Positions 1 through 64,000 of a stretch of 64,000 nt of DNA are shown here, one piece after another. The stretch spans positions 47,710 to 111,709 of the forward strand of contig JAJDDV010000081.1 in NCBI GenBank assembly GCA_029260135.1. Reading direction: 5' to 3'. The notes under the pieces were generated by a model, which saw only the letters and a program-made list of their open reading frames with translations, searched no databases and was not told the DNA's origin. Numbering within the stretch: position 1 is the first letter of the stretch; each line of letters opens with the position of its first letter. The stretch is from Phycisphaerae bacterium. GTDB lineage: Bacteria > Planctomycetota > Phycisphaerae > UBA1845. The position numbers and the translations under genes are program-made.

Positions 1-849
1 GTCTTCGCCGTCATCAACACCGTCAACATCATCGTCTCTTGCACGCTCGTGTTCGGGTTCGATCTGGGCGTCACCGGCATCGTCGGCGGAACCGTGACCG
101 CGCGAATCCTCGGTGCCCTGATCATCGTGGGCGTCCTGATGAAGGGCCGATCCGGACTCGTCCTACTCCGACGCGAACTTGGCGTCGCCTGGAAACGGGC
201 CTGGAGAATTCTCCGCATCGGCATCCCCGCCGCCGCAGACGGCGCCATCATGTGGTCAGGCCACTTCGCCTTCCTCGCCATCGTCTCGAGACTCGCCCAG
301 GGCGCGCACGGACAGGCCTGCTTCGCCGCGCACGTCGTCGCCATACGCGTTGAGGCGCTGACCTACCTGCCCGCCGTTGCCTGGGGAACCGCCACCGCCA
401 CCATGATCGGACAGTCCCTCGGCGCCGCCGATCCCCAGCGAGCCCGCCGAACCGGTCATGCCGCCGTCCTGCAATGCGGCATGCTCTCCATCGTCATCAC
501 ACTCCTGTTCTTCTTCGGGGCGGACTGGATCTACCGAAACATGAGCCTCGATCCGCTCGTCCGCGAGACCGGCGTCCCCCCCTTCAGAATCCTCGCCCTG
601 CTTCAGGGAAGCCTCATCGTGTCCATCATCTACATCTGGGGACTCCGCGGCGCAGGCGACACACGTTATCCACTACTCATCACGCTGTTGGGGATCATTC
701 TCCGACTCTCGGTGGGCTACTACTTCGGAATCGTACGCGGCGGCGGACTGATGGGCGCCTGGTTCGGCATGTTCGCCGATATGATCTGGCGAATGATCGC
801 CGCCACCTGGCGATACTGCCGAGGACGATGGCTCAACACGCGCGTTTGA
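1..849 (+). CDS. MATE-family efflux transporter, C-terminal part (5' end outside window)
   Basis: Frame 1 is open from base 1 (VFAVINTVNIIVSCTLVFGFDLGVTGIVGGT...) to the stop at 849; multiple TM segments and MATE-like 'YLPAVAWGTATATMIGQSLGA' and 'WGLRGAGDTRYPL'. Confidence 0.85.
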   Translation, partial: VFAVINTVNIIVSCTLVFGFDLGVTGIVGGTVTARILGALIIVGVLMKGRSGLVLLRRELGVAWKRAWRILRIGIPAAADGAIMWSGHFAFLAIVSRLAQGAHGQACFAAHVVAIRVEALTYLPAVAWGTATATMIGQSLGAADPQRARRTGHAAVLQCGMLSIVITLLFFFGADWIYRNMSLDPLVRETGVPPFRILALLQGSLIVSIIYIWGLRGAGDTRYPLLITLLGIILRLSVGYYFGIVRGGGLMGAWFGMFADMIWRMIAATWRYCRGRWLNTRV

Positions 850-1031
850 AACCGAAGCCGACATGCGGTTCTCTTCACCTGCGAGCGCGAAAACAACCTG
901 CAGCAAACGGAAAGGGCCGGTCCGACTCACTGAGCCGAGGGCTTCAGCCCGCGCGAATGTCCCAGCGCCTGCGACAGTCCATCTTCAGACCCGAACCGCA
1001 CGGAAGCGATCCGCAAACTCCGGCCGGACCC

Positions 1032-2792
1032 CTACTTCTTCCCCGCCTCCACGCCCCGAATCACGCGCACAACAGAGTCCTTGAGCATCGCAGCCACGTC
1101 ATCCGTCGCGTCACCCTCAACCAGCGGCGTCAGAATGTCCAGCGCACGCTGAGGAGCGCCCGTGGCGAAATGTAGGTATCCCTGCAGCAACCGCGCCTCC
1201 CGATCGGCGCGATGGCCTTCCGTGTAACGCGCCAGCGCATGAAGATGACTCTCAAACAGAAGGGCGTCACCGTAGAGAGCACGCACGTCGACCGGATATT
1301 CCATCAGATCAGCCGCCGTCAGAAGCGCGCGGTGCAGCGCGCCGGCCGCCACCTCATAGTCACCCAGGGCAAAGTTCGCCACAGCGTAGAGCAGCTTCGC
1401 ATACGCATCGCGCTCATCCGCCAGCGTGGCGCGAATGTACAACCGTCGCGCCTCGTCGTAGTCGCCCGCCGAAAACGCCGCGTTACCCTGCGTCACGAAC
1501 GACGCGCCGCCGACTTCATGATCCTCACCAAACGGCGTGCCCTCCGGCGCCACCGCTTCGACCGCCCTCGACACATCCTCAACGACCTCACCCGGCACGA
1601 TCGCGTCGTCAATGTCGTACGTCACCCTGTCGCCGTAGACCGTCTCCGGATAATAAACGTCAATGTCCACATCCACAGGCCGATACCTCCGTGGGTAGTC
1701 GTAGTACAACGACGTGTAGGTATACCCCTGCCAAGGCTCATAGTAGGTATACCCGTAATCGATCGGCCGATACCGCGAATAATAACGTCGGTGCGGGCTG
1801 TAGTAAGGTCGTTGCGGGCCGTAGTAACGATTGCAGCTTCGGTAGCGACTGTGTCCGTGTCCGCGATCGTAAAGTCCGCCGCGCCGATGCGAACCGTCCC
1901 GTCCAAGACCAAGACGCACGAATCCGCCGTGCCCATCGTTCGAGCGGCCATACGTAAGACTCACCGCCGAGGGGCTTCGGTCTCCGAACAGTCGCCCGCC
2001 ACGCCGATGGGCATCCGCTCCGCTTGAACGATGCGCATTCGATCCGTCTGTTCGCCGCGTGCGATTGCGATCCGCGGCCGAGCCGCGCGGGCGGGATTTT
2101 CGCGGCGATGTCGACGCCGCAGCCGCGCCCGACAAACGCCTCGCGGGCGTACGAAGAATCGCCAGCCCCGAATCCGACCGAGAGGCCGATCGCGTCGACC
2201 TCCGCTCGCTCCGACCCGATGCCCTTGGATTACTCGAGGACCGGCGTGATGTCGTCGCCTGTGCCCGAGATGCCTGCCGCGACCTCGTCGAGGACGCGCG
2301 ATTCGTTCCTCGAGACCTCGACGGCGTGGCGCTGGAAGAAGCTGCGCTCCGTCTCGATGAACCCCGCGACGCCGATCGGCTTGACCTCGACGGCCTAGGC
2401 TTCGACGACAGGCGAGAAGCGGTTCGTGAAGACGACCGCGTCGCCAAACGACTGGCCGATGACCGGCGCGGGCTCGACCGCCGCGCGGATGACTGACGCG
2501 GGCTCGACCGCTTCGCCGTCGACACGCGAGGCCGGCTGCGCGATGGCGCTTTCGCCCGTACAGATCGTTTCGAGGCTACCGCCCTCGATCGGCTCGCCGA
2601 GCGCTGCGGCGATGAACGCCGCGCCTGAGGCCTGGATCGTGCGGGTGCTCGCGACTTCGACACCGCCCGAGACGAGGACCGCGTCGTTTTTCGACCTTTG
2701 CGCGGGCCCGCCAAAGCATCCCCGGCCAGCAATGCCAGGGCAGCCACGACCACCAACGCGGATCTGAAACCGAGGCTCGTAGGAACGTTCAT
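1032..2792 (-). CDS. Exported protein: signal peptide, long Arg/Ser-rich domain, Tyr/Arg-rich segment, C-terminal TPR-like domain
   Basis: 586-aa ORF; N-terminal hydrophobic signal (ALVVVAALALLAGDALAG); strong SD (AGGAGGT) just upstream of the ATG at 2792; C-terminal 'GNAAFSAGDYDEARRLYIRATLADERDAYAKLLYAVANFALGDYEVAAGALHRAL' is TPR-like. Confidence 0.8.
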   Translation of the reverse strand: MNVPTSLGFRSALVVVAALALLAGDALAGPRKGRKTTRSSSRAVSKSRAPARSRPQARRSSPQRSASRSRAVASKRSVRAKAPSRSRPRVSTAKRSSPRQSSARRSSPRRSSASRLATRSSSRTASRLSSKPRPSRSSRSASRGSSRRSAASSSATPSRSRGTNRASSTRSRQASRAQATTSRRSSSNPRASGRSERRSTRSASRSDSGLAILRTPARRLSGAAAASTSPRKSRPRGSAADRNRTRRTDGSNAHRSSGADAHRRGGRLFGDRSPSAVSLTYGRSNDGHGGFVRLGLGRDGSHRRGGLYDRGHGHSRYRSCNRYYGPQRPYYSPHRRYYSRYRPIDYGYTYYEPWQGYTYTSLYYDYPRRYRPVDVDIDVYYPETVYGDRVTYDIDDAIVPGEVVEDVSRAVEAVAPEGTPFGEDHEVGGASFVTQGNAAFSAGDYDEARRLYIRATLADERDAYAKLLYAVANFALGDYEVAAGALHRALLTAADLMEYPVDVRALYGDALLFESHLHALARYTEGHRADREARLLQGYLHFATGAPQRALDILTPLVEGDATDDVAAMLKDSVVRVIRGVEAGKK

Positions 2793-2935
2793 GATTTACC
2801 TCCTATCGATCCAGAACTAATCGCCCAACACACTAATCTTCATTCGGACAATAGTTTCATCGTGTTAAATAATACCACATGGACCGATAGTGGGCAAGGA
2901 AAATCGACGGATGTGACAAAGCGTGACACGGACAG

Positions 2936-3619
2936 TCAAAAAACGTCCGATAAATTCTCGATCACAGCCTCCGGCTGCACTTCATCAGCGTTTCCGATGT
3001 CGTGAATGCGGTTTTCGCGGCACAACCACACAGGCGAGACCCCGCTGGCGCGGGCACCACCAACATCGCTATGGACCGAGTCTCCGACGTGTACGGCCCG
3101 GTCAGGCCGGACGCCCAATGCTGAAAGGGCCTTCTGGAAAATGGCCGGATCCGGCTTGTAGCACCTCGCTGCCTCCGAGGTAATGACAGCATCGAACCGA
3201 AGATCGTGACGCTCGATCGCGGCCAAGAGCGGCGCCGTGTCGGCGTTCGACACGCAGCAAACGGGTAGGTCGACCGACTTCAAGAACTCGAGCGCGTCCA
3301 TGTAGATCGGCGGGTCTCTCCAATAGGCCTCGAGATCCGCCACAAAGGGAACCGGGTCTCGCGTTTCACCGAAGTCAGCCAGGATCGACGCCAAGCTGGA
3401 AATCTCACACGCGTAGAGCGTCTGAAACCGGTCGTGATTGCTGGCTGCGATCGTCGAAAAGAACCGCTCGCCCCAGCGAATGGCAAACTCCTGGGGCGTC
3501 ACCGACAGGCCGCAAACCTCGACGATCCGCGTGCACGTGGCCTCAACGGCCGCGCGATCTCCAGCCGAGATGGTGCCGTAGAAATCGATCAAGACGCCAT
3601 CGAAACGATCAGCGAGCAT
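2936..3619 (-). CDS. HAD-superfamily hydrolase
   Basis: DFYGTI motif I, 'CCVSNAD' motif II, 'KPDPAIFQKALSALGVRPDRAVHVGDSVHSDVGGARASG' motifs III/IV. Confidence 0.87.
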   Translation of the reverse strand: MLADRFDGVLIDFYGTISAGDRAAVEATCTRIVEVCGLSVTPQEFAIRWGERFFSTIAASNHDRFQTLYACEISSLASILADFGETRDPVPFVADLEAYWRDPPIYMDALEFLKSVDLPVCCVSNADTAPLLAAIERHDLRFDAVITSEAARCYKPDPAIFQKALSALGVRPDRAVHVGDSVHSDVGGARASGVSPVWLCRENRIHDIGNADEVQPEAVIENLSDVF

Positions 3620-3704
3620 GCTTGTGCCTCTTCAGCGATTGATTTTCCATCCCACTACCTCTACAACCGGCGCCATGTTGATTGTCTGTTAAAGGAGCCC
3701 GATC

Positions 3705-5498
3705 TTGCCCATTCCCTACCATAAACGAACGCATCGATGCGGTGAACCCAACGCCTCCGACATTGGCCAAAACGTGCGCCTGGCCGGCTGGGTTCACGCC
3801 ACCCGAGACCACGGCGGCCTGGCCTTCGTCGATCTTCGAGACCACACAGGCCTCGTGCAACTTCAGTTCAACCCCGATCACTACGCCGACGGGCACAAAA
3901 TCGCCCAGGCGCTACACAACGAGGACGTCATCGCCGTCGAAGGCAAAGCCGTCAGCCGCGGCGACCGCGTGAACCCCAAGCTCGCCACCGGCGAAATTGA
4001 GGTTCAGGTCGACGCCATCGAGGTGCTCAGCGAGGCCTCGCCGCTGCCATTCCAGGTGAACGACGAGTTCGACGCGAGTGAAGACGCCTGCCTGCGCTAC
4101 CGGTTCCTGCACTTTCGCCGGCCCGAAGTCCAGGAAGTGTTCCGCCTTCGACACAGGGTTGGCCGAGCAATCCGAGAGTACTTCAACGCGGAAGGCTTCG
4201 TCGAAATCGAGACGCCGTTCCTCACCAAATCCACGCCGGAAGGCGCGCGCGATTACCTCGTGCCATCTCGCGTAAGACCCGGTTCGTTCTACGCGCTGCC
4301 GCAGTCGCCGCAGATCTTCAAACAACTCTGCATGATCGGCGGATTCGACCGCTACGCGCAGATCGTCCGGTGCTTCCGGGATGAGGATCTCCGCGCCGAT
4401 CGGCAACCGGAGTTCACCCAGCTCGATATGGAAATGGCATTCGTCCAGCGCGACGATGTCATGGCCGCCGTCGAAGGATGCGTGAAGCGCATTTTCAAAG
4501 ACGGACTAGACCTCGACATCAAAACGCCGCTGCCGCAGATGAGCGAGCGCGAGGCCGTCGAACGCTTCGGCATCGACCGGCCCGACACGCGATACGGCAT
4601 GGAGCTGCAAGACATCACGGAACTCGTCGGCGACGTCGAGCTCCCGATGTTCCGGGAGGCGATTCAAGCGCGTGGGGTGGTAAAATGCATGGTGGCCAAG
4701 AATGCCACAAGCCTGACACGCAAGATCCTCGACGGCCTCAACGAAGAGGTGATCGGCATCGACGGTCCGGGTCTGCCCTACACCAAGATGACGGACGGCG
4801 AGGGCGGCGCGACCTTCTCAACGGGCATCGCCAAATTCGTAAAGCCGATTCAGTCCGCGCTCTGCGAACAGGTCGGCGCCGAGGTGGGGGACGTGGTCTT
4901 CTTCATGCCCGGCCGCACACACACCGAGGCCGGCAAGTTCCTGCACCCGGTGCGAACGAAACTGGCTACGCTGCTCGACGTCATCCCCAAAGACCGCTGG
5001 GACCTGCTCTGGGTGGTCGACTTCCCGCTCGTCGAGTGGGACGAGGACGAGCAGCGCTGGTTCAGCATGCACCACCCGTTCACGGCTCCGCTCGATGAGG
5101 ACATCCCCAAACTGGAGAGCGACCCGGGCAGTGTTCGCGCCAAGGCCTATGACCTCGTGCTCAACGGCGTCGAGATGGCCGGCGGCAGCATTCGTATCCA
5201 CCGGCACGACATACAGCAGCAGGTCTTCAAGCTTCTGGGGATCAGCGAAGAGGAAGCCAGCGCGAAGTTCCAGTTCCTTCTCGACGCCCTGCGCTTCGGC
5301 GCTCCACCCCACGGCGGAATCGCGTTCGGCTTCGACCGATGGATCATGATGCTGACAGGCGCGGAGAGCTTGCGCGAAGTGATCGCCTATCCCAAGACAG
5401 CCCGCGCCGTCTGCCCCATGACCGACGCCCCAGGCCCCGTCGCCGAAGACCAACTCGAAGAACTAGGCCTGAAACTCAACCTGCCGAAGAAGGATTGA
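3705..5498 (+). CDS. aspS: Aspartate--tRNA ligase
   Basis: 597 aa; N-terminal OB fold (VRLAGWVHATRDHGGLAFVDLRDHTGLVQLQF), 'FRDEDLRADRQPEFTQLDMEMAF' and 'GGIAFGFDRWIMMLTG'; TTG start with AAAGGAG upstream at 3691. Confidence 0.97.
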   Translation: MPIPYHKRTHRCGEPNASDIGQNVRLAGWVHATRDHGGLAFVDLRDHTGLVQLQFNPDHYADGHKIAQALHNEDVIAVEGKAVSRGDRVNPKLATGEIEVQVDAIEVLSEASPLPFQVNDEFDASEDACLRYRFLHFRRPEVQEVFRLRHRVGRAIREYFNAEGFVEIETPFLTKSTPEGARDYLVPSRVRPGSFYALPQSPQIFKQLCMIGGFDRYAQIVRCFRDEDLRADRQPEFTQLDMEMAFVQRDDVMAAVEGCVKRIFKDGLDLDIKTPLPQMSEREAVERFGIDRPDTRYGMELQDITELVGDVELPMFREAIQARGVVKCMVAKNATSLTRKILDGLNEEVIGIDGPGLPYTKMTDGEGGATFSTGIAKFVKPIQSALCEQVGAEVGDVVFFMPGRTHTEAGKFLHPVRTKLATLLDVIPKDRWDLLWVVDFPLVEWDEDEQRWFSMHHPFTAPLDEDIPKLESDPGSVRAKAYDLVLNGVEMAGGSIRIHRHDIQQQVFKLLGISEEEASAKFQFLLDALRFGAPPHGGIAFGFDRWIMMLTGAESLREVIAYPKTARAVCPMTDAPGPVAEDQLEELGLKLNLPKKD

Positions 5499-5584
5499 GG
5501 CCAGCGACTTCTCGGCGCGGGCTGACACGCCGCATGTTCCAGCCTCGAGGAACTGCGGCCGGGAGCTGGCAAGCTGCCAATTCT

Positions 5585-6067
5585 ATGCTCCACAGAGCCA
5601 TAGTTGCAGGACTTGCGGTAGGGGCAGTTGGGATCTCGATTCTCTGGGCGGCTATACTGGGCGTATCTTTCTACTACAACGTCGGCGCTGATCGATTCAG
5701 CATTCGCGAGAGTGCTCTTCAGATTCACTTGTCAAGTCGAATACTTCCGGATGGCTACGTATTGCCGAAGCAAGGTTGGCACACATCTAGCCCTTCCGGA
5801 CAGGTAGCCTGGTGCCCGAGAATCGGCCTCTACAAGGGGCGATTGCTTTGGTTCGACCTGCCATTGTGGATTCCGCTGCTCTTGTTCGGCTCCTACCCTG
5901 CCTTCACGATTGTCCGAGGTCCGCTGCGATGCTGGCGACGGCGGCGGCAGGGACAGTGCATTAACTGCGCTTATGACCTCACAGCGAACGAGTCCGGCAT
6001 CTGCCCTGAATGCGGTACCCGCATGCGGAACGTGGTTCGTGAGGACCAGGAGAAAGACTGCACGTAA
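5585..6067 (+). CDS. Small membrane protein with C-terminal zinc ribbon (CxxCxYDLxxNxSGxCPECG)
   Basis: Internal ATG of the 5339..6067 ORF; two TM segments then 'GQCINCAYDLTANESGICPECGTRM'. The part of the long ORF before 5585 overlaps aspS and reads as non-coding. Confidence 0.7.
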   Translation: MLHRAIVAGLAVGAVGISILWAAILGVSFYYNVGADRFSIRESALQIHLSSRILPDGYVLPKQGWHTSSPSGQVAWCPRIGLYKGRLLWFDLPLWIPLLLFGSYPAFTIVRGPLRCWRRRRQGQCINCAYDLTANESGICPECGTRMRNVVREDQEKDCT

Positions 6068-6083
6068 AGGAACACTGTGCGCA

Positions 6084-6302
6084 TCAGAGCACCCCAACCC
6101 ACCAAGCGATGAGGTACGTGAAGCCCACCACGGTCACGCAGACCAGGAAGAAGCCGAGGGCGATCCCGTCTCGAAAGCTGTAATCAGGTCCGCTCGATTC
6201 CGCATTGGAGAAGCAACCATAGAGACCTGTGATCCGGAGTGCGAATCGGCCTACCCAGGTGCACACGGCAACCAACAGGTGGCCCCCAAGAAGTTCGTAC
6301 AT
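6084..6302 (-). CDS. Small hypothetical membrane protein
   Basis: 72 aa with two hydrophobic segments (LLVAVCTWVGRFALRITGL; GFFLVCVTVVGFTYLIAWWVGVL); short, so tentative. Confidence 0.35.
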   Translation of the reverse strand: MYELLGGHLLVAVCTWVGRFALRITGLYGCFSNAESSGPDYSFRDGIALGFFLVCVTVVGFTYLIAWWVGVL

Positions 6303-6550
6303 GTTCCGTTGCCGCCTTTCACGCCCTCCTTGTTTCGTTCACCGAAGAAATGAATTGTATATCCGATCCACCATCTGTCAACACTGTAGTGCGGGTCGAT
6401 GCTTCGCGTCAGCGCAACGTTGACCTGCCAGAACTGTGACCCCGGAGGAGTGTTTCAACCGGGGACAAGGCGGGATACCCGGTGGCCGGATCATCAGCGT
6501 AGCGCTGACCCTGGGGAATCGATGATAGCGCCGGCTAGAGCAAGCTCTAT

Positions 6551-6614
6551 TCAAGTGTAGCGTCTTGAACGACCTCGCACGCGGGAAACACGGTACTTTC
6601 CCCGCTACACTTGA
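6551..6614. repeat. Perfect 12-bp inverted repeat with nested 6-bp inverted repeat (hairpin)
   Basis: tcaagtgtagcg (6551-6562) / cgctacacttga (6603-6614); inner gggaaa (6583-6588) / tttccc (6597-6602). Confidence 0.6.
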
Positions 6615-7030
6615 GCGTTACACGCTATAACGGGGACCCCCGCGCTCGCCCCGCGCCGAAATTCAACCGATCACGCGCGAAGTTATTACTGTAGGAGAGA
6701 CGCAGACGATGACCGGAGCTCGCAGCCAGGACCACACCAGCACGCCCGTACCGTCACATGCATCTCCTCCCACCCCGCGCAACCTCTGCCGGGTACCTTC
6801 CCCCCGGAGTCGGTCCGCCCGTGGCGGAGCCCTTCGCCACTCCCGCTTACCACGCCTTCCGTCCCGCGGAGATCCGAAGTGTTCATGGCCGCTCCACGGT
6901 AGTGCCACATCGTGACACCACAGGTGAGTTTTTTTGTTGCCAAACGAACCCAAACACGCCCGATAATACCGCCCGTCGGGTCCGTCGGCCGGCCTCGCAC
7001 CATCGCCGCCCACGAGGGGCGGCGCTGCAA

Positions 7031-7064
7031 CATGCCCGCGCCTTCGGCTTGGGCATGGCACCCG
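7031..7064 (+). repeat. Intergenic hairpin repeat, copy A (catgcccgcgccttcggcttgggcatggcacccg)
   Basis: Imperfect palindrome 7031-7057 followed by GCACCCG; closely similar sequence at 52140-52174. Confidence 0.6.
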
Positions 7065-7156
7065 ACGTGACAAGGCACACGGGCGGTTTGTCACGCTCTG
7101 AGATGGTCCGCCCGCGGCGCCTACAAATGTGCGGCGGCGATGATAGACTCACGAAC

Positions 7157-8296
7157 ATGATGAAAACCACGAAAGCCATTGCCGCCGTGATGCCGGGGCC
7201 TGCATCACCAGGCAGACCCGGACGACCGTGCGAGGTACGCGAAATCGCGCTGCCGGACCTGGAGCCGGACTCGGCGCTGATGAAAGTCGAGTTCAGCGAG
7301 GTGTGCGGAACCGACGTACACCTTCGCGATGGTCGCCTGGCCGGCGTGCCATATCCGATTATTCCCGGCCACGTATCGGTGGGGGTGCTCGAGAAGATCC
7401 GCGGCGAGGTGCTCGACATCAACGGGAAACCTTTCGTCGAAGGCGATTGCGTCACGTTTCTCGACGTTCACAAAACATGTCATGCATGTTGGCATTGCCT
7501 GGTCGCCAAGGCATCGACGCGCTGCCCCGAGCGGAAGGTCTACGGGATCACGTACGGCATCGAAGATGGCTTGACAGGCGGATGGGCGGAGTACATCTAC
7601 CTCAAACCGGGCGTGCGCGTGATTCGCATGGACGGTATCGCGAGCGAAACCTACATGGCCGGCGGCTGCTCGCTGCCGACGTCGCTTCACGCGGTGGAGC
7701 GCGCGGACATTCTGCTGGGCGACTCGGTGTTGGTGCTCGGGTCGGGGCCGGTCGGGCTCTCAGCCGTGGGGTTTGCGAGTCTGCGCGGGGCGCGGCGGGT
7801 GCTGTGTGTCGGCGCGCCGGAGGGACGGCTTGCTTCAGCCAGGAAGATGGGCGCGGTCGAGACGCTCGACTTTACGGCACACAGTGTCGAGCAGCGGGCA
7901 ACCTGGGTGCGCGAGCACACCGAAGGACACGGTGCAGACGTCGTAATCGAATGTACGGGGGCGCCCAGCGCCGTCGTCGAGGCGATGCGCTTCGCGCGCG
8001 ACGCGGGGCGCGTGGTGGTGGTCGGCCAGTACACCGATCATGGCGAGGTCGGGTTCAACCCGCACCTCGACTTGAACAAGAAGCATCTCGACGTCCGAGG
8101 CTGCTGGGGCAGCGACTATTCGCATTTCCATCGGTGCGTCGACATGCTTCGCGTACCAGCGGCCGCTGCAATGTGGTCGTGCCTGGAGCTGAAGCGTTTC
8201 AACTTGTCGCAGTCCAACGAGGCGTTGGCTGCGGTGGAGGCGGGCGAGGTGGTCAAGGCGTTGATTGTGCCGGAGACTGTTGCTTTCGCGAGATGA
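7157..8296 (+). CDS. Zinc-dependent medium-chain dehydrogenase (alcohol / threonine dehydrogenase-like)
   Basis: 'EVCGTDVHLRDG', 'PIIPGHVSVG', Cys-rich 'CHACWHCLVAKASTRCPERKVYG', Rossmann 'VLVLGSGPVGLSAVGFA'; internal ATG of the 6758 ORF chosen as start. Confidence 0.9.
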   Translation: MMKTTKAIAAVMPGPASPGRPGRPCEVREIALPDLEPDSALMKVEFSEVCGTDVHLRDGRLAGVPYPIIPGHVSVGVLEKIRGEVLDINGKPFVEGDCVTFLDVHKTCHACWHCLVAKASTRCPERKVYGITYGIEDGLTGGWAEYIYLKPGVRVIRMDGIASETYMAGGCSLPTSLHAVERADILLGDSVLVLGSGPVGLSAVGFASLRGARRVLCVGAPEGRLASARKMGAVETLDFTAHSVEQRATWVREHTEGHGADVVIECTGAPSAVVEAMRFARDAGRVVVVGQYTDHGEVGFNPHLDLNKKHLDVRGCWGSDYSHFHRCVDMLRVPAAAAMWSCLELKRFNLSQSNEALAAVEAGEVVKALIVPETVAFAR

Positions 8297-8391
8297 GATG
8301 TGTTACCTGGCGTAGTATTGCCGTTGCACCAGGCCGCTTGGGGCGCTTGGATCATGCGGCGAGAGGATGCGTTGTTTCATGACGGGGTGGT

Positions 8392-8910
8392 TTGGAGGCG
8401 TATACCGTGACTGGTTTGCAGTGGCTTGACGGGTACTCGGGGCAAACAACCAACGAGCTGACGACCCTTGCAGCGACCTACCGAGCGGATTCCATTGTTC
8501 TCGCATTCGAGCAAGCGCTGGACCAGAAAGCTGACCGCGCGGGATTCGGAGGGTTATCCGTTGAAGAGCGCGTCGTCCTAGCCGTTGAGGCACTCGAACG
8601 TGAGGTCAATAATGGCGGGTACGATCAGTTCTTCGTCAACGCGTACGCAGAGCATGTGCAAGCGGTTGTCGATGGGCTACATCGCATCGGCTGTGGGGAA
8701 GTCGCGAAGCTGACCCAGGACGCCATCGATGCCTTAAGGATTGATGGGCCATGCACACGCGAAGCCATCGCGTGTGTGATCTACGAAGAAGATGAGATAC
8801 GAGAAGAAAGGCTGAGCGAGTGTGACGATCGATTCTTCGAAATGGCGGGAGACCTTTCAGGCCCGCTTCTTGAGTTCATCAAGCGTAACAGCGACAGAAT
8901 CACGCTGTAA
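8392..8910 (+). CDS. DMP19 / DUF4375-like protein
   Basis: 'VEALEREVNNGGYDQFFVNAYAEHVQAVVDGLHRIGCGEVAKLTQDAIDAL' resembles the NNGG[FY]DQFF core of that family. Confidence 0.65.
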   Translation: MEAYTVTGLQWLDGYSGQTTNELTTLAATYRADSIVLAFEQALDQKADRAGFGGLSVEERVVLAVEALEREVNNGGYDQFFVNAYAEHVQAVVDGLHRIGCGEVAKLTQDAIDALRIDGPCTREAIACVIYEEDEIREERLSECDDRFFEMAGDLSGPLLEFIKRNSDRITL

Positions 8911-8968
8911 GGTCTGCTTCCGCGCAGCGCTCGTGGCCTGCCTGTGTTCCAAGAAGGCCAGCGTACAC

Positions 8969-8997
8969 GGGCAAACAAGTTTGCCCATGCCACCCGG
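8969..8997 (+). repeat. Intergenic hairpin repeat, related architecture (gggcaaac-aa-gtttgccc-atgccacccgg)
   Basis: Perfect 8-bp inverted repeat 8969-8976/8979-8986 followed by ATGCCACCCGG, similar to the ATGGCACCCG tail of copy A. Confidence 0.5.
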
Positions 8998-9211
8998 ATT
9001 CTTGGCTGTGACCAAGCATTGGTGCTTTGTCACTGCTCAATTGATGGGTGTTCCGAGCTGTGACGCTGAAGGCGACCAAGGAGGGAGCGGTCTTGGCAAC
9101 GACGAGAACGTTCTCCGCTTCCTAACGGTCGCGGCTCGGATTGGCGGTCGCGGCTTTGATCGACCCATCCAGCCCCGCGCGACGGAGCACTGGTCCACCT
9201 ATGGGAGAGCG

Positions 9212-9454
9212 ATGAAGCGCGTTACGTTTTTTACGAAGCCGGATTGCACGCTGTGCGACGGAGCGATGTTCGTGATTCGGCGGGTTCGCGCACACGTAGA
9301 TTTCGAGTTGGCGTCGGTCGACATCACTGCGGCTGGCAACGAGAAGTGGTTCGAGGCCTATCGCCACGACATCCCCGTCGTACATCTCAACGGCGAAGAG
9401 GTCTTTCGGCATCGGGTGGACGAGCGCCGACTCAGGGAGTTGCTGGAACGCTGA
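9212..9454 (+). CDS. Glutaredoxin-family protein
   Basis: 80 aa: 'MKRVTFFTKPDCTLCDGAMFVIRR...WFEAYRHDIPVVHLNGEEVFRHRVDERRLRELL'; CxxC, cis-Pro 'DIPVVHLNG'. Confidence 0.78.
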   Translation: MKRVTFFTKPDCTLCDGAMFVIRRVRAHVDFELASVDITAAGNEKWFEAYRHDIPVVHLNGEEVFRHRVDERRLRELLER

Positions 9455-9620
9455 GTGCTTCGGCTCCGTTATCGGGAACGGGTGGTTCGCTGGGCACGCA
9501 TCAGGGGCATCAGAGAGCACATTTTTCGACCTTCGCGCGAAATCGGGAGCGTAGCGGCGTTTATGAGGTGACCGGTCCGTAGAATGAAGGAACCTATATC
9601 CCAGTAACGGAGATACCGTG

Positions 9621-10397
9621 ATGAATCGTAGCCCTCGTTTGGCCGTGATCCTGGCGTTCGGAATGGTCGTCGGGTTGTGCTGCCCCGCCGTGGCCACCTT
9701 GCAGACATCTGGTGGGTCACGGGCTGGTGACGCGATCGAGCTGGACTTCCCTGGGGGGACGCTGTCGACGTACATCAACGCGATTCAGGCGGCGGCGGGC
9801 GGCGTCAACATCGTGTTGATGTCGGCAGCGGCGAGCAACATTGAATTGCCGCCGCTTCAGCTCAACGCTGTCAGCGCGGGCGACGCGCTGAAACTGATCG
9901 AGGGCGAGCACCGGGTGGATCAGCTCACGGTCGTTCGGTTAAAGACGCGCAGGATCGATGCCTCGGGGCCGGGTTTGAAACCGATATTGAGAGTCTTCGC
10001 TGAATGGCCGAGTCCTTCGAATAGCGATGTCAAGGTCTGGAGCGTGCTCGATCTCTTCTGTGACGAGATGAAACCGGAAGACGTTCTGACGGCCGTAGAG
10101 ACCGCGGTTGAGCTGCTCAACGATGACGAGAATAAGGTTCAGGTTCAGTTTCACGCGGCGACGGGGGTGCTGATCGCACGCGGTACACCGCGGCAGGTCA
10201 ATACCATCGGCGACGTGCTGAGCGAGCTGCGGGGTCACATGGTGCTCAAGGGGGTGTTCGACGGTTTGGAGCAGGCAGCGGCGGCCGCACCGTTGGAGCC
10301 GTCCAGCGCATTGGAGCAGATGCTCGGAGAGCTGAAAGAGATAAAGTCCCGACTCAAGGTACTCGAACGTCGTGATCGCAACCGCGACAGTGAGTAG
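9621..10397 (+). CDS. Secreted protein with STN/secretin-N-like domain and C-terminal coiled-coil
   Basis: Signal peptide; 'ELDFPGGTLSTYINAIQAAAGGVNIVLMSAAASNIELPPLQLNAVSAGDALKLIEGEH' resembles STN-type secretin/TonB N-domains; C-terminal 'ALEQMLGELKEIKSRLKVLERRD' heptads. Confidence 0.7.
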   Translation: MNRSPRLAVILAFGMVVGLCCPAVATLQTSGGSRAGDAIELDFPGGTLSTYINAIQAAAGGVNIVLMSAAASNIELPPLQLNAVSAGDALKLIEGEHRVDQLTVVRLKTRRIDASGPGLKPILRVFAEWPSPSNSDVKVWSVLDLFCDEMKPEDVLTAVETAVELLNDDENKVQVQFHAATGVLIARGTPRQVNTIGDVLSELRGHMVLKGVFDGLEQAAAAAPLEPSSALEQMLGELKEIKSRLKVLERRDRNRDSE

Positions 10398-10976
10398 ATG
10401 GTCGATCCGATTCGCGAATTCCCTTGCGAGTACATGGTGTTTGAATCGATCAGCGAACTTACGTCGGCCATCGCGTCTGGGCACTCCGGTGCCCTGGCGC
10501 ATTTGTACCGCAGCCGGTTCGACGAACTGTATGCCGAGGCGCGAAGGGCGACGGGTCGCGATGAGGCGTTCTGCCTGGACGTGGTTCAGGACGCGATGAT
10601 CCGGGTGATTCGGTCGATGAAGCCGATGGACACCGAGAAGCGTCTGAGGGGTTGGCTTCGCGTCGTCGTTCAGTCTTGTGCGTATGATCAGCTTCGGCGC
10701 GATGCGCGGCGCGCCCATCGGGAGCAAGTGGCGGTTGGCGCGGTTCGGTCAGCGCGGGATGGCGATGAGCTGGGCGAGCGACTTGCGTGGCTTCGCGAGG
10801 AGATCGCGAAGCAAGACGGACCTGACGCCCGACTGCTGGTGATGCGATACCGCATGGGGTGGACGTTGCAGCGGATTGCCAACGCTGTCGGGCTCCGACC
10901 CGGTGCGGTCGATGGCCGCATACGACGGTCAACGGCCGCATTGAGTCGCCGAGCGCAGGAGACATTCGATGAATGA
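10398..10976 (+). CDS. ECF-type RNA polymerase sigma factor (sigma-70 family)
   Basis: Sigma-2-like 'AFCLDVVQDAMIRVIRSMKPMDTEKRLRGWLRVVVQSCAYDQLRRDARR'; sigma-4-like 'LLVMRYRMGWTLQRIANAVGLRPGAVDGRIRRSTAAL'. The alternative ATG at 10434 is possible. Confidence 0.85.
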   Translation: MVDPIREFPCEYMVFESISELTSAIASGHSGALAHLYRSRFDELYAEARRATGRDEAFCLDVVQDAMIRVIRSMKPMDTEKRLRGWLRVVVQSCAYDQLRRDARRAHREQVAVGAVRSARDGDELGERLAWLREEIAKQDGPDARLLVMRYRMGWTLQRIANAVGLRPGAVDGRIRRSTAALSRRAQETFDE

Positions 10977-11448
10977 TCGATCCCGTGAACCCTTGTCTTC
11001 AGCCGGCGAGTCCCGGCGCGAGGCCATGCTCGATGAGCTCGTCGAGCTGTCGGGGAAGATCCATCGACGTCGTCAAACGCGACGCCGGTATCTGGTTGCC
11101 GGAACATCGATGTGTTTGTTCGCGGTTCTGTTGTGGGCGGCGATCCCGCGTGGAACCGAACCAGAGGGATCACCGCAGATCGTGGATCAAGAGCAACCGC
11201 CGGAGGTTGACGTTCCGGACGAACCGATCGCGAACGATGGGGAGAGCGTGGTGAAGCTCGTGCATACCCGTACGGCCGTACTGGCCCGGTTCGCAAGTGA
11301 GCCCACACGGCGGATCGAACGATTGGACGATGGGAAGCTGCTGGCCGTCTTGGCGTCACTCGGGCGACCGGCGGAGTTGATTCGTGATGGCGATCGCGTG
11401 CGGCTTAGCGCGCCGGTGACGGACAAGGAACTCCACATTGAGCGGTAG
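10969..11448 (+). CDS. Single-TM protein, candidate regulator of the upstream sigma factor
   Basis: Starts 8 nt inside the sigma gene (cgATGAATGA); charged N-terminus, one TM (YLVAGTSMCLFAVLLWAAIP), then an extracytoplasmic domain. Confidence 0.65.
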   Translation: MNDRSREPLSSAGESRREAMLDELVELSGKIHRRRQTRRRYLVAGTSMCLFAVLLWAAIPRGTEPEGSPQIVDQEQPPEVDVPDEPIANDGESVVKLVHTRTAVLARFASEPTRRIERLDDGKLLAVLASLGRPAELIRDGDRVRLSAPVTDKELHIER

Positions 11449-11496
11449 GGAGTGCGCGTGCATCAAGCCCGGTCGCGAACTCGCGCACTGCACCAT

Positions 11497-12669
11497 TCAG
11501 TTGATGTATTGGAGTTTCACGCTGGTGGTTTGCGGCTTGCTGTTGCGGATGTACGTCACTTCGACACTCGTACCGGGCTTGTGGGGTTCCAGGGCATCTT
11601 TGAGATCGTTGAGCGTTTGAACGTCGCGGCCACCGATCTTGATGATGATGTCGCCGAGCGTGTGAATCATGCCGCGGCGGTTAACGGTGGTGCCTCGCAG
11701 GCCGGCCTCGTGTGCACCGGTATCGGGGCTGACGTTGGCGATCAGAATGCCGCGAATGCCCAGTCGGCGTGTCTGCCAGTCTTCGACGGCGGTGATACCC
11801 AGACCCGCGCGGCGGAATCTTCCGTAGCGGATGATTTCCGGAACGATCTCGTTGACGGTATCGACGGGGACGGCGAAACTGATTCCGGCGCTGGCGCCGG
11901 AGGGACTGGCAATTTGCGTGTTGACGCCGATCAAACGGCCTGCACTGTCGAGCAGGGGTCCACCAGAATTCCCGGGGTTGATGGCGGCGTCGGTTTGGAT
12001 CACGCCGCGGATCGCTCGCCCGGTCACCGATTCGATCTCTCGTCCCAGCGCGCTGACCACGCCTGTTGTCAACGTGTTGTCGAGCCCGAAGGGGTTTCCG
12101 ATGGCCAGGACTTTTTGCCCGACCTGGAGGTCGTTGGAAGTTCCGACGGTAATCGGTTTGATGACCTCGTCCGGCGCGTCGATCTTGATAACGGCCAGGT
12201 CTTTATCGGCATCGGCGCCGACGAAGTCAGCCGGCCAACTCGACTGATCGGCGAGTGTCACTTCGATGGCATCAGCTCCGGCGATGACATGGTAGTTGGT
12301 GACGATGTGCCCCTGATCATCCCAGATGAATCCCGAGCCGGTTCCCTGAGGGATCTCGAAGACGTTGAGGCTGAAGATCGTCCGCCGGTATTCGACGTTT
12401 GTGATATATGCGATGGAGAGTGAGGCCTTCTTGAAAACGCTGATGGTGCCACGTTCGTCGACGGGAAGATCGACGCGTGGAGCCACCTCACGCGGTTTGG
12501 CATGGGGATCGTGGAGCGGTGCAGGTTGCTGCGGACGGGCGAGCGCCCAGACGCCGAGAAAGACGAGTGCCCAAACACCGAGCGCGGTCGTCCACCGGGG
12601 GCCGCGCGGCAGCGAGCCTGACCGCCCACCGGGTCTCATCACGTCATGTTCCTTGTCGTCACCCAACAT
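11497..12669 (-). CDS. HtrA/DegP-family trypsin-like serine protease with PDZ domain
   Basis: 'SGFIWDDQGHIVTNYHVI', 'DLAVIKID', 'AAINPGNSGGPLLDSAGRLIGVNTQI', C-terminal PDZ. Confidence 0.93.
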   Translation of the reverse strand: MLGDDKEHDVMRPGGRSGSLPRGPRWTTALGVWALVFLGVWALARPQQPAPLHDPHAKPREVAPRVDLPVDERGTISVFKKASLSIAYITNVEYRRTIFSLNVFEIPQGTGSGFIWDDQGHIVTNYHVIAGADAIEVTLADQSSWPADFVGADADKDLAVIKIDAPDEVIKPITVGTSNDLQVGQKVLAIGNPFGLDNTLTTGVVSALGREIESVTGRAIRGVIQTDAAINPGNSGGPLLDSAGRLIGVNTQIASPSGASAGISFAVPVDTVNEIVPEIIRYGRFRRAGLGITAVEDWQTRRLGIRGILIANVSPDTGAHEAGLRGTTVNRRGMIHTLGDIIIKIGGRDVQTLNDLKDALEPHKPGTSVEVTYIRNSKPQTTSVKLQYIN

Positions 12670-12838
12670 GGTGCCCTACGACGAAATCGGATTTCACGGA
12701 ACGCCCGTCACCGGGGGATTCGCGTTCAGTCACGCCACTATTCTAGCGCGCGGCCGGAGATCGGCCAGCCTTCATGTCGGATTTCGTGTGCTCGCCGCCT
12801 TGGGCTGGGCGACGATGCGATTCTGTCTTCGGCGATGG

Positions 12839-15800
12839 CTACTCCATTTTCCACTCGGGGATACGTCCCGGAGTCCAGGGCGCACCCGCGGCTTCCAGTT
12901 GATCTTCCAGAGCCACGAGGTCGGTCTGCACAAGTTGGCGCAGTTCCGTCAGCACCTCGGTGAACGCTTCACCGGCCCAGCGGTAGGCGTCGCGTTGAGA
13001 TTCGGTCGGCGGCGAGGTCACGCTCCACTGGCTGCCGACGACACTCTGCACGCGCCGATTGATCGAGGTGGGTACGGGCTCCATTTGCCGGCTGAGTGTT
13101 CGGTCGCCAGTGAGCTTCGTGACAATCCCTCTCAGTTTCGCGTCCAGACTGTGAACGTCGGCGAGCAAAGATGGTGGGGTCGCGGGTGTCTCCAGTATGG
13201 CCTTGCGCACGTGGTCTATGCGCGTTCTCGCTTCGCCCGTCACCCGGATCGCGCCGCGTACGGCTCGCTGCAGTCGCGCGACCTTCTTCTGGAAGGCCAT
13301 GACCTGCTCGCGATCTTCGGCGGCGAAGGTGGCGAGTTCGAGGGGAATGACCTCGAAGGACTGCGGCTCGGCCAGTTCGGTGACCTCCGCATCGACCTCT
13401 TTGGCCAGGGTGACGGTAAAGGTCCCGGGGAGCGCCAGAGGACCGACCGGCGACCAAGCCCACGGGGATGAGGGGCCTTTTGCTCTTAGAACGGTCGGCG
13501 TGGACGAAGGATAGCGGAGGTCCCAGGAAACACGGTGGATTCCCTTGTTGCGAGATCCGTCTATTCTGCGGACAACGTCACCGCCCTCGTTCCGCACGAT
13601 CAGAAGGACCTGCGGGGTCTTCTCTTCATCCTCGGCACGGAGTTCGTCGATGGTGGGGTACTTCGCCGACTTGCCGGCCTTCTTCTCGGCGCTCTTTCTC
13701 TTTTCTTTGCGTGTTTCGATCTTCTCTTTCAGGTAGTAGGTGAAGACCGCGCCGTAGGGCGGATTCGGTGCCGTATAGAAGGCCGCGCCCTGTGATCCTC
13801 GACCCGACCTGCCACCCAGCCGGTTTCGAGGGATGTAACGCAAGGCATTCTTGATGGGGAAGACGACGGTGTCGGCTTTGAGGGCTTCCTCGTCGACGCT
13901 ACGAAGCGGTGTGTAATCGTCGAGTACGTAGAAGCTTCGCCCGAAGGTGCCCAGGACGAGATCGTTCTCCCGTTTCTGGATGACGAGATCTTTGACGGCG
14001 ATCGTGGGCAGGCCGCCTTTGAGCTTGATCCACTTCTTGCCACCGTCAACGGTAAAATAAGCGCCGAACTCGGTTCCGGCGAAGAGCAGGTCGGATTTGA
14101 CGTGATCTTCGGCCATGGTGTAGACGATGTCTCGCTTGGGTAGATCTCCGCTGATGAGTTCCCACGTTTGGCCGCGGTTGGTGCTCTTGAGCAGGTAGGG
14201 TGTGAAATCGCCGTTCTTGTGATTGTCGAAGGCGGCGAAGACCGTATCGGCATCGTGCTGCGAGGACAGAAGAAGGCTGACGTAAGTCATGTCGGGCACA
14301 TGCGGAAAGACGGGAATGGTCCGCCAGTTTTCTCCGCCGTCTTCCGTGACGTGGATCAGTCCATCGTCGGTTCCGACGTAGATCAGTCCTTCCACGAGTG
14401 GTGATTCGCTCAGTGCGATCGTGTTGCCGAAGATCGACGTCGATCGGTTTTTCGAAACGGCATCGACGCTCTGAATCTTGCCCATCACTTCGAGCGCGTT
14501 GCGATCCAAACCGCGGGAGAGGTCGTCGCTGATGGCAGTCCAACGACTTCCGCGATCGTCGGATCGAAAGAGCTTCTGGGCGCCGAAGTAGAGGCGCTTG
14601 TGGTCGTGGGGGCTGATGATGAGCGGCGCATCCCAGTTCCAGCGGTAGGGGTCTTCGCCCGGCGGTTCGTGCGGTTTGATGTCGACGACTTCGCCGCTTC
14701 GGCGATCGTGACGCACCAGGCCGCCGTACTGCCATTGGCTGTAGACGATGTTGGGGTCCTGCGGATCCACCTGCGTTTTGAACCCGTCACCGCCGACGGT
14801 AACGAACCAGTCCTCGTTGGCGATACCCGCGCGACTCGTCGTCCGTGACGGACCGCCAAGCGTGTTGTTGTCCTGGGTCCCGCCGTAGATGTAGTAGAAG
14901 GGCGTGCTCTCGTCGACGCTGACGCGATAGAACTGGGTGACAGGAAGGTTGGCCTTGAAGTTCCAGTTCTGCCCACGGTCGTGGCTGTCGTAGACGCCGC
15001 CGTCGCAACCAACCAGGTGGTAATTGGTGTTCCGGGGATCAATCCAAAGGGCGTGGTCATCGACGTGTCGGTTTCGCCGAGGCGCACGCTTGAACGTCTT
15101 GCCGCCGTCTTCCGTAACGTGCATGAAAGTATCGAGCGTGTAGAGGCGATCGACCTTCTGTGGATCACAGACAATCTCGTTGTAGTACTGCGGGCTCGAC
15201 GCCAGGTACTTGTTTCGCTTCTCCCAGCTCTCGCCCCGGTTGGTGGATCGATAGAACCCGCCTTTACTCTCAGCCGCTTCGACGATCGCGTAGACCACGT
15301 CGGGATCGGCCGGTGAGACGCACATTCCGATGCGACCCTTGTCGCCACCGGGAAGCCCGCTAGAAAGCTTCCGCCAAGTCGCACCTGCATCGGTGGACTT
15401 GTAGATCGCAGACTCGGGACCGCCGTTGATCAGTGTCCAGACGCGACGCCGCCGCTGATAGGATGAGGCGTAGAGCACGTCGGGGTCTCGCGGATCGATG
15501 TGAACTTCGTTGACACCGGTGTCGTCGCTGATGTGCAGCACACGATTCCACGTGGCGCCGCCATCGGTCGTCTTGTAGAGTCCGCGATCCCCACCGGACC
15601 GCCAGAGGGGTCCCTGGGCCGCGACGTAGACCGTGTCCGAATCGCGCGGATCAACGACGATCATCCCGATGTGCTCGGACTCTTTGAGCCCGACGTTCTT
15701 CCAACTCGCACCGCCGTCGCGCGACCGGTAAACACCGTCACCGAACGACACGCTTCGCTGGCTGTTGTTTTCACCGGTTCCGACCCAAACAACGTTGGCG

Positions 15801-16141
15801 TTGTTGGGGTCCATGGTTACACAGCCAATGGAGTAGGACCCCTGGCTGTCAAAGACGGGCATCCACGTCGTTCCGGCGTTCTCAGTCTTCCACAGACCGC
15901 CGGAGCAAACGGCTGCGAAGTAGTGGGCTGGGTTGTCGGAATCGACGGCAAAATCGCAGATCCTACCGGACATCAGCGCGGGCCCGACGGAGCGCAGCTT
16001 GAGTCCCGCGAAAGTTCCAGCGGACATCGGCTTGTCCTTGCCCGATCCTCGCTTCTCGTCACCCTCCGGCTCGGCGGTGGTCCGCAGAGGCGTGGAGACT
16101 AGAAAACCGATGGTCAGCAATGGCAGCACCAGACGAGTCAT
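12839..16141 (-). CDS. Secreted sortilin/VPS10-like BNR beta-propeller protein
   Basis: About 1,100 aa from the internal ATG at 16141 with signal peptide; many BNR-type repeats (GVYRSRDGGASWKNVG, GLYKTTDGGATWNRVL, AIYKSTDAGATWRKL, GFYRSTNRGESWEK). Confidence 0.9.
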   Translation of the reverse strand: MTRLVLPLLTIGFLVSTPLRTTAEPEGDEKRGSGKDKPMSAGTFAGLKLRSVGPALMSGRICDFAVDSDNPAHYFAAVCSGGLWKTENAGTTWMPVFDSQGSYSIGCVTMDPNNANVVWVGTGENNSQRSVSFGDGVYRSRDGGASWKNVGLKESEHIGMIVVDPRDSDTVYVAAQGPLWRSGGDRGLYKTTDGGATWNRVLHISDDTGVNEVHIDPRDPDVLYASSYQRRRRVWTLINGGPESAIYKSTDAGATWRKLSSGLPGGDKGRIGMCVSPADPDVVYAIVEAAESKGGFYRSTNRGESWEKRNKYLASSPQYYNEIVCDPQKVDRLYTLDTFMHVTEDGGKTFKRAPRRNRHVDDHALWIDPRNTNYHLVGCDGGVYDSHDRGQNWNFKANLPVTQFYRVSVDESTPFYYIYGGTQDNNTLGGPSRTTSRAGIANEDWFVTVGGDGFKTQVDPQDPNIVYSQWQYGGLVRHDRRSGEVVDIKPHEPPGEDPYRWNWDAPLIISPHDHKRLYFGAQKLFRSDDRGSRWTAISDDLSRGLDRNALEVMGKIQSVDAVSKNRSTSIFGNTIALSESPLVEGLIYVGTDDGLIHVTEDGGENWRTIPVFPHVPDMTYVSLLLSSQHDADTVFAAFDNHKNGDFTPYLLKSTNRGQTWELISGDLPKRDIVYTMAEDHVKSDLLFAGTEFGAYFTVDGGKKWIKLKGGLPTIAVKDLVIQKRENDLVLGTFGRSFYVLDDYTPLRSVDEEALKADTVVFPIKNALRYIPRNRLGGRSGRGSQGAAFYTAPNPPYGAVFTYYLKEKIETRKEKRKSAEKKAGKSAKYPTIDELRAEDEEKTPQVLLIVRNEGGDVVRRIDGSRNKGIHRVSWDLRYPSSTPTVLRAKGPSSPWAWSPVGPLALPGTFTVTLAKEVDAEVTELAEPQSFEVIPLELATFAAEDREQVMAFQKKVARLQRAVRGAIRVTGEARTRIDHVRKAILETPATPPSLLADVHSLDAKLRGIVTKLTGDRTLSRQMEPVPTSINRRVQSVVGSQWSVTSPPTESQRDAYRWAGEAFTEVLTELRQLVQTDLVALEDQLEAAGAPWTPGRIPEWKME

Positions 16142-16547
16142 GCGTGTTCCTTTCTTTGGGGAGACGGTCCTCCCAGGGTCTGGGGTGGGGGCGATGCACC
16201 GTCCCTGGTGAGAATATCGGACGTCCGTGGCGGAACTTGAGGAGCAATCCCCGTCCTCTGCGTGTGGCTTCGGCGACCCCCCTGCCGCTGGCCACCAACT
16301 CGGGAGGATAACGATTGGTATCACGGTTGGCAATCGCCGTCCTGCCGCAGGTATCCTCCTTCGCGACAGGTTTTGACAATTCGGAATGCCGGAGTTCGCT
16401 CGACGCACTGAATGGAGTGTGTACGACGCCCTTTTCGTGGCGAAGCGGCGATCCGACGCAACGGAGCGACTCTCTTGCCTGCAGGGTGTCGAGGCCTAGA
16501 ATGAGTGTCAGGGATAAGACGTTCGCGCCTCATAGCGGTCGGGCTGT

Positions 16548-18989
16548 ATGGCAAGTGGTCCTTTCGTATCTTCCGGTTCGACCGCGCTGGTGAATTTGAT
16601 GAACCATATGCCCATCGGCGAATCACGTCGACGTTTTCGGTCGCTCTGGCCTATCGTTGTCGTATCACTTTCCGCCGGCGTCCATCCCGGCGTTGATGCC
16701 GCGGTCGAGTTGAACGTGGCCCGGGTCGGGTTTCCGGCGCTGGGTGCCAGCGACGTGGTCCGTGCCGGTCAGTGGGTACCGGTGATCGTCGACATGGCAT
16801 TGATCGACCAGCCGAGCTTTGACGGATCGCTTCGCGTGGGTCAGCTCGACGGCGACGGCGACGAGTGTTACGACCACGTGGAAGTACACCTCCGTGCGGA
16901 GACCGGCGGATCCCAGCGGTACTTCCTCTACGCGTTGGCCAATCCGGCTGACAACCATGGCCGGTTCATCGTCACGCTCTACGATGACGAGCGCGAGACG
17001 GTTCAGGTCGTCTCACAGGGTGAACTGACGGATCAGGCTGAATCACCGCAGCGACCGTCGTCGATCGGGGACGATGAACTCCTCATTCTCTCGTTGTCCA
17101 CCGGGGCGATCGGAAAGCTCAATAAACTCGTGGGCGGAGACCTGTATCTGAGGTCCGTTCACGTCGCGCATATGAGCCCGCTCGACCTCCCCGAGTTGTG
17201 GATCGGACTGGAAGCGGTCGACTTCATTGTATGGGATGACGCCCGCCCGGAGGACTTGACCGAACGTCAGATTCACGCGCTTGTCGAATGGGTTCACCAA
17301 GGTGGAATTCTGCTTCTGGCGGCGTCGCGATCCACCGGCTCGGTCAAGATGTCGGCCCCGATCTACGACATTCTACCCGTGGAGATCGGCGATCTCACCA
17401 CCGTCGAGAATCTCCCCGAACTGCGCAGGCGGCTCCTGGGATCGCCCATATCCGAGCGTCAACGAAGCCGGCGCGAAACGGACGATTGGTGGACCGAACC
17501 GTATCCCGCTCCAGTCACCGTGACGGAGTGCACGCTTCGCGACGGCGCCGTTTCCATTCCCGACAGAACCGAGGATGCCCTGATCGCCCGACACCGTGTC
17601 GGGCGAGGGCACGTCCTGTTTTCCGGCGTGATCCTGTCGGATTTTTTCAGTGGCGAGGGTGAACCGAATGAGTTCTTCGAGGACCTTTTCCACTTGAAAC
17701 GGCTCGACACCGAAGAGGCACGTGCCAACCCTGCGTCACTTTTCGGTCGGGTCGTCAGTGCGGTGGGTTTTGCGACACGAGGTATGACGATGCTGCTGAT
17801 CGCGGGCGCATTGTCACTGATCTACGTACTCGCGGCGACGTTGGGGTCGTGGCGCTTGCTCGGTTCGCGCGGCTGGCGACATCACAGCTGGAGTGCGTTC
17901 GGCCTCGTCGCGATCGCGGCCAGCCTGCTGAGCGTGTTCGCCGTCGGCGGCATTCGCGGGTTTGGCGGCGAGACTCTCCATCAGATTTCCATCGTTGACG
18001 CCAACGCGGGTGAGCCCACCGGCTTTGCCACGGCATTTTTCGGTGTCAAGACGGGTATGGACAAGACGGTGGATTTCTGGCTACCGAGTGATGCCATGGG
18101 CGCGAGCGATCCATACGCCACGGAGTGTTTTCTCAGACCTCTTCCGGTGAGCGGTAGCGCGCTCGATGATCGTACGCCGTTCGCGGATCCGGAGGTTTAT
18201 CGGTTGGAACCGGGGAGTGCGGTCATCGACGATGTTCGCGTTCGTGCTACGCTCAAGCGACTCGAGGGTCGCTGGCGGGGTTTGCTCGACGGAACCGTGA
18301 CGGGAAAGGTCCTCGTCGACCGCTATCGCAAGGCCATCATTCTCGATGGCAGCTACATCAGCAATGAGCTCGGTGTCGACCTGAGAGACTGCTATTTGCT
18401 CCATGCCGTCGTAAACCTTGATATCGAGAGCGGACCGAGAAGTAAATTCGTCAATGCCTATCCACTAGGAGATTTGCCCGCCGGTGGAGACCGTTTCGAT
18501 CTCTCTTCGCGGTGCAATCCGCCGGAGGGTGTGGACGAGGAAGAGGAGCAGCAGCGTCGGGAGGAGTTTCAACTGTTCAAGGCTCACGGCGAGTGGCGTT
18601 CGAACTTCGGTGGTCTTTTCGCCGACTTCGGCTATGGCCGATCGGCTTCACGCGGCGTGGCCGTTGGACAGGAGAAGAACGCGTTGCGGCTTCTGTCAAC
18701 GCTTGGCGACTATGATCCACAAGCGCATGCGGGTCTCGGCTCGACCGTCATGGGCCTGGCGACGTTCTCACGCGACCGTCTTCGCCATCTCGATCTACGG
18801 GAGCAGCTAACGACGGACAGCGTCATTCTGATCGGTTTTGCCGATGACCCCGGCCCGGTTCGACTGTTTCGGCGTACGGGGGATCGCCCCTTTCGGGCGC
18901 TTACCCCTGCTGACCATGCGTCGTGGACGATGTATCGGATTCGCATCCCGGTTACACTGGTAGGCGGCCCTGACAAGACCGAGACCTAG
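16548..18989 (+). CDS. Large membrane-anchored protein, first gene of an ABC exporter cluster
   Basis: 813 aa; N-terminal signal/anchor, central TM pair (TMLLIAGALSLIYVLAATLGSWRLL; SAFGLVAIAASLLSVFAVGGIRG); directly precedes ABC ATPase and permease genes. Start codon uncertain. Confidence 0.75.
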   Translation: MASGPFVSSGSTALVNLMNHMPIGESRRRFRSLWPIVVVSLSAGVHPGVDAAVELNVARVGFPALGASDVVRAGQWVPVIVDMALIDQPSFDGSLRVGQLDGDGDECYDHVEVHLRAETGGSQRYFLYALANPADNHGRFIVTLYDDERETVQVVSQGELTDQAESPQRPSSIGDDELLILSLSTGAIGKLNKLVGGDLYLRSVHVAHMSPLDLPELWIGLEAVDFIVWDDARPEDLTERQIHALVEWVHQGGILLLAASRSTGSVKMSAPIYDILPVEIGDLTTVENLPELRRRLLGSPISERQRSRRETDDWWTEPYPAPVTVTECTLRDGAVSIPDRTEDALIARHRVGRGHVLFSGVILSDFFSGEGEPNEFFEDLFHLKRLDTEEARANPASLFGRVVSAVGFATRGMTMLLIAGALSLIYVLAATLGSWRLLGSRGWRHHSWSAFGLVAIAASLLSVFAVGGIRGFGGETLHQISIVDANAGEPTGFATAFFGVKTGMDKTVDFWLPSDAMGASDPYATECFLRPLPVSGSALDDRTPFADPEVYRLEPGSAVIDDVRVRATLKRLEGRWRGLLDGTVTGKVLVDRYRKAIILDGSYISNELGVDLRDCYLLHAVVNLDIESGPRSKFVNAYPLGDLPAGGDRFDLSSRCNPPEGVDEEEEQQRREEFQLFKAHGEWRSNFGGLFADFGYGRSASRGVAVGQEKNALRLLSTLGDYDPQAHAGLGSTVMGLATFSRDRLRHLDLREQLTTDSVILIGFADDPGPVRLFRRTGDRPFRALTPADHASWTMYRIRIPVTLVGGPDKTET

Positions 18990-19028
18990 AGAGAAGGTCG
19001 TCACCGAACGTCTCTCGAGGAACAGACA

Positions 19029-19958
19029 TTGATCGTTCAGACCATCAATCTCACGAAGCGATATGGCAAGCTGACCGCATTGAACAACCTCCACCTCAAT
19101 ATCGAGGAAGGTGAGTGCTTCGGGTACATCGGCCCCAACGGCGCGGGCAAAACGACGACGATCAAGATCCTCGCGACGTTGCTGCAGCCGACTTGGGGGG
19201 AGGCGCGCATCTGTGGTCATGTCGTCGGGTACGAGTCGCGGAAGATCCGACCGCTGATCGGATATGTGCCGGACTTTTTCGGCGCGTACGAGGACATGGT
19301 GGTCCAGGAGTACTTGGAGTTCTTTGCGAGCGCCTACAACATCGTGGGAAAACAGCGGGCTCGCGTCGTGGGCGACGTGTTGGAGTTGACCGATCTGGTC
19401 TTCAAACGAGACGCACTGGTCGACTCACTGTCTCGCGGCATGCAGCAGCGCCTGAGTGTGGCGCGCGTACTGCTTCACGACCCGAAGGTCTTGCTGCTCG
19501 ACGAGCCGGCCAGCGGGCTCGATCCACGTGCCCGCATCGAGATCCGCGAGCTACTCAAAGAGCTTCATCGAATGGGAAAGACGATCATTATCAGCTCACA
19601 CATTCTCCATGAGCTGGCGGAACTGTGCAATACGGTCGGGATTATCGAACAAGGTGAACTCCTCTTCCACGGCCCACTCGATGAGATCATCCGAAAGGTG
19701 AAGACGGGGACAAAGGTTCACATTCGCGTCTCCCAGCAGCAGGACCTGGCGGCACTGCTGCTGCAGAAGGCCAACGGTGTGGCCGACGTCGAAGAGAGTA
19801 ACGGCACACTGATCGTCGAGCTGGAGAAACAGACACACGACTTCAGCGATGTGGCGAATCTACTACTGTCCAACAACTTCAAGATTCGTGAAATCAAGGA
19901 AGAAGAGATCAACCTGGAGACCGCCTTCATGCGGCTGACCAAGGGGATGGTGCAGTAG
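19029..19958 (+). CDS. ABC transporter ATP-binding protein
   Basis: Walker A GPNGAGKTTTIK, signature 'LSRGMQQRLSVARVLLHDPKVLLLDEPASGLDP'. Confidence 0.96.
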   Translation: MIVQTINLTKRYGKLTALNNLHLNIEEGECFGYIGPNGAGKTTTIKILATLLQPTWGEARICGHVVGYESRKIRPLIGYVPDFFGAYEDMVVQEYLEFFASAYNIVGKQRARVVGDVLELTDLVFKRDALVDSLSRGMQQRLSVARVLLHDPKVLLLDEPASGLDPRARIEIRELLKELHRMGKTIIISSHILHELAELCNTVGIIEQGELLFHGPLDEIIRKVKTGTKVHIRVSQQQDLAALLLQKANGVADVEESNGTLIVELEKQTHDFSDVANLLLSNNFKIREIKEEEINLETAFMRLTKGMVQ

Positions 19959-20021
19959 GGGTGGTTGGCACGGCGACCCGCGAGTCTGGTTGACTTCGTC
20001 GCCGAGTGAGATTCGATTTCT

Positions 20022-21839
20022 ATGGATAACGTGGTATCCCGGTTGTGGTTGTGGGTTTGGTATCTTCTACCAGCCAACCCCATCCTCGTCCGCGTCGTCT
20101 TCGGTGCATCGCGGCGCGTACGACACTTGTGGCTGCGCAGCGGATACCTCGGTGCATTGCTCGGGGTTGTCTTCCTGACGCTCTTCTTCTCGATCAGCGG
20201 CGAGGCGAGTTCGCTGACGGACCTCGCGAAGAAGGCGTCGCAGACGTTTATGATGGCGTCGATGGTTCAGCTCGCGTTGATGTGTTTCCTTGCGCCGGTG
20301 TTCACGGCCTCGGCGATCACGCAGGAACGCGACGCCCAGACGTTCAACATTTTGCTGTCCACACCGTTGAGCAGCGCGCAGATCGTTTTCGGGTCGTTGA
20401 TGAGCCGCCTGTACTTCGTGCTGACGCTGCTGGTCGCGGGTCTGCCGATTTTCTTGATGACGATGGTCTACGGCGGCGTCACCACTTCCCAAGTCGTCGA
20501 GAGCTTTGCCCTGTCCGGCGCAACGGCGTTGTTGACCGGAGCGTTGGCGATTTTTGTGGCCATGATGGGCGTAGGCACACGCAGGACCATTTTCTCGTTC
20601 TACTTGCTGATTGCGTTGTACCTGCTTTGTATTTACCTCCTCGGCGTATGGGATCGCAGCTGGGTGGACGCTTCACCCGCCAACATCGACGGACGGAAGA
20701 TGAGCTGGCTGACGGCGCTGCACCCGTTTCTTTCTTTGGATGTCGCGTTGAATCGTGTCTACGCCCCGCCCTATGAACGGCTGGGTGAGTACAGCGCCTT
20801 GCCTCGGTATGCACTCGCCTACCCATCGGCCACCTACATCACCTGGACGACGACGCTGGCGCTCCTCTTGACGTTGTGGTCCATCTTCTTCGTTCGGCGC
20901 GGCGCCAAAGTGGGCGAACCGACGTTAGTGGGCGGCGTTCTCGATCGCGTTCGCCGACGCCCATCGGGCGAGCGGACGCGTCCACCGCGAACGGTCTGGA
21001 ACAACCCCGTCGCGTGGCGCGAAGCGAAGACACGAGCTGTCGGCGGCGGCCTGCTTCGCTGGGCGATCATCATATCCGGCTTTGTGGGGCCGCTCATCCT
21101 GTTCTACTACCATCTCGACAGTAGCATGGGCGCAGACGCGATCGCGCAGTGGCTGGCGGGGATGCTCATCGTGCAGTTCGCCCTCGCACTTCTGATTGCG
21201 GTGAATACGGCTGCCACTTCCATCACGAAAGAGAAGGAGTCGCTCAGCCTCGACATGTTGCTGACGACGCCTTTGACCAGCAAGTACATCCTCTGGGGCA
21301 AACTGCGTGGTCTGGTCAGCTTCGCGATGCCGCTGCTCATCGGCCCCGTCTTGATGCTCTTCGTGTTCGGTCTCTACGACATTGTCCGGGGCGCTTCACG
21401 CCCGGTCGTTTGGGTGGAAACCGTGCTGGAGCTCGCGCTTCTTTTGGTGATCTACACGGCGTTTGGCTGCGTCGTGGGTTTGTGGCGGTCGCTCAACAGC
21501 AAGACCAACGTCGCCGCGGTCATGCACAGCCTGGGCTTGATGATTCTCCTTGTTGGCGTTGCATCGTTGATCGGATTCAATGTCGTGCAACCGTCCAGTG
21601 ACGAGTTCGGCGCGTTCCTGGCGGCGTTCACACCCTTCACGTCCATTCGATACCTGGTCGATCCGGCCTCGCTCTTCGACTCCTCGAAGGAGTTCGCGTC
21701 GAGCTCGACGGCGGCGCGAACGGCCGCGTTCTTCGGCAGCATCATCGCAACGCTTCTCTACGCCTTCATCGTCTGGCGACTGTATGCGGGATTGGTTCGC
21801 AGCTTCGATATGACGTTGCGCAAGCAGTCGGCCACGTAG
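20022..21839 (+). CDS. ABC-2-type transporter permease
   Basis: 605 aa polytopic; 'AITQERDAQTFNILLSTPLSSAQIVFGSLMSRLYFV' and a second 'SITKEKESLSLDMLLTTPLTSKYILWGKLRG' permease half. Confidence 0.92.
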   Translation: MDNVVSRLWLWVWYLLPANPILVRVVFGASRRVRHLWLRSGYLGALLGVVFLTLFFSISGEASSLTDLAKKASQTFMMASMVQLALMCFLAPVFTASAITQERDAQTFNILLSTPLSSAQIVFGSLMSRLYFVLTLLVAGLPIFLMTMVYGGVTTSQVVESFALSGATALLTGALAIFVAMMGVGTRRTIFSFYLLIALYLLCIYLLGVWDRSWVDASPANIDGRKMSWLTALHPFLSLDVALNRVYAPPYERLGEYSALPRYALAYPSATYITWTTTLALLLTLWSIFFVRRGAKVGEPTLVGGVLDRVRRRPSGERTRPPRTVWNNPVAWREAKTRAVGGGLLRWAIIISGFVGPLILFYYHLDSSMGADAIAQWLAGMLIVQFALALLIAVNTAATSITKEKESLSLDMLLTTPLTSKYILWGKLRGLVSFAMPLLIGPVLMLFVFGLYDIVRGASRPVVWVETVLELALLLVIYTAFGCVVGLWRSLNSKTNVAAVMHSLGLMILLVGVASLIGFNVVQPSSDEFGAFLAAFTPFTSIRYLVDPASLFDSSKEFASSSTAARTAAFFGSIIATLLYAFIVWRLYAGLVRSFDMTLRKQSAT

Positions 21840-21858
21840 CAGCGCGAGTTTGTATCGT

Positions 21859-22233
21859 CTACCCATATCCCAGACCGGCAAGGTCGTCCTCGTCGAGACC
21901 GAAATGGTGGCCGACCTCGTGAAACACGGTGCGACGAATCTCGTGGATCAGTTCCTCGTCGTTTCGGCATCGTCGCTCGATATTCTGCTGAAAAAGCGTG
22001 ATGCGGTCGGGTAGATGATCGGAGTGCTCGATGCTGCGCTCTGTCAGCGGAATTCCGCGGTAGAGACCCAGCAGCTCCGTTCGCGAGTGAACGCCGGCCT
22101 TGCGACAGGTTGCCTTGTCGGGAAGCGGTTCGACTTCGACGACAACGTTGTGCACATAGCCCGCCAAGGCGTCCGGAATATCCTCCAGCGAGCGCTGAAC
22201 GGCCTCAACAAATTCGTCTGTCGTTAGTCTCAT
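21859..22233 (-). CDS. Zincin-like metallopeptidase (DUF1025-type)
   Basis: 'RRTVFHEVGHHFGLDEDDLAGLGYG' HExxHxxxxxE/D pattern; 'LLGLYRGIPLTERS', 'PDRITLFQQNIER'. Confidence 0.82.
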   Translation of the reverse strand: MRLTTDEFVEAVQRSLEDIPDALAGYVHNVVVEVEPLPDKATCRKAGVHSRTELLGLYRGIPLTERSIEHSDHLPDRITLFQQNIERRCRNDEELIHEIRRTVFHEVGHHFGLDEDDLAGLGYG

Positions 22234-22361
22234 GCCGTCGCGCAATCGGTCGATGAACGCCTGTCGAAAAGCCGGGTCATGGCCACTTTGGTTCCTTCGT
22301 GCTAGGATAATCTCGCACGGTCACGGGTGGAAGCCCAGCCACAGACAGGCAAGGAGACTGG

Positions 22362-23375
22362 ATGATGATGGAACATCGACTCTTTTCGCGCAATCGGCAC
22401 GGTGCGATGATTCTACTGGTGCTCGGAGCGGTTTTGCACGGATGCAGTGCGCCGAGCCTGCTCATCACACCGGTCAGCGGCCGGCGCAGTCTCGTCGAGA
22501 CCCAGCTATCGCGCGAGTCCTTCTGGACCAGGAACAAGGTGGCGCTGATCGACGTCAGCGGCATCTTGATGAACGGTCCGAAGTACCAGCTCCTCTCCGA
22601 GGGCGAGCACCCTGTCAGCCTCCTTCTCGAGCAACTCGACAAAGCGCGCAGTGATCGGCGCGTCAAAGCCGTGATCCTCCGCATCAACTCGCCCGGCGGT
22701 ACGGTCGTCGCTTCCGAGTTGATGCACGACGAGATCACTCACTTCAAGAAAAGCGGGAAACCGATCGTGGCCGTCATGATGGATGTGGCCGCAAGTGGTG
22801 GGTACTACATCGCCTGCGCGTGCGATGTGATTCTCGCCCAGCCCTCCTCCGTCACCGGGAGCATCGGTGTCGTCATGCAACTGTTCGACGTCAGTGGGAC
22901 GATGGAGATGATCGGCGTCAAGAGCGACGCGATCGTTTCCGGCGAGCACAAGGACACCGGTTCCCCCTTTCGGACGATGCGCCCCGAGGAACGCGAGCTC
23001 TTTCAGAACATCGTCAACGACATGTATGAACGATTCGTCACTGTGGTTGATGCGGGGCGGGCCGACCTCGACGGGCAGAGCGTCCGTCGCTTGGCGGACG
23101 GAAGGGTCTACACGGCGTCACAAGCCCTGGAGGAAGGCCTGATCGACGGGATCGCGTCGATGCGAGAGGCTGTCCGGATCGCGAAACGGCGAGCCGGGCT
23201 CCAACGCGCCCGCCTCGTCACCTATCACCGACCGCTGGACTACAGGCCCAACTATTACGCCCGGTCCGCCGGCACGCCAGGAAGTGACGTGAACCTGATC
23301 AAGTTCAACGGCGCAACCTGGCTTGACCGGATGACACCGCGGTTCATGTACCTGTGGGCACCAGGGCGATTCTGA
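22362..23375 (+). CDS. sppA: Signal peptide peptidase SppA-like S49 serine protease
   Basis: Lipoprotein-like N-terminus (VLHGCSAP); 'KAVILRINSPGGTVVASELMHDEI', 'VAVMMDVAASGGYYIACACDVILAQPSSVTGSIGVV'. Confidence 0.93.
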   Translation: MMMEHRLFSRNRHGAMILLVLGAVLHGCSAPSLLITPVSGRRSLVETQLSRESFWTRNKVALIDVSGILMNGPKYQLLSEGEHPVSLLLEQLDKARSDRRVKAVILRINSPGGTVVASELMHDEITHFKKSGKPIVAVMMDVAASGGYYIACACDVILAQPSSVTGSIGVVMQLFDVSGTMEMIGVKSDAIVSGEHKDTGSPFRTMRPEERELFQNIVNDMYERFVTVVDAGRADLDGQSVRRLADGRVYTASQALEEGLIDGIASMREAVRIAKRRAGLQRARLVTYHRPLDYRPNYYARSAGTPGSDVNLIKFNGATWLDRMTPRFMYLWAPGRF

Positions 23376-23405
23376 CGCCTGTAAACCGGGGGTGTAGATC
23401 CGGCT

Positions 23406-23837
23406 CTACTGATAGGCGTCGTGACACGCGCCGCACTTGCCTTTGATCGTGGTGACGTAAGCCGTCAGTCGATCGTTCGACGCGTCCTTCTTCTTCGCTT
23501 CCGCTGCCAGCTTCATGGCCCCGTCACGGACCTCGGTCGCCCAGCCGATGTAGTCGCCCTTCTCGCTGTTGAACCGGTTAACGTTGGCCAACTCCGCCAG
23601 GACCTGGGCGGCTTCCTCGATTTCGTGATTGCGATCAGCGCTGGCGGGCTTTTCCAGCTCAGCGCCGATGGCTTTGAAGAAGACCAGCTGTCCGTGCATC
23701 AGTGCGTCGACCGAGGCCACAGGCTTGAACGCACGGGTGGCGTGGTCGTGCTGTCCGCTGTCGGCACCTGTCTCGAGCGCCAGGCACCAGATGCACACGG
23801 CCGTAAGACACACCGTCAACGCGATTTTCCGAAACAT
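23406..23837 (-). CDS. Cytochrome c'/c-556-family secreted cytochrome
   Basis: Signal peptide; C-terminal haem motif 'GKCGACHDAYQ'; GGAGG SD upstream of the ATG at 23837. Confidence 0.82.
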   Translation of the reverse strand: MFRKIALTVCLTAVCIWCLALETGADSGQHDHATRAFKPVASVDALMHGQLVFFKAIGAELEKPASADRNHEIEEAAQVLAELANVNRFNSEKGDYIGWATEVRDGAMKLAAEAKKKDASNDRLTAYVTTIKGKCGACHDAYQ

Positions 23838-23943
23838 AGGCTTTAACCTCCATTGCTGAGTAAACATTGTCTGTCCTCGTTCTCTCCGCCGAAGGGAGAC
23901 GATTATCGCTCGATTCGGCGGCGACTGTCAATCGGTTTCCGTA

Positions 23944-24540
23944 TCACTGTTGTCGCGCAGAGTAACCGGGCGGATCCGGCATCCTCAGGACTCGCTCCCC
24001 ATGCCCCTCCCGATCACAGACCTCCGATAGCATCCGAACGTACGACGCCTGGACATGGGGTGCATCTCCCAGGCCGAGGCGACCCTGCACTCGACGAACG
24101 GCCTCGTCGCTGGACCCTTCGATCTCGACAAACAGCCCAATGTGCGGCGGTTCATCCAGCTCAACTCGGCAATCGTCGAGCTTCCAGCTGTCCCTGTACT
24201 TTTGGTAGGACAGGATCCGGACGAATCCCAAGGCAGCGAGTGCGCGCCTGGCCGATTCCAGGTCGTCGACCCCCACCTCGTACTCCTCGCGGGTCTTGTA
24301 GGGACCGGGCATCACCGGCCCCTTGACGGTCAGAATCGTGTTGGACGCGCCCGAGCCGTCTTCTTGCGTGCGGCGAACGCGCAAACCGCGTCCGGTACGA
24401 CGTAGCGCACCGTCGGCGCCGTCGAAAATGTCGTTGGTTTCCAGCACCCGGCCGAGGGGCTCGGCGCCCAGTTCCCGTAACTTGTCCCTCACGGGTCCGT
24501 GGTGGTCGACGCGGATCTTGGCTTCAATCTCGAGGGCCAT
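23944..24540 (-). CDS. CYTH-domain protein (class IV adenylate cyclase / triphosphatase-like)
   Basis: 'ALEIEAKIRVDHHGPVRDKLRELGAE...GRGLRVRR...LTVKGPV...REEYEVGV...YRDSWKLDDCRVELDEPPHIGLFVEIEG'. Confidence 0.88.
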   Translation of the reverse strand: MALEIEAKIRVDHHGPVRDKLRELGAEPLGRVLETNDIFDGADGALRRTGRGLRVRRTQEDGSGASNTILTVKGPVMPGPYKTREEYEVGVDDLESARRALAALGFVRILSYQKYRDSWKLDDCRVELDEPPHIGLFVEIEGSSDEAVRRVQGRLGLGDAPHVQASYVRMLSEVCDREGHGERVLRMPDPPGYSARQQ

Positions 24541-24580
24541 AATGGCTCATCGGACAACAGAAACCGCATGACCAGCCGAT

Positions 24581-25150
24581 TCAGTCGACTTTCTTGTACG
24601 TGAATTCCATGGGCTCGATCTTGCCATCCCGGTAGCTCTCCACGCGGACCAGAAGGTCCCGCGCCGAGGTTCGGTGGTAGGTCATGCGGCGTGGGTTGTC
24701 CCGCTCCGGATTCTCAAAGACAGCCCGTTGGCCGGACAGCTCGACGAGCGTGAACGTCAGCGCTTCGTCCTTTTCCTCCCAGCCGACCATCTCACGACCG
24801 AAGTGTTTGAACCGAAACGTCACCGCGTCATCCCCGGCGACGATCGTCAGCAGTTCGTTCATCCAGAGCTTGCCGCCCTTGATCCAAGCGAACGCGGACA
24901 TCATGGAATCACCCGCCGGCGGGCTCCAGATTTCCTCCAGCACGTTCTCGCCGAATTCCGTTCGCCAATGCCCCTGCATCCAGGCGAGTTCGCTGATCTT
25001 CGCGCGAACCGGCGGTTTCTTGGCGTCTGGATTATCTTGGTCCGCTCGAACAACGATGGCCCGGCCAAAAACAAAGACCGCGGCGATGATGAATGCGTAA
25101 GTCGTCGATCGCCGAACGAATCGGAGCACTGTTGATCCGCATGTTTGCAT
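24581..25150 (-). CDS. Secreted DUF6265-like protein
   Basis: 'ISELAWMQGHWRTEFGENVLEEIWSPPAGDSMMSAFAWIKGGKLWMNELLTI' resembles that family. Confidence 0.72.
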   Translation of the reverse strand: MQTCGSTVLRFVRRSTTYAFIIAAVFVFGRAIVVRADQDNPDAKKPPVRAKISELAWMQGHWRTEFGENVLEEIWSPPAGDSMMSAFAWIKGGKLWMNELLTIVAGDDAVTFRFKHFGREMVGWEEKDEALTFTLVELSGQRAVFENPERDNPRRMTYHRTSARDLLVRVESYRDGKIEPMEFTYKKVD

Positions 25151-25195
25151 GATGGAAGTCCATCCCTCAGTAGACGTCAGGCAATCCTGCGGCCC

Positions 25196-28100
25196 TCAGT
25201 TCGCCACGATATTCACTAAACGCCCTTTGACCACAATCACCTTTCGGACGGTCTTTCCTTCGAGCAACGTCGCAATGCGATCCTCGCCTAGCGCAGCCGT
25301 CTTGAGGACGTCTTCATCCGCATCTGCCGCCACCATGACCCGGGCCTTGGTCTTACCGCAGATTTGCACGCCGATTTCTACTTCCTCGTCGCGGGCGAGA
25401 CGTTCATCGAACGCCGGCCAGGGCTCGTACGCGAGCGTGTCGTCGTGCCCCAGTCGATTCCAGAGCTCCTCCGCCAGGTGCGGCGCGAAGGGGGCCAGCA
25501 CGAGTACAAACGGTTCGATCACCGTCCGCGGACGCCGGTCTCGCGGCGTCATGAAGTTGACGAAATCGAACAAAGCCGCAATGGCTGTATTGAGCTTGAG
25601 TTGCTCGAGTTCACCCGTCACGCGCATGATCAGCTTGTGCAGTGATCGCAGCGTATCCTCATCCGGTCCGTCTTCCGTCACGGCCTTCGCCACGCCGTCC
25701 GTGCTCGGGTCGATCACCAGCCGCCAGATGCGCTGGCAGAGCTTGAACAAACCGGGTACATCGCGCGTGTTCCACGGCTTCGACGCGTCGAGCGGCCCCA
25801 TGTACATCTCGTACAGGCGGAACGTATCCGCACCCCAGTCCTGGATGATATCATCTGGGCTGACCACGTTCTTGAGCGATTTGCTCATCTTGGCGATCAC
25901 GCGCGTCACCTTCTCGCCGCTCTCCTTCAGAACGTAGTCATCTTCGCCGCGCTCCTCGACGGTGTCGGGCGTGACCGTTTGCCCGCGATCGTCGCGAAAA
26001 GCAAACCCCTGGATCATTCCCTGGTTGAACAACCTTCGGAATGGCTCCCGCGTCGAGACGTAGTCCAGATCGAACAGCACCTTGTGCCAGAACCTGGCAT
26101 ACAGCAGATGCAGGACGGCATGCTCGGCGCCACCGACGTACAGATCGATCGGCATCCAGTAGCGCTCGGCCTCCTTGTCGCAGAAGCGATCCGGGTTGGT
26201 CGGGTCGATGAAGCGAAGGTAATACCAGCAAGATCCCGCCCATTGCGGCATGGTGTTGAGGTCTCGACGAAGAGGGTTCCCGTCTTGATCCACGTTCACC
26301 CACTCGGTGGCACGACCCAGCGGTGGTTCGGGAAGCGCAGCTTCGTTGCCGGTCGACGGCGTCGGCTTGAAGTCCTTCATCTCGGGAAGTTCTACGGGAA
26401 GTTCACCCAGTGGGATTCCGATCGTCGCTCCTTGCTCGTCATGGAGTACCGGGAACGGCTCGCCCCAGTACTTCTGGCGACTGAAGATCCAATCGCGAAG
26501 TTTGTAGTTGACCGCACTGCGTCCCAGGCCGCTGTCCTCCAGCCAGTCGATGATCTTCGCCTTGGCATCCTGCGTCGCCAGTCCATTGAGTGAACATACG
26601 CCACCGGGCACGTCGAGATCCAGGCTCTCTTGCGGAGACTGAACCGCGCGGCTCTCGTCGACGAACGCCGCACCCCAGCTCTTCGGATGCCGTACGTAGT
26701 GGTCGATCAGGTTTTCGACGCCCACGTTCTCCAACAGCACGCCCCTCGTCTTCTGGCCGAGGTCCGCACTACGCCGCCGGCGAACTTCGATATCACTTTT
26801 CAGATCCGGAAATTCACGGGAAACGTCATCAAACCCCGCCTTGGCGGACTCATCCATTCCGTCCGACAAAACGCCGATGCGATCCTCGATCCACGCCTGC
26901 GTCGGTTTCACCACGCTGATGATCGGCAACTCGAACTTGGTCGCGAACTCGAAGTCTCGCGTGTCGCTACCGGGGACCGCCATGATGGCGCCCGTTCCGT
27001 ACGTCATCAGCACATAGTCCGCGATCCAGATCGGGACCGGCAGACCGGATACCGGGTTGACGGCGTAGGCGCCGGTAAAGACGCCGGTTTTCTCCTTCGT
27101 ATCGGCCGTGCGATCCAGCTCCGAACGGTGCTGCGCCGCCTTCACGTAGGCCTCGACCTCTTCGCGCTGCTCGGGTGTGGTAATCTCTTGGACAAGCTCG
27201 TGTTCCGGTGCGAGCACCATATAGGTCGCACCGAACAGCGTGTCGGGCCTCGTCGTGTAGACGCGGATCGCGTGCGGAAAGGTCTCGTAGGTTCGCGCGT
27301 CACCGCTCGAAAGAGCGTCATCCGAACCGACCCATTGGCCTGCTTCGATACGCCAGAACTGCGCAAGCGGAAAGACCACCTCCGCGCCGGTGCTGCGCCC
27401 GATCCAGTTCCGCTGCATCAGCAAAATCGGATCAGGCCAGTTGAGTTCATCCAGATCGGCGAGGAGGCGATCGGCATACTTCGTAATGCGGAGCATCCAC
27501 TGGCGCAGCGGCCTGCGGAAGACCGGGTGATTCCCCCGATCGCTTCGCCCGTCGTTGGTCACCTCCTCGTTGGCCAGCACAGTGCCAAGAGTGGGACACC
27601 AGTTCACGGGAACTTCGTCGATGAAGGCGAGTCGGTGGCGATCTAGCGCCGCTCGCCGCTGATCGGGCGAAAGATCAGACCATTCGCGCCGCCCGGCAGC
27701 GTCGCCATCGCGCACAAGATCCAGCGACGCGTTGACGCCCCATCGACCCGCCTCGAACTCCGCCTGCAACTCGTGGATCGGGCGAGCCCGTCCCAGCGTC
27801 TCCTCTCCCTGTGGATCGACCCAGCGACACTGGTCGTCATACCAGCTCTCGAACATCTGCAGGAAGATCCACTGAGTGAACTTGTAGTAAGGCGGATCGC
27901 AGGTCGCGAGTTCCCGGCTCCAGTCGTAGCTGAATCCGAACATCTTGAGCTGCTCGCGATAGCGATCAATGTTCTTGTGCGTCGTGACGGATGGGTGAAC
28001 GTTATGTTCGATCGCATACTGCTCGGCCGGAAGCCCGAACGCGTCGAAGCCCATCGGGTGCAACACGCATAGCCCGTTCATGCGCTTGTACCGCGCGAGG

Positions 28101-28336
28101 ATGTCGGTGGCGCAGTAGCCGACCGGATGCCCGACGTGCAATCCGGAGCCGCTGGGGTACGGAAACATGTCGAGAATGTAGAACTTTTCCTGGCCCGGAT
28201 CGAAGCCGGGATCGCCCGGGTTCGGCGTCCGGAAGGTCTCGTTCTTCTCCCAATACCGCTGCCAACGGGCCTCGATCGCCGTGAAATCATACCGCCCCGG
28301 CGTGCTGTCTTGCGTTATACCTGCCATGGACCTCAT
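25196..28336 (-). CDS. leuS: Leucine--tRNA ligase
   Basis: 1,046 aa; 'LDMFPYPSGSGLHVGHPVGYCATDILARYKRM', 'LRDWIFSRQKYWGEPFP', 'AKMSKSLKNVVSPDDII'. Start may be the second Met (28327). Confidence 0.97.
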   Translation of the reverse strand: MRSMAGITQDSTPGRYDFTAIEARWQRYWEKNETFRTPNPGDPGFDPGQEKFYILDMFPYPSGSGLHVGHPVGYCATDILARYKRMNGLCVLHPMGFDAFGLPAEQYAIEHNVHPSVTTHKNIDRYREQLKMFGFSYDWSRELATCDPPYYKFTQWIFLQMFESWYDDQCRWVDPQGEETLGRARPIHELQAEFEAGRWGVNASLDLVRDGDAAGRREWSDLSPDQRRAALDRHRLAFIDEVPVNWCPTLGTVLANEEVTNDGRSDRGNHPVFRRPLRQWMLRITKYADRLLADLDELNWPDPILLMQRNWIGRSTGAEVVFPLAQFWRIEAGQWVGSDDALSSGDARTYETFPHAIRVYTTRPDTLFGATYMVLAPEHELVQEITTPEQREEVEAYVKAAQHRSELDRTADTKEKTGVFTGAYAVNPVSGLPVPIWIADYVLMTYGTGAIMAVPGSDTRDFEFATKFELPIISVVKPTQAWIEDRIGVLSDGMDESAKAGFDDVSREFPDLKSDIEVRRRRSADLGQKTRGVLLENVGVENLIDHYVRHPKSWGAAFVDESRAVQSPQESLDLDVPGGVCSLNGLATQDAKAKIIDWLEDSGLGRSAVNYKLRDWIFSRQKYWGEPFPVLHDEQGATIGIPLGELPVELPEMKDFKPTPSTGNEAALPEPPLGRATEWVNVDQDGNPLRRDLNTMPQWAGSCWYYLRFIDPTNPDRFCDKEAERYWMPIDLYVGGAEHAVLHLLYARFWHKVLFDLDYVSTREPFRRLFNQGMIQGFAFRDDRGQTVTPDTVEERGEDDYVLKESGEKVTRVIAKMSKSLKNVVSPDDIIQDWGADTFRLYEMYMGPLDASKPWNTRDVPGLFKLCQRIWRLVIDPSTDGVAKAVTEDGPDEDTLRSLHKLIMRVTGELEQLKLNTAIAALFDFVNFMTPRDRRPRTVIEPFVLVLAPFAPHLAEELWNRLGHDDTLAYEPWPAFDERLARDEEVEIGVQICGKTKARVMVAADADEDVLKTAALGEDRIATLLEGKTVRKVIVVKGRLVNIVAN

Positions 28337-28475
28337 ACCTTGCCTTCGCTTCGAATCACCCGACCCGGGCTATCGCCAGCCCAGCGAGTCTACGAGAGAC
28401 CAGATCGTGCTTCAAGCTCGGTTGTCCAAGCCCGATTACGTACCTAGAATCCCAGTGACCAAGGAGCAAGGCACC

Positions 28476-29330
28476 GTGGACGAACATGAGCCGAACCTGA
28501 GCGACGTACCGACCGTCGATCCCACCGCGGATGACGGGCTTCCGCCCGGTGATCACGCGCTGGAGATCGCAGCCAGAACCGGGTTCGGACCGCTCTCACC
28601 CCTCGCCTCCGAGATCTGGCATGGCGGGGCGAGACCTTGCGTTTCCTGCGGGCAGCTCGTGCGGCGGGATGCCCTCGAGTGCGAATCGTGTGGGGAGGAC
28701 CTCGGCGAGGATATGGCCGAGAAAATGAGAGTTCACTCCGGACCCTGGTACGTGCTCGAACACGTCCGACCGTTTCCCGGCGTGAGTCTGGAACGCATCA
28801 TTCGTCAGGTGCGGCGAGGATTGATTACGGAGACCTCCATCGTTCGTGGCCCAGCCACCGATCATCAGTGGCGCTTTGCCGTGGAAACGCCGGGTCTGTG
28901 TCGCTACTTCAGCCGGTGCTGGTCGTGCCAGGAGACCGTGTCACCCTCGGACTCGTACTGCAAACACTGCCTGTCTCACCTGTCGTTTGAACAACCTCGA
29001 CCTGCGCCGGCGGCGCCACCAGGTCCGGCGAGCGTCGCTGCGGCTTCGTCGGCGGTTTCGGGGCCATCCACCGCGGTAGCCGTGGATGCTGGAACGATTC
29101 CGACGGACGAGCTGCAAGAGCTTTCCGCCGCGGTCCATCGCGTCGATCTCCCCACGCAGGGCGCAGCTTGGGACGAACCCCCTCGCATCGGCGGCATTCG
29201 TGCGACTTGGGTGGTCTTGGCGGCACTGATCATCGTGACAGGAACGCTGGTCGCCATCACGCAGTCTCGCGGCGGACCCGAACGACCGGCCGCCATCAAC
29301 CCGCCGGGCATCGTTCAACCTCGACCCTGA
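28476..29330 (+). CDS. Zinc-ribbon / GYF-2-like domain membrane protein
   Basis: GTG with AAGGAG SD; 'CVSCGQLVRRDALECESCGEDL', 'GPWYVLEHVRPFPGVSLERIIRQVRRGLITETSIVRGPATDHQWRFAVETPG', 'CWSCQETVSPSDSYCKHC', C-terminal TM 'TWVVLAALIIVTGTLVAI'. Confidence 0.75.
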   Translation: MDEHEPNLSDVPTVDPTADDGLPPGDHALEIAARTGFGPLSPLASEIWHGGARPCVSCGQLVRRDALECESCGEDLGEDMAEKMRVHSGPWYVLEHVRPFPGVSLERIIRQVRRGLITETSIVRGPATDHQWRFAVETPGLCRYFSRCWSCQETVSPSDSYCKHCLSHLSFEQPRPAPAAPPGPASVAAASSAVSGPSTAVAVDAGTIPTDELQELSAAVHRVDLPTQGAAWDEPPRIGGIRATWVVLAALIIVTGTLVAITQSRGGPERPAAINPPGIVQPRP

Positions 29331-29470
29331 CGCACGGAATCAGCCGACAACCCAAGCGGACCCCGGCTTGGCGCCAGATGCATGCCGTTGCGGAGGAAAA
29401 GAAAGAGCGGAACGCTTCGGAAGAAACGCCCCGCTCCTTGAAATACTCTTGAATGACGGCAGCCGTTCGC

Positions 29471-31762
29471 TTACGGGTTGCCGGTCTCCTTCTCTGATTT
29501 TGTCTTCGCGATGGCCAGCGTCGGATGAGACTCGCCGATCACCGTCACGCGCATCAGCAGTAGTGCCGTGTCGAGCTGCGGATCCGACTTGGGGCGGTCG
29601 TTCTCGTCGGGCTGTTCGATGGGAGGAAGCTTGTCCTTCTCGTCCTTGTCTTTGCCGTCAGCCTTCTCTTCATCGCCCTTGCCCTTTTCCTCGGCCTCGA
29701 CACCACCATGGACGGAGTTGACGGTGACTTTCTCGTCGCTCTCTTTCTCGGCTTCGTCGTCCTTCTCGCCGTCGTCCTCGTCGTCTTTCTTGGTGACCTT
29801 GGGCGGTCCCAGCAGGTTCGCCTCGCGTTGCATCGAAAAGACGTTCAGCAGCTCTTTGCGTACGAGGTGGACGGGAACGTCGGGCGAAACGCCCCACGTC
29901 GTGGAGTAGGGTCCGCGGTGCAGCGAATCACCATTGGGCAGGTAGTACTTTGCCGTCGTGATTTTGAGCTTGGCACCGGATCGACTCAGTGAAATCAAGT
30001 TCTGAACGCTGAACTTCCCGAACGTCCGCTCGCCGATGACCACGCCACGATGATTGTCACGCACGGCGCCGGACACGATCTCCGAGGCACTTGCGCTCCT
30101 CTCATCCACGAGAACGACAAGAGGCACCTGGGAATGCGCGCCTTCGCTGGGCGCTTCGAACACCTGGTCGTCAGCCTTGATGACCCCCTTCGTACTCACA
30201 ACCACATCGCCGCGATGAAGGAACAGTGACGAAAGGTTCCATGCGGAATCGAGCAACCCGCCCGGATTACCGCGAAGATCCAGAACCAGCCCGCGAAGTC
30301 CGCGCATTTCCGCGAGCGCGTTCTGCACATCCTCCACCGTGTTCTTCTGGAAATTCGTCACGCGCACGTAGCCGATCCCGTGATCCTTGTCGAGCCAATG
30401 ATCCCAACGTTCTTCGTTCCGTGGATCGCGCTTCACACCCTTGACGGAGCGAATGCGGACTTTGGCGCGTTCAAGAGGAAAATCCAGGCTTTGCTCGCCA
30501 CGCCGAACGGTGAGGGATACGCCCGTACCCCTCGGACCCGTGATCGTGTCGACCACTTTGTTGACCGAGTAGTCTTTGAGGCTTTCACCGTCCACATGCG
30601 TGATGATGTCTCCCGCCTGAATACCCGCGCGATACGCCGGCGTATCCTCGAGCGGCGTCACCACCTCGATCTCGTCCGAACGGTTCTTGATGATGGAAAT
30701 GCCGACGCCGACAAAGTCGCCGCGCGTGTGCTTCTCGAATTCCCGGCTCGCCTGGGGCCAAATGATCGTCGTGAAATCGTCCAACGGTTCCAGCGCGCCG
30801 CGCATCAACTCGCTAACCACCAGCGACTCGGACAGGCGTACGGTCTGGTCGTTGATGTCCTTGACCGCGCGACGGAAATGCCCCGCACAGTCCCGGCGAT
30901 TGAGCGCCGGCGCTGCGCGCACCTGATCCAATCGCTCCTGAATCCGGCTCTTGAAGTCGCGGCGGTCGTCTTCGTCGGCGAGACCCTCGATGCGCTCCTG
31001 CGCGGTCTTTGAATCCACCAGAAGCTGAAGTTGTTCGAGACCCCTCTCGGCGATGTCCTTGAAATCCACCGGCTGGTCGACGTAGTACCGCTCGATGTAG
31101 CTCAACGCACGCTCAGCGTCTTTCCACCGAACTTTCTCGATGCGCTCGTCCCAGTGGCTGCCCTCCTTGAACATTCTGTCGAGGCGGACATGTGTTGCGC
31201 CCTCCCGAGCAAGCTTCTCATACCGGGGTTCCTGTTCGTGCAGCTCACTCAGACGCCAGTAGATCCCCCAGGCGTCCTGCCACTCATTCTCTTTGCGGAA
31301 ACGACCGGCTTCCGTCAGCGCATCGTTCACCAGAGATGTCAGCCAGTCGCTGGCCAGAAACGCCTCGCGATCGGTCGAGCAGTCCAACGCCGCCATCGCC
31401 CAATCGAGTGCCCGCTTGAACTCCTTGCGCTCGACCCGCGCCTTGGCATACCCGACGTACTTCTCGAAGTCCGCCAGATCCGCCTCGCGACGGGCGGACT
31501 CCTTCGCCTGATAATCTGCCAGCCACTCATGAACCTGTTGCGTGAGCTTGCTTCGTGAACGAACCTGTCTCGCAGCCTGCTCCGCCGCCTCGAAGTCGCC
31601 CCGCGAAACGAGATCCAGCGTTCGCCGCCACAACTCATTCTCGGAACGAGGCCCAGCCTCAGGCGCTCCGTCGACAAGACGGACACCACCGAAAAGAAGA
31701 GCCGTCCAAACGAGGCAGATACGTCCCCAGGCAGAAGCGGTCCGTTGCGACATTCCTCCCAT
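29471..31762 (-). CDS. S41-family C-terminal processing peptidase with PDZ domain
   Basis: 'GVGISIIKNRSDEIEVVTPLEDTPAYRAGIQAGDIITHVDGESL', 'GLVLDLRGNPGGLLDSAWNLSSLFL', 'VLVDERSASASEIVSGAVRDNHRGVVIGERTFGKFSVQ'. Confidence 0.94.
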   Translation of the reverse strand: MGGMSQRTASAWGRICLVWTALLFGGVRLVDGAPEAGPRSENELWRRTLDLVSRGDFEAAEQAARQVRSRSKLTQQVHEWLADYQAKESARREADLADFEKYVGYAKARVERKEFKRALDWAMAALDCSTDREAFLASDWLTSLVNDALTEAGRFRKENEWQDAWGIYWRLSELHEQEPRYEKLAREGATHVRLDRMFKEGSHWDERIEKVRWKDAERALSYIERYYVDQPVDFKDIAERGLEQLQLLVDSKTAQERIEGLADEDDRRDFKSRIQERLDQVRAAPALNRRDCAGHFRRAVKDINDQTVRLSESLVVSELMRGALEPLDDFTTIIWPQASREFEKHTRGDFVGVGISIIKNRSDEIEVVTPLEDTPAYRAGIQAGDIITHVDGESLKDYSVNKVVDTITGPRGTGVSLTVRRGEQSLDFPLERAKVRIRSVKGVKRDPRNEERWDHWLDKDHGIGYVRVTNFQKNTVEDVQNALAEMRGLRGLVLDLRGNPGGLLDSAWNLSSLFLHRGDVVVSTKGVIKADDQVFEAPSEGAHSQVPLVVLVDERSASASEIVSGAVRDNHRGVVIGERTFGKFSVQNLISLSRSGAKLKITTAKYYLPNGDSLHRGPYSTTWGVSPDVPVHLVRKELLNVFSMQREANLLGPPKVTKKDDEDDGEKDDEAEKESDEKVTVNSVHGGVEAEEKGKGDEEKADGKDKDEKDKLPPIEQPDENDRPKSDPQLDTALLLMRVTVIGESHPTLAIAKTKSEKETGNP

Positions 31763-31958
31763 GGTCACTCCTTCAAAAGGGTAAAGAGGCCGTCCATAAC
31801 AAGTATAAGGTTCCGACGCGCAGAGGTCCAACCGCCACTGTTCGCGATTGAAACAGAACGGTATCGGGTCTAGCCTGGGGCGGACCTTCTACGCTACGCT
31901 GGACGTCCCAAGCGCCCGCGTCCTGTCAGTGGGGCGGGTGTGCGGCAGGGAGCAATCG

Positions 31959-34796
31959 ATGGCAGGCCGTCCATGTATCCGGGTTGTCGGCGCACGGCAA
32001 CACAATCTGAAGGGGGTTTGCGTAGACGTGCCCAGAGCACGTCTGACCGTTATTACCGGCCCATCCGGCTCTGGAAAAAGTTCACTCGCCTTTGACACGA
32101 TCTTCGCGGAAGGCCAGCGGCGCTACGTCGAGTCGCTCTCCAACTACGCCCGCCAGTTCCTGGAACAACTGCAAAAACCAGACGTCGAGCACATCGAAGG
32201 CCTCCCTCCGACACTGGCCATCGACCAGCGTACGACCCTCGCCGGACCCCGTTCCACCGTCGCAACCTCGACGGAAATACACGATTTTCTACGAGTTCTT
32301 TTCGCTCGCGTCGGTCAGCCGCGGTGCTGGAAGTGCGATCGTCCCATCGAACGACAGACCACCGCGCAGATCGTCGACGCCATCCTCACGGGGCCCGAAG
32401 GCCAGCGCATCATGCTGCTCGCGCCGATCGTCCAGCAGCGCCGCGGCGCCCACAAAGCCGTGCTCCAACGCGCCGTCAAAGACGGATACGTACGGGCGCG
32501 AATCGACGGCGAAGTGACGTTGCTGGAACAAACGGATGAACTTGCCGCCGCGCGCAAACACACCATCGAACTCGTGGTGGACCGACTGACGGTCAAACCG
32601 CAGATCGCGCACCGATTGGCTGAGAGTGTGGAGGCCGCGACAAGGCTGTCCGATGGGCGCGTCATCGTCGCCGCGGAAACCACACCGGGCCAGTGGAAAG
32701 ACCAGCCCTACTGCGCGGCGCTGGGCTGTCCGGTTCATCCCGACGTCCGCATCGACCTTTTGACACCACAGTTGTTCAGCTTCAACTCGCCGCACGGCGC
32801 CTGCGCAACCTGTGCGGGGCTCGGCACGATGCCGGAGTTCGATCCTGAGCTGATCGTCCCTGACCCCGATCGTTCGCTCGGCGACGGCGCGATCGCCGCC
32901 TGGCGAGGGCAGGGTCAACGTCTGACACCCATCTACACGAAGCTGGTTCAGGAATTCTGCGAACGCTTCGGTGTCCGGTCGGACATCCCGTTCCGCAACA
33001 TCCCGGCGCCCATGAACAAGGTCCTCATGGAGGGTACCGACGAGGAAGACGAGGCGCAGTACGGGGCGTCCTTTGAAGGCGTGCTGCCCAACCTGAAACG
33101 TCGATGGGAAACCACGGAATCGGAATCCTCCAAGCAGCGGCTCCACGCCTTCCTGAGTGACGCGCCCTGCACCGACTGCCATGGAACTCGCCTCCGCCAA
33201 GAGGCGCGTTGCGTCAAAATCGACGGACGTAGCCTCTCCGACTTCACCGCGATGACGATCAGCAGCGCGCAAGCCGCAATCGATGGACTCACGTTCTCTG
33301 ATGAGGGCGCCGCCATCGCCGAACCGCTGCTTCGCGAAATCTGTCATCGCCTGAAGTTCCTGATCGAAGTCGGTGTCGACTACCTGACACTCGATCGACC
33401 CAGCGCGACGCTGTCCGGCGGAGAGTGGCAGCGGATCCGATTGGCCACGCAGATCGGCAGCGGACTCGCCGGGGTCTGCTATGTCCTCGACGAACCGACG
33501 ATCGGGCTTCACGCGTCGGACACACGCCGCCTCACCGCGATCCTGCAGCGCCTCGCCGACATGGATAACACGGTCATCGTCGTTGAACACGATGAGGAGA
33601 TCATCGCCGGCGCCGCCCATGTCATCGACGTCGGGCCCGGAGCAGGTGATGCCGGCGGACACATCGTCGCCCAGGGAAGCCTCGAGGAGATTCTCGAATG
33701 CGAAGAATCGCTGACCGCGAGGTTCCTGACCGGACGATCGCAGCTTCCGCTCCCGCAGCAGCGGCGCGGCGCCGACTGGAAACACGCGCTGGAGCTTCGC
33801 GGTGTGACCGCCAACAATCTCAAGAACGTCAACGCACGCTTTCCCCTCGGCTGCTTCATCGCCGTGACCGGCGTCTCGGGAAGCGGCAAGAGCACCCTGA
33901 TCACGCAGGTGCTTCTCAGGGCACTGCGACGCAAACTCGACCGGACCGGACCCAAACCAGGACCCTACGAACGCATCGTCGGCAGCGCACATGTCGATCG
34001 CGTCATCGAGGTCGATCAATCGCCGATCGGACGAACGCCGCGCAGCAACCCCGCCACCTATGTCGGCGTCTTCGATCTCATCCGCAAGCTCTACGCCAAG
34101 ACCCGAGAAGCGAAGATCCGCGGGTATGCGCCCGCTCGCTTCAGCTTCAATGTGAAAGGTGGTCGATGCGACGCGTGTGAAGGTCAGGGAGTCAAGCGCA
34201 TCGCGATGCACTTCCTACCCGACGTCTTTGTTTCCTGCGCCGAATGCGCAGGAACTCGATACAACCGCGAAACTCTCGACGTCCGCTACCGTGGAAAGTC
34301 CATTGCCGACGTGCTCAACATGCGCATCGACAGAGCCACCGAGTTCTTCGACAACTTCGCCAACATCCGCCAGAGAATCCAAGCCCTCAAGGATGTCGGC
34401 CTGGGCTACATGACCCTCGGACAATCCTCGAACACACTCTCCGGCGGCGAAGCCCAACGCGTCAAGCTCGCCGCAGAGCTACACCGAGCGCCAACAGGGC
34501 ACACGCTCTACGTCTTCGATGAACCAACGACAGGCCTGCACTACGCCGACATCCGAAACCTGCTGATGATGCTCAATCGCCTTACCGATCGCGGACACAC
34601 GGTGATCGTCGTGGAGCACAACCTCGATGTGATCAAAGCGGCCGACTGGATCGTCGATCTGGGACCGGAAGGCGGAGAAGACGGCGGCGACCTCGTCGTC
34701 GAGGGAACCCCCGAACAAGTCGCAGCCTGCCGGCAAAGCTACACCGGTCGGTTTCTCAAGGAGCGATTGGCGAAGAACGCGCGCTTCCCGCGATAG
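31959..34796 (+). CDS. uvrA: Excinuclease ABC subunit A
   Basis: '[79 protein letters not shown]', two ABC modules; internal ATG of the 31848 ORF with AGGGAG SD. Confidence 0.97.
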
Positions 34797-35262
34797 CCCC
34801 TTCCGCTTGGGACGCCGCACGATCGAGGAACGCGACGAATTCCTCAACCGGCTGATACCCCGAACACTGGGCCAGCACCCGACCCTCTTTGTCCATCACC
34901 GCAAACGAGGGCGTCGCGCGAACCGAATACCGGTTGGCCACCTCTCGCTGCACGTCAACGTCAATGTACACAGGAACGAACGACCCCAACGTCGCTCGAA
35001 CTTCCTCTGACGGAAGCACCGACGTCGCCATCGCCGCGCAAGGCCCGCATCGCTCCATCGAAAAGGCCACCAAGACCGGCCGATCCGTCGCCGCAGACTC
35101 CGCAACCGCCGCGTCAAAGTCCGTCCCCCAACCCTCCAGCGCGGGCGCGGGGCGATTCAACGCCGAAAACACCGCCAGAACGGCGCCGATGAAGATCAGG
35201 GTACCCAAACGAGACCGGCCCTGCTTCGGCCGCACTTCGAGTTGTTGCGTTGTGCTTTCCAT
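34756..35262 (-). CDS. Thioredoxin-family protein, membrane anchored
   Basis: N-terminal TM (LIFIGAVLAVFSALNRP); 'RPVLVAFSMERCGPCAAMATSVLPSEEV', 'RYSVRATPSFAVMDKEGRVLAQCSGYQP'; 3' end overlaps the uvrA end by 41 bp, convergent. Confidence 0.85.
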   Translation of the reverse strand: MESTTQQLEVRPKQGRSRLGTLIFIGAVLAVFSALNRPAPALEGWGTDFDAAVAESAATDRPVLVAFSMERCGPCAAMATSVLPSEEVRATLGSFVPVYIDVDVQREVANRYSVRATPSFAVMDKEGRVLAQCSGYQPVEEFVAFLDRAASQAEGAIAGSARSSPIAP

Positions 35263-35377
35263 CTTGACCCCTGAAACCCCACGCCCGACGCGATTATTCC
35301 CAGCCAACCCGAACAATCAGAATTCGCAGGGCACGCAGACTTGGAAAACACGATTCTCGGAACTTCACCCAGCCGGG

Positions 35378-35563
35378 CTACGAACCGCCCCTCGCCGCCG
35401 GTGCGACCCCATCGTCGACGATCGCCGAACGAACATCGCCGCCCTTCGTCAAGCGAAGCTCCAGAACCGTTCGCGTTCGCCCGCAGGTCATATGAATGAC
35501 CGTCTCCGGCATGTCGAACGAGTGGGATCCGCCGCAGGCAGGACAGTCAAATCGAACCAACAT
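35378..35563 (-). CDS. Small hypothetical protein with zinc-ribbon-like start
   Basis: 61 aa 'MLVRFDCPACGGSHSFDMPETVIHMTCGRTRTVLELRLTKGGDVRSAIVDD'. Confidence 0.45.
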   Translation of the reverse strand: MLVRFDCPACGGSHSFDMPETVIHMTCGRTRTVLELRLTKGGDVRSAIVDDGVAPAARGGS

Positions 35564-35641
35564 CTCCGATCACCTTCCTCGAAACCATCATTCACCGACG
35601 CGCCACACTGGGGCACCGACCGCCGCCCCCGCACCCCTGTC

Positions 35642-37162
35642 CTACAGGAAAACGAGCGTTACCACAATGAACAGCGGAACCAGGATTCCGACGCTGTAGA
35701 TCATGAAACCGAAGAAGCTCGGCATCTTCACGCCGGCCTGCTCCGCGATGCTCTTGACCATGAAGTTCGGGCCGTTGCCGATGTAGGTCATCGCACCCAT
35801 AAACACCGCGCCCAGCGAAATCGCCACCAGCAGATTCTCCAGGATCCGACCCCCGCCGGCCAGCGCCACCACACCCGTGGCGTCTTCCGGTGTCATGCTC
35901 GATGCCGTCTCGAAGAAGACGACATACGTCGGGGCATTGTCCAGGAAGCTCGACAGCACTCCGGTGGCCCAGTAGAAACGACTCGGCGAACTCAACAACG
36001 GCTCCAGCGTCCCCCCGCTCGCCCGCAAAATCTCGATCGGAATCTGCATGCAAATGAAGATACCGACAAACAACGCCGCCACCTCCAGAATCGCATGATA
36101 GTTGAACTTGTTGTCCCGCCGAATCTGCTTCTTCGTCGTTCGAAGCGACAGCACGACCAAACCGAGCATCATCAACTCTCTCATGAACGGAAACGGCTCG
36201 AACCCCAGCCCCAAGAACGCCTCGCCCGGCTTCACCAACGCTACGCAGAGCACAACGCCGACCAGCCAGAGAAGATTGAGGCTCCCCCCGAGCGACAACT
36301 TTCGCAACCGGACCTCGTCGATGATCAAGTCCCGAAGCGTTTCTTTGCGATACGCAATCGTATCCCAGACAAAGTATACGACGAGAAGCAAGACACACGT
36401 CACCGCCCACGGCGCCCACAATCCCAGTGTCCAAAGGAAGTTGACGCCGCGCAGATAGCCCAGAAACAACGGCGGGTCACCAATCGGCAGCAGGCAGCCC
36501 CCGATGTTGCTCACCAGAAAAATGAAGAAGATCACCGTGTGCTTGACGTGCCGCCGCTCCGAGTTCGTCGACAACAGCGGCCGGATCAAAAGCATGCTCG
36601 CCCCGGTCGTACCGACAAAACTCGCAATCAGAGCGCCGACCGCCAGAAACCCCGTGTTCGTCGTGGGGTGCGCCGCCAGGTCACCTTTCAGGCTGATTCC
36701 ACCACTGATCACATAGAGCGAGAACAGCAAAACGATAAACGGTATGTACTCCGCCAGGATCGCGTGATCGAGCACGCTGACGACTTTCTCCGCCCCGTAC
36801 GCGACCCAGTAGTAACCCAGTGCAATCCCCGCGAACCCAAGCGCCACCATCAACCGGTTCTGGTTACTCTCCCACCAGTGTTCCGTCACAGAGAGCAGCG
36901 GCAAAACCGCGATCGACAGCAACACCCCCGCAAACGGGAGGATCGCCCAGGCACTCGGCGCATGATCCGCCGCACCGTGTCCCCCCTGCGCGCCGTCGTG
37001 ATGACTCGTCAGCGACGAATACACCAAGAAGCCCAGCGCCACGACGCCCAGCAGAATCGCTGACAGTTGCAGAAGAGACAACTTGCGAGAATGATCCTCT
37101 CGCGATTCCGGGAGGTTCAGGCTGATATCCAAGGTCGGCGGCTCCGTCGACGGGGTTGTCAT
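35642..37162 (-). CDS. Sodium:proton antiporter / citrate-transporter-like (NhaD/IT superfamily)
   Basis: Polytopic; 'FVGTTGASMLLIRPLL', 'FFIFLVSNIGGCLLPIGDPPLFLGYLRGV', 'SSFLDNAPTYVVFFE', 'GAVFMGAMTYIGNGPNFMVKSIAEQAGVKMPSFFGFM'; start chosen at MTTPSTEPP. Confidence 0.92.
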   Translation of the reverse strand: MTTPSTEPPTLDISLNLPESREDHSRKLSLLQLSAILLGVVALGFLVYSSLTSHHDGAQGGHGAADHAPSAWAILPFAGVLLSIAVLPLLSVTEHWWESNQNRLMVALGFAGIALGYYWVAYGAEKVVSVLDHAILAEYIPFIVLLFSLYVISGGISLKGDLAAHPTTNTGFLAVGALIASFVGTTGASMLLIRPLLSTNSERRHVKHTVIFFIFLVSNIGGCLLPIGDPPLFLGYLRGVNFLWTLGLWAPWAVTCVLLLVVYFVWDTIAYRKETLRDLIIDEVRLRKLSLGGSLNLLWLVGVVLCVALVKPGEAFLGLGFEPFPFMRELMMLGLVVLSLRTTKKQIRRDNKFNYHAILEVAALFVGIFICMQIPIEILRASGGTLEPLLSSPSRFYWATGVLSSFLDNAPTYVVFFETASSMTPEDATGVVALAGGGRILENLLVAISLGAVFMGAMTYIGNGPNFMVKSIAEQAGVKMPSFFGFMIYSVGILVPLFIVVTLVFL

Positions 37163-37542
37163 GCAATACTCACCTATCGGCACCTCTGCTGCGGCACATT
37201 CTACGGGTCCTTCCCCGGCCGATAACTCACCGCGTGTCGATGCCTTCACCAATTCCGAAGCCACGCTCTCTCGAAAACGCCATGGCGACGGCAATCTCCA
37301 CCGTCAACCAAATCATGCCGCCCGGCCCTTCCGCGACGGCGAGCCACGTATTGTGCCCGATCCTCAAGTGCGAATCCAGCAATCCACGCCCCGATTCTCG
37401 GAAACTCACGACCAGCCGCTGGCGCCGATCTGCGCCATACAGACCCTCCGCCGCCGGACGGAACCCCGTCCGATGAACATTCTGCGTGAGAGGCTCAGGA
37501 TGAAACCAGAAGACGGGAAGCTGCGAAACGGTGAAAACGAGA

Positions 37543-37926
37543 CTAAACGGCCTGATCAGCAACGTCGAACGCCGCGCCGACGAGATACCCCTTGATCCCA
37601 ACCGTGCAGTGCGTCACGTGCGCCGGAAGCCACGGCGATGAATTGTCCCCCGAAAACTCCCGAACCCAGATCTCGCCGCCGTTGCGAAGCTGACGCCGCG
37701 ACCAAAATGCAAAGCCGCTGTCGGAAATGTTGTGCATCGTCGCCGGCCAAGCGCACTGCTCCACATCCGGATCCGTCGTCACGTCAAGCCGCATACCCAC
37801 CGCAAACCGCGGCGCCGATCTTCCATCCGTACGCTTCTCCGGCTGACCGTCCGTCCTCGCGACGGATACCAGCCGAGTGATTTCCTCGTGATGCTCCTGC
37901 GTGTTCGGTTGATCTTGGTCGGTCAT
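37543..37926 (-). CDS. PilZ-like domain protein
   Basis: 'KRTDGRSAPRFAVGMRLDVTTDP...WPATMHNISDSGFAFWSRRQLRNGGEIWVREF...HVTHCTVGIKGYLVGAAF' matches the PilZ pattern (R...R, S.sG). Confidence 0.68.
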   Translation of the reverse strand: MTDQDQPNTQEHHEEITRLVSVARTDGQPEKRTDGRSAPRFAVGMRLDVTTDPDVEQCAWPATMHNISDSGFAFWSRRQLRNGGEIWVREFSGDNSSPWLPAHVTHCTVGIKGYLVGAAFDVADQAV

Positions 37927-38462
37927 GAAAAAGTCTCTTTCGCACCGCGACGACGGCATTCAATGCCCTCGTAATGTCGGTTGATCCGGTGCTCGGGTTG
38001 GAGAATCGAGGCGCGTTTACAGGATTATGGGACATTCAGCCCAGACGACGCCCAGACCGAGCGGCCGAACACCGATAATGCAGATGCGCGAGAAGCTCAC
38101 GGCCCCATCGAGGCCGCGAGCTTCTCATCGCTCGTGTGGAGGAACGGAAGGTCTGTTTTTTTCTTTCCCACGCCGACGACCACATGCCATCGACGTTCAC
38201 TGAGCAATACGACACCGGATCCTCCGTCTGTCACTCCCTCGCACTTTTTCTTTGCCCGCCGCAGGCGCCCGAGAGAAGCTTCCCAGAATCACCCCCTCCT
38301 GCGACAGTAGACCCGATAAGGCCGCCAGGACCGCAAAACTTGCCGCCATCCCGTGCCCACGGGTAGGATTCAGCCGGTACAAACCCGGCAAGCGGTCCAT
38401 CGAAATGAGACCAGGTCCGGCTGTTCCGCGATCGAACAGGCGCACCGGAGAACGGAATCGAC

Positions 38463-40955
38463 GTGTCGAACTGCCTCCAGCTACTCGACTTTGAACGCCT
38501 CCACACCGGACTTCTCAGCCAGTCCGATGCAAAGCGCATGCACGACCATCTGCGTTCCTGTGACGCCTGCCGCGTTGCCTACGAACAATACCAGCAGGAC
38601 CAGGCCTTCCTCGAAAAAGCCCTTCCACAGCTCAGCGATGACTCCGACTCGCGTCACGGCGATTCCACCGCACCATCATTCCGAAAGCGAAGCGCCGCAA
38701 GCCACACCCCGAACATCGAAGGCTATCGAATCACCGGAGTCCTCGGACAAGGCGGCATGGGCATCGTCTATCGGGCCGTGCAGGCCAACCTCAATCGAAC
38801 CGTTGCGCTCAAGGTCCTGCCTGCCATGGTCGGCGCAGCCAGCCCGTCCGCCGTATCACGCTTCCAGCGCGAAGCGACCGCCGCCGCGAGACTCCACCAC
38901 ACGCACATCGTCCCCATCTACGATTTTGGCGAATCACACGACGCCTACTACTACGCCATGGAACTGATCGCCGGACATCCGCTCAGTGTTGTCATCAGAC
39001 ACTTCGCCGAAAAGAACGCCGCTTCCGCCTCGCCCGCGCAACTGGCCACACTGCTCCAGAACGTCACCTCGGGCGCCGGATCACTCCCGCCCGCGAGCAT
39101 CGCTCCAGGACTCTCCGCCGACGACACACCCAGCATGACCGCCGTCTCCTCCGGCGGACGCGGCCGCCTCTATTTCCGCCAAGTGGCGCGCTGGATGGCC
39201 GACGCCGCCGACGCCCTGCACTACGCCCACGGCCAGGGCATCATCCACCGTGACATCAAACCCGCCAACCTGATCCTCTCCACCGATGGCCGCATCATGG
39301 TCGCCGACTTCGGACTCGCCAAGAGCGTCGACGAAGAAACCGTCACCATGACCGGTTCGCTCCTCGGCACCGTGCGATACCTCAGCCCCGAACAGGCGAT
39401 GGCCAGGCGCGTCGCCGTCGATCACCGCACTGACATCTACTCGCTCGGTGCGACCATGTACGAGCTTCTCTGCTTTCAACCGACCTTCCCCGGAACCGAC
39501 GACAAACAGGTTCTCAGCTCGATCATCACACGCGAGCCGATGCCGCCGCGACGCGTCGCACCGAGCGTACCATCCGAACTCGAAACCATCTGCCTCAAAG
39601 CGCTCGAGAAGTCGCCCGACGAACGCTACGACACTGCCCGCGGCTTCGCCGACGACCTGCGACGCTATACCCAGGACCTCCCCATCATCGCGAAACGTCC
39701 GGGACCCGTCGCACGAACGCTCAAGTTTGCGCGGCGACACAAGGTCCCCGTCATCGCTGGCGTAATCATTGTGCTTCTCATCACTGTGGGATCGGCTTGG
39801 GTGAACGTCGAGCGATCGCGAAGGGCTGCTGAGGTCGCACAGGAACGGCAGAGAACACAGGAAGCATCCGAGAGGCAGCGCAAGGCCGAGGAACGTCGCC
39901 GCGACGCCGATGATCGCCGCCGCAAAGCCGAGATGGAGAGCATCATCCAGGAAGCCCTGCGCGCGGAGAAGACGGGTGATCTGAACCTCGCGGTTTCAAA
40001 CCTCCGATATGCACTCGATGAGTACGACGAGAATCACGCTCGTGCGTTGGGAAACCTGGCGAGGATGCTCAAAGAAAAGTACAACCGAGTGGACTACGAA
40101 AACACTGAGTTGCTCAAAGAGGCGATGGAATGCTGCGAGAAGGCCATTAGACTCGCCTCCACTGAAAAGGAGGACGAGAACCTTGCGCGGTATAACAACC
40201 TCAAGGGCGTACTGCTGAAGAAGCTCGGGCGGTACGACGAGGCGCTCGAATTCTACAGCGGTGCTATCGACCTGAACGAGAACGACGACGCCGCCTGGGA
40301 GAACCTCGCCGTAACGTACGCGCTCAAGAACGATCTGGATGCCGCTGAACAAAACATGAGGGAGGCAACCAGATTGGTCGGCGATCAGAAGGGAAAGATG
40401 TGCGAGACTTCCTGGCGCAGTCTTGCTTCGCTGCTGCTATTTCAAGAGAATTCCGATGCCTTCACGGCTGTCGAACAAGCCCTCGACTGCCGCAGCGACG
40501 ATCAATGGTCGACGCTGATCAGTGCCCGTGTCCGACTGTTACTTCCAGGCTACACGGATTCCCAAGCGGCGTGGGCCGCCGCCGACTTTGCCCATCGAAA
40601 ACGTACGGAACGCTCGATCCCTTACGCGCGGTACGCCACCCGTCTCCTGGCAATCGCCAACCTTCGCGAAGAACGGTTTGGCGACGCACGAAGGCTCGCC
40701 AACAAAGCCATCGATGCCGGCGACATGGAGTCCATAAACCGTATCATCCTGGCCATTGCCGAAGCCGATGCTGGGAACTTTGGATTGGGCCGTGATGCCC
40801 TGGCTCAGGCGTTGGTGTCCTGGCCGCCCGACCTGACCGAACCGGGACAATTCCGCGTCGAAGCGCCAGAAGGGGTCTTGTGGTTCGAAACCGCCAACGA
40901 GCTGCTCGGACTCAAAGCCGAAGCCGAGTCACTCCTCGAAACCGTAAGACCCTGA
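38463..40955 (+). CDS. Serine/threonine protein kinase with N-terminal zf-HC2-like finger and C-terminal TPR repeats
   Basis: 'HDHLRSCDACRVAYEQY' (HxxxCxxC); 'LGQGGMGIVYRAVQANLNRTVALKVL', 'IIHRDIKPANLIL', 'ADFGLAKSVDEETVTMTGSLLGTVRYLSPEQA'; TM; TPRs. Confidence 0.94.
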   Translation: MSNCLQLLDFERLHTGLLSQSDAKRMHDHLRSCDACRVAYEQYQQDQAFLEKALPQLSDDSDSRHGDSTAPSFRKRSAASHTPNIEGYRITGVLGQGGMGIVYRAVQANLNRTVALKVLPAMVGAASPSAVSRFQREATAAARLHHTHIVPIYDFGESHDAYYYAMELIAGHPLSVVIRHFAEKNAASASPAQLATLLQNVTSGAGSLPPASIAPGLSADDTPSMTAVSSGGRGRLYFRQVARWMADAADALHYAHGQGIIHRDIKPANLILSTDGRIMVADFGLAKSVDEETVTMTGSLLGTVRYLSPEQAMARRVAVDHRTDIYSLGATMYELLCFQPTFPGTDDKQVLSSIITREPMPPRRVAPSVPSELETICLKALEKSPDERYDTARGFADDLRRYTQDLPIIAKRPGPVARTLKFARRHKVPVIAGVIIVLLITVGSAWVNVERSRRAAEVAQERQRTQEASERQRKAEERRRDADDRRRKAEMESIIQEALRAEKTGDLNLAVSNLRYALDEYDENHARALGNLARMLKEKYNRVDYENTELLKEAMECCEKAIRLASTEKEDENLARYNNLKGVLLKKLGRYDEALEFYSGAIDLNENDDAAWENLAVTYALKNDLDAAEQNMREATRLVGDQKGKMCETSWRSLASLLLFQENSDAFTAVEQALDCRSDDQWSTLISARVRLLLPGYTDSQAAWAAADFAHRKRTERSIPYARYATRLLAIANLREERFGDARRLANKAIDAGDMESINRIILAIAEADAGNFGLGRDALAQALVSWPPDLTEPGQFRVEAPEGVLWFETANELLGLKAEAESLLETVRP

Positions 40956-41360
40956 CCGCCCTCCACCGGCTTGACCGACGTCGCCCACCGGTCGGACCGA
41001 CTTTCCACTCGGTCATTTCAGCGCGTGACGGGGTCCCAAAAGGCACACTTGCCATCTCGCACAAGGCGAGCACGACTCGACCGAGGCAACGTCACGAGGA
41101 GATCGCACGCGCTCGCCCGCTCGCAGTAGACCGTCCAAGCCTCTGCCACTGGGTCGCCGGCGACGGAAGACGAATAACCGACGACTTGCTGCATTCTCAG
41201 CGGCGAAACAAACGGGACAGGCACCGCGCCCTGTCATTTCTTGCCGATTTGCGGTACAATTTACGTCAGATTTCGCGCGACGATTCGTAGTCACCCACGG
41301 TAAAGTGCGCGGACATGTCCCACGCACCCAGTTGGGCGACCCTCGCGAAAGGAGGGGCCG

Positions 41361-44300
41361 ATGTACGTTCACCGAACGACACGGAGTCGAATCAGAGGAA
41401 ACGTAGCCGCGCGCATGACGGCCATCGTCTGCGCAAGCGGCGCGTTCCTCGCAGGGGCAAGCGCAGGAGGAGACCCAGACCCTCCACCCCGTCACCAACC
41501 ACCCCAGGAACTCTCGCCCGTCGCCAACCTCAGCGACCTCAACACCGCCAACACGCCACCCATCGTCACGCACGCCGCGATTCCACTTTCGGCCTCAAAG
41601 ATCCCAAAGCGCGGGCGGACGCCTCTTACACACATTGCGACGAACGCCAGACAAGCCGCCCCGTGTCGTGTCGATGGCGACTGCGACGACTGCGACCTCT
41701 GCACCCTCGACACGTGCGTCGCACAGACCTGTCTCAACGACCTGATTCCAATCGGACAGTTTGTGCCCGGCGCCGAGTGCGACGACAGCCTCGTGTGCAA
41801 CGGGCTGGAAACCTGCAGCTTCGGTGCTTGCGTTCCGGGCGTTCCCCTCTGCAGCGATGGCATGATCTGCAATGAGTCCGCGCAAGTCTGCGAGCTTCCC
41901 TGCCTCATCGACGCCGACTGCGAACGCGACGGCCTCGCCTGCACAACCGATCTGTGTGATGCGAGGATCTGCGTCGGCGGACTGGCCGACGGCCTGAGCT
42001 GTCGTTTCGACGAAGATTGCCCCCAAGGTACGTGTTCCGCGGGCGGAAGCGGCGCCTGCATCGTGGGAAACAACCCGTGCGGACCCGGTGCGCGCTGCGC
42101 CGAAGATCAAGCCGGCGGCGTGGTCTGCCCGCTCGGTCGGTGCTGTGACGCGCTGGGAACATGTCAGCGATTGACACAGGCCGACTGTGCGACCGCCGGC
42201 GATGCGTGGCTCTACACCGGCGATAACTCCTTATCCTGTGCCGCAGACCCCTGCCCGGCCTACGCCGCGGGAGTATCCCCGCAAGGCGCCTTCCCTGTGG
42301 CCGTTGGGTCGATCACTGCATCCGGTGTTTGCAGCGATACGATCCAAAGCCTGGGCGATGACTACACCATCGCTGGCACCACGTTCGTCGAACTTCGCAC
42401 CGTCCGTTGGGTAGGCGGCGTCGACAACGCCGGCGATGTCGTCGCGTTTGAATGGTATGACGCAAGCGGCATCTTGATCGAAGATGAGTTCGTCACCGTC
42501 ACGACGGCCGGAACCGCCGTACACACGTTCGACCTTCCCGTACCATTGACCATCCCCGCGTCCGGGTTCATGGCGGTCCGAATCGCATCGTCCTTCACAC
42601 CGGGAGCGCGCTTCCACTGGCTCTCGACCGACAGCCCTGATACTGGAGGCAACGACCCCGACATACTCATCCTTGACGGCGCCATCGTGGGGCTCAGCCC
42701 GCTAGGTCGCTGCGCAGGCGGCGACCGCGACGGCCTCTGGTGCGATACGGCAAGCCCGAACTGCCCGGGAGGAGGATGCACAGACGTCCCCGACACCCTC
42801 GCCTTCGAACTCGTGGCGGATCCCGTCTCGTCTCCGATCGGTGCATGTTGCGACCCTGCCTTGGGAACGTGTACGAACGACCTCCGGTGGGTCTGTACGG
42901 ATAACGGCCACTTGTTTCAGGGCGAAGGAACCGCTTGCAGGCGCTGCAGCAACGATATGTTCTTGAATTGCGATGCAGATGGCGACTGCCCAGCCTGCAG
43001 TGGTATTCCAGGCTTCTGCGAGTTCGACGAACTGACGGCCTGCTCCGTCGACGCCGACTGCATCAGTGTGGGCGGCGGGCGATGCCTCGCAACACCCTGC
43101 GACGTCAACGCCGAATGTCCCGGCGGACTTTGTGTCGTGGGAACTTGCAGCGGCGGAAGCAACGACACCAACCCCTGCAGCCCCGACGCCGATTGCGGCG
43201 GCGGAACCTGCTCGGCAACAGCCACGTGTGATGCCGTTCCACCCGGGTGCGACATCGGCGCATGCTGCGACGACATCGACGGTTCGTGTGTTGAAATCAT
43301 CTCCCCGACGAGCTGCCCGGCCGGAATGACCTTCCAGGGCTACGGCACCCACTGCCAGCCAAACGCATGTATTCAACCGGGCCCCACCGGCGGCGACAAC
43401 TGTGCGACCGCACCGGTGATAGGGATCACCGTTCCGGCGCTGGGACAACCACCAGCCGTCGTGACCATCACAGGCAACAATGCGACAGCCACGTTCGACG
43501 ATGCGGTCACCGGACGATGCGTCGGCGGCATCAATGATGGATCCGCGTGCGATCCGTGGGCGGGCGACCCGCTCATCGAGTGTCCCGGCGGTTTGTGCAT
43601 AGCACTCTGCGACGCACCGATCTTCGACCCCGCCGGCAACACGCGCGATCCGGGATGGTGGGAAGCCGTCCAGCTCAACGATTGCGCCGATGTACGCATC
43701 GACTTTTGTGCCACGCTCCCGACACTCACACCGGCCTGGCCCATGCTCTACAGCGACTGCCCGTGCGGTTCACCCGTGACGGGCGCCGGCGTCCCGTCGC
43801 CCGTCGGCGCCGGTGACGACGAAGCCGGCTTCGCCTACGGCGACCCCTTCTGCACCGGTGGCAACGCATGGGTGACGTTCGCCACGCTCCCGCCCGGTGT
43901 CTACTACTATCCGGTCTACTCCGGCCCGACCTCCACCATGGCCGTACCGCCCGGCGGGTCGTATCAACTCCACATCACCGCGGCCGCTTGCCGCCAGGCG
44001 GCCTGCTGCTCGACCGTCTGCAGCGGCGGCGTTCGTGACGCCGAAGCGTGTAACGTCGATGGTCACGCTGATTGCCCCAACGGAATCTGCAGTGTGGGAT
44101 TCTGCCTCGGTGGCGAATTGCACGGCTTCTCGTGTGACGCCGGCGGCGTCGACGAATGTCCGGCCGGCGTGTGCGACGGAACCCTCGGCTGCTCCGTCAC
44201 CACCGAAGCGATGTGCAAAGCCGCAAATGGACAATGGCTCGCCGGCCCCGACTTCCCCGACGCAATCTGCAACGGCGGAACCAACGATGGACAAGTCTGC

Positions 44301-47300
44301 GCCGACGACTCTGAGTGCCAAGGTGGTGGCACTTGTATGGCCAACCTCGAAATCCCCACCTGCCTCGGCACCCCCTGCGACACCGGCGCCTGCTGCAGCG
44401 GCCCGGGCGCCTGCTTCGACCGACTCCCCGGTGACATCCCCGTCACCGAGCCCGACTGCCTTGCCGGCACCTTCGTCGGCGGCGTCCGATGCGGTTTTCA
44501 CTCGTCGTTGTGTGAGGTGTGTGGGATTGAGGTCGGTCAAAACTGCCAACCGGCTGACACCGCTGTCGTGCAGATGAGTGATTTGGATGCCGGCACGCGG
44601 GTTTCGGACAATTTCAGTCCGATAAGCGACGCGATTTCGGTGCTATGTGTGACAGGAAGTTGGCTGGATTTGACACGCGTGGGGCCGCGAATTGACTGCG
44701 CGTGCCAACTGGATGACACCGATGGCTGCGTTCCGACGGTGGCGGATCAGTTCACGGTCACGCTCTACGACGACGTGAACGGCAAGCCGGGGAGCGTGGT
44801 GGGGAGTTCGGGTGTTACGGTGACGCCTGATCGTGGATTGAAGGAGACGTTTGCGAACTTCGATCTCTGGGATGTTTCGATGGCGTTGGACAGCCCGATT
44901 TCGGGGCTGACGCCGGGAGGATGTTACTGGATCGAGGTGACGAACGACACGACGGATCTGCCGGGCAGCTGCAACTGGTATTGGGCGAGCAGCAGCGGGG
45001 CCGGTGACGGAGCGGCGGCGGCGGGGGACGACGTCGGCGGTCCGGGCGCGGAGGTCGGGTTTGACCTGGCGTTCTGCGTGGACGCGGGGATCGTGGCGCC
45101 GGGGTGTGGAACGCGGACGGGGGCCTGCTGCGCCTGCGACGGCACGTGTGCCAACACGGTGACACTTTCCGACTGCACGTCCGGGACATGGCATGAAGAT
45201 CAGACGTGCGCGCAGATCACGTGCCATCCGATCGGCGTTCCCGGTGACGACTGCACGACCGAGATTCAGGCCGTCACCGATGCGACCATGCCGTACCAGA
45301 ACCTGTGCGCCACGACGGACGGTCCCGCGTCGATCGACTGCGGCGCGGGAACCCAAGCGTTCGGTCGAGATACGTGGTTCTCGTACACGGCGGCGTGTGA
45401 CGGCGTGCTGGTGGCGAGTCTCTGCGAGGGGACGGACTTCGACGCCATCCTTGGCGTTTACAGCGACGGTACGGCGTCATGTCCATGTCCGGGCGACAAC
45501 ACGACGCTGGCGGCGTGCGATGACAACGGCTGTGCGAGCGCGGTCTCCTTGTTCGAGCATTCGCCGACGCCGTGCAACGATGCGGCGTGCGGCAAGCAAG
45601 CGCCGATGGCGTGCCTTCCGGCCACGGCGGGCGCGTGCTATACGCTTCGCATCGGCGGTGTCGACGGTGCACGGGGAAGCGGCAACCTCAACGTGGCCTG
45701 CATCGGCGATGTCATCTATGTCAACGACGACGCTTCGGGCGCGAACAGCGGATCGAGCTGGGCCAACGCTTTCATGGATTTGCAGGACGCGCTGCACGCG
45801 GCCGATCTTGCGCGAAGCTGTTCGGATCTGGCGCTGAATCCTCAGGTTTGGGTGGCGGAGGGCACGTACCGTCCTGACCGAGGGACGAGTGACCGGGATG
45901 CGTCGTTCGATCTCGTGGCGGGGATTTCGGTATTTGGTGGTTTTTCAGGGATCGAAACGACTTTGATGGAGCGGGACTGGGCTGCACACCCGACGATCCT
46001 CAGCGGTGAGATCGGTGCGCCGGGGGACCCGATGGACAACAGCTATCACGTGGTGACGGCTGACGCCGGGCGTTCGGGTTCTTTGCTCGACGGTTTCGTG
46101 ATCGAAGCGGGGTACGCGGACGGGCTGGGCCCGGCGGACCGAGGCGGCGGGTTGTTTAACTCGTCGGGTGAGGCGGTGGTTGCGAACGTCATTTTCCGTT
46201 CGAACGAAGCGTCTCAGGGCGCCGGGATGTACCAGGACGGCGGTAGCGTTTCGCTGGTCAACTGTTTGTTCAGCGGGAACATCGGGATGGAGGGCGGGGG
46301 GATCTTCGTGGCGGGGGGCGATCTATCGGTCGCGAACGGCACGCTGAGTCAGAACACGTCTGCGGTGGCCGCGGGCGGCGGCGTCTACGCGCTGGATGCC
46401 AGTGGATTGACACTCGACAACACGATTCTCTGGGGAAACGTCGGCATTGGTGGCGTGTTGAGCAATCAGATCTTCGACGCGTCGGGGCTCATCACCCTTC
46501 GGTTCAGCTGTGTTGAGGGTTATGACGGTGCGATCCTCGGTGGGTCGGGCAACATCAGCGCCAACCCTCTCTTTGTCAATCCGCTCGGTGGAGATGGTGT
46601 GGCGGGTACGGCGGATGACGCCCTTCAACTCAGTGCGGGATCGCCGTGCATTGATGCAGGTGATCGCACGAGGGTGCCGATCGACGTATTGGATTCCGAT
46701 GGTGACGGCGACGCTACGGAGCCTTGGCCTTTCGATCTCGATGCGGAGCTACGCATCGGCGACGACGGTCAGACGGCGGATACGGGGCGCGGTTGCCCGT
46801 ACGTGGTGGACATGGGCGCGTACGAGTTTCCGCCCGACTGCAACGGCAACGGCGTTTCGGATCCGGTGGATATCACGCTCGGCACAAGTCTGGACTGCAA
46901 CTTCAACCGGATTCCTGACGAGTGCGAGATCGACGAAAACAGTGTCGCTCCCGGCGGCCCGTTCTACTGTCCGTCGGGTAGTCCGGATTGTGATCCCGAC
47001 TGCAACGGAAACGGGATACCGGACAAGTGCGACTCGCCCGACTGCAACGACAACGACGTTCCGGACGTGTGCGAGATTCCGGTGGGATGCGTCGGTCCGG
47101 AGCCGACGTACTACTGCACCGTAGGGTGTGACGACGACTGCAACACGAATTGCATTCCGGACGAGTGTGACATCGCGGACTGCCCGGCGGGGTTCGTGAA
47201 CCCGGAGGACTGCGACGACTGCAACCAGAACCGCGTTCCGGACGAATGCGACATCAGTGCGGGGACTTCTCCGGATGTCGACACGAACGGCGTACCGGAT

Positions 47301-49343
47301 GAGTGTACGAGTTCGGTGCCGGGTGCGACGGGCAGTTGGAGCAGCGGCGCGAACTGGATCGGCGGGGCGGCGCCGGGAGTGACTTCCGGCGTGACGTTGA
47401 GTCCGTTCAGCACGCTTCAGGTCGACGTGGACGTCACCGTGGCGGCGCTGCGCACGCGCGGGGAGTCTCAGCTGAACATCAATGCGGGCGGCGGAAGTGG
47501 GGATCTGAATGTCGCCGGCAAGATTCACAGTGCGGGCGATATTTTGCTGGACACGCACACGATGACCGCGGCGAATCTCTCGCTGGACGGTTCGGGTTTC
47601 CGGGGCGGGTTGACGGTGCAGGGTTCGTCGAGTGTGAATCTTGGTGGCGGAGAGCTGTTGATCGAGGTGGGTGGTTCGTATTCGTCGAATGATCCTCCGA
47701 GTGGCGCCTCGGCGAGCCTGAACGCCAGTCGTGTTGCCCTTGGCATCTCGTTTGGGGGCGTGGCTTCGAGTATGGCGTTGAAGGACTCGATGACGGTCAC
47801 CACGTCGTCACACTTCGTGCTGGACGGTCGTGTGGACGGTCCGCTGAGTCCGCTGCTGACGGGGCGCGGCGTGGTTGCACGGGGCGGCAAGACACCGCCG
47901 ATCCTTCGCATATCGCCCCCGACGTACCTTTCCCGTTCGAGGGTACATCGGGGGGTCGCGGTTGAGACCGCGCCGCTGACCATCGAAGGATCGTTGCAGA
48001 TTCTCACTGAGGCGAAGGTCTGTGTCGGTGGTGACGCCGCTCAGCCGCAGAGTTGCAGCGCGAGTCCGGTCGACGATCTGGCGAAGGTTGTGTTGCTCGG
48101 CGATTTCGACAATCAGAGCGTGTATGCGAGTTTGTTCAACTGGCGTCATGGCGGTTTGCGTCTGGAGGCCGGTGGCGCGGGGCAGGTGTTCGAGGTTGCG
48201 GGGATTGATCTTGGGCCGGTCCACGAGGGCTTCGAGACGAGTGAGCCGACGGCGGTTGAGAGCTGTTTCTTTGAGGGCACGCACACGAATTTTTCGATGA
48301 AGGTGGTCGAGGTGGCGGCGAACGCTTCTGTCACGTTCCGAAACCGGGTGCTCAACACGGCGGGCAGTCATCCCTGCGCGGAAGCGCTTTATGTTGACCA
48401 TCTGATTTTGGAGTCGGGCGCCCAGCTCACGCTCGATGATTGCCGCGTGTACTATCGGGAGCTGACGGATAACTCGGGGACGGTTCCCACGCTCGAGGGG
48501 TGTGGGGAGCTACTTCGGGTTCGGACGTCGCAGTGTAGTCCGGGGTCGGCACCCGAGCCCGACCGATTACTTGACTCAGGGAATGTCCTGGTGATCAACA
48601 TCAAGAACCGGTTCGTTTCGTTTGCGGTGACGGACGGAAGCGACCAGGCGGTTCGCGTGACATTTGTCGATCTTCCGGGCGGATTCAGCGTGTTTAACGG
48701 GACGACGATGTGGGTCGACGTGCCGGTCGAATACAGTGAAGGCGGTGGACGTGGATTCAACAACCCGTGCACGGTTGGTTCGCCTTGTCCGGAGGGGAGC
48801 TTTCTTTCGTCGACGTTGTCGGCGACGCCTGTGTATCGCGATTGGTCAGTTGACGGTCGAGTGGTTCATGTTCGCGATGAGTTGATCATTCCGCACGCGT
48901 TGTATCGCGTCGACACGATCGGCGTGGACTGCTCGTTGGCGGACCCGTCGCATTACTCGGATCCGCTGCTGATCGGCAACGCGAAGTGGGGTGATGCGGT
49001 AGAGCTTTCCGCGGGAGAGTGGCGTGCGGCTGAGGCGAAGTGTGGCAACACCGGAAGCGCGTGTCTCCGAGATATCGACTGCCCTGGCAGCACTTGCGGT
49101 ACGGTGTCTGTTTTCGATACTCTGGGGATGTTGGCGAAGTTCTCGGGTGCGCCTGGCGCACCTGCCAAGGCCCGGATGGATATGCTCGGTGTCGTGACGG
49201 GGCCATCGCCAATTGTCGACGGGAAGATCACGGTGAGCGATACGGTATCGGTGCTGGGTGCGTTTGGGGGTGACCCGTATCCGTTCAGTGCGCCGACGGT
49301 CGTTCACATACCTGAGCCTGCTTACGAGGCGTACGAGGAGTAG
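41361..49343 (+). CDS. Giant secreted Cys-rich repeat protein with beta-helix region, DCNxNGxPDEC repeats and dockerin-like C-terminus
   Basis: 2,660-aa ORF with AAAGGAGG SD; signal peptide; arrays of CxGGxxxGxxCxxDxDCxGGxC and GACC..GxC modules; 'IYVNDDASGANSGSSWANAFMDLQDAL' beta-helix start; C-terminal 'DTLGMLAKFSGAPG...DGKITVSDTVSVLGAFGG'. Confidence 0.88.
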   Translation: MYVHRTTRSRIRGNVAARMTAIVCASGAFLAGASAGGDPDPPPRHQPPQELSPVANLSDLNTANTPPIVTHAAIPLSASKIPKRGRTPLTHIATNARQAAPCRVDGDCDDCDLCTLDTCVAQTCLNDLIPIGQFVPGAECDDSLVCNGLETCSFGACVPGVPLCSDGMICNESAQVCELPCLIDADCERDGLACTTDLCDARICVGGLADGLSCRFDEDCPQGTCSAGGSGACIVGNNPCGPGARCAEDQAGGVVCPLGRCCDALGTCQRLTQADCATAGDAWLYTGDNSLSCAADPCPAYAAGVSPQGAFPVAVGSITASGVCSDTIQSLGDDYTIAGTTFVELRTVRWVGGVDNAGDVVAFEWYDASGILIEDEFVTVTTAGTAVHTFDLPVPLTIPASGFMAVRIASSFTPGARFHWLSTDSPDTGGNDPDILILDGAIVGLSPLGRCAGGDRDGLWCDTASPNCPGGGCTDVPDTLAFELVADPVSSPIGACCDPALGTCTNDLRWVCTDNGHLFQGEGTACRRCSNDMFLNCDADGDCPACSGIPGFCEFDELTACSVDADCISVGGGRCLATPCDVNAECPGGLCVVGTCSGGSNDTNPCSPDADCGGGTCSATATCDAVPPGCDIGACCDDIDGSCVEIISPTSCPAGMTFQGYGTHCQPNACIQPGPTGGDNCATAPVIGITVPALGQPPAVVTITGNNATATFDDAVTGRCVGGINDGSACDPWAGDPLIECPGGLCIALCDAPIFDPAGNTRDPGWWEAVQLNDCADVRIDFCATLPTLTPAWPMLYSDCPCGSPVTGAGVPSPVGAGDDEAGFAYGDPFCTGGNAWVTFATLPPGVYYYPVYSGPTSTMAVPPGGSYQLHITAAACRQAACCSTVCSGGVRDAEACNVDGHADCPNGICSVGFCLGGELHGFSCDAGGVDECPAGVCDGTLGCSVTTEAMCKAANGQWLAGPDFPDAICNGGTNDGQVCADDSECQGGGTCMANLEIPTCLGTPCDTGACCSGPGACFDRLPGDIPVTEPDCLAGTFVGGVRCGFHSSLCEVCGIEVGQNCQPADTAVVQMSDLDAGTRVSDNFSPISDAISVLCVTGSWLDLTRVGPRIDCACQLDDTDGCVPTVADQFTVTLYDDVNGKPGSVVGSSGVTVTPDRGLKETFANFDLWDVSMALDSPISGLTPGGCYWIEVTNDTTDLPGSCNWYWASSSGAGDGAAAAGDDVGGPGAEVGFDLAFCVDAGIVAPGCGTRTGACCACDGTCANTVTLSDCTSGTWHEDQTCAQITCHPIGVPGDDCTTEIQAVTDATMPYQNLCATTDGPASIDCGAGTQAFGRDTWFSYTAACDGVLVASLCEGTDFDAILGVYSDGTASCPCPGDNTTLAACDDNGCASAVSLFEHSPTPCNDAACGKQAPMACLPATAGACYTLRIGGVDGARGSGNLNVACIGDVIYVNDDASGANSGSSWANAFMDLQDALHAADLARSCSDLALNPQVWVAEGTYRPDRGTSDRDASFDLVAGISVFGGFSGIETTLMERDWAAHPTILSGEIGAPGDPMDNSYHVVTADAGRSGSLLDGFVIEAGYADGLGPADRGGGLFNSSGEAVVANVIFRSNEASQGAGMYQDGGSVSLVNCLFSGNIGMEGGGIFVAGGDLSVANGTLSQNTSAVAAGGGVYALDASGLTLDNTILWGNVGIGGVLSNQIFDASGLITLRFSCVEGYDGAILGGSGNISANPLFVNPLGGDGVAGTADDALQLSAGSPCIDAGDRTRVPIDVLDSDGDGDATEPWPFDLDAELRIGDDGQTADTGRGCPYVVDMGAYEFPPDCNGNGVSDPVDITLGTSLDCNFNRIPDECEIDENSVAPGGPFYCPSGSPDCDPDCNGNGIPDKCDSPDCNDNDVPDVCEIPVGCVGPEPTYYCTVGCDDDCNTNCIPDECDIADCPAGFVNPEDCDDCNQNRVPDECDISAGTSPDVDTNGVPDECTSSVPGATGSWSSGANWIGGAAPGVTSGVTLSPFSTLQVDVDVTVAALRTRGESQLNINAGGGSGDLNVAGKIHSAGDILLDTHTMTAANLSLDGSGFRGGLTVQGSSSVNLGGGELLIEVGGSYSSNDPPSGASASLNASRVALGISFGGVASSMALKDSMTVTTSSHFVLDGRVDGPLSPLLTGRGVVARGGKTPPILRISPPTYLSRSRVHRGVAVETAPLTIEGSLQILTEAKVCVGGDAAQPQSCSASPVDDLAKVVLLGDFDNQSVYASLFNWRHGGLRLEAGGAGQVFEVAGIDLGPVHEGFETSEPTAVESCFFEGTHTNFSMKVVEVAANASVTFRNRVLNTAGSHPCAEALYVDHLILESGAQLTLDDCRVYYRELTDNSGTVPTLEGCGELLRVRTSQCSPGSAPEPDRLLDSGNVLVINIKNRFVSFAVTDGSDQAVRVTFVDLPGGFSVFNGTTMWVDVPVEYSEGGGRGFNNPCTVGSPCPEGSFLSSTLSATPVYRDWSVDGRVVHVRDELIIPHALYRVDTIGVDCSLADPSHYSDPLLIGNAKWGDAVELSAGEWRAAEAKCGNTGSACLRDIDCPGSTCGTVSVFDTLGMLAKFSGAPGAPAKARMDMLGVVTGPSPIVDGKITVSDTVSVLGAFGGDPYPFSAPTVVHIPEPAYEAYEE
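46836..47309 (+). repeat. Seven tandem DCNxNGxPDEC-type (TSP3/EF-loop-like) protein repeats within the giant ORF
   Basis: DCNGNGVSDPVDI, DCNFNRIPDECEI, DCNGNGIPDKCDS, DCNDNDVPDVCEI, DCNTNCIPDECDI, DCNQNRVPDECDI, DVDTNGVPDECTS. Confidence 0.85.
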
Positions 49344-49348
49344 ATCCG

Positions 49349-49921
49349 ATGGAATCGACACGCGCGAGCCTCCTGGAACGGGTGAGGAATCCGCAGGACG
49401 ACGAGAGCTGGCGAGAGTTCTTCCACATTTATCAGCCGCTGCTGTATCGATACTCGCGGATTCGCGGATTGACCCGGGAAAACGCGGAGGAGCTGACGCA
49501 GCAGTGCCTGGCGCTTTTGACGGAGAAGATGCCGTCGTTCGAGTACGTGAAGGAGAAGGGTGGTTTCAAGCACTGGCTTCGCCGGATCACGAACAACAAG
49601 GTGAACGACTTTTTCAAGAAGCGGAAGTTGCCTTTGGCGCAGAGCGGCGATTATCGCCGGCCTCAGTATCGGGAGATTTCGCCGGACGATCTTTGGGAGC
49701 AGCAGTGGCATAAGCGTCATCTTCAGTATTGCCTGGTGCAGGTTCAGTCGGAGGTGGCCGCGAGCACGTACAAGGCCTTCGAGTATCACGTGCTCTGTAG
49801 CTGGCCTGTGGACCGGGTCGCGGAGACGCTGAACATCTCCGTGGATCAGGTGTATACGGCGAAATCACGGATCACGCGGCGGCTTCGGACGAAGATGAAG
49901 GAGCTTCTGGGCGAAGTGTGA
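49349..49921 (+). CDS. ECF-type sigma factor (sigma-70 family)
   Basis: 'SWREFFHIYQPLLYRYSRIRGLTRENAEELTQQCLALLTEKMPSFEYVKEKGGFKHWLRRITNNKVNDFFKKRK'; C-terminal 'VDRVAETLNISVDQVYTAKSRITRRLRTKMKELL'; starts 5 nt after the giant ORF stop. Confidence 0.9.
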   Translation: MESTRASLLERVRNPQDDESWREFFHIYQPLLYRYSRIRGLTRENAEELTQQCLALLTEKMPSFEYVKEKGGFKHWLRRITNNKVNDFFKKRKLPLAQSGDYRRPQYREISPDDLWEQQWHKRHLQYCLVQVQSEVAASTYKAFEYHVLCSWPVDRVAETLNISVDQVYTAKSRITRRLRTKMKELLGEV

Positions 49922-50008
49922 ACGGGTGGAGGTGGATTCGCGCTCCGGCGCATCGCCGTTCCGAGTGGAGACGGCGGTGACACCTCCGAACGAGAGCGTA
50001 GACCTGTT

Positions 50009-51877
50009 TCACGGTCCCGTGAAGGACGCCTGGACCAGCGCCAAATCGCCCAGATCCACGTCGTTGTCGTGCTGCAGATCAGCGGCCGTGCAGCCTGCGG
50101 TGGGCGACACATTCGGTCCTTCGAAGCACGGCAGCATCAGCAGCAGGTCATCTTTGTTGACCCGGCCGTCATGGTCGACATCCCCGACACAACCTGGACA
50201 TATTCCGAAAACCGTGATGACACCGTCTCTCGGGATGTCCGCGACGAGCGTCTCGCCGGCGAGTACGCCTTGGTTTTCCAGGTCCACGTCGAACTGATTC
50301 GAGGTCGTGAATTTGATTCCATACGTTCCGGCGGGAAGACCGTGAACGGATAGGGTGCCGACTCCATCGGCCTTAACGACAACGACAACGGTGTCGTCGA
50401 CGTTGGCAAAGGCGAGCGGGTCAAATCCGGCGTTGTCGCCGGTCGCCTGCAGGCGCACCGCGCCGCGGCGTATAAACTTGAAGTACTGGCGCAAGAATTT
50501 TGTCCTACTCCCCAGTGTGATCAGGGGATTAGCATCCGTGCCGGGCCCTGGGGTAGCCGTATCATCAATACGAAAATAATGACCGCCATTATCATTGGCC
50601 GTGGTCCAAGCCAGTGTAAACTGCTGCCACGCGGAGTTGTTGCCGAGCTTGAGATCTTTGTGCAGGTCCAGATGACCGCTGCCAATATGCTCGAGCATAG
50701 AGGTGTTGAGACCGTGGGTCTGAGCCAGCGCGGCGATGGTCGACAGGTTTGCGTCCGAGACCCCGCAATAGCGGTGATACGACAACTCGACCACGTGCTG
50801 CATGGCTCCAGTCACATTGGCCAGGTCGTTGAAATATGTGATTGCGTTGTTCATGCATGTGTTGGACGGCGCGACGAAACGCGGCGTAAAGCCGTTGGCC
50901 GACAATCGGGCGGCGGCCTCCACCATCGCTTGTCCGATCAGCGTGCCGTTCCACTCCGCCACGTTGTCCGGCTCGAGAATCACTTCCCACGTATCGGGTA
51001 CCCAGCCGTACTTGGTTTGAAGGTGGAGATACGTGGCCAGCACGAATTCGGCGTATTCCTGAGGATCGTCATGAATATAGACCAAACCCGGCGTGCCACT
51101 CTCGCCGATTTGCTTGGTGAATCCGACGTAATTGAGATTGATGAAGAGTGTCTCACCGTTGGCTTCCAGGCGCTGTTTGAGCGGTAAGACGACCTTGTCC
51201 ACTGCGAGGTCGAGCTGGGAGAACTGGAAACCGCTCATGTTCAGGTCGAACGGGTCCGCATTGTCGTTTACGGTCGAGCCGCGAACGTCTCGCCAGCTTC
51301 CAATCGCATCCCTCTCGGGAATCAGGCCGTCTTGGAACTGTTGCCAGAAGTCCTCCTGGTTCTCCGCGCCGCTCATGATCTCCAGGCGGATTCGATTGAT
51401 CCCCAGATCTTTGACGGCCAGATCGTACAAGGCATCTTTATAGTTCTCGAACGCCGGGCTGGTTTCATGGCCGGCTTGGGCGGTCGCCTCCCATCCCGTG
51501 ATCGTCTGAAAGGTGATCGATGGATTCAGTGTGATGATCGTGTCGACACAAGCGTCTGCCGTTTCATCGCACGTCCGGCCCGTGCAAGGCGCAGCATCCG
51601 ACAGACATGCTCCTGCTTGACAGGCTTCGGTGCCGTCGCAGAACAGGCCATTGTCGCACTCCGTATTCAAGGAACATAGCGCGGCCTCCGCTTCTGACCA
51701 GAGCGTTTCGCCTGCTGACAGGTTGCCATTCGATTCGCGGGTACACCACGTGGTCAGGAGTGACGTGCTCAGTAGCATGCTCAGCGAAACGATCGTCCAA
51801 TGCGCGCTAACGGCGCGCCGCGCAGCGCTACATTGCCCGGACGTGGAACTCTGCGGACATGGCAAGTCGATGTACAA
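50009..51877 (-). CDS. Secreted glycoside hydrolase-like protein (GH30/clan GH-A-like) with Cys-rich N-terminal module and C-terminal dockerin-type repeats
   Basis: 'FQTITGWEATAQAG', 'LGINRIRLEIMSGAEN', 'DTWEVILEPDNVAEWNG', 'MLEHIGSGHLDL'; C-terminal 'GDVDHDGRVNKDDLLLMLPCFEG...DLQHDNDVDLGDLALVQASFTGP'. Start uncertain. Confidence 0.78.
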   Translation of the reverse strand: MYIDLPCPQSSTSGQCSAARRAVSAHWTIVSLSMLLSTSLLTTWCTRESNGNLSAGETLWSEAEAALCSLNTECDNGLFCDGTEACQAGACLSDAAPCTGRTCDETADACVDTIITLNPSITFQTITGWEATAQAGHETSPAFENYKDALYDLAVKDLGINRIRLEIMSGAENQEDFWQQFQDGLIPERDAIGSWRDVRGSTVNDNADPFDLNMSGFQFSQLDLAVDKVVLPLKQRLEANGETLFINLNYVGFTKQIGESGTPGLVYIHDDPQEYAEFVLATYLHLQTKYGWVPDTWEVILEPDNVAEWNGTLIGQAMVEAAARLSANGFTPRFVAPSNTCMNNAITYFNDLANVTGAMQHVVELSYHRYCGVSDANLSTIAALAQTHGLNTSMLEHIGSGHLDLHKDLKLGNNSAWQQFTLAWTTANDNGGHYFRIDDTATPGPGTDANPLITLGSRTKFLRQYFKFIRRGAVRLQATGDNAGFDPLAFANVDDTVVVVVKADGVGTLSVHGLPAGTYGIKFTTSNQFDVDLENQGVLAGETLVADIPRDGVITVFGICPGCVGDVDHDGRVNKDDLLLMLPCFEGPNVSPTAGCTAADLQHDNDVDLGDLALVQASFTGP

Positions 51878-51996
51878 ACCGGGATTCTCCGTTGGCCGGA
51901 CTTTGGACAGTCATTCTATCCCGGGAAGTCTCCGGGACAAGGCGGAGCCGCGTGGCTGCGGCTTATCGGACACCCAGGCCCGCGTCGTCCACGTCT

Positions 51997-52006
51997 GGGG
52001 GGGGGG
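51997..52006 (+). repeat. Homopolymer G10 tract
   Basis: acgtct-gggggggggg-cggtgg read directly. Confidence 0.9.
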
Positions 52007-52101
52007 CGGTGGTGAGTGCGAACGGGCATGCCCCTGCGTTCGGCAGGGCACGCGAGGTCTGCAGGGCGATGCTGTGGTCGGCGCGTTTTCGCGTCTTGCG
52101 C

Positions 52102-52131
52102 TCACCGTAGCCCTCTTCCTGGGGGAGAGGG
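52102..52131 (+). repeat. REP-like palindrome (tcaccgtagccctcttcctgggggagagggg)
   Basis: ccctcttcc / ggagaggg stem-loop; resembles the recurrent bacterial intergenic 'CCCTCACCCTAGCCCTCTCCC...GGGAGAGGG' type. Confidence 0.5.
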
Positions 52132-52139
52132 GATACTCG

Positions 52140-52174
52140 CATGCCCGCGCCTTGGGCTCTGGCATGACACCTGG
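52140..52174 (+). repeat. Intergenic hairpin repeat, copy B (catgcccgcgccttgggctctggcatgacacctgg)
   Basis: First 14 nt identical to copy A at 7031 and overall closely similar over 35 nt. Confidence 0.6.
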
Positions 52175-52206
52175 GATCGGGCTGCGTGCCGTGGGCCGAC
52201 TTCAAC

Positions 52207-52295
52207 CGGAGAGGGGGGGATTCGAACCCCCGGTACGGTGTAACCCGCACACTGGTTTTCGAAACCAGCTCCTTCAGCCGCTCGGACACCTCTCC
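52207..52295 (-). tRNA. tRNA-Ser (anticodon CGA)
   Basis: Minus strand GGAGAGGTGTCCGAGCGGCTGAAGGAGCTGGTTTCGAAAACCAGTGTGCGGGTTACACCGTACCGGGGGTTCGAATCCCCCCCTCTCCG: 7-bp acceptor, CTGGT-TTCGAAA-ACCAG anticodon arm, long variable arm, TTCGAAT T-loop. Confidence 0.97.
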
Positions 52296-52452
52296 AACGC
52301 GAATTCACTGGCCCCAGGCGTGATTGTCACGCGGTCAGGGCTCAGGATCGCGCCACCTTTTGGGCGGTGGCTTGGCGGAGTGTAGCTCAAAGGCGGGTCG
52401 GCGCAAAGGGGTGGGTGGACAGGAGCGGTGCCGGTCGGGTATTCGTTGTCAC

Positions 52453-53559
52453 ATGAGCGAATGCACGAACATGAAGCGGATCGGCGTGTTGACGGGCGGC
52501 GGGGATTGCCCGGGGCTCAACGCGGTGATCCGTGCGGTGACGAAATCGGCGATCGCCGAACACGGGCTCGAGGTGCTTGGGATCGAGGACGGATTCCTGG
52601 GCTTGATCGAAAACCGGATCCGGCCGCTGCGGTTCTCGGATGTCTCGAACATTCTCGATCAGGGCGGGACGATACTCGGGACGAGCAACAAGGCGGACCC
52701 GGCGCGGTTCTGCGTTGGGCAAGACCGTAAGGGTTCCCCGATCTTCGAGGATGTTTCGGATCGGGCGGTGGGTCATGCGCGGGATCGCGGGCTTGATGTG
52801 TTGGTTTGCATCGGGGGTGACGGGACGATGTCGGGTGCTTCTCGTTTGGTCGGGCACGGGCTTTCTGTGGTTGGTGTGCCCAAGACGATCGACAACGATC
52901 TGATGCACACGGATGTAACATTCGGGTTCGACACGGCTGTTTCGACTGCGACGGAGGCGCTCGATCGGATTCGTACGACGGCGTCGAGTCATCATCGGGT
53001 GATGCTGGTGGAGATGATGGGTCGCAATGCGGGTTGGTTGACGTTGCACGCGGGGGCGGCGGGGGGCGCGGACGTGATCCTGATTCCGGAGATCGGGTAC
53101 GACGTCGAAAAGCTTTGTGCGCGTTGCGTGGACCGGAGCCGGCATCATAAGGCGTATACGCTGGTGGCGGTTTCCGAGGGCGCGAAGCCGGCGGGTGGTG
53201 AGGTGGTGGTGGATCGGGTGGTCCATGAATCGCCGGATCCGATACGGCTCGGCGGGGTGAGCGAGGTTCTGAGCGAGCAGATCAGCGAGGGCACGCAGCT
53301 CGAGAGTCGCGCGACGATTCTGGGTCATGTTCAGCGCGGCGGAAGGCCTACGGCTCATGATCGCGTGCTGGCGACGCAGTTCGGTCATCACGCGGTTGAG
53401 ATGATCATGCGGGGTGAACTGAACCGGATGGTGGCGATGCAGGGTGGGCGACTCACGACGGTTTCGATTACTGAGGTTGCGGATCGGCAGCGACTGGTTC
53501 CGCTTGATGATCCGCTCTTGACGGCGAGTCGCGCGATGGGTGTTTCGATGGGGGATTGA
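52453..53559 (+). CDS. 6-phosphofructokinase
   Basis: 'IGVLTGGGDCPGLNAVIRAV', 'CIGGDGTMSGASRL', 'GVPKTIDNDLMHTDVTFGFDTAV', 'EMMGRNAGWLTLHAG', 'LGHVQRGGRPTAHDRVLATQFG'. Confidence 0.94.
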   Translation: MSECTNMKRIGVLTGGGDCPGLNAVIRAVTKSAIAEHGLEVLGIEDGFLGLIENRIRPLRFSDVSNILDQGGTILGTSNKADPARFCVGQDRKGSPIFEDVSDRAVGHARDRGLDVLVCIGGDGTMSGASRLVGHGLSVVGVPKTIDNDLMHTDVTFGFDTAVSTATEALDRIRTTASSHHRVMLVEMMGRNAGWLTLHAGAAGGADVILIPEIGYDVEKLCARCVDRSRHHKAYTLVAVSEGAKPAGGEVVVDRVVHESPDPIRLGGVSEVLSEQISEGTQLESRATILGHVQRGGRPTAHDRVLATQFGHHAVEMIMRGELNRMVAMQGGRLTTVSITEVADRQRLVPLDDPLLTASRAMGVSMGD

Positions 53560-53580
53560 GACGTTTGTAGTCCTCAGTTG

Positions 53581-54327
53581 TCAGTTCTCGGTTTCTGTCC
53601 GTATGTCCTTTCTGAAGATCATCAGCGCTCGACGCGCTTGTCCTGTATCGGTGTTCAGGGCATAGGTGAAATTTGGGGCCGGGCAAAGATGGAGTCGCCG
53701 GGCGGTGGTCACGGTAGCGTCATCGACTTCGGTTCCTTCGGATGAGGCGGTCTGGTAGGCGACGAGGTAGCCGTCATCTGCGAGGAATTGTGCGGTTTGC
53801 TCCAGGGCGGTTGGAAGGGATCGCAGGGCGCGGAACAGGACAAGCTGAAAACCGGTACCGGCGTCCGGGGCGATGTTCTGTGGGGGATTCTTCTCGGGCG
53901 TCTGCAGGTTCCAGTGTTTCGAATGGGCATGCACGGCGTGCAGATTTGTTGCGTTGAGCTCCGCGGCGGTGTTGCGAAGGAAGTCGATCTTCTTGCGTGT
54001 GGCGTCGATGGCCGTGATGGACCAGTCGGGTCGCATGACGGCAAGTGGAAAGGCGGGGAAGCCGGCGCCGGTGCCGACGTCGAGGATGGTTTGCACATTG
54101 ACGTCGGCATCTGCGATCCATCGCAAGAGGGCGAGTGAGTCGGCGTAGTGCTTGACGGCGGCGGCGGTGGGCTCGGTGATTCGGGTGAGGTTGGTGGTCT
54201 TGTTGGTCTCGACCATGGCCTGGTAGTGGGCCGCGAGAAGACCGAGTTGATCTTCGGTGATTGCGAGGTCCCAGCGGGCCAGGGCGTCGGTCAGGGCGTT
54301 GTTGAAGATCGGAAGATCGCCGGACAT
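53581..54327 (-). CDS. rsmG: 16S rRNA (guanine(527)-N(7))-methyltransferase RsmG
   Basis: 'NLTRITEPTAAAVKHYADSLALLRW', 'ILDVGTGAGFPAFPLAVMRPDWSITAIDATRKKIDFL'. Confidence 0.92.
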   Translation of the reverse strand: MSGDLPIFNNALTDALARWDLAITEDQLGLLAAHYQAMVETNKTTNLTRITEPTAAAVKHYADSLALLRWIADADVNVQTILDVGTGAGFPAFPLAVMRPDWSITAIDATRKKIDFLRNTAAELNATNLHAVHAHSKHWNLQTPEKNPPQNIAPDAGTGFQLVLFRALRSLPTALEQTAQFLADDGYLVAYQTASSEGTEVDDATVTTARRLHLCPAPNFTYALNTDTGQARRALMIFRKDIRTETEN

Positions 54328-54372
54328 TCGTCCATGATGCGCTACGCGGGCGGGATCGTGAAGGGGTCAAGG

Positions 54373-55404
54373 TCAAGCGACGGCGGTCCAGATTTGGCGC
54401 AGGTTTCGATCGGCGGCTCCTTGCTCCAGTGCGGATTGGAGCCGGAGTATGCGTCGATAGCGGTCTGATCGCCAGTCTCCGGCGGTGAGTCCTGCCCCGT
54501 GGAAGGCTTCGCAGAGCTGACGGATTCCCTGAGCGAGCGTCCAGCGGAAGCGGAAGTTGGGGAAGTTCCGCATGAAGTGTGAGGCGTCGATGCGGATGCT
54601 AGGCTCGTTGTTGAGGCGTGGCGTCGTTACGCGCGTGCAAAAGGGCACGGTTTCTACGATGGCGTCGGCGATGTCGATGGCGCGGGATGCCTCAGGGTCG
54701 GCGAGGTTGTAGAGCCGGTCATGCGGACGTTCGTCGGGTGCGGTCAGCAGTGTGGCGTAGGCGCGAGCGAGGTCTTCGACGTGGATGAGTGGGTGGAAAG
54801 CGTGACCGTCGCCGGGCAGATGGAGGCGACCTGTTGTGGCGGCGGAGGCGACGAGGTCGTTGATGAAGAGGTCAAGGCGCAGGCGTGGGGATACGCCGTA
54901 GACGCCGGCCTGGCGGAGGATGATGGGCGAGAATGTCTCGTCGGCGAGTTCTTGAAGGGCGTATTCGCAGTTGCGCTTGGCACGGGCGTGTGTTGTGACC
55001 GGCGCTGGGGGTGTCCGTTCGGTCACGGGAGCCCCTCGGCAGCCGGCGAAGGCCTGGCAGGTCGAGGCAAAAAGGAAGCGGCGCACACCGGCTTGTTTGC
55101 AGGCGGTTGCCAGACGACGGGTTGCGATCTCGTTGACGGATTGGACGGCGTCTGGTGCGAGCACATCGGGGGCGTCGTTGGGGAGGTCGGCGAGGTGGAT
55201 GACGGCGTCGAAGCGCTGAAGATCCTGGGGCTCGACGTCGCGAATATCGAGTGTGAATTCCGGGACGAATTCTCGATGTCGACCGAAGTCACAGTCACGG
55301 TAGAGGTTGGTGTCGAGTCCGACGACGTCGTGGCCCTGCGCGCGGAGAACGCCGACGAGAACTGATCCGATGTATCCGGCGTGTCCGGTGACGAGGGCTT
55401 TCAT
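54373..55404 (-). CDS. NAD-dependent epimerase/dehydratase (extended SDR)
   Basis: 'MKALVTGHAGYIGSVLVGVLRAQGHDVVGLDTNLY', 'VIHLADLPND', 'FLFASTCQAFAG', 'ILRQAGVYG'; internal Met of the 737-aa ORF, whose upstream extension overlaps the transporter gene out of frame. Confidence 0.93.
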   Translation of the reverse strand: MKALVTGHAGYIGSVLVGVLRAQGHDVVGLDTNLYRDCDFGRHREFVPEFTLDIRDVEPQDLQRFDAVIHLADLPNDAPDVLAPDAVQSVNEIATRRLATACKQAGVRRFLFASTCQAFAGCRGAPVTERTPPAPVTTHARAKRNCEYALQELADETFSPIILRQAGVYGVSPRLRLDLFINDLVASAATTGRLHLPGDGHAFHPLIHVEDLARAYATLLTAPDERPHDRLYNLADPEASRAIDIADAIVETVPFCTRVTTPRLNNEPSIRIDASHFMRNFPNFRFRWTLAQGIRQLCEAFHGAGLTAGDWRSDRYRRILRLQSALEQGAADRNLRQIWTAVA

Positions 55405-55526
55405 CGCGCATCCTTCCGTGGACTCAGTTTGGACATCCTTGTCCTGCGTTGCCTGCTGTCGGCGCTGGGCTGTTGCGTGAGTCCGTAAAGAGGGGATATC
55501 GGCGAAGGGGAAGGGCGGGCTTGATG

Positions 55527-56699
55527 TCAATTGCCGTTCGCGGGCGGCGGTTCGATCCGGAAGACTCCCCAGACGAGGAGGCCGGCCATCAGCCAGCCGA
55601 CGACGAAACCGACGGCGGTGTTGATGGCCATGCAGGCGCCGGCGGTGATGAGCATGACGAAGAAGTCGACGCGCGTTTTCTGGTCGCGGCAGACGAGGGC
55701 GAGTTCGAGGCCACTGAAGAGCAGAAGTACGCCGAGTACGGACTGGGGATAGGCTTGCAGCCAGAGGAGCATCGAGCCGCCGAAGAGGATCGCCAGGGCG
55801 ATCTTCGCTCCGCCGAGCATGATGACGCTTCCGCCGGTGCGTGCGCCGAATCGATGCTGGGCGGCGAGTCCTCCTGCACCATGGCACATGGGCATGGCAC
55901 CAAATGGGCAGGCGAGGAGGTTCATCAATCCGACGGAGACGGCAACGCGGCGAGGGGCGGCGGGCGTGCGGGGGAAGAGGTCGAGGGAGAGCGCGCAGAC
56001 GGATATCACAGAGTTCAGGAGGGTGAGTGGGATCTGGGGGAGCGCGCCGCGGCGGAGACCTGTCATCCAGTCGTTCGCGTTGGCGAGAGCGGGCCAATGC
56101 CAGTTCATGCCGAGGGCGGTCTTGGACAGCATGTCGGTGTCGGCGGCGAAGAGGGCGATCAACCCGATGGCGAAGACGACGAGCGCGCCGGGGACGTGTT
56201 TTGAGAAGTAAAGGAGCAGGACGAGCGAGGCGCAGAGAATGCCGAGCCCGATGCTGTCCCAGGCGAGCCACACGTCGGTTCCGGCGATCATCTTGAAACC
56301 GCCGCTGAGGAGTTTCAGTCCGAGCGCCAGTTGCAGGCCGCGGACCACGCTCTTTGGGATCGCGTGGTTCAACCAGTTGATCAGACCGGTCACGCCGAGG
56401 ATCAGGATGACGGCTCCGGTGATGATTCCTGCGGCGAGGATCTGTGATTCGTTGAGCCCTTCCGCGATGGCGACGGCGGCGATGGCCTTCATCGGCTGCA
56501 CGGGCATGGGGATGCCGAAGGCGAGTCCGGTGACGACGTTCATGATTCCTGCGGAGAGGAGTGCGGGTCCGAGTTGGAGGCCGCACCGGTTCACCATGCC
56601 GACGAGAAGGGGGATGAAGGTTCCGAGGTCGCCGAGCGCACCGCCGAGTTCACGGCGGTCGAAACGAATGCGGGATGTTCGTTTCCCCTCGTCGGTCAT
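55527..56699 (-). CDS. MOT1-like molybdate/sulfate permease
   Basis: 'ELGGALGDLGTFIPLLVGMVNRCGLQLGPALLSAGIMNVVTGLAFGIPMPVQPMKAIAAVAIAEGL'; 'PFGAMPMCHGAGGLAAQHRFGARTGG'. Confidence 0.88.
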   Translation of the reverse strand: MTDEGKRTSRIRFDRRELGGALGDLGTFIPLLVGMVNRCGLQLGPALLSAGIMNVVTGLAFGIPMPVQPMKAIAAVAIAEGLNESQILAAGIITGAVILILGVTGLINWLNHAIPKSVVRGLQLALGLKLLSGGFKMIAGTDVWLAWDSIGLGILCASLVLLLYFSKHVPGALVVFAIGLIALFAADTDMLSKTALGMNWHWPALANANDWMTGLRRGALPQIPLTLLNSVISVCALSLDLFPRTPAAPRRVAVSVGLMNLLACPFGAMPMCHGAGGLAAQHRFGARTGGSVIMLGGAKIALAILFGGSMLLWLQAYPQSVLGVLLLFSGLELALVCRDQKTRVDFFVMLITAGACMAINTAVGFVVGWLMAGLLVWGVFRIEPPPANGN

Positions 56700-56853
56700 G
56701 TTGTGTCCGTTTGGGCAGTCAGCGAGTGGATCGATGCTCGCCTCTGCGCAAGCGCGGGTACGCGACCGGGTTGACGCGGAGGGGCCATGTGAGATGTGCT
56801 CCGCGGTGAACCGTTTCGTCTATCGTCGTGTCCGTTTTGCGTTTGCGTTTTTT

Positions 56854-58215
56854 TCATCGAACGGAACTCAGGGTATCGTCTAGGCAATCGACGGCGAAGT
56901 CGACGTCGGGTTTGGTGAAACACATCGGCGGCTTGATCCGCAGCACGTTGCCATAGACTCCGCCGCGGCCGATGAGCAGTCCGCGGTCCTTGGTGCCCTC
57001 ATGCACGAGGTCGGCTTCGTTGGAGGCCGGTTCTTTCGTAGCGCGGTCGCGGACGAGTTCGACGCCCAACATCAGTCCCCGACCCCGAACGTCACCGATG
57101 AGCGGTTGGGACTGTTGCAGATCGACGAGTCGCCTCTTGAAGTAGCTTCCGACCTCGAGGGCATTTTGCTGAAGGTTTTCGCTGTCGAGGATCTCGAGGG
57201 TTGTCAGCCCCTGGATCATGGAGACGGGGTTTCCGCCGAATGTGTTGAAGTGGAGTTTTTGCTTCATGCACTCAGCGATTTCGGGTCGGGTGGTTACGGC
57301 ACCGAGCGGCGCACCGTTACCGATGCCCTTGGCCATGACGACGATGTCGGGCGTGACGCCGTGCGCCTGGAATCCCCAGAAGTGAGTGCCGAGGCGTCCG
57401 AATCCGGTTTGCACTTCGTCTGCGATGCAGAGTCCGCCGTGGTCACGCACGATCTCGTAGACGATTTTGAAGTAGTCGGGCGGCGGATCGACGACGCCGC
57501 CGGCACCCTGAATCGGTTCGGCGATGAAGGCTGCGACCTTGCCCGACGTTTCATGGTCGATGAGCTGCGCCACGTCTTTTGCGCACTCGAGATCACAGGC
57601 GGGATGCTCGAGGGCGAAGGGGCAGCGATAGCAGTATCCCGGCGTGGCATGTTTGACGCCGAAGGCGTGGGGCATCGGGTATTTCCAGTTCCCCATTCCG
57701 GTGAAGCCCATCGTGGTTTGCGACCCGCCGTGGTAGCCGTTGCGTAGCGAGATCACGTCGAATTGCCCTGTGTGGAGTCTGGCCATCAGCGTGGCGAGAT
57801 CGTTGGACTCGCTTCCGGAGTTGGTGAAGTAACTCACCTGCAGGTTGCTCCCGGCGGGAAAACGTCCAGCGAGTTTTTTTGCGAGCTGAGCGATGGTCGG
57901 ATGAAGGAAGACGGTTGTCGTGTGCATGAGCATTCCGACTTGCTCTGTGACGGCTTCGACGATTCGCGGGTGACAGTGCCCGACGGATACGGAGACGATT
58001 CCGGCGATCGCATCGAGATATCGTCTCCCGGTCTCATCCCAGAGGTACTGCATGAAGCCTTCCACGATGGGCAAGGGATTCTTGTAGTAGGTGAAGACGG
58101 AAGGCGCGACGTACTGCCGTCGGTGTTGAAGAAGCGCATCGCGCGCGGGCCCCTTATAGGGCGTTGGCTTATGGGAACACTCTGTCATCGTCGCGCGCGG
58201 TCGTGTCGTGGACAT
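56854..58215 (-). CDS. Class III PLP aminotransferase (AGXT2-like)
   Basis: 'YLWDETGRRYLDAIAGIVSVSVGHCHPRI', 'SLRNGYHGGSQTTMGFTGMGNWKYP', 'LCIADEVQTGFGRLGTHFWGFQAHGVTPDIVVMAKGIGNG'. Confidence 0.94.
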   Translation of the reverse strand: MSTTRPRATMTECSHKPTPYKGPARDALLQHRRQYVAPSVFTYYKNPLPIVEGFMQYLWDETGRRYLDAIAGIVSVSVGHCHPRIVEAVTEQVGMLMHTTTVFLHPTIAQLAKKLAGRFPAGSNLQVSYFTNSGSESNDLATLMARLHTGQFDVISLRNGYHGGSQTTMGFTGMGNWKYPMPHAFGVKHATPGYCYRCPFALEHPACDLECAKDVAQLIDHETSGKVAAFIAEPIQGAGGVVDPPPDYFKIVYEIVRDHGGLCIADEVQTGFGRLGTHFWGFQAHGVTPDIVVMAKGIGNGAPLGAVTTRPEIAECMKQKLHFNTFGGNPVSMIQGLTTLEILDSENLQQNALEVGSYFKRRLVDLQQSQPLIGDVRGRGLMLGVELVRDRATKEPASNEADLVHEGTKDRGLLIGRGGVYGNVLRIKPPMCFTKPDVDFAVDCLDDTLSSVR

Positions 58216-58349
58216 CCACAGCCTCCTTGTCGAAGTTGATTCAAGAGGATCATGTTATCGCGCGTCGGTCAAGTCAAGGGTGGGTACCGCCTAAACGATA
58301 AGCACTGGGGTACGAATGCCGAGGTGCGCTCGATGCATACGGAGCAGGT

Positions 58350-59870
58350 ATGGGGTACGTGATGTCATCCGTGAAACGGTTTTTGACGGCGGAGGAAGTT
58401 CCACGCTGGTTCGGCCTGGCGATCGTTCTGATCTTCGTCGTGGGAATGACCACCGTAGCGCAGGTCGGCGACGATCGCGTTCGGGCTCTTGCCGTGGTCC
58501 TGACGGTTCTGGCGGCGTTGTTTCTGGTCTATCGATGTCTACGCGAGCAACAGCGGAGCGTTTCTCGTATTGCGGATCGCCTCAAGCGGCAGCGTGACCG
58601 TTTGGAGGATGATCTCGAGTCGCTGCGCATGTCCGATTCGGTCGACGCGGTCGGCGCGACGTGGAACGATTTGATCGAGCTTACGCTTCGGTTGCGTGAA
58701 TCGGTGAAGCGCTCCGAATCGAACGAGGAGCTGTCGCGCGCGCTGGAACAGGCCGGCGGCGGCGAATTGGCCGAGGCGCTTCATGCCATCCCGGACGGGC
58801 TGATGTATATCACGGATGAGTCGCGTTTCGAGTACGTCAACACGACGATGCTCCGCCTTCTGGGGTGGGACGGCGAGACGGCCCTGCGAACGACGCTTCG
58901 GGATGCCACATCGACCGGTTTCGGTGAGAAGTTACTGGAACTGGTGCAAAGCCTACTCCAGCCCAATGGGTCGTTCGAGTCTCGCACGGAGGTTCTGGAG
59001 ACGGGTGACGAAGTCGGAGATCGCAGCATCTATCGGGTCCGCGTGACCCCTCTCCAGCGGGCCCATAAGTCGGGTGAGTGTGTCGTCTTGGTCCGCGATG
59101 TCAGTCAACAGATTCGTGCGGACCGCGCGCGAGAAGAGTTCATCACGCAGGTCACGCACGAGCTGCGGACGCCGTTGACGAACATACGGGCGTACACGGA
59201 AACGCTGTCCAGCGGGATGTTCGACGATCCGAGCATCATCACCGAGTGCTACAACGTGATTACGAAGGAGACGCGACGGTTGTCGCGGCTGATCGAGGAC
59301 ATTCTGAGTGTCTCGCAACTGGAGGCGGGTTGCATCGAGCTTCAGATGGACCTTGTGGATCCCAAGACACTGTTGAGTGAAGCGGTTCGTGACGTGCGCG
59401 GTATCGCGGACGAGAAGGGCATCGATCTTCAGCTCATCCTTCCGGCCAAGCTCGAGCCGATTCAGGCGGACCGCGACAAGCTGGCGGTGGTCATCAACAA
59501 CCTCCTCGGCAACGCGCTGAAGTACACGCCGGCGAACGGGAATGTCGTTGTCGGATGCCAGGCGGGTAACAGTGAAGCGTTGATCACGGTGAAGGACAAC
59601 GGTATCGGGATCGACCCTGCGGACCAGGCGCGCATTTTCGACAAGTTTCAGCGTTCCGTCGACGCGGAGGTTCAGAACCAACCCGGTACGGGTATCGGGC
59701 TCTACACGGCGCGTGAGATCGTCCGCCGGCATCGCGGTGAGATTGAGCTCATGAGCGAGAAGGGGCAGGGATCCACGTTCGTGGTGCGTTTGCCGCAGAA
59801 GGAGAGTCGTGGGGGATCGCTGAGCGCTGCCGGTCCGAGTACGGGCAAGGCCGCGACGGTTCAGAGTTGA
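58350..59870 (+). CDS. Membrane sensor histidine kinase (TM, PAS, HisKA, HATPase)
   Basis: 'FITQVTHELRTPLTNIRAYTETLSSGMF' H-box; 'NNLLGNALKYTPANGNV', 'VKDNGIGIDPADQARIFDKFQR', 'GTGIGLYTAREIV'. Confidence 0.95.
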   Translation: MGYVMSSVKRFLTAEEVPRWFGLAIVLIFVVGMTTVAQVGDDRVRALAVVLTVLAALFLVYRCLREQQRSVSRIADRLKRQRDRLEDDLESLRMSDSVDAVGATWNDLIELTLRLRESVKRSESNEELSRALEQAGGGELAEALHAIPDGLMYITDESRFEYVNTTMLRLLGWDGETALRTTLRDATSTGFGEKLLELVQSLLQPNGSFESRTEVLETGDEVGDRSIYRVRVTPLQRAHKSGECVVLVRDVSQQIRADRAREEFITQVTHELRTPLTNIRAYTETLSSGMFDDPSIITECYNVITKETRRLSRLIEDILSVSQLEAGCIELQMDLVDPKTLLSEAVRDVRGIADEKGIDLQLILPAKLEPIQADRDKLAVVINNLLGNALKYTPANGNVVVGCQAGNSEALITVKDNGIGIDPADQARIFDKFQRSVDAEVQNQPGTGIGLYTAREIVRRHRGEIELMSEKGQGSTFVVRLPQKESRGGSLSAAGPSTGKAATVQS

Positions 59871-59900
59871 GGACGTTGATCGCTGAGGAGGCTCTATCCT

Positions 59901-60287
59901 GTGCCGACCATCCTGATTGTGGAAGACGAAGCGCACATCATCCGCATTCTTTCGTTGTGGTTGAAGCGTCACGGGTATGACATTCTCGAGGCGTCCAACG
60001 GTGAGGCTGCGCTCGATGTCCTCGATCGTGAGTCGGTCGACGTCATCATTTCCGATATGAACATGCCTGTCATGGACGGATTGACGTTGGTGAAGACGGT
60101 CCGTGATGAGCGTGGGATGTCGATTCCGTTTCTGTTGATTTCGGCCCGTTGCGACCAAGAGCAACTGTCTGAGCGGCTGAAGCCTTATCAGGTTGAGCTT
60201 TATCCGAAACCGTTTGCGCCGTCTCGGCTGGTGGCGGAGATTGACCGGATGCTGCATCCCACGATTACGGAGAACCCATCCACGTGA
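59901..60287 (+). CDS. Stand-alone response-regulator receiver protein
   Basis: 'TILIVEDEAHIIRILSLWLKRHGYDILEASNGEAALDVL...VDVIISDMNMPVMDGLTLVKTVR...PFLLISAR...YPKPFAPSRL'. Confidence 0.93.
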   Translation: MPTILIVEDEAHIIRILSLWLKRHGYDILEASNGEAALDVLDRESVDVIISDMNMPVMDGLTLVKTVRDERGMSIPFLLISARCDQEQLSERLKPYQVELYPKPFAPSRLVAEIDRMLHPTITENPST

Positions 60288-61627
60288 GCGCGTCGGATCC
60301 ATCCGCACTCCCTTCACCCGAATCCGCAGGTGATGTACGTCCGGCGACGGATGCGCGCAGCGGTCTGGAGTTGCTGCGCAGTCACTTGACGCCGCTCAAA
60401 CAGGACGCGCGCATCGACCGGATGCTGTCCAACGTGAGCGAGTCGGTCGAGCGTCTGGCGGTGGAACACTCGGGAATGGCCGAGGAACTGCTCTGTGTTT
60501 ATGAGCAGCTCGGCATCGTTTTCGAGATGACGGGCAAGCTCCCGAGTATCCACCGTGAAGCGGAGGTGTTCGATCTTTTCGCGGATTGCCTTCGGCGGAG
60601 CTTTACGACGCGCGAGGTCTTCGTCGTCGATCCTCACGCGTTGCTTCCGGGAGGCTCGCATGGCGGGCGCGCGCTTTACGGAGACTGGATCGACGCGTTG
60701 ATCATCCGGGCGCGCGACCAGGCGAGCGTCATCGTGGAGGGTCCCGAGGCCGCCGCGGAAGCGCGAGCCCCAGCGGAGATCATGGTGGGTCCGGTATTCG
60801 CGGGCGAGTCGTTCGTTGGTGCGATCGTGCTCGCGGCGGAGGAAGCCAGCGAAGCGTTCCGCGCGGGCGACATGCTGTTGCTCGAATCGTTGACGATGTT
60901 CTGCGGCGACCTGATCCGGAATCTCCGTCTGGTCAACGAAGTTCGGGAGATGTCGCTGGACATGGTGCGCGCGTTGGTCAATGCGGTCGACCACAAAGAC
61001 GAGTATACGTCGGGGCACTCGGTTCGTGTCGGTTATTTTGCCACGATTCTCGGAAAGTGCGTCGGCCTCAAGGACGAAGAGCTGCAAATGCTCCGATGGA
61101 GCGCTCTTCTTCACGACGTCGGCAAGATTGGAATCCGCGACGATGTTCTGAAGAAGGAAGGGAAGCTGACGGCGGAGGAATTTGATCACATCAAGGAGCA
61201 TCCTGTCCGCAGCCATCGCATCCTCCAGGAAGTGCCGCAGTTGTCTCGGGCGAGTGACGGCGTCTTGTATCACCATGAACGATGGGATGGGACGGGATAC
61301 CCCGAGGGATTGGCGAGCGAGGACATTCCGCTTCAGGCGCGGATCATCCACATCGCTGACGTGTTCGACGCGTTGACCTCCGATCGATCCTATCGAACGG
61401 CCTTCACGTGGCAGAAGGCGCTGGAGATTCTCGATGAAGACTCGGGCAAGACGTGTGACCCCGATCTCCAGCCTCTTTTCGACAAGCTGATTCGCGAGAG
61501 GGTTGAAGGGAGGCCATCGGGTTGGACGGATCTTGTTCAGCACGCCGGTCGCTTCGCCCACACGGGGGACATTGATCCTCTACCGAGTCCGATTCCGCTA
61601 CGCGGTCACGGAGGTGACACCACATGA
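60284..61627 (+). CDS. GAF-like/HD-GYP domain protein (predicted c-di-GMP phosphodiesterase)
   Basis: 4-nt overlap with the response regulator (GTGA); 'LLHDVGKIGIRDDVLKKEGKLTAEEFDHIKEHPVRSHRIL', 'LYHHERWDGTGYPEGLASEDIPLQARIIHIADVFDALTSDRSYR'. Confidence 0.94.
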   Translation: MSASDPSALPSPESAGDVRPATDARSGLELLRSHLTPLKQDARIDRMLSNVSESVERLAVEHSGMAEELLCVYEQLGIVFEMTGKLPSIHREAEVFDLFADCLRRSFTTREVFVVDPHALLPGGSHGGRALYGDWIDALIIRARDQASVIVEGPEAAAEARAPAEIMVGPVFAGESFVGAIVLAAEEASEAFRAGDMLLLESLTMFCGDLIRNLRLVNEVREMSLDMVRALVNAVDHKDEYTSGHSVRVGYFATILGKCVGLKDEELQMLRWSALLHDVGKIGIRDDVLKKEGKLTAEEFDHIKEHPVRSHRILQEVPQLSRASDGVLYHHERWDGTGYPEGLASEDIPLQARIIHIADVFDALTSDRSYRTAFTWQKALEILDEDSGKTCDPDLQPLFDKLIRERVEGRPSGWTDLVQHAGRFAHTGDIDPLPSPIPLRGHGGDTT

Positions 61628-62949
61628 CACTGACGCTCCTGCTTCCTTGGTTTCCGATCGTTCTGGCGGTTGGCGTGGGCGGGCGTATTCTCGGACGCAC
61701 GCGTGGACTGGCGATGGGGATTGTGTCGGCGTTGTTCTGGCTGCTGCTGGTGCAGGCGTCCGCGGGCGACGGGTTTTCCGGTCAGCCGTGGGTTGTTTTG
61801 TCGATGATCGCCGGGGCGACAGCCATCGTGGCGATGGGCCGTTGGTCCGGCGAGTTCGCCGCGTCCGAAGCGGATTCCACGGTCTCGAAGAAAACGGCCA
61901 CGGTGTCCCCCGAGGCGCACGTGACCGAGAGTCGACATCTCATCGCGGCCGTGGACCGGTTTGATGACTGGCTGCATGAGCATCGCGAAGACAGTGATCC
62001 CTGGCCCAAGTTCGACGAATTCGTTCGCGCGCTTTTGTACGAGTTTTGCCAGGCGACGCACGTGCGGCCGTATCGTCTTCTCAGCGGAGGCGACGACCTC
62101 GTTGCTCTGCACGATTCAGAGCCACTTGGCGACGATGACCGTCTCTCGGCGCGTCGCGGGATCGTCGGGCACGTCGTGACGACGGGGCGTCCGTATCTTT
62201 TCGGCGATGCTTCTCAGGGCGAACTGGTCAACCGGTTGGGCGACGAATCGGACGAGCCGATCGCGTGGTGCTTCGCCATCCGCCAGGGGCCTCGTCGACT
62301 CGGTGTGGTTCTGGTGGGGCAGGTCGGTTTCGCGCCGGATCAGCAAGTCATCTTCCGTCGTTCGATGGAACGGTTGGTGAATCAGTTCTGGTGCACGCTG
62401 GCGGAAACGATGTTGAGCCGTTCTGCGGCACAGGTCGATCCGGCGTCGGGTCTTGCGACTCGCTTCGCGTTTCTGCGTGTCGCGGAGGAATCGCTTCGAT
62501 CGTCTTACAAACAGGGTGAACCGGTTGCGATCGTCGTCATGGCGATCGAGGGTCTTCGGACGTTGAACGACACGGGTCGCTGGGAGGTGGCGGACGAAGT
62601 CGTCCGCGCGGTGAGCGACGTTCTACGTCGCAAGGTGAGAATGGACGACCAATTGGGGCGGTTTGACGATTCACGAATGGTGCTCCTTCTTCGCCGCGTC
62701 GATTCGGAACTCGCCTCTTTGATTGTCGCCCAGATGATGTCGCGGGTGACGGCGGTCTGTTCGGATGCTTCGCGGTGGGGCAGCTCCGTGTGTGTACGGT
62801 GCGGTGTGACCGGAAGTGGAACGGATGAGCCGACGCTTCGCACGCTGATGTCGCGCGCGCTGATTCAGTGCAGCCGGGCGCGGCAGGCGCATGCTTCGGT
62901 GGCGAGTGATTTCAGCGTTTCGGTCGAGGCCGATGGAGCGCCGGCGTGA
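61624..62949 (+). CDS. Membrane GAF plus degenerate GGDEF-like protein
   Basis: ATGA overlap with upstream gene; N-terminal TMs; 'DPASGLATRFAFLRVAEESLRSSYKQGEPVAIVVMAIEGLRTLNDTGRWEVADEVVRAVSDVLRRKVRMDDQLGRFDDSRMVLLL' has GGDEF-domain topology with RFDDS at the signature. Confidence 0.78.
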   Translation: MTLTLLLPWFPIVLAVGVGGRILGRTRGLAMGIVSALFWLLLVQASAGDGFSGQPWVVLSMIAGATAIVAMGRWSGEFAASEADSTVSKKTATVSPEAHVTESRHLIAAVDRFDDWLHEHREDSDPWPKFDEFVRALLYEFCQATHVRPYRLLSGGDDLVALHDSEPLGDDDRLSARRGIVGHVVTTGRPYLFGDASQGELVNRLGDESDEPIAWCFAIRQGPRRLGVVLVGQVGFAPDQQVIFRRSMERLVNQFWCTLAETMLSRSAAQVDPASGLATRFAFLRVAEESLRSSYKQGEPVAIVVMAIEGLRTLNDTGRWEVADEVVRAVSDVLRRKVRMDDQLGRFDDSRMVLLLRRVDSELASLIVAQMMSRVTAVCSDASRWGSSVCVRCGVTGSGTDEPTLRTLMSRALIQCSRARQAHASVASDFSVSVEADGAPA

Positions 62950-63281
62950 AAGTAGACCAACAGAAGATCGGAACCGTCGATGTGCTCTCGCCTGTGGGTC
63001 CACTCGTTGATGAGGGCGCTACGGCGTTCGCGAAGGTCCTTCTCGACCGCGTCCGGTGCCCGAACCCTCGGGTGGTCGTATCGCTGAGTGAGAGTCCGTA
63101 CTTGGACAGTACGGCTGTGGAAGGGCTGGTCGAAGCCTCGGATCAACTGGCGGATCGTGCCGCGAGTCTTCGCCTGGTGGAGACGCCGGCGACGTGCCGC
63201 GAGATTTTGGAGCTCACGGGCGTCGCGGGTCAGTTCAGTTTCTTCGAGGATGTTCACAGTGCGGTCAGGAGCTTTCTGTAG
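62946..63281 (+). CDS. STAS-domain protein (anti-sigma factor antagonist-like)
   Basis: GTGA overlap with upstream gene; 'VVVSLSESPYLDSTAVEGLVEASDQLADRAASLRLVETPATCREILELTGV'. Confidence 0.85.
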   Translation: MKVDQQKIGTVDVLSPVGPLVDEGATAFAKVLLDRVRCPNPRVVVSLSESPYLDSTAVEGLVEASDQLADRAASLRLVETPATCREILELTGVAGQFSFFEDVHSAVRSFL

Positions 63282-63370
63282 ATCGCGACGTTTGACGAGG
63301 GCATTGGCGTTTTCCGCAACGGTCAGCCGGTCGGCCGTCCTGAAGCAGCGAATCGGCGTGGGCTTTCCTG

Positions 63371-64000
63371 ATGACGAACCTGGCGATTGAAAACGTGGTC
63401 CGACTGGGTGAGCAGCTCCTTCATGATGGGCTGATCACGCAGGAGCAGTTGGCCGAGGCGCTGGTTCGTCAGCAGGAAAGTGGGGGGCGTATCGGCGGTG
63501 CGTTGGTCGGGATTGGTGCGATTTCGTCGGGGACGCTGGTCCAGACACTGGCCAGCCGCCTCGGCGTCAAAGGCTGTGTTCTGCGCCACGGGCTCATCGA
63601 CCCGAAGGTGGCCAAGTGCATTCCGAAGGAAGAGGCAGAGCGTCTTCGGGTGCTTCCCCTGTTTCGGATACACGACGAGTTGACGGTCGCGATGGTGGAA
63701 CCGCAATCCCTTCCGGTTCAAGACCGGCTGCGCGATTTGACGGGGTGTTCGATCCGACCTGTCCTGGTGATCGCGGAGAACCTCGAGGAGTATCAGCACA
63801 AGTACCTAGCGGCTGAGGTCACGGTGGATACGTTCCTCGCATCGATCGAGGAGAGCGACGTTCGTATCACCGAGACGGAAGCGATCGACGAAGGCCCCGT
63901 CACGGACCTGGACAAGATGATCGAGGGCAGCCCGATCGTGAACCTCGTCAACCTCGCTGTTTTGACGGCGCTTCGGGCGGGGGCGAGCGATGTCCATATC
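63371..64000 (+). CDS. GspE/PilB-family secretion/pilus ATPase with MshEN-like N-terminus (3' end outside window)
   Basis: Not in the ORF track because no stop lies before the window end; ATG at 63371 reads 'MTNLAIENVVRLGEQLLHDGLITQEQLAEALVRQQESGGRIGGALVGIGAISSGTLVQTLASRLGVKG...SPIVNLVNLAVLTALRAGASDVHI'. Confidence 0.88.
   Translation, partial: MTNLAIENVVRLGEQLLHDGLITQEQLAEALVRQQESGGRIGGALVGIGAISSGTLVQTLASRLGVKGCVLRHGLIDPKVAKCIPKEEAERLRVLPLFRIHDELTVAMVEPQSLPVQDRLRDLTGCSIRPVLVIAENLEEYQHKYLAAEVTVDTFLASIEESDVRITETEAIDEGPVTDLDKMIEGSPIVNLVNLAVLTALRAGASDVHI

What the first reader, a model, noticed from the sequence alone, without database searches (positions are those of the whole stretch)
44400..44560. 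Abrupt GC-skew inversion inside one giant ORF: possible chimeric gene, inversion breakpoint or assembly junction
By hand count, + strand 44221-44460 has about 97 C vs 65 G, while 44521-44820 has about 69 C vs 110 G. The flip falls in the repeat copy 'GACCSGPGACFDRLPGDIPVTEPDCLAGTFVGGVRCGFHSSLC'. Spot counts suggest the bias is independent of coding strand: the minus-strand gene stretch 36241-36300 has C22/G15, and the minus-strand gene stretch 54961-55020 has C14/G25. Because the same Cys-rich module recurs on both sides, and probably elsewhere in the genome, one explanation is inversion or recombination between family members that joined two replichore orientations. A MAG mis-join at a repeat, or a replication-origin-type skew switch, are alternatives. 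Upstream, the skew also seems to alternate (G-rich near 10-16 kb, C-rich near 25-44 kb), which would fit more than one rearrangement.
Basis: partly seen in the sequence, partly recalled or inferred. Interest (0 to 1): 0.75.

Follow-up and report, generated by a model that had tools for sequence, protein, structure and literature searches.

The report
Sawtooth strand skew, many origin-like sites
The sudden switch in DNA letter bias inside one giant gene is one tooth of a repeating sawtooth along this Phycisphaerae-like bacterium's chromosome, with abrupt upward steps about every 40 kb that often sit on a paired TGACA/TGTCA motif, which looks like many dispersed replication start sites, something bacteria are not known to have.

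Summary
The flip is real and very sharp. Fourfold-site C/G goes from 311/133 to 210/486 inside ORF 41361-49343; the change point is window 44,495 (support 44,486-44,519). It holds for genes on both strands. It is not a chimeric gene, inversion or mis-join. The protein aligns collinearly across the flip with a paralogue and with relatives. Rearrangement should make equally sharp upward and downward jumps, but here sharp jumps go only up. Contig C204 (111.7 kb) shows a sawtooth with upward jumps at contig 14.9, 55.4 and 92.2 kb (the finding) and gradual declines between. Across 1.37 Mb of this genome there are 12 upward and 0 downward jumps of at least 0.18; control bacteria give 2 and 2. Change points are enriched for TGWCA-N5/6-TGWCA pairs, the most over-represented pentamer spacing in the genome. 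On contigs not used for discovery the association holds (permutation P=0.0003). Best explanation: many fixed bidirectional replication-initiation sites, about one per 40 kb, giving a bacterial analogue of eukaryotic skew N-domains. The pattern and motif association are shown. Replication as the cause is inferred. Not all jumps carry a pair, and pairs in three related genera do not mark jumps.

The parts
44486..44519 (.). Skew change point (ML position 44,495): C/A-rich to G/T-rich + strand, at about codon 1045 of the giant ORF
   Evidence: contig 92203, support 92194-92227, delta-lnL 141
41361..49343 (+). Host ORF, 2660 aa Cys-rich secreted-type giant protein; intact and collinear with relatives across the flip
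44432..44436 (+). TGACA box 1 of 5 near the change point
   Evidence: sequence
44555..44559 (+). TGACA box 2
   Evidence: sequence
44650..44654 (+). TGACA box 3; 21 bp (two helical turns) from box 4
   Evidence: sequence
44671..44675 (+). TGACA box 4
   Evidence: sequence
44714..44718 (+). TGACA box 5
   Evidence: sequence
7672..44494 (.). One 36.8-kb sawtooth domain: skew falls from about +0.14 through 0 near 22-24 kb to about -0.2 in 35-37 kb, staying negative to the flip
44495..64000 (.). G/T-rich arm of the next domain, runs to the contig end
7240..8224 (.). Previous upward jump of the sawtooth (ML 7,672), softer
   Evidence: contig 55380, support 54948-55932
7068..7093 (.). TGACA and TGTCA boxes 21 bp apart, about 600 bp from the softer jump

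Best explanation
The flip is one tooth of a chromosome-wide sawtooth in strand composition. At fixed points about 40 kb apart the + strand changes abruptly from C/A-rich to G/T-rich, then drifts back gradually until the next point. The most likely mechanism is replication-associated mutation bias in a bacterium whose chromosome is copied from many fixed bidirectional initiation sites, on the order of a hundred. Forks leave each site in both directions, so the step is abrupt there. They meet at variable places in between, so the decline is gradual. Many of the sites carry pairs of the near-palindromic pentamer TGWCA spaced 10-11 bp (one helical turn), plausibly the binding site of an initiator or loader protein. 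Shown here: the sawtooth, its up/down asymmetry, its independence of coding strand, and the motif association. Inferred: that replication causes it, that G/T marks the leading strand, and that a protein binds TGWCA.
For: Contig C204 shows three upward jumps with gradual declines between them. Other long contigs show the same, e.g. C3 at 4.4 and 54.9 kb. Raw skew jumps of at least 0.18: 12 up, 0 down; distribution skewness 0.91, against 2/2 and 0.07 in 67 control loci from other bacteria. Fourfold sites, jumps of at least 0.45: 10 up, 1 down. Skew is the same for genes on both strands (left -0.22/-0.13, right +0.30/+0.25) and genes are not co-oriented with it (0.44), so transcription does not explain it. 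TGACA/TGTCA at 11-bp spacing is the strongest pentamer-spacing excess in the genome (24 vs about 2.5, P=5e-16). 8 of 14 change points have a 10/11-bp pair within 500 bp against 3% coverage. Contigs excluded from discovery: permutation P=0.0003; 20 contigs fetched afterwards: P=0.0013. TGWCAN6TGWCA occurs 100 times in the genome against 2 for the reversed control. The C3:54,935 jump has a pair at +60 bp; the loci of 29 relatives show neither that pair nor a comparable step there. Skew N-domains with upward jumps at initiation zones and linear decline are the accepted human replication signature (PMC3320577).
Against: No replication data exist; skew is indirect evidence. 6 of 14 jumps, including the one in this window by strict spacing, have no 10/11-bp pair within 500 bp. 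More than half of pair clusters in this genome are not at strong jumps. In related genera G030, G031 and G009 the pairs do not mark jumps, and G030 has at most a weak sawtooth. There is no AT-rich unwinding element at the jumps. dnaA genes are present and their contig C95 shows only weak skew. Which strand is leading could not be verified. The genome is a fragmented MAG, and only 26% of it was read.
Confidence: 0.52

Rival explanations
1. Multiple initiations occur, but the fixed TGWCA points are where forks converge (fork barriers), and initiation is dispersed between them. This holds if the leading strand is C/A-rich in this lineage.
For: The sawtooth is equally compatible with this if the skew sign is reversed; no independent proof of sign was obtained. 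No unwinding element at the sites.
Against: G/T-rich leading strands are the bacterial norm (established knowledge). Well-defined starts with diffuse ends is the usual arrangement.
Confidence: 0.1
2. The sites are programmed breaks or recombination hotspots. Recombination-dependent replication or strand-biased repair spreads outward from them and gives the asymmetry without classical origins.
For: Sharp symmetric steps with decay over about 15-20 kb at a short motif placed without regard to genes. No AT-rich element.
Against: No nuclease or initiator identified. Simple 5'-end resection with cytosine deamination would give the opposite sign (inference).
Confidence: 0.15
3. Mosaic of inversions or recombination between Cys-rich paralogues, the reader's main idea, in an ordinary single-origin chromosome.
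For: Gene order around the flanking genes varies widely among relatives. A paralogue on C117 also has a step inside its ORF.
Against: Up/down asymmetry 12:0; jumps in unrelated genes; motif association; collinear homologues across the flip.
Confidence: 0.1
4. Assembly artefact or MAG mis-join at a repeat.
For: The genome is a fragmented MAG of 224 contigs, and the module does recur in the genome.
Against: Uninterrupted 2660-aa frame with conserved architecture across the flip. Only short partial DNA matches elsewhere in the genome, 44-47 bp at 81%. The same kind of step appears on many contigs and correlates with a motif.
Confidence: 0.03
5. TGWCA pairs are sites of a regulator or nucleoid protein unrelated to skew, and the skew has another unknown replicative cause.
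For: The motif is enriched in most genomes of the family and several in the order; some order-level copies are Pho-box-like direct repeats. In G030, G031 and G009 the pairs do not mark jumps.
Against: In this genome the association survives held-out testing. The pairs lie in coding DNA at the genome average and in all four orientations, unlike promoters or Pho boxes.
Confidence: 0.1

Closest known systems
Skew N-domains (factory-roof skew) of mammalian chromosomes
   Same: Abrupt upward skew jumps at fixed points with gradual decline between; interpreted as fixed initiation zones with dispersed termination (PMC3320577).
   Different: Here in a bacterial genome, domains about 40 kb instead of megabases, sharpest steps resolved to 30-150 bp, and a short paired motif at many steps.
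Multi-origin archaeal chromosomes (Sulfolobus, Haloferax)
   Same: Several skew polarity changes in one chromosome, each attributed to an origin (PMC3269012).
   Different: Archaea have a few origins with Orc1/Cdc6 boxes; here the count extrapolates to about a hundred, in a bacterium with dnaA.
Bacteria proposed from skew to have multiple origins (Wigglesworthia, Wolbachia, Synechocystis 6803, Mycoplasma pulmonis)
   Same: Multiple-origin replication proposed from strand asymmetry in bacterial genomes (PMC3269012).
   Different: Those proposals rest on irregular plots that the author says may reflect rearrangement; here the up/down asymmetry and a motif association argue against rearrangement.
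Single bacterial oriC with DnaA boxes
   Same: C/A-rich to G/T-rich switch at a point.
   Different: Many switches, no TTATCCACA in 1.37 Mb, no AT-rich element, not at dnaA.
PhoB Pho box (TGTCA direct repeats 11 bp apart; recalled from general knowledge)
   Same: Same pentamer and spacing.
   Different: Here inverted and direct pairs are about equally common, and sites are mostly inside coding DNA.

Membership tests
Skew N-domain / multi-origin replication domains | Sharp skew jumps in one direction only | tested here: met
   12 up, 0 down at >=0.18; control bacteria 2/2
Skew N-domain / multi-origin replication domains | Gradual decline of skew between jumps | tested here: met
   C204, C3, C33, C40 and other profiles
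Skew N-domain / multi-origin replication domains | Independent of coding strand | tested here: met
Skew N-domain / multi-origin replication domains | Initiation zones at the jumps shown by replication timing or nascent strands | not testable with these tools
   no replication data
Canonical bacterial oriC | Cluster of DnaA boxes near dnaA | tested here: not met
   TTATCCACA count 0; relaxed boxes rare and essentially absent from 16 jump regions scanned; dnaA genes are on another contig, C95
Canonical bacterial oriC | AT-rich unwinding element | tested here: not met
   AT 0.35-0.39 around jumps vs genome 0.38
Inversion breakpoint / chimeric gene | Equal numbers of sharp up and down steps; non-collinear halves | tested here: not met
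Pho box | Direct repeats only, in promoters | tested here: not met
   58 of 100 11-bp pairs are inverted; sites in coding DNA at genome average

The most novel reading that the evidence does not exclude
A bacterium whose chromosome is duplicated from about a hundred dispersed, sequence-defined origins roughly 40 kb apart, marked by TGWCA-N5/6-TGWCA pairs and an unidentified initiator (the divergent second DnaA is one candidate), giving eukaryote-like replication domains.
Probability: 0.4. Interest if true: 0.97.

Novelty: new variant of a known kind. Interest (0 to 1): 0.82.

Why it matters
Bacteria are taken to copy each chromosome from a single origin (e.g. PMC7174701). A bacterial genome with a one-directional sawtooth of strand skew about every 40 kb, tied to a short paired motif, would make natural multi-origin replication in bacteria directly testable with one marker-frequency or nascent-strand experiment. 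It would also give a compact model for N-domain-like replication programs.

Tried and rejected
Chimeric gene or paralogue recombination: rejected on collinearity with homologues and on jumps in unrelated genes. Inversion mosaic: rejected on up/down asymmetry. Transcription-driven skew: rejected, no gene co-orientation and same skew on both coding strands. Single oriC at this place: dnaA lies on another contig and there are many jumps. Pho box / promoter motif: rejected on orientation and location. R-loop (oriK-type) replication through loss of RNase HI: not supported, an RNase H gene is present. Conservation of one jump (mreD) in relatives: absent, so that site is lineage-specific. Genus-level generality: pairs in G031, G009 and G030 do not mark jumps. 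Leading-strand sign from rRNA/ribosomal genes: inconclusive. Naming the organism by a public-genome scan: the scan was too generic; the best hit was a Phycisphaerae MAG at 48%.

Full report
What was claimed and what is there. It is real. Windowed skew is negative to about 44 kb and positive after. In ORF 41361-49343 every 300-bp bin of fourfold-degenerate sites is C-biased up to about 44.5 kb and G-biased after. Totals are C311/G133 left and C210/G486 right. A change-point fit places the switch at window 44,495, with support over only 33 bp. The skew is seen in genes of both orientations on each side, so it belongs to the DNA strand, not to coding.

Not a chimera. The window is the right-hand 64 kb of a 111.7-kb contig (C204) in a 5.35-Mb MAG. 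The giant protein is Cys-rich with a weak beta-helix match. Its Cys-rich N half and its C half occur together, in the same order, in a paralogue on C146 and in relatives G032 and G031. An alignment with the C146 paralogue and two G032 homologues is collinear through the flip at about residue 1045. Homologues do not show the same sign flip at that place. The composition change is therefore specific to this genome and not a fusion joint.

A sawtooth, not a single switch. On the whole contig the skew jumps up sharply at 14.9 kb, more softly at 55.4 kb, and sharply at 92.2 kb (the finding). It declines gradually between jumps. Other contigs behave alike. In the 1.37 Mb read (26% of the genome), raw jumps of at least 0.18 number 12 upward and none downward. 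The same scan of 67 loci from other bacteria gives 2 and 2, with a symmetric distribution. At fourfold sites the count is 10 to 1 for steps of at least 0.45. Inversions or mis-joins make one sharp step of each sign, so they do not explain this. Genes are not co-oriented with the skew (0.44), so transcription does not either. Whatever the sign convention, replicative polarity that alternates about every 40 kb implies initiation in every domain.

A motif at the steps. Words enriched around the 14 best change points were GTGACA/GTGTCA, besides C-runs expected from skew. The copies come in pairs 10 or 11 bp apart. Independently of the jumps, TGACA/TGTCA at 11 bp is the most over-represented of 17,408 pentamer-spacing combinations in the genome (24 against about 2.5, P=5e-16). 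Eight of 14 change points have such a pair within 500 bp, where 3% coverage predicts 0.4. That count reuses the discovery set, so it was tested on held-out contigs by circular-shift permutation with nearby sites merged: P=0.0003 for contigs outside discovery and P=0.0013 for 20 contigs fetched afterwards. Averaged over all pairs, whether or not they lie at jumps, the skew steps at the pair and decays over about 15 kb. Pairs lie in coding DNA at the genome average and in all orientations, unlike promoters or Pho boxes. Genome-wide there are 100 copies at 11 bp against 2 for the reversed control. In this window the flip has five TGACA boxes within 290 bp, two of them 21 bp apart, but no strict 10/11-bp pair within 500 bp.

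Limits. Six of the 14 jumps lack a nearby strict pair, and about half of pair clusters are not at strong jumps. The pair motif is enriched in much of the family, yet in G030, G031 and G009 it does not mark jumps. The mreD jump and its pair are absent from 29 relatives. This is consistent with a lineage-specific site, but it also means the phenomenon is so far seen in one genome. Jumps are not AT-rich. The leading-strand sign was not proved. The two dnaA genes, one with a divergent domain IV motif (NKNHSTV), lie on C95, where skew is weak.

Best reading. The sawtooth matches the skew N-domains of mammalian chromosomes, read as fixed initiation zones with dispersed termination (PMC3320577). Multi-origin skew in bacteria has been suggested before for a few genomes with irregular plots, with rearrangement noted as an alternative (PMC3269012). 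Here asymmetry and motif association argue against rearrangement. The pattern is well supported; the replication mechanism is inferred, at about even odds. Fork barriers, programmed breaks or another site-directed asymmetry remain open.

Noticed in passing
window 50009-51877 (-): A 622-aa dockerin-type gene with near-zero skew inside a strongly G/T-rich arm; probably a recent arrival not yet at local composition.
   Followed up: no
contig C95 8144-9637 and 18466-20133 (loci L119, L120): Two DnaA genes 10 kb apart, one with canonical GRDHSTV and one with NKNHSTV in the DNA-binding domain; most relatives searched, across the order, also have two.
   Followed up: partly
G000 C146, C180, C117, C169, C3, C38 and others; window 41361-49343: A large family of Cys-rich giant proteins (1.7-2.7 thousand residues) with many paralogues in this genome and members in most relatives.
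   Followed up: partly
window 38463-49921: Ser/Thr kinase with TPR, giant Cys-rich protein and an ECF-type sigma factor in a row on one strand.
   Followed up: no
1.37 Mb of this genome: The E. coli DnaA box TTATCCACA does not occur at all.
   Followed up: no
relatives G031 and G009, whole genomes: TGWCAN6TGWCA is strongly enriched (86 vs 1 and 103 vs 11 controls), roughly one per 45-50 kb, without skew steps at the sampled copies; what binds it there is unknown.
   Followed up: partly
L148 14841-14936 (-), contig C28: Predicted selenocysteine tRNA.
   Followed up: no

Follow-up and report, generated by a model that had tools for sequence, protein, structure and literature searches.

The question raised by this locus is whether six consecutive genes at the end of the analysed DNA, a 64,000-nucleotide stretch of a Phycisphaerae genome (here called the window), form a unit dedicated to the control of a pilus-type motor or stand together by chance. 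All six are present on the plus strand from position 58350 onward, where the first-pass annotation had placed them, and their identities were confirmed with Pfam and NCBIfam. The first gene encodes a membrane histidine kinase (HK; 58350..59870, 506 aa) with a TM hairpin and PAS, HisKA and HATPase_c domains. It is followed by a stand-alone receiver (RR; 59901..60287, 128 aa; Response_reg) in which the phospho-acceptor Asp is present, a predicted HD-GYP phosphodiesterase (60284..61627, 447 aa; HD_5, 3e-39) with a probable N-terminal GAF region, a GGDEF-like protein designated GGDEFx (61624..62949, 441 aa; GGDEF, 1.2e-13) with three TM helices, GAF and a degenerate GGDEF domain, a STAS protein (62946..63281, 111 aa; STAS, 2e-12) carrying Asp54-Ser55, and the N-terminal 210 aa of a PilB/GspE-type assembly ATPase (63371..64000; MshEN), which is open at the window end. 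A divergent class-III aminotransferase gene on the minus strand (56854-58215) forms the upstream boundary of the block.

The 4-nt stop/start overlaps noticed earlier at 60284, 61624 and 62946 are all real; the last, between GGDEFx and STAS, was found in most relatives, and the other two are variable among them. The cluster had also been read as a phosphorelay. This reading was dropped because neither an Hpt domain nor a second receiver was detected by Pfam and NCBIfam in the six proteins, so that the cluster provides only HK and one single-domain receiver and no relay protein. In HK of the window genome, 35 residues separate TM1 and TM2 (58350-58560), compared with about 168-247 in intact family relatives, and the periplasmic sensor loop is absent in frame. 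This absence may be an assembly fault in this genome, although short loops recur in other lineages (L055, L149 and L153).

The kind of machine that the ATPase serves can be judged from the genes that follow it. The window ends where contig C204 ends, and pilB is therefore cut at 210 aa. The remainder of pilB opens a second contig of this genome, C152 (L100), whose end shares 16 nt with that of C204, and joining the two yields a 586-aa PilB ORF with Walker A, equal in length to that of the closest relative; this probable join agrees with uninterrupted relatives such as L038. On C152, pilB is followed by pilC (T2SSF), pilM, pilN, a pilO-like gene assigned by position only, a small gene at the pilP position and several prepilin genes. 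With pilC, pilM, pilN and prepilins found, the downstream genes are related to T2SS/T4P, as the first-pass annotation had supposed in connecting the cluster to a pilus/secretion motor. The small gene (L100:4721-5302) encodes a conserved membrane-anchored protein after pilO that has no Pfam or NCBIfam match.

It could be argued that this machine is a type II secretion-like pseudopilus rather than a pilus, and that the cassette controls secretion. PilB of L038 scored 562 bits as PilB and 550 bits as GspE, both below their equivalog cut-offs, and the downstream prepilin genes are of the GspG/GspH type; the ATPase scores alone do not settle the choice between pilus and type II secretion. However, PilM and PilN are encoded by separate genes, the window genome encodes PilT and secretins elsewhere, and PilT directly follows PilB in sister clusters, which favours a pilus. 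We consider a pseudopilus unlikely on this evidence. The same genome also contains a second pilus/secretion locus (G000:C178:1911-6058), where a PilT gene lies between two further PilB/GspE-type ATPases.

Conservation of the gene order was determined from the DNA surrounding the HD-GYP gene in 40 relatives and from 20 loci obtained by a contig scan. Of 33 family loci, counting the window, 29 have the order HK-RR-HDGYP-GGDEFx-STAS-PilB intact; the remaining four are interrupted by contig ends, so that all the untruncated family loci (29/29) keep it. Similarly, 7 of the 8 loci sampled elsewhere in the order, which is an uncultured one within Planctomycetota, have it intact, and the eighth breaks off at a run of N. 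Ten genes through pilO were found in order in 24 loci. This result indicates that the linkage of the six genes is far beyond chance and agrees with the conserved neighbourhood anticipated by the first-pass annotation. Since the arrangement is kept across the uncultured order, the block is probably a dedicated motor control unit and not a chance run of genes.

Linkage of this kind could also arise if the regulators drove expression of the pilus operon or of other targets and never contacted the motor. STAS proteins often act on sigma-factor control, and a scan for promoters and terminators gave signals no more frequent than expected by chance, which would fit such co-location. Nevertheless, no DNA-binding output domain was detected in the six proteins by Pfam and NCBIfam, the linkage is long-lasting over divergent genomes, and the ATPase itself contains an MshEN domain; we therefore regard co-location without contact as improbable.

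The MshEN c-di-GMP motif had been suspected at the start of PilB, and both the published pattern and the NCBIfam domain identify it there. It spans 53 residues (63401..63559, plus strand; PilB residues 11-63), scores 52 bits against a cut-off of 38 (NCBIfam c-di-GMP_motif), and matches the relaxed published pattern twice (PMC5013675), as two 24-residue motifs with a spacer of 5 residues. In a Foldseek search with the model of the PilB N-terminus, the best matches were 5htl (MshE with c-di-GMP) and the PilF GSPIIB domain with c-di-GMP. The case against c-di-GMP sensing named in the first-pass annotation, an MshEN model that lacks the c-di-GMP-binding residues, did not arise. Motif I ends in Gln, and motif II ends in Arg where MshE has Gln61; Arg at this position is allowed by the relaxed pattern (PMC5013675). 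The turn Gly of motif I is lost in some relatives. From motif and modelled fold, we infer that the MshEN domain of PilB may act as a c-di-GMP reader.

The enzyme expected to degrade c-di-GMP appears complete. The HD and GYP motifs, reported as intact in the first reading, are present with their metal ligands, and residues H245, H277, D278, K281, H306, H330 and H331 as well as GYP are invariant in orthologs; among solved structures, 4mcw is nearest in sequence. With the catalytic residues kept, the protein is predicted to be a c-di-GMP phosphodiesterase. For GGDEFx, the lack of the signature noted earlier extends to all orthologs: the signature slot reads DDSRM in the window and DDSRM/F in orthologs, and the first metal Asp is replaced by Ala. 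On these residues the reading as an active diguanylate cyclase was rejected, and GGDEFx is predicted to be catalytically dead.

What GGDEFx retains is the I-site. In 42 of 43 orthologs, an RxxD motif precedes the signature slot by exactly five residues (RMDD in the window, with Arg339 and Asp342), and R374 lies at the distance that matches the second-site Arg of PelD (R402), a position occupied by Arg in 23 of the 43. The model of GGDEFx (pLDDT 89) contains three membrane helices, a GAF-like domain, a linking helix and a GGDEF fold, and matches GGDEF structures, several of them with c-di-GMP. As a control, the canonical GGDEF proteins of the window genome were inspected, and 7 of 8 carry RxxD, so that the motif in GGDEFx may be inherited and is weakened as proof of selection. 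The stronger point is that the dead GGDEFx proteins keep RxxD while most intact cyclases of the sister clusters are without it (absent in 4 of 5, or in 3 of 4 if the near-identical L192 and L193 are counted once). GGDEFx is thus a candidate PelD-like c-di-GMP receptor, judged from its motif and predicted fold. Kinship with PelD found no support by sequence, as a PDB sequence search to E 10 gave no PelD chain. Elsewhere the genome encodes ten high-scoring GGDEF domains that could be a source of c-di-GMP. On another contig, GGDEF and HD-GYP domains are adjacent or fused (G000:C53:71809-72714).

Searches found GGDEFx in 77 of the 114 order genomes, and no full-length GGDEFx in 293 other genomes sampled from the phylum. 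Outside the order, the composition of the cassette varies. The other orders of the class have the orthologous PilB behind STAS, usually together with a histidine kinase, and without receiver, HD-GYP and GGDEF; the cassette of a second PilB lineage reads HK-RR-HDGYP-STAS-PilB. Elsewhere in the phylum, in other classes, the order HK-RR-HDGYP-GGDEF-STAS-PilB was observed in L195 and L196, and from HD-GYP on in L194, and the same cassette lacks HD-GYP in L192 and L193. The GGDEF slot of these five cassettes is occupied by an intact GGEEF cyclase with the same TM-GAF-GGDEF layout, whose orthology to GGDEFx is proposed from position and layout, since unrelated GGDEF proteins reach equally high scores with the profile (up to 82 bits).

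When gene order was placed on the PilB tree, the order was grouped (94/81), the 14 rows with HK-STAS-PilB formed a clade (100/100), L158, which has a degenerate GGDEF, fell outside both, and L194-196 fell outside L158. The simplest reading is that the ancestral cassette had a working cyclase, which became inactive near the base of the window's class, and that receiver, HD-GYP and GGDEF later disappeared from one clade of this class, leaving HK-STAS-PilB. A change in MshEN appears to track this loss: motif II starts with Arg or Lys throughout the order (all 20 members on the tree) and likewise in L158 and L194-196, against only 2 of the 14 members of the clade without the three genes. As few independent events are involved, this is suggestive only.

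Individual loci differ in other ways. In L158 (11116-16082), receiver and HD-GYP are divergent and adjoin HK-GGDEFx-STAS-PilB, an intermediate arrangement. L159, a member of the order, has no HD-GYP and keeps STAS-pilB. In L052 (1986-7767), another member of the order, the genes run HK-RR-STAS-PilB-PilC, HD-GYP and GGDEFx being missing as a unit and STAS-pilB kept, and the receiver stop and the STAS start overlap by 4 nt.

The STAS gene had been described as a switch inserted into the cluster, and here the comparison gave the opposite result. Across the class, and in other classes as well, the gene immediately upstream of this pilB is STAS, even without receiver, HD-GYP and GGDEF; these three come and go and STAS beside pilB is never lost, which rules out STAS as a late insert. 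Among 119 phylum genomes, the eleven best STAS matches all adjoin PilB, and none was found beside the five other PilB/GspE paralogs of the window genome that were checked. Asp54-Ser55, the SpoIIAA-type phosphosite, shows no variation among 22 sequences from the order or in the alignment of the class; in the broader comparison Ser persists throughout, with Glu in place of Asp in L194. The cluster encodes no serine kinase that could act on STAS, and one strong RsbW-type match is located elsewhere in the window genome, at C165.

The persistence of the STAS-PilB pair where the three other genes are missing, the invariant Ser and the absence of STAS beside the five paralogs raise the possibility that the core is HK-STAS-PilB, in which STAS, phosphorylated on Ser or not, gates PilB directly and HD-GYP, GGDEFx and c-di-GMP are accessory. 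Against this, the window's order retains the c-di-GMP genes in nearly every case, MshEN appears functional, and to our knowledge no contact between STAS and an ATPase has been described. We find it rather doubtful that STAS alone is central. Our preferred reading, held with slightly better than even confidence, is that the six genes are a dedicated control unit of a type IV pilus-type (PilBCMNO) motor in which c-di-GMP and STAS both take part.

In such a unit, the membrane HK, which carries PAS, would phosphorylate the stand-alone receiver, and the receiver would set the activity of the neighbouring HD-GYP, a contact proposed from their adjacency, and hence the level of c-di-GMP near the machine. 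The local degradation of c-di-GMP feeding the motor, as in the first-pass annotation, may be envisaged in this way. The c-di-GMP, made elsewhere in the cell, would be read by PilB through MshEN and also at the I-site of GGDEFx, the dead cyclase in the membrane, as motif and fold suggest for both. STAS, whose translation is coupled to that of GGDEFx and whose gene always adjoins pilB, may be an adaptor that can be phosphorylated on serine; by binding PilB, GGDEFx or both, it would pass the sensor state to the motor. We infer both the target of STAS and the direction of motor control. More tentatively, and with somewhat less than even confidence, STAS may be a dedicated serine-phosphorylated regulator of PilB in a unit that spans several classes of Planctomycetota, joined by a pseudo-cyclase that was turned into a c-di-GMP sensor from the cassette's own active cyclase.

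Control of pilus ATPases by c-di-GMP is already known, with MshEN receptor ATPases as precedent (PMC5013675, PMC11656802), and each part of the cassette is of a known kind. MshE of V. cholerae, PilB of M. xanthus and PilF of T. thermophilus share with the present ATPase the double 24-residue motif, the 5-residue spacer and the fold, whereas here motif II ends in Arg and the ATPase belongs to an operon-like unit with HK, receiver, HD-GYP, pseudo-GGDEF and STAS. PelD, a degenerate GGDEF receptor in Pel export (PMC7112168), has the same TM-GAF-degenerate GGDEF layout and RxxD I-site; GGDEFx differs in having a pilus ATPase, not a polysaccharide locus, as its neighbour, in the lack of a sequence match and in the third I-site Arg, kept in only 23/43. 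A degenerate GGDEF protein also takes part in c-di-GMP control of PilB in the FimX-PilZ-PilB system of Xanthomonas and Pseudomonas (PMC11656802), but FimX reads c-di-GMP via EAL and PilZ bridges, and neither EAL nor PilZ is found here.

For STAS, the pairs HsbA-HsbD and SiaC-SiaD of P. aeruginosa provide a comparison, since a phosphorylatable regulator binds a GGDEF protein and HsbA Ser56 matches the position of the STAS Ser (PMC5085249, PMC8457831); phospho-HsbA binds HsbD (PMC5085249). HsbD and SiaD are active cyclases, in contrast to the predicted dead GGDEFx in a pilus locus. In the HmpUVW partner switch of Nostoc punctiforme, the STAS protein HmpV is the output of a system required for pilus-dependent hormogonium motility (PMC6495340); unlike the present cassette, HmpUVW has its own kinase and phosphatase partners, and no HD-GYP or GGDEF is described with it in that report. 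In the open-access literature searched, we found neither a locus combining sensor, phosphodiesterase, pseudo-cyclase, STAS and MshEN motor nor a constant STAS-PilB pairing. What appears to be new is the joining of all these parts in one conserved control unit, together with an intact-cyclase version in other classes. The locus makes it possible to test direct gating of PilB by STAS, the effector of HmpV being undefined in that report (PMC6495340), the conversion of a cyclase into a receptor at a fixed gene position, and the decay of MshEN binding residues once the c-di-GMP enzymes are lost.
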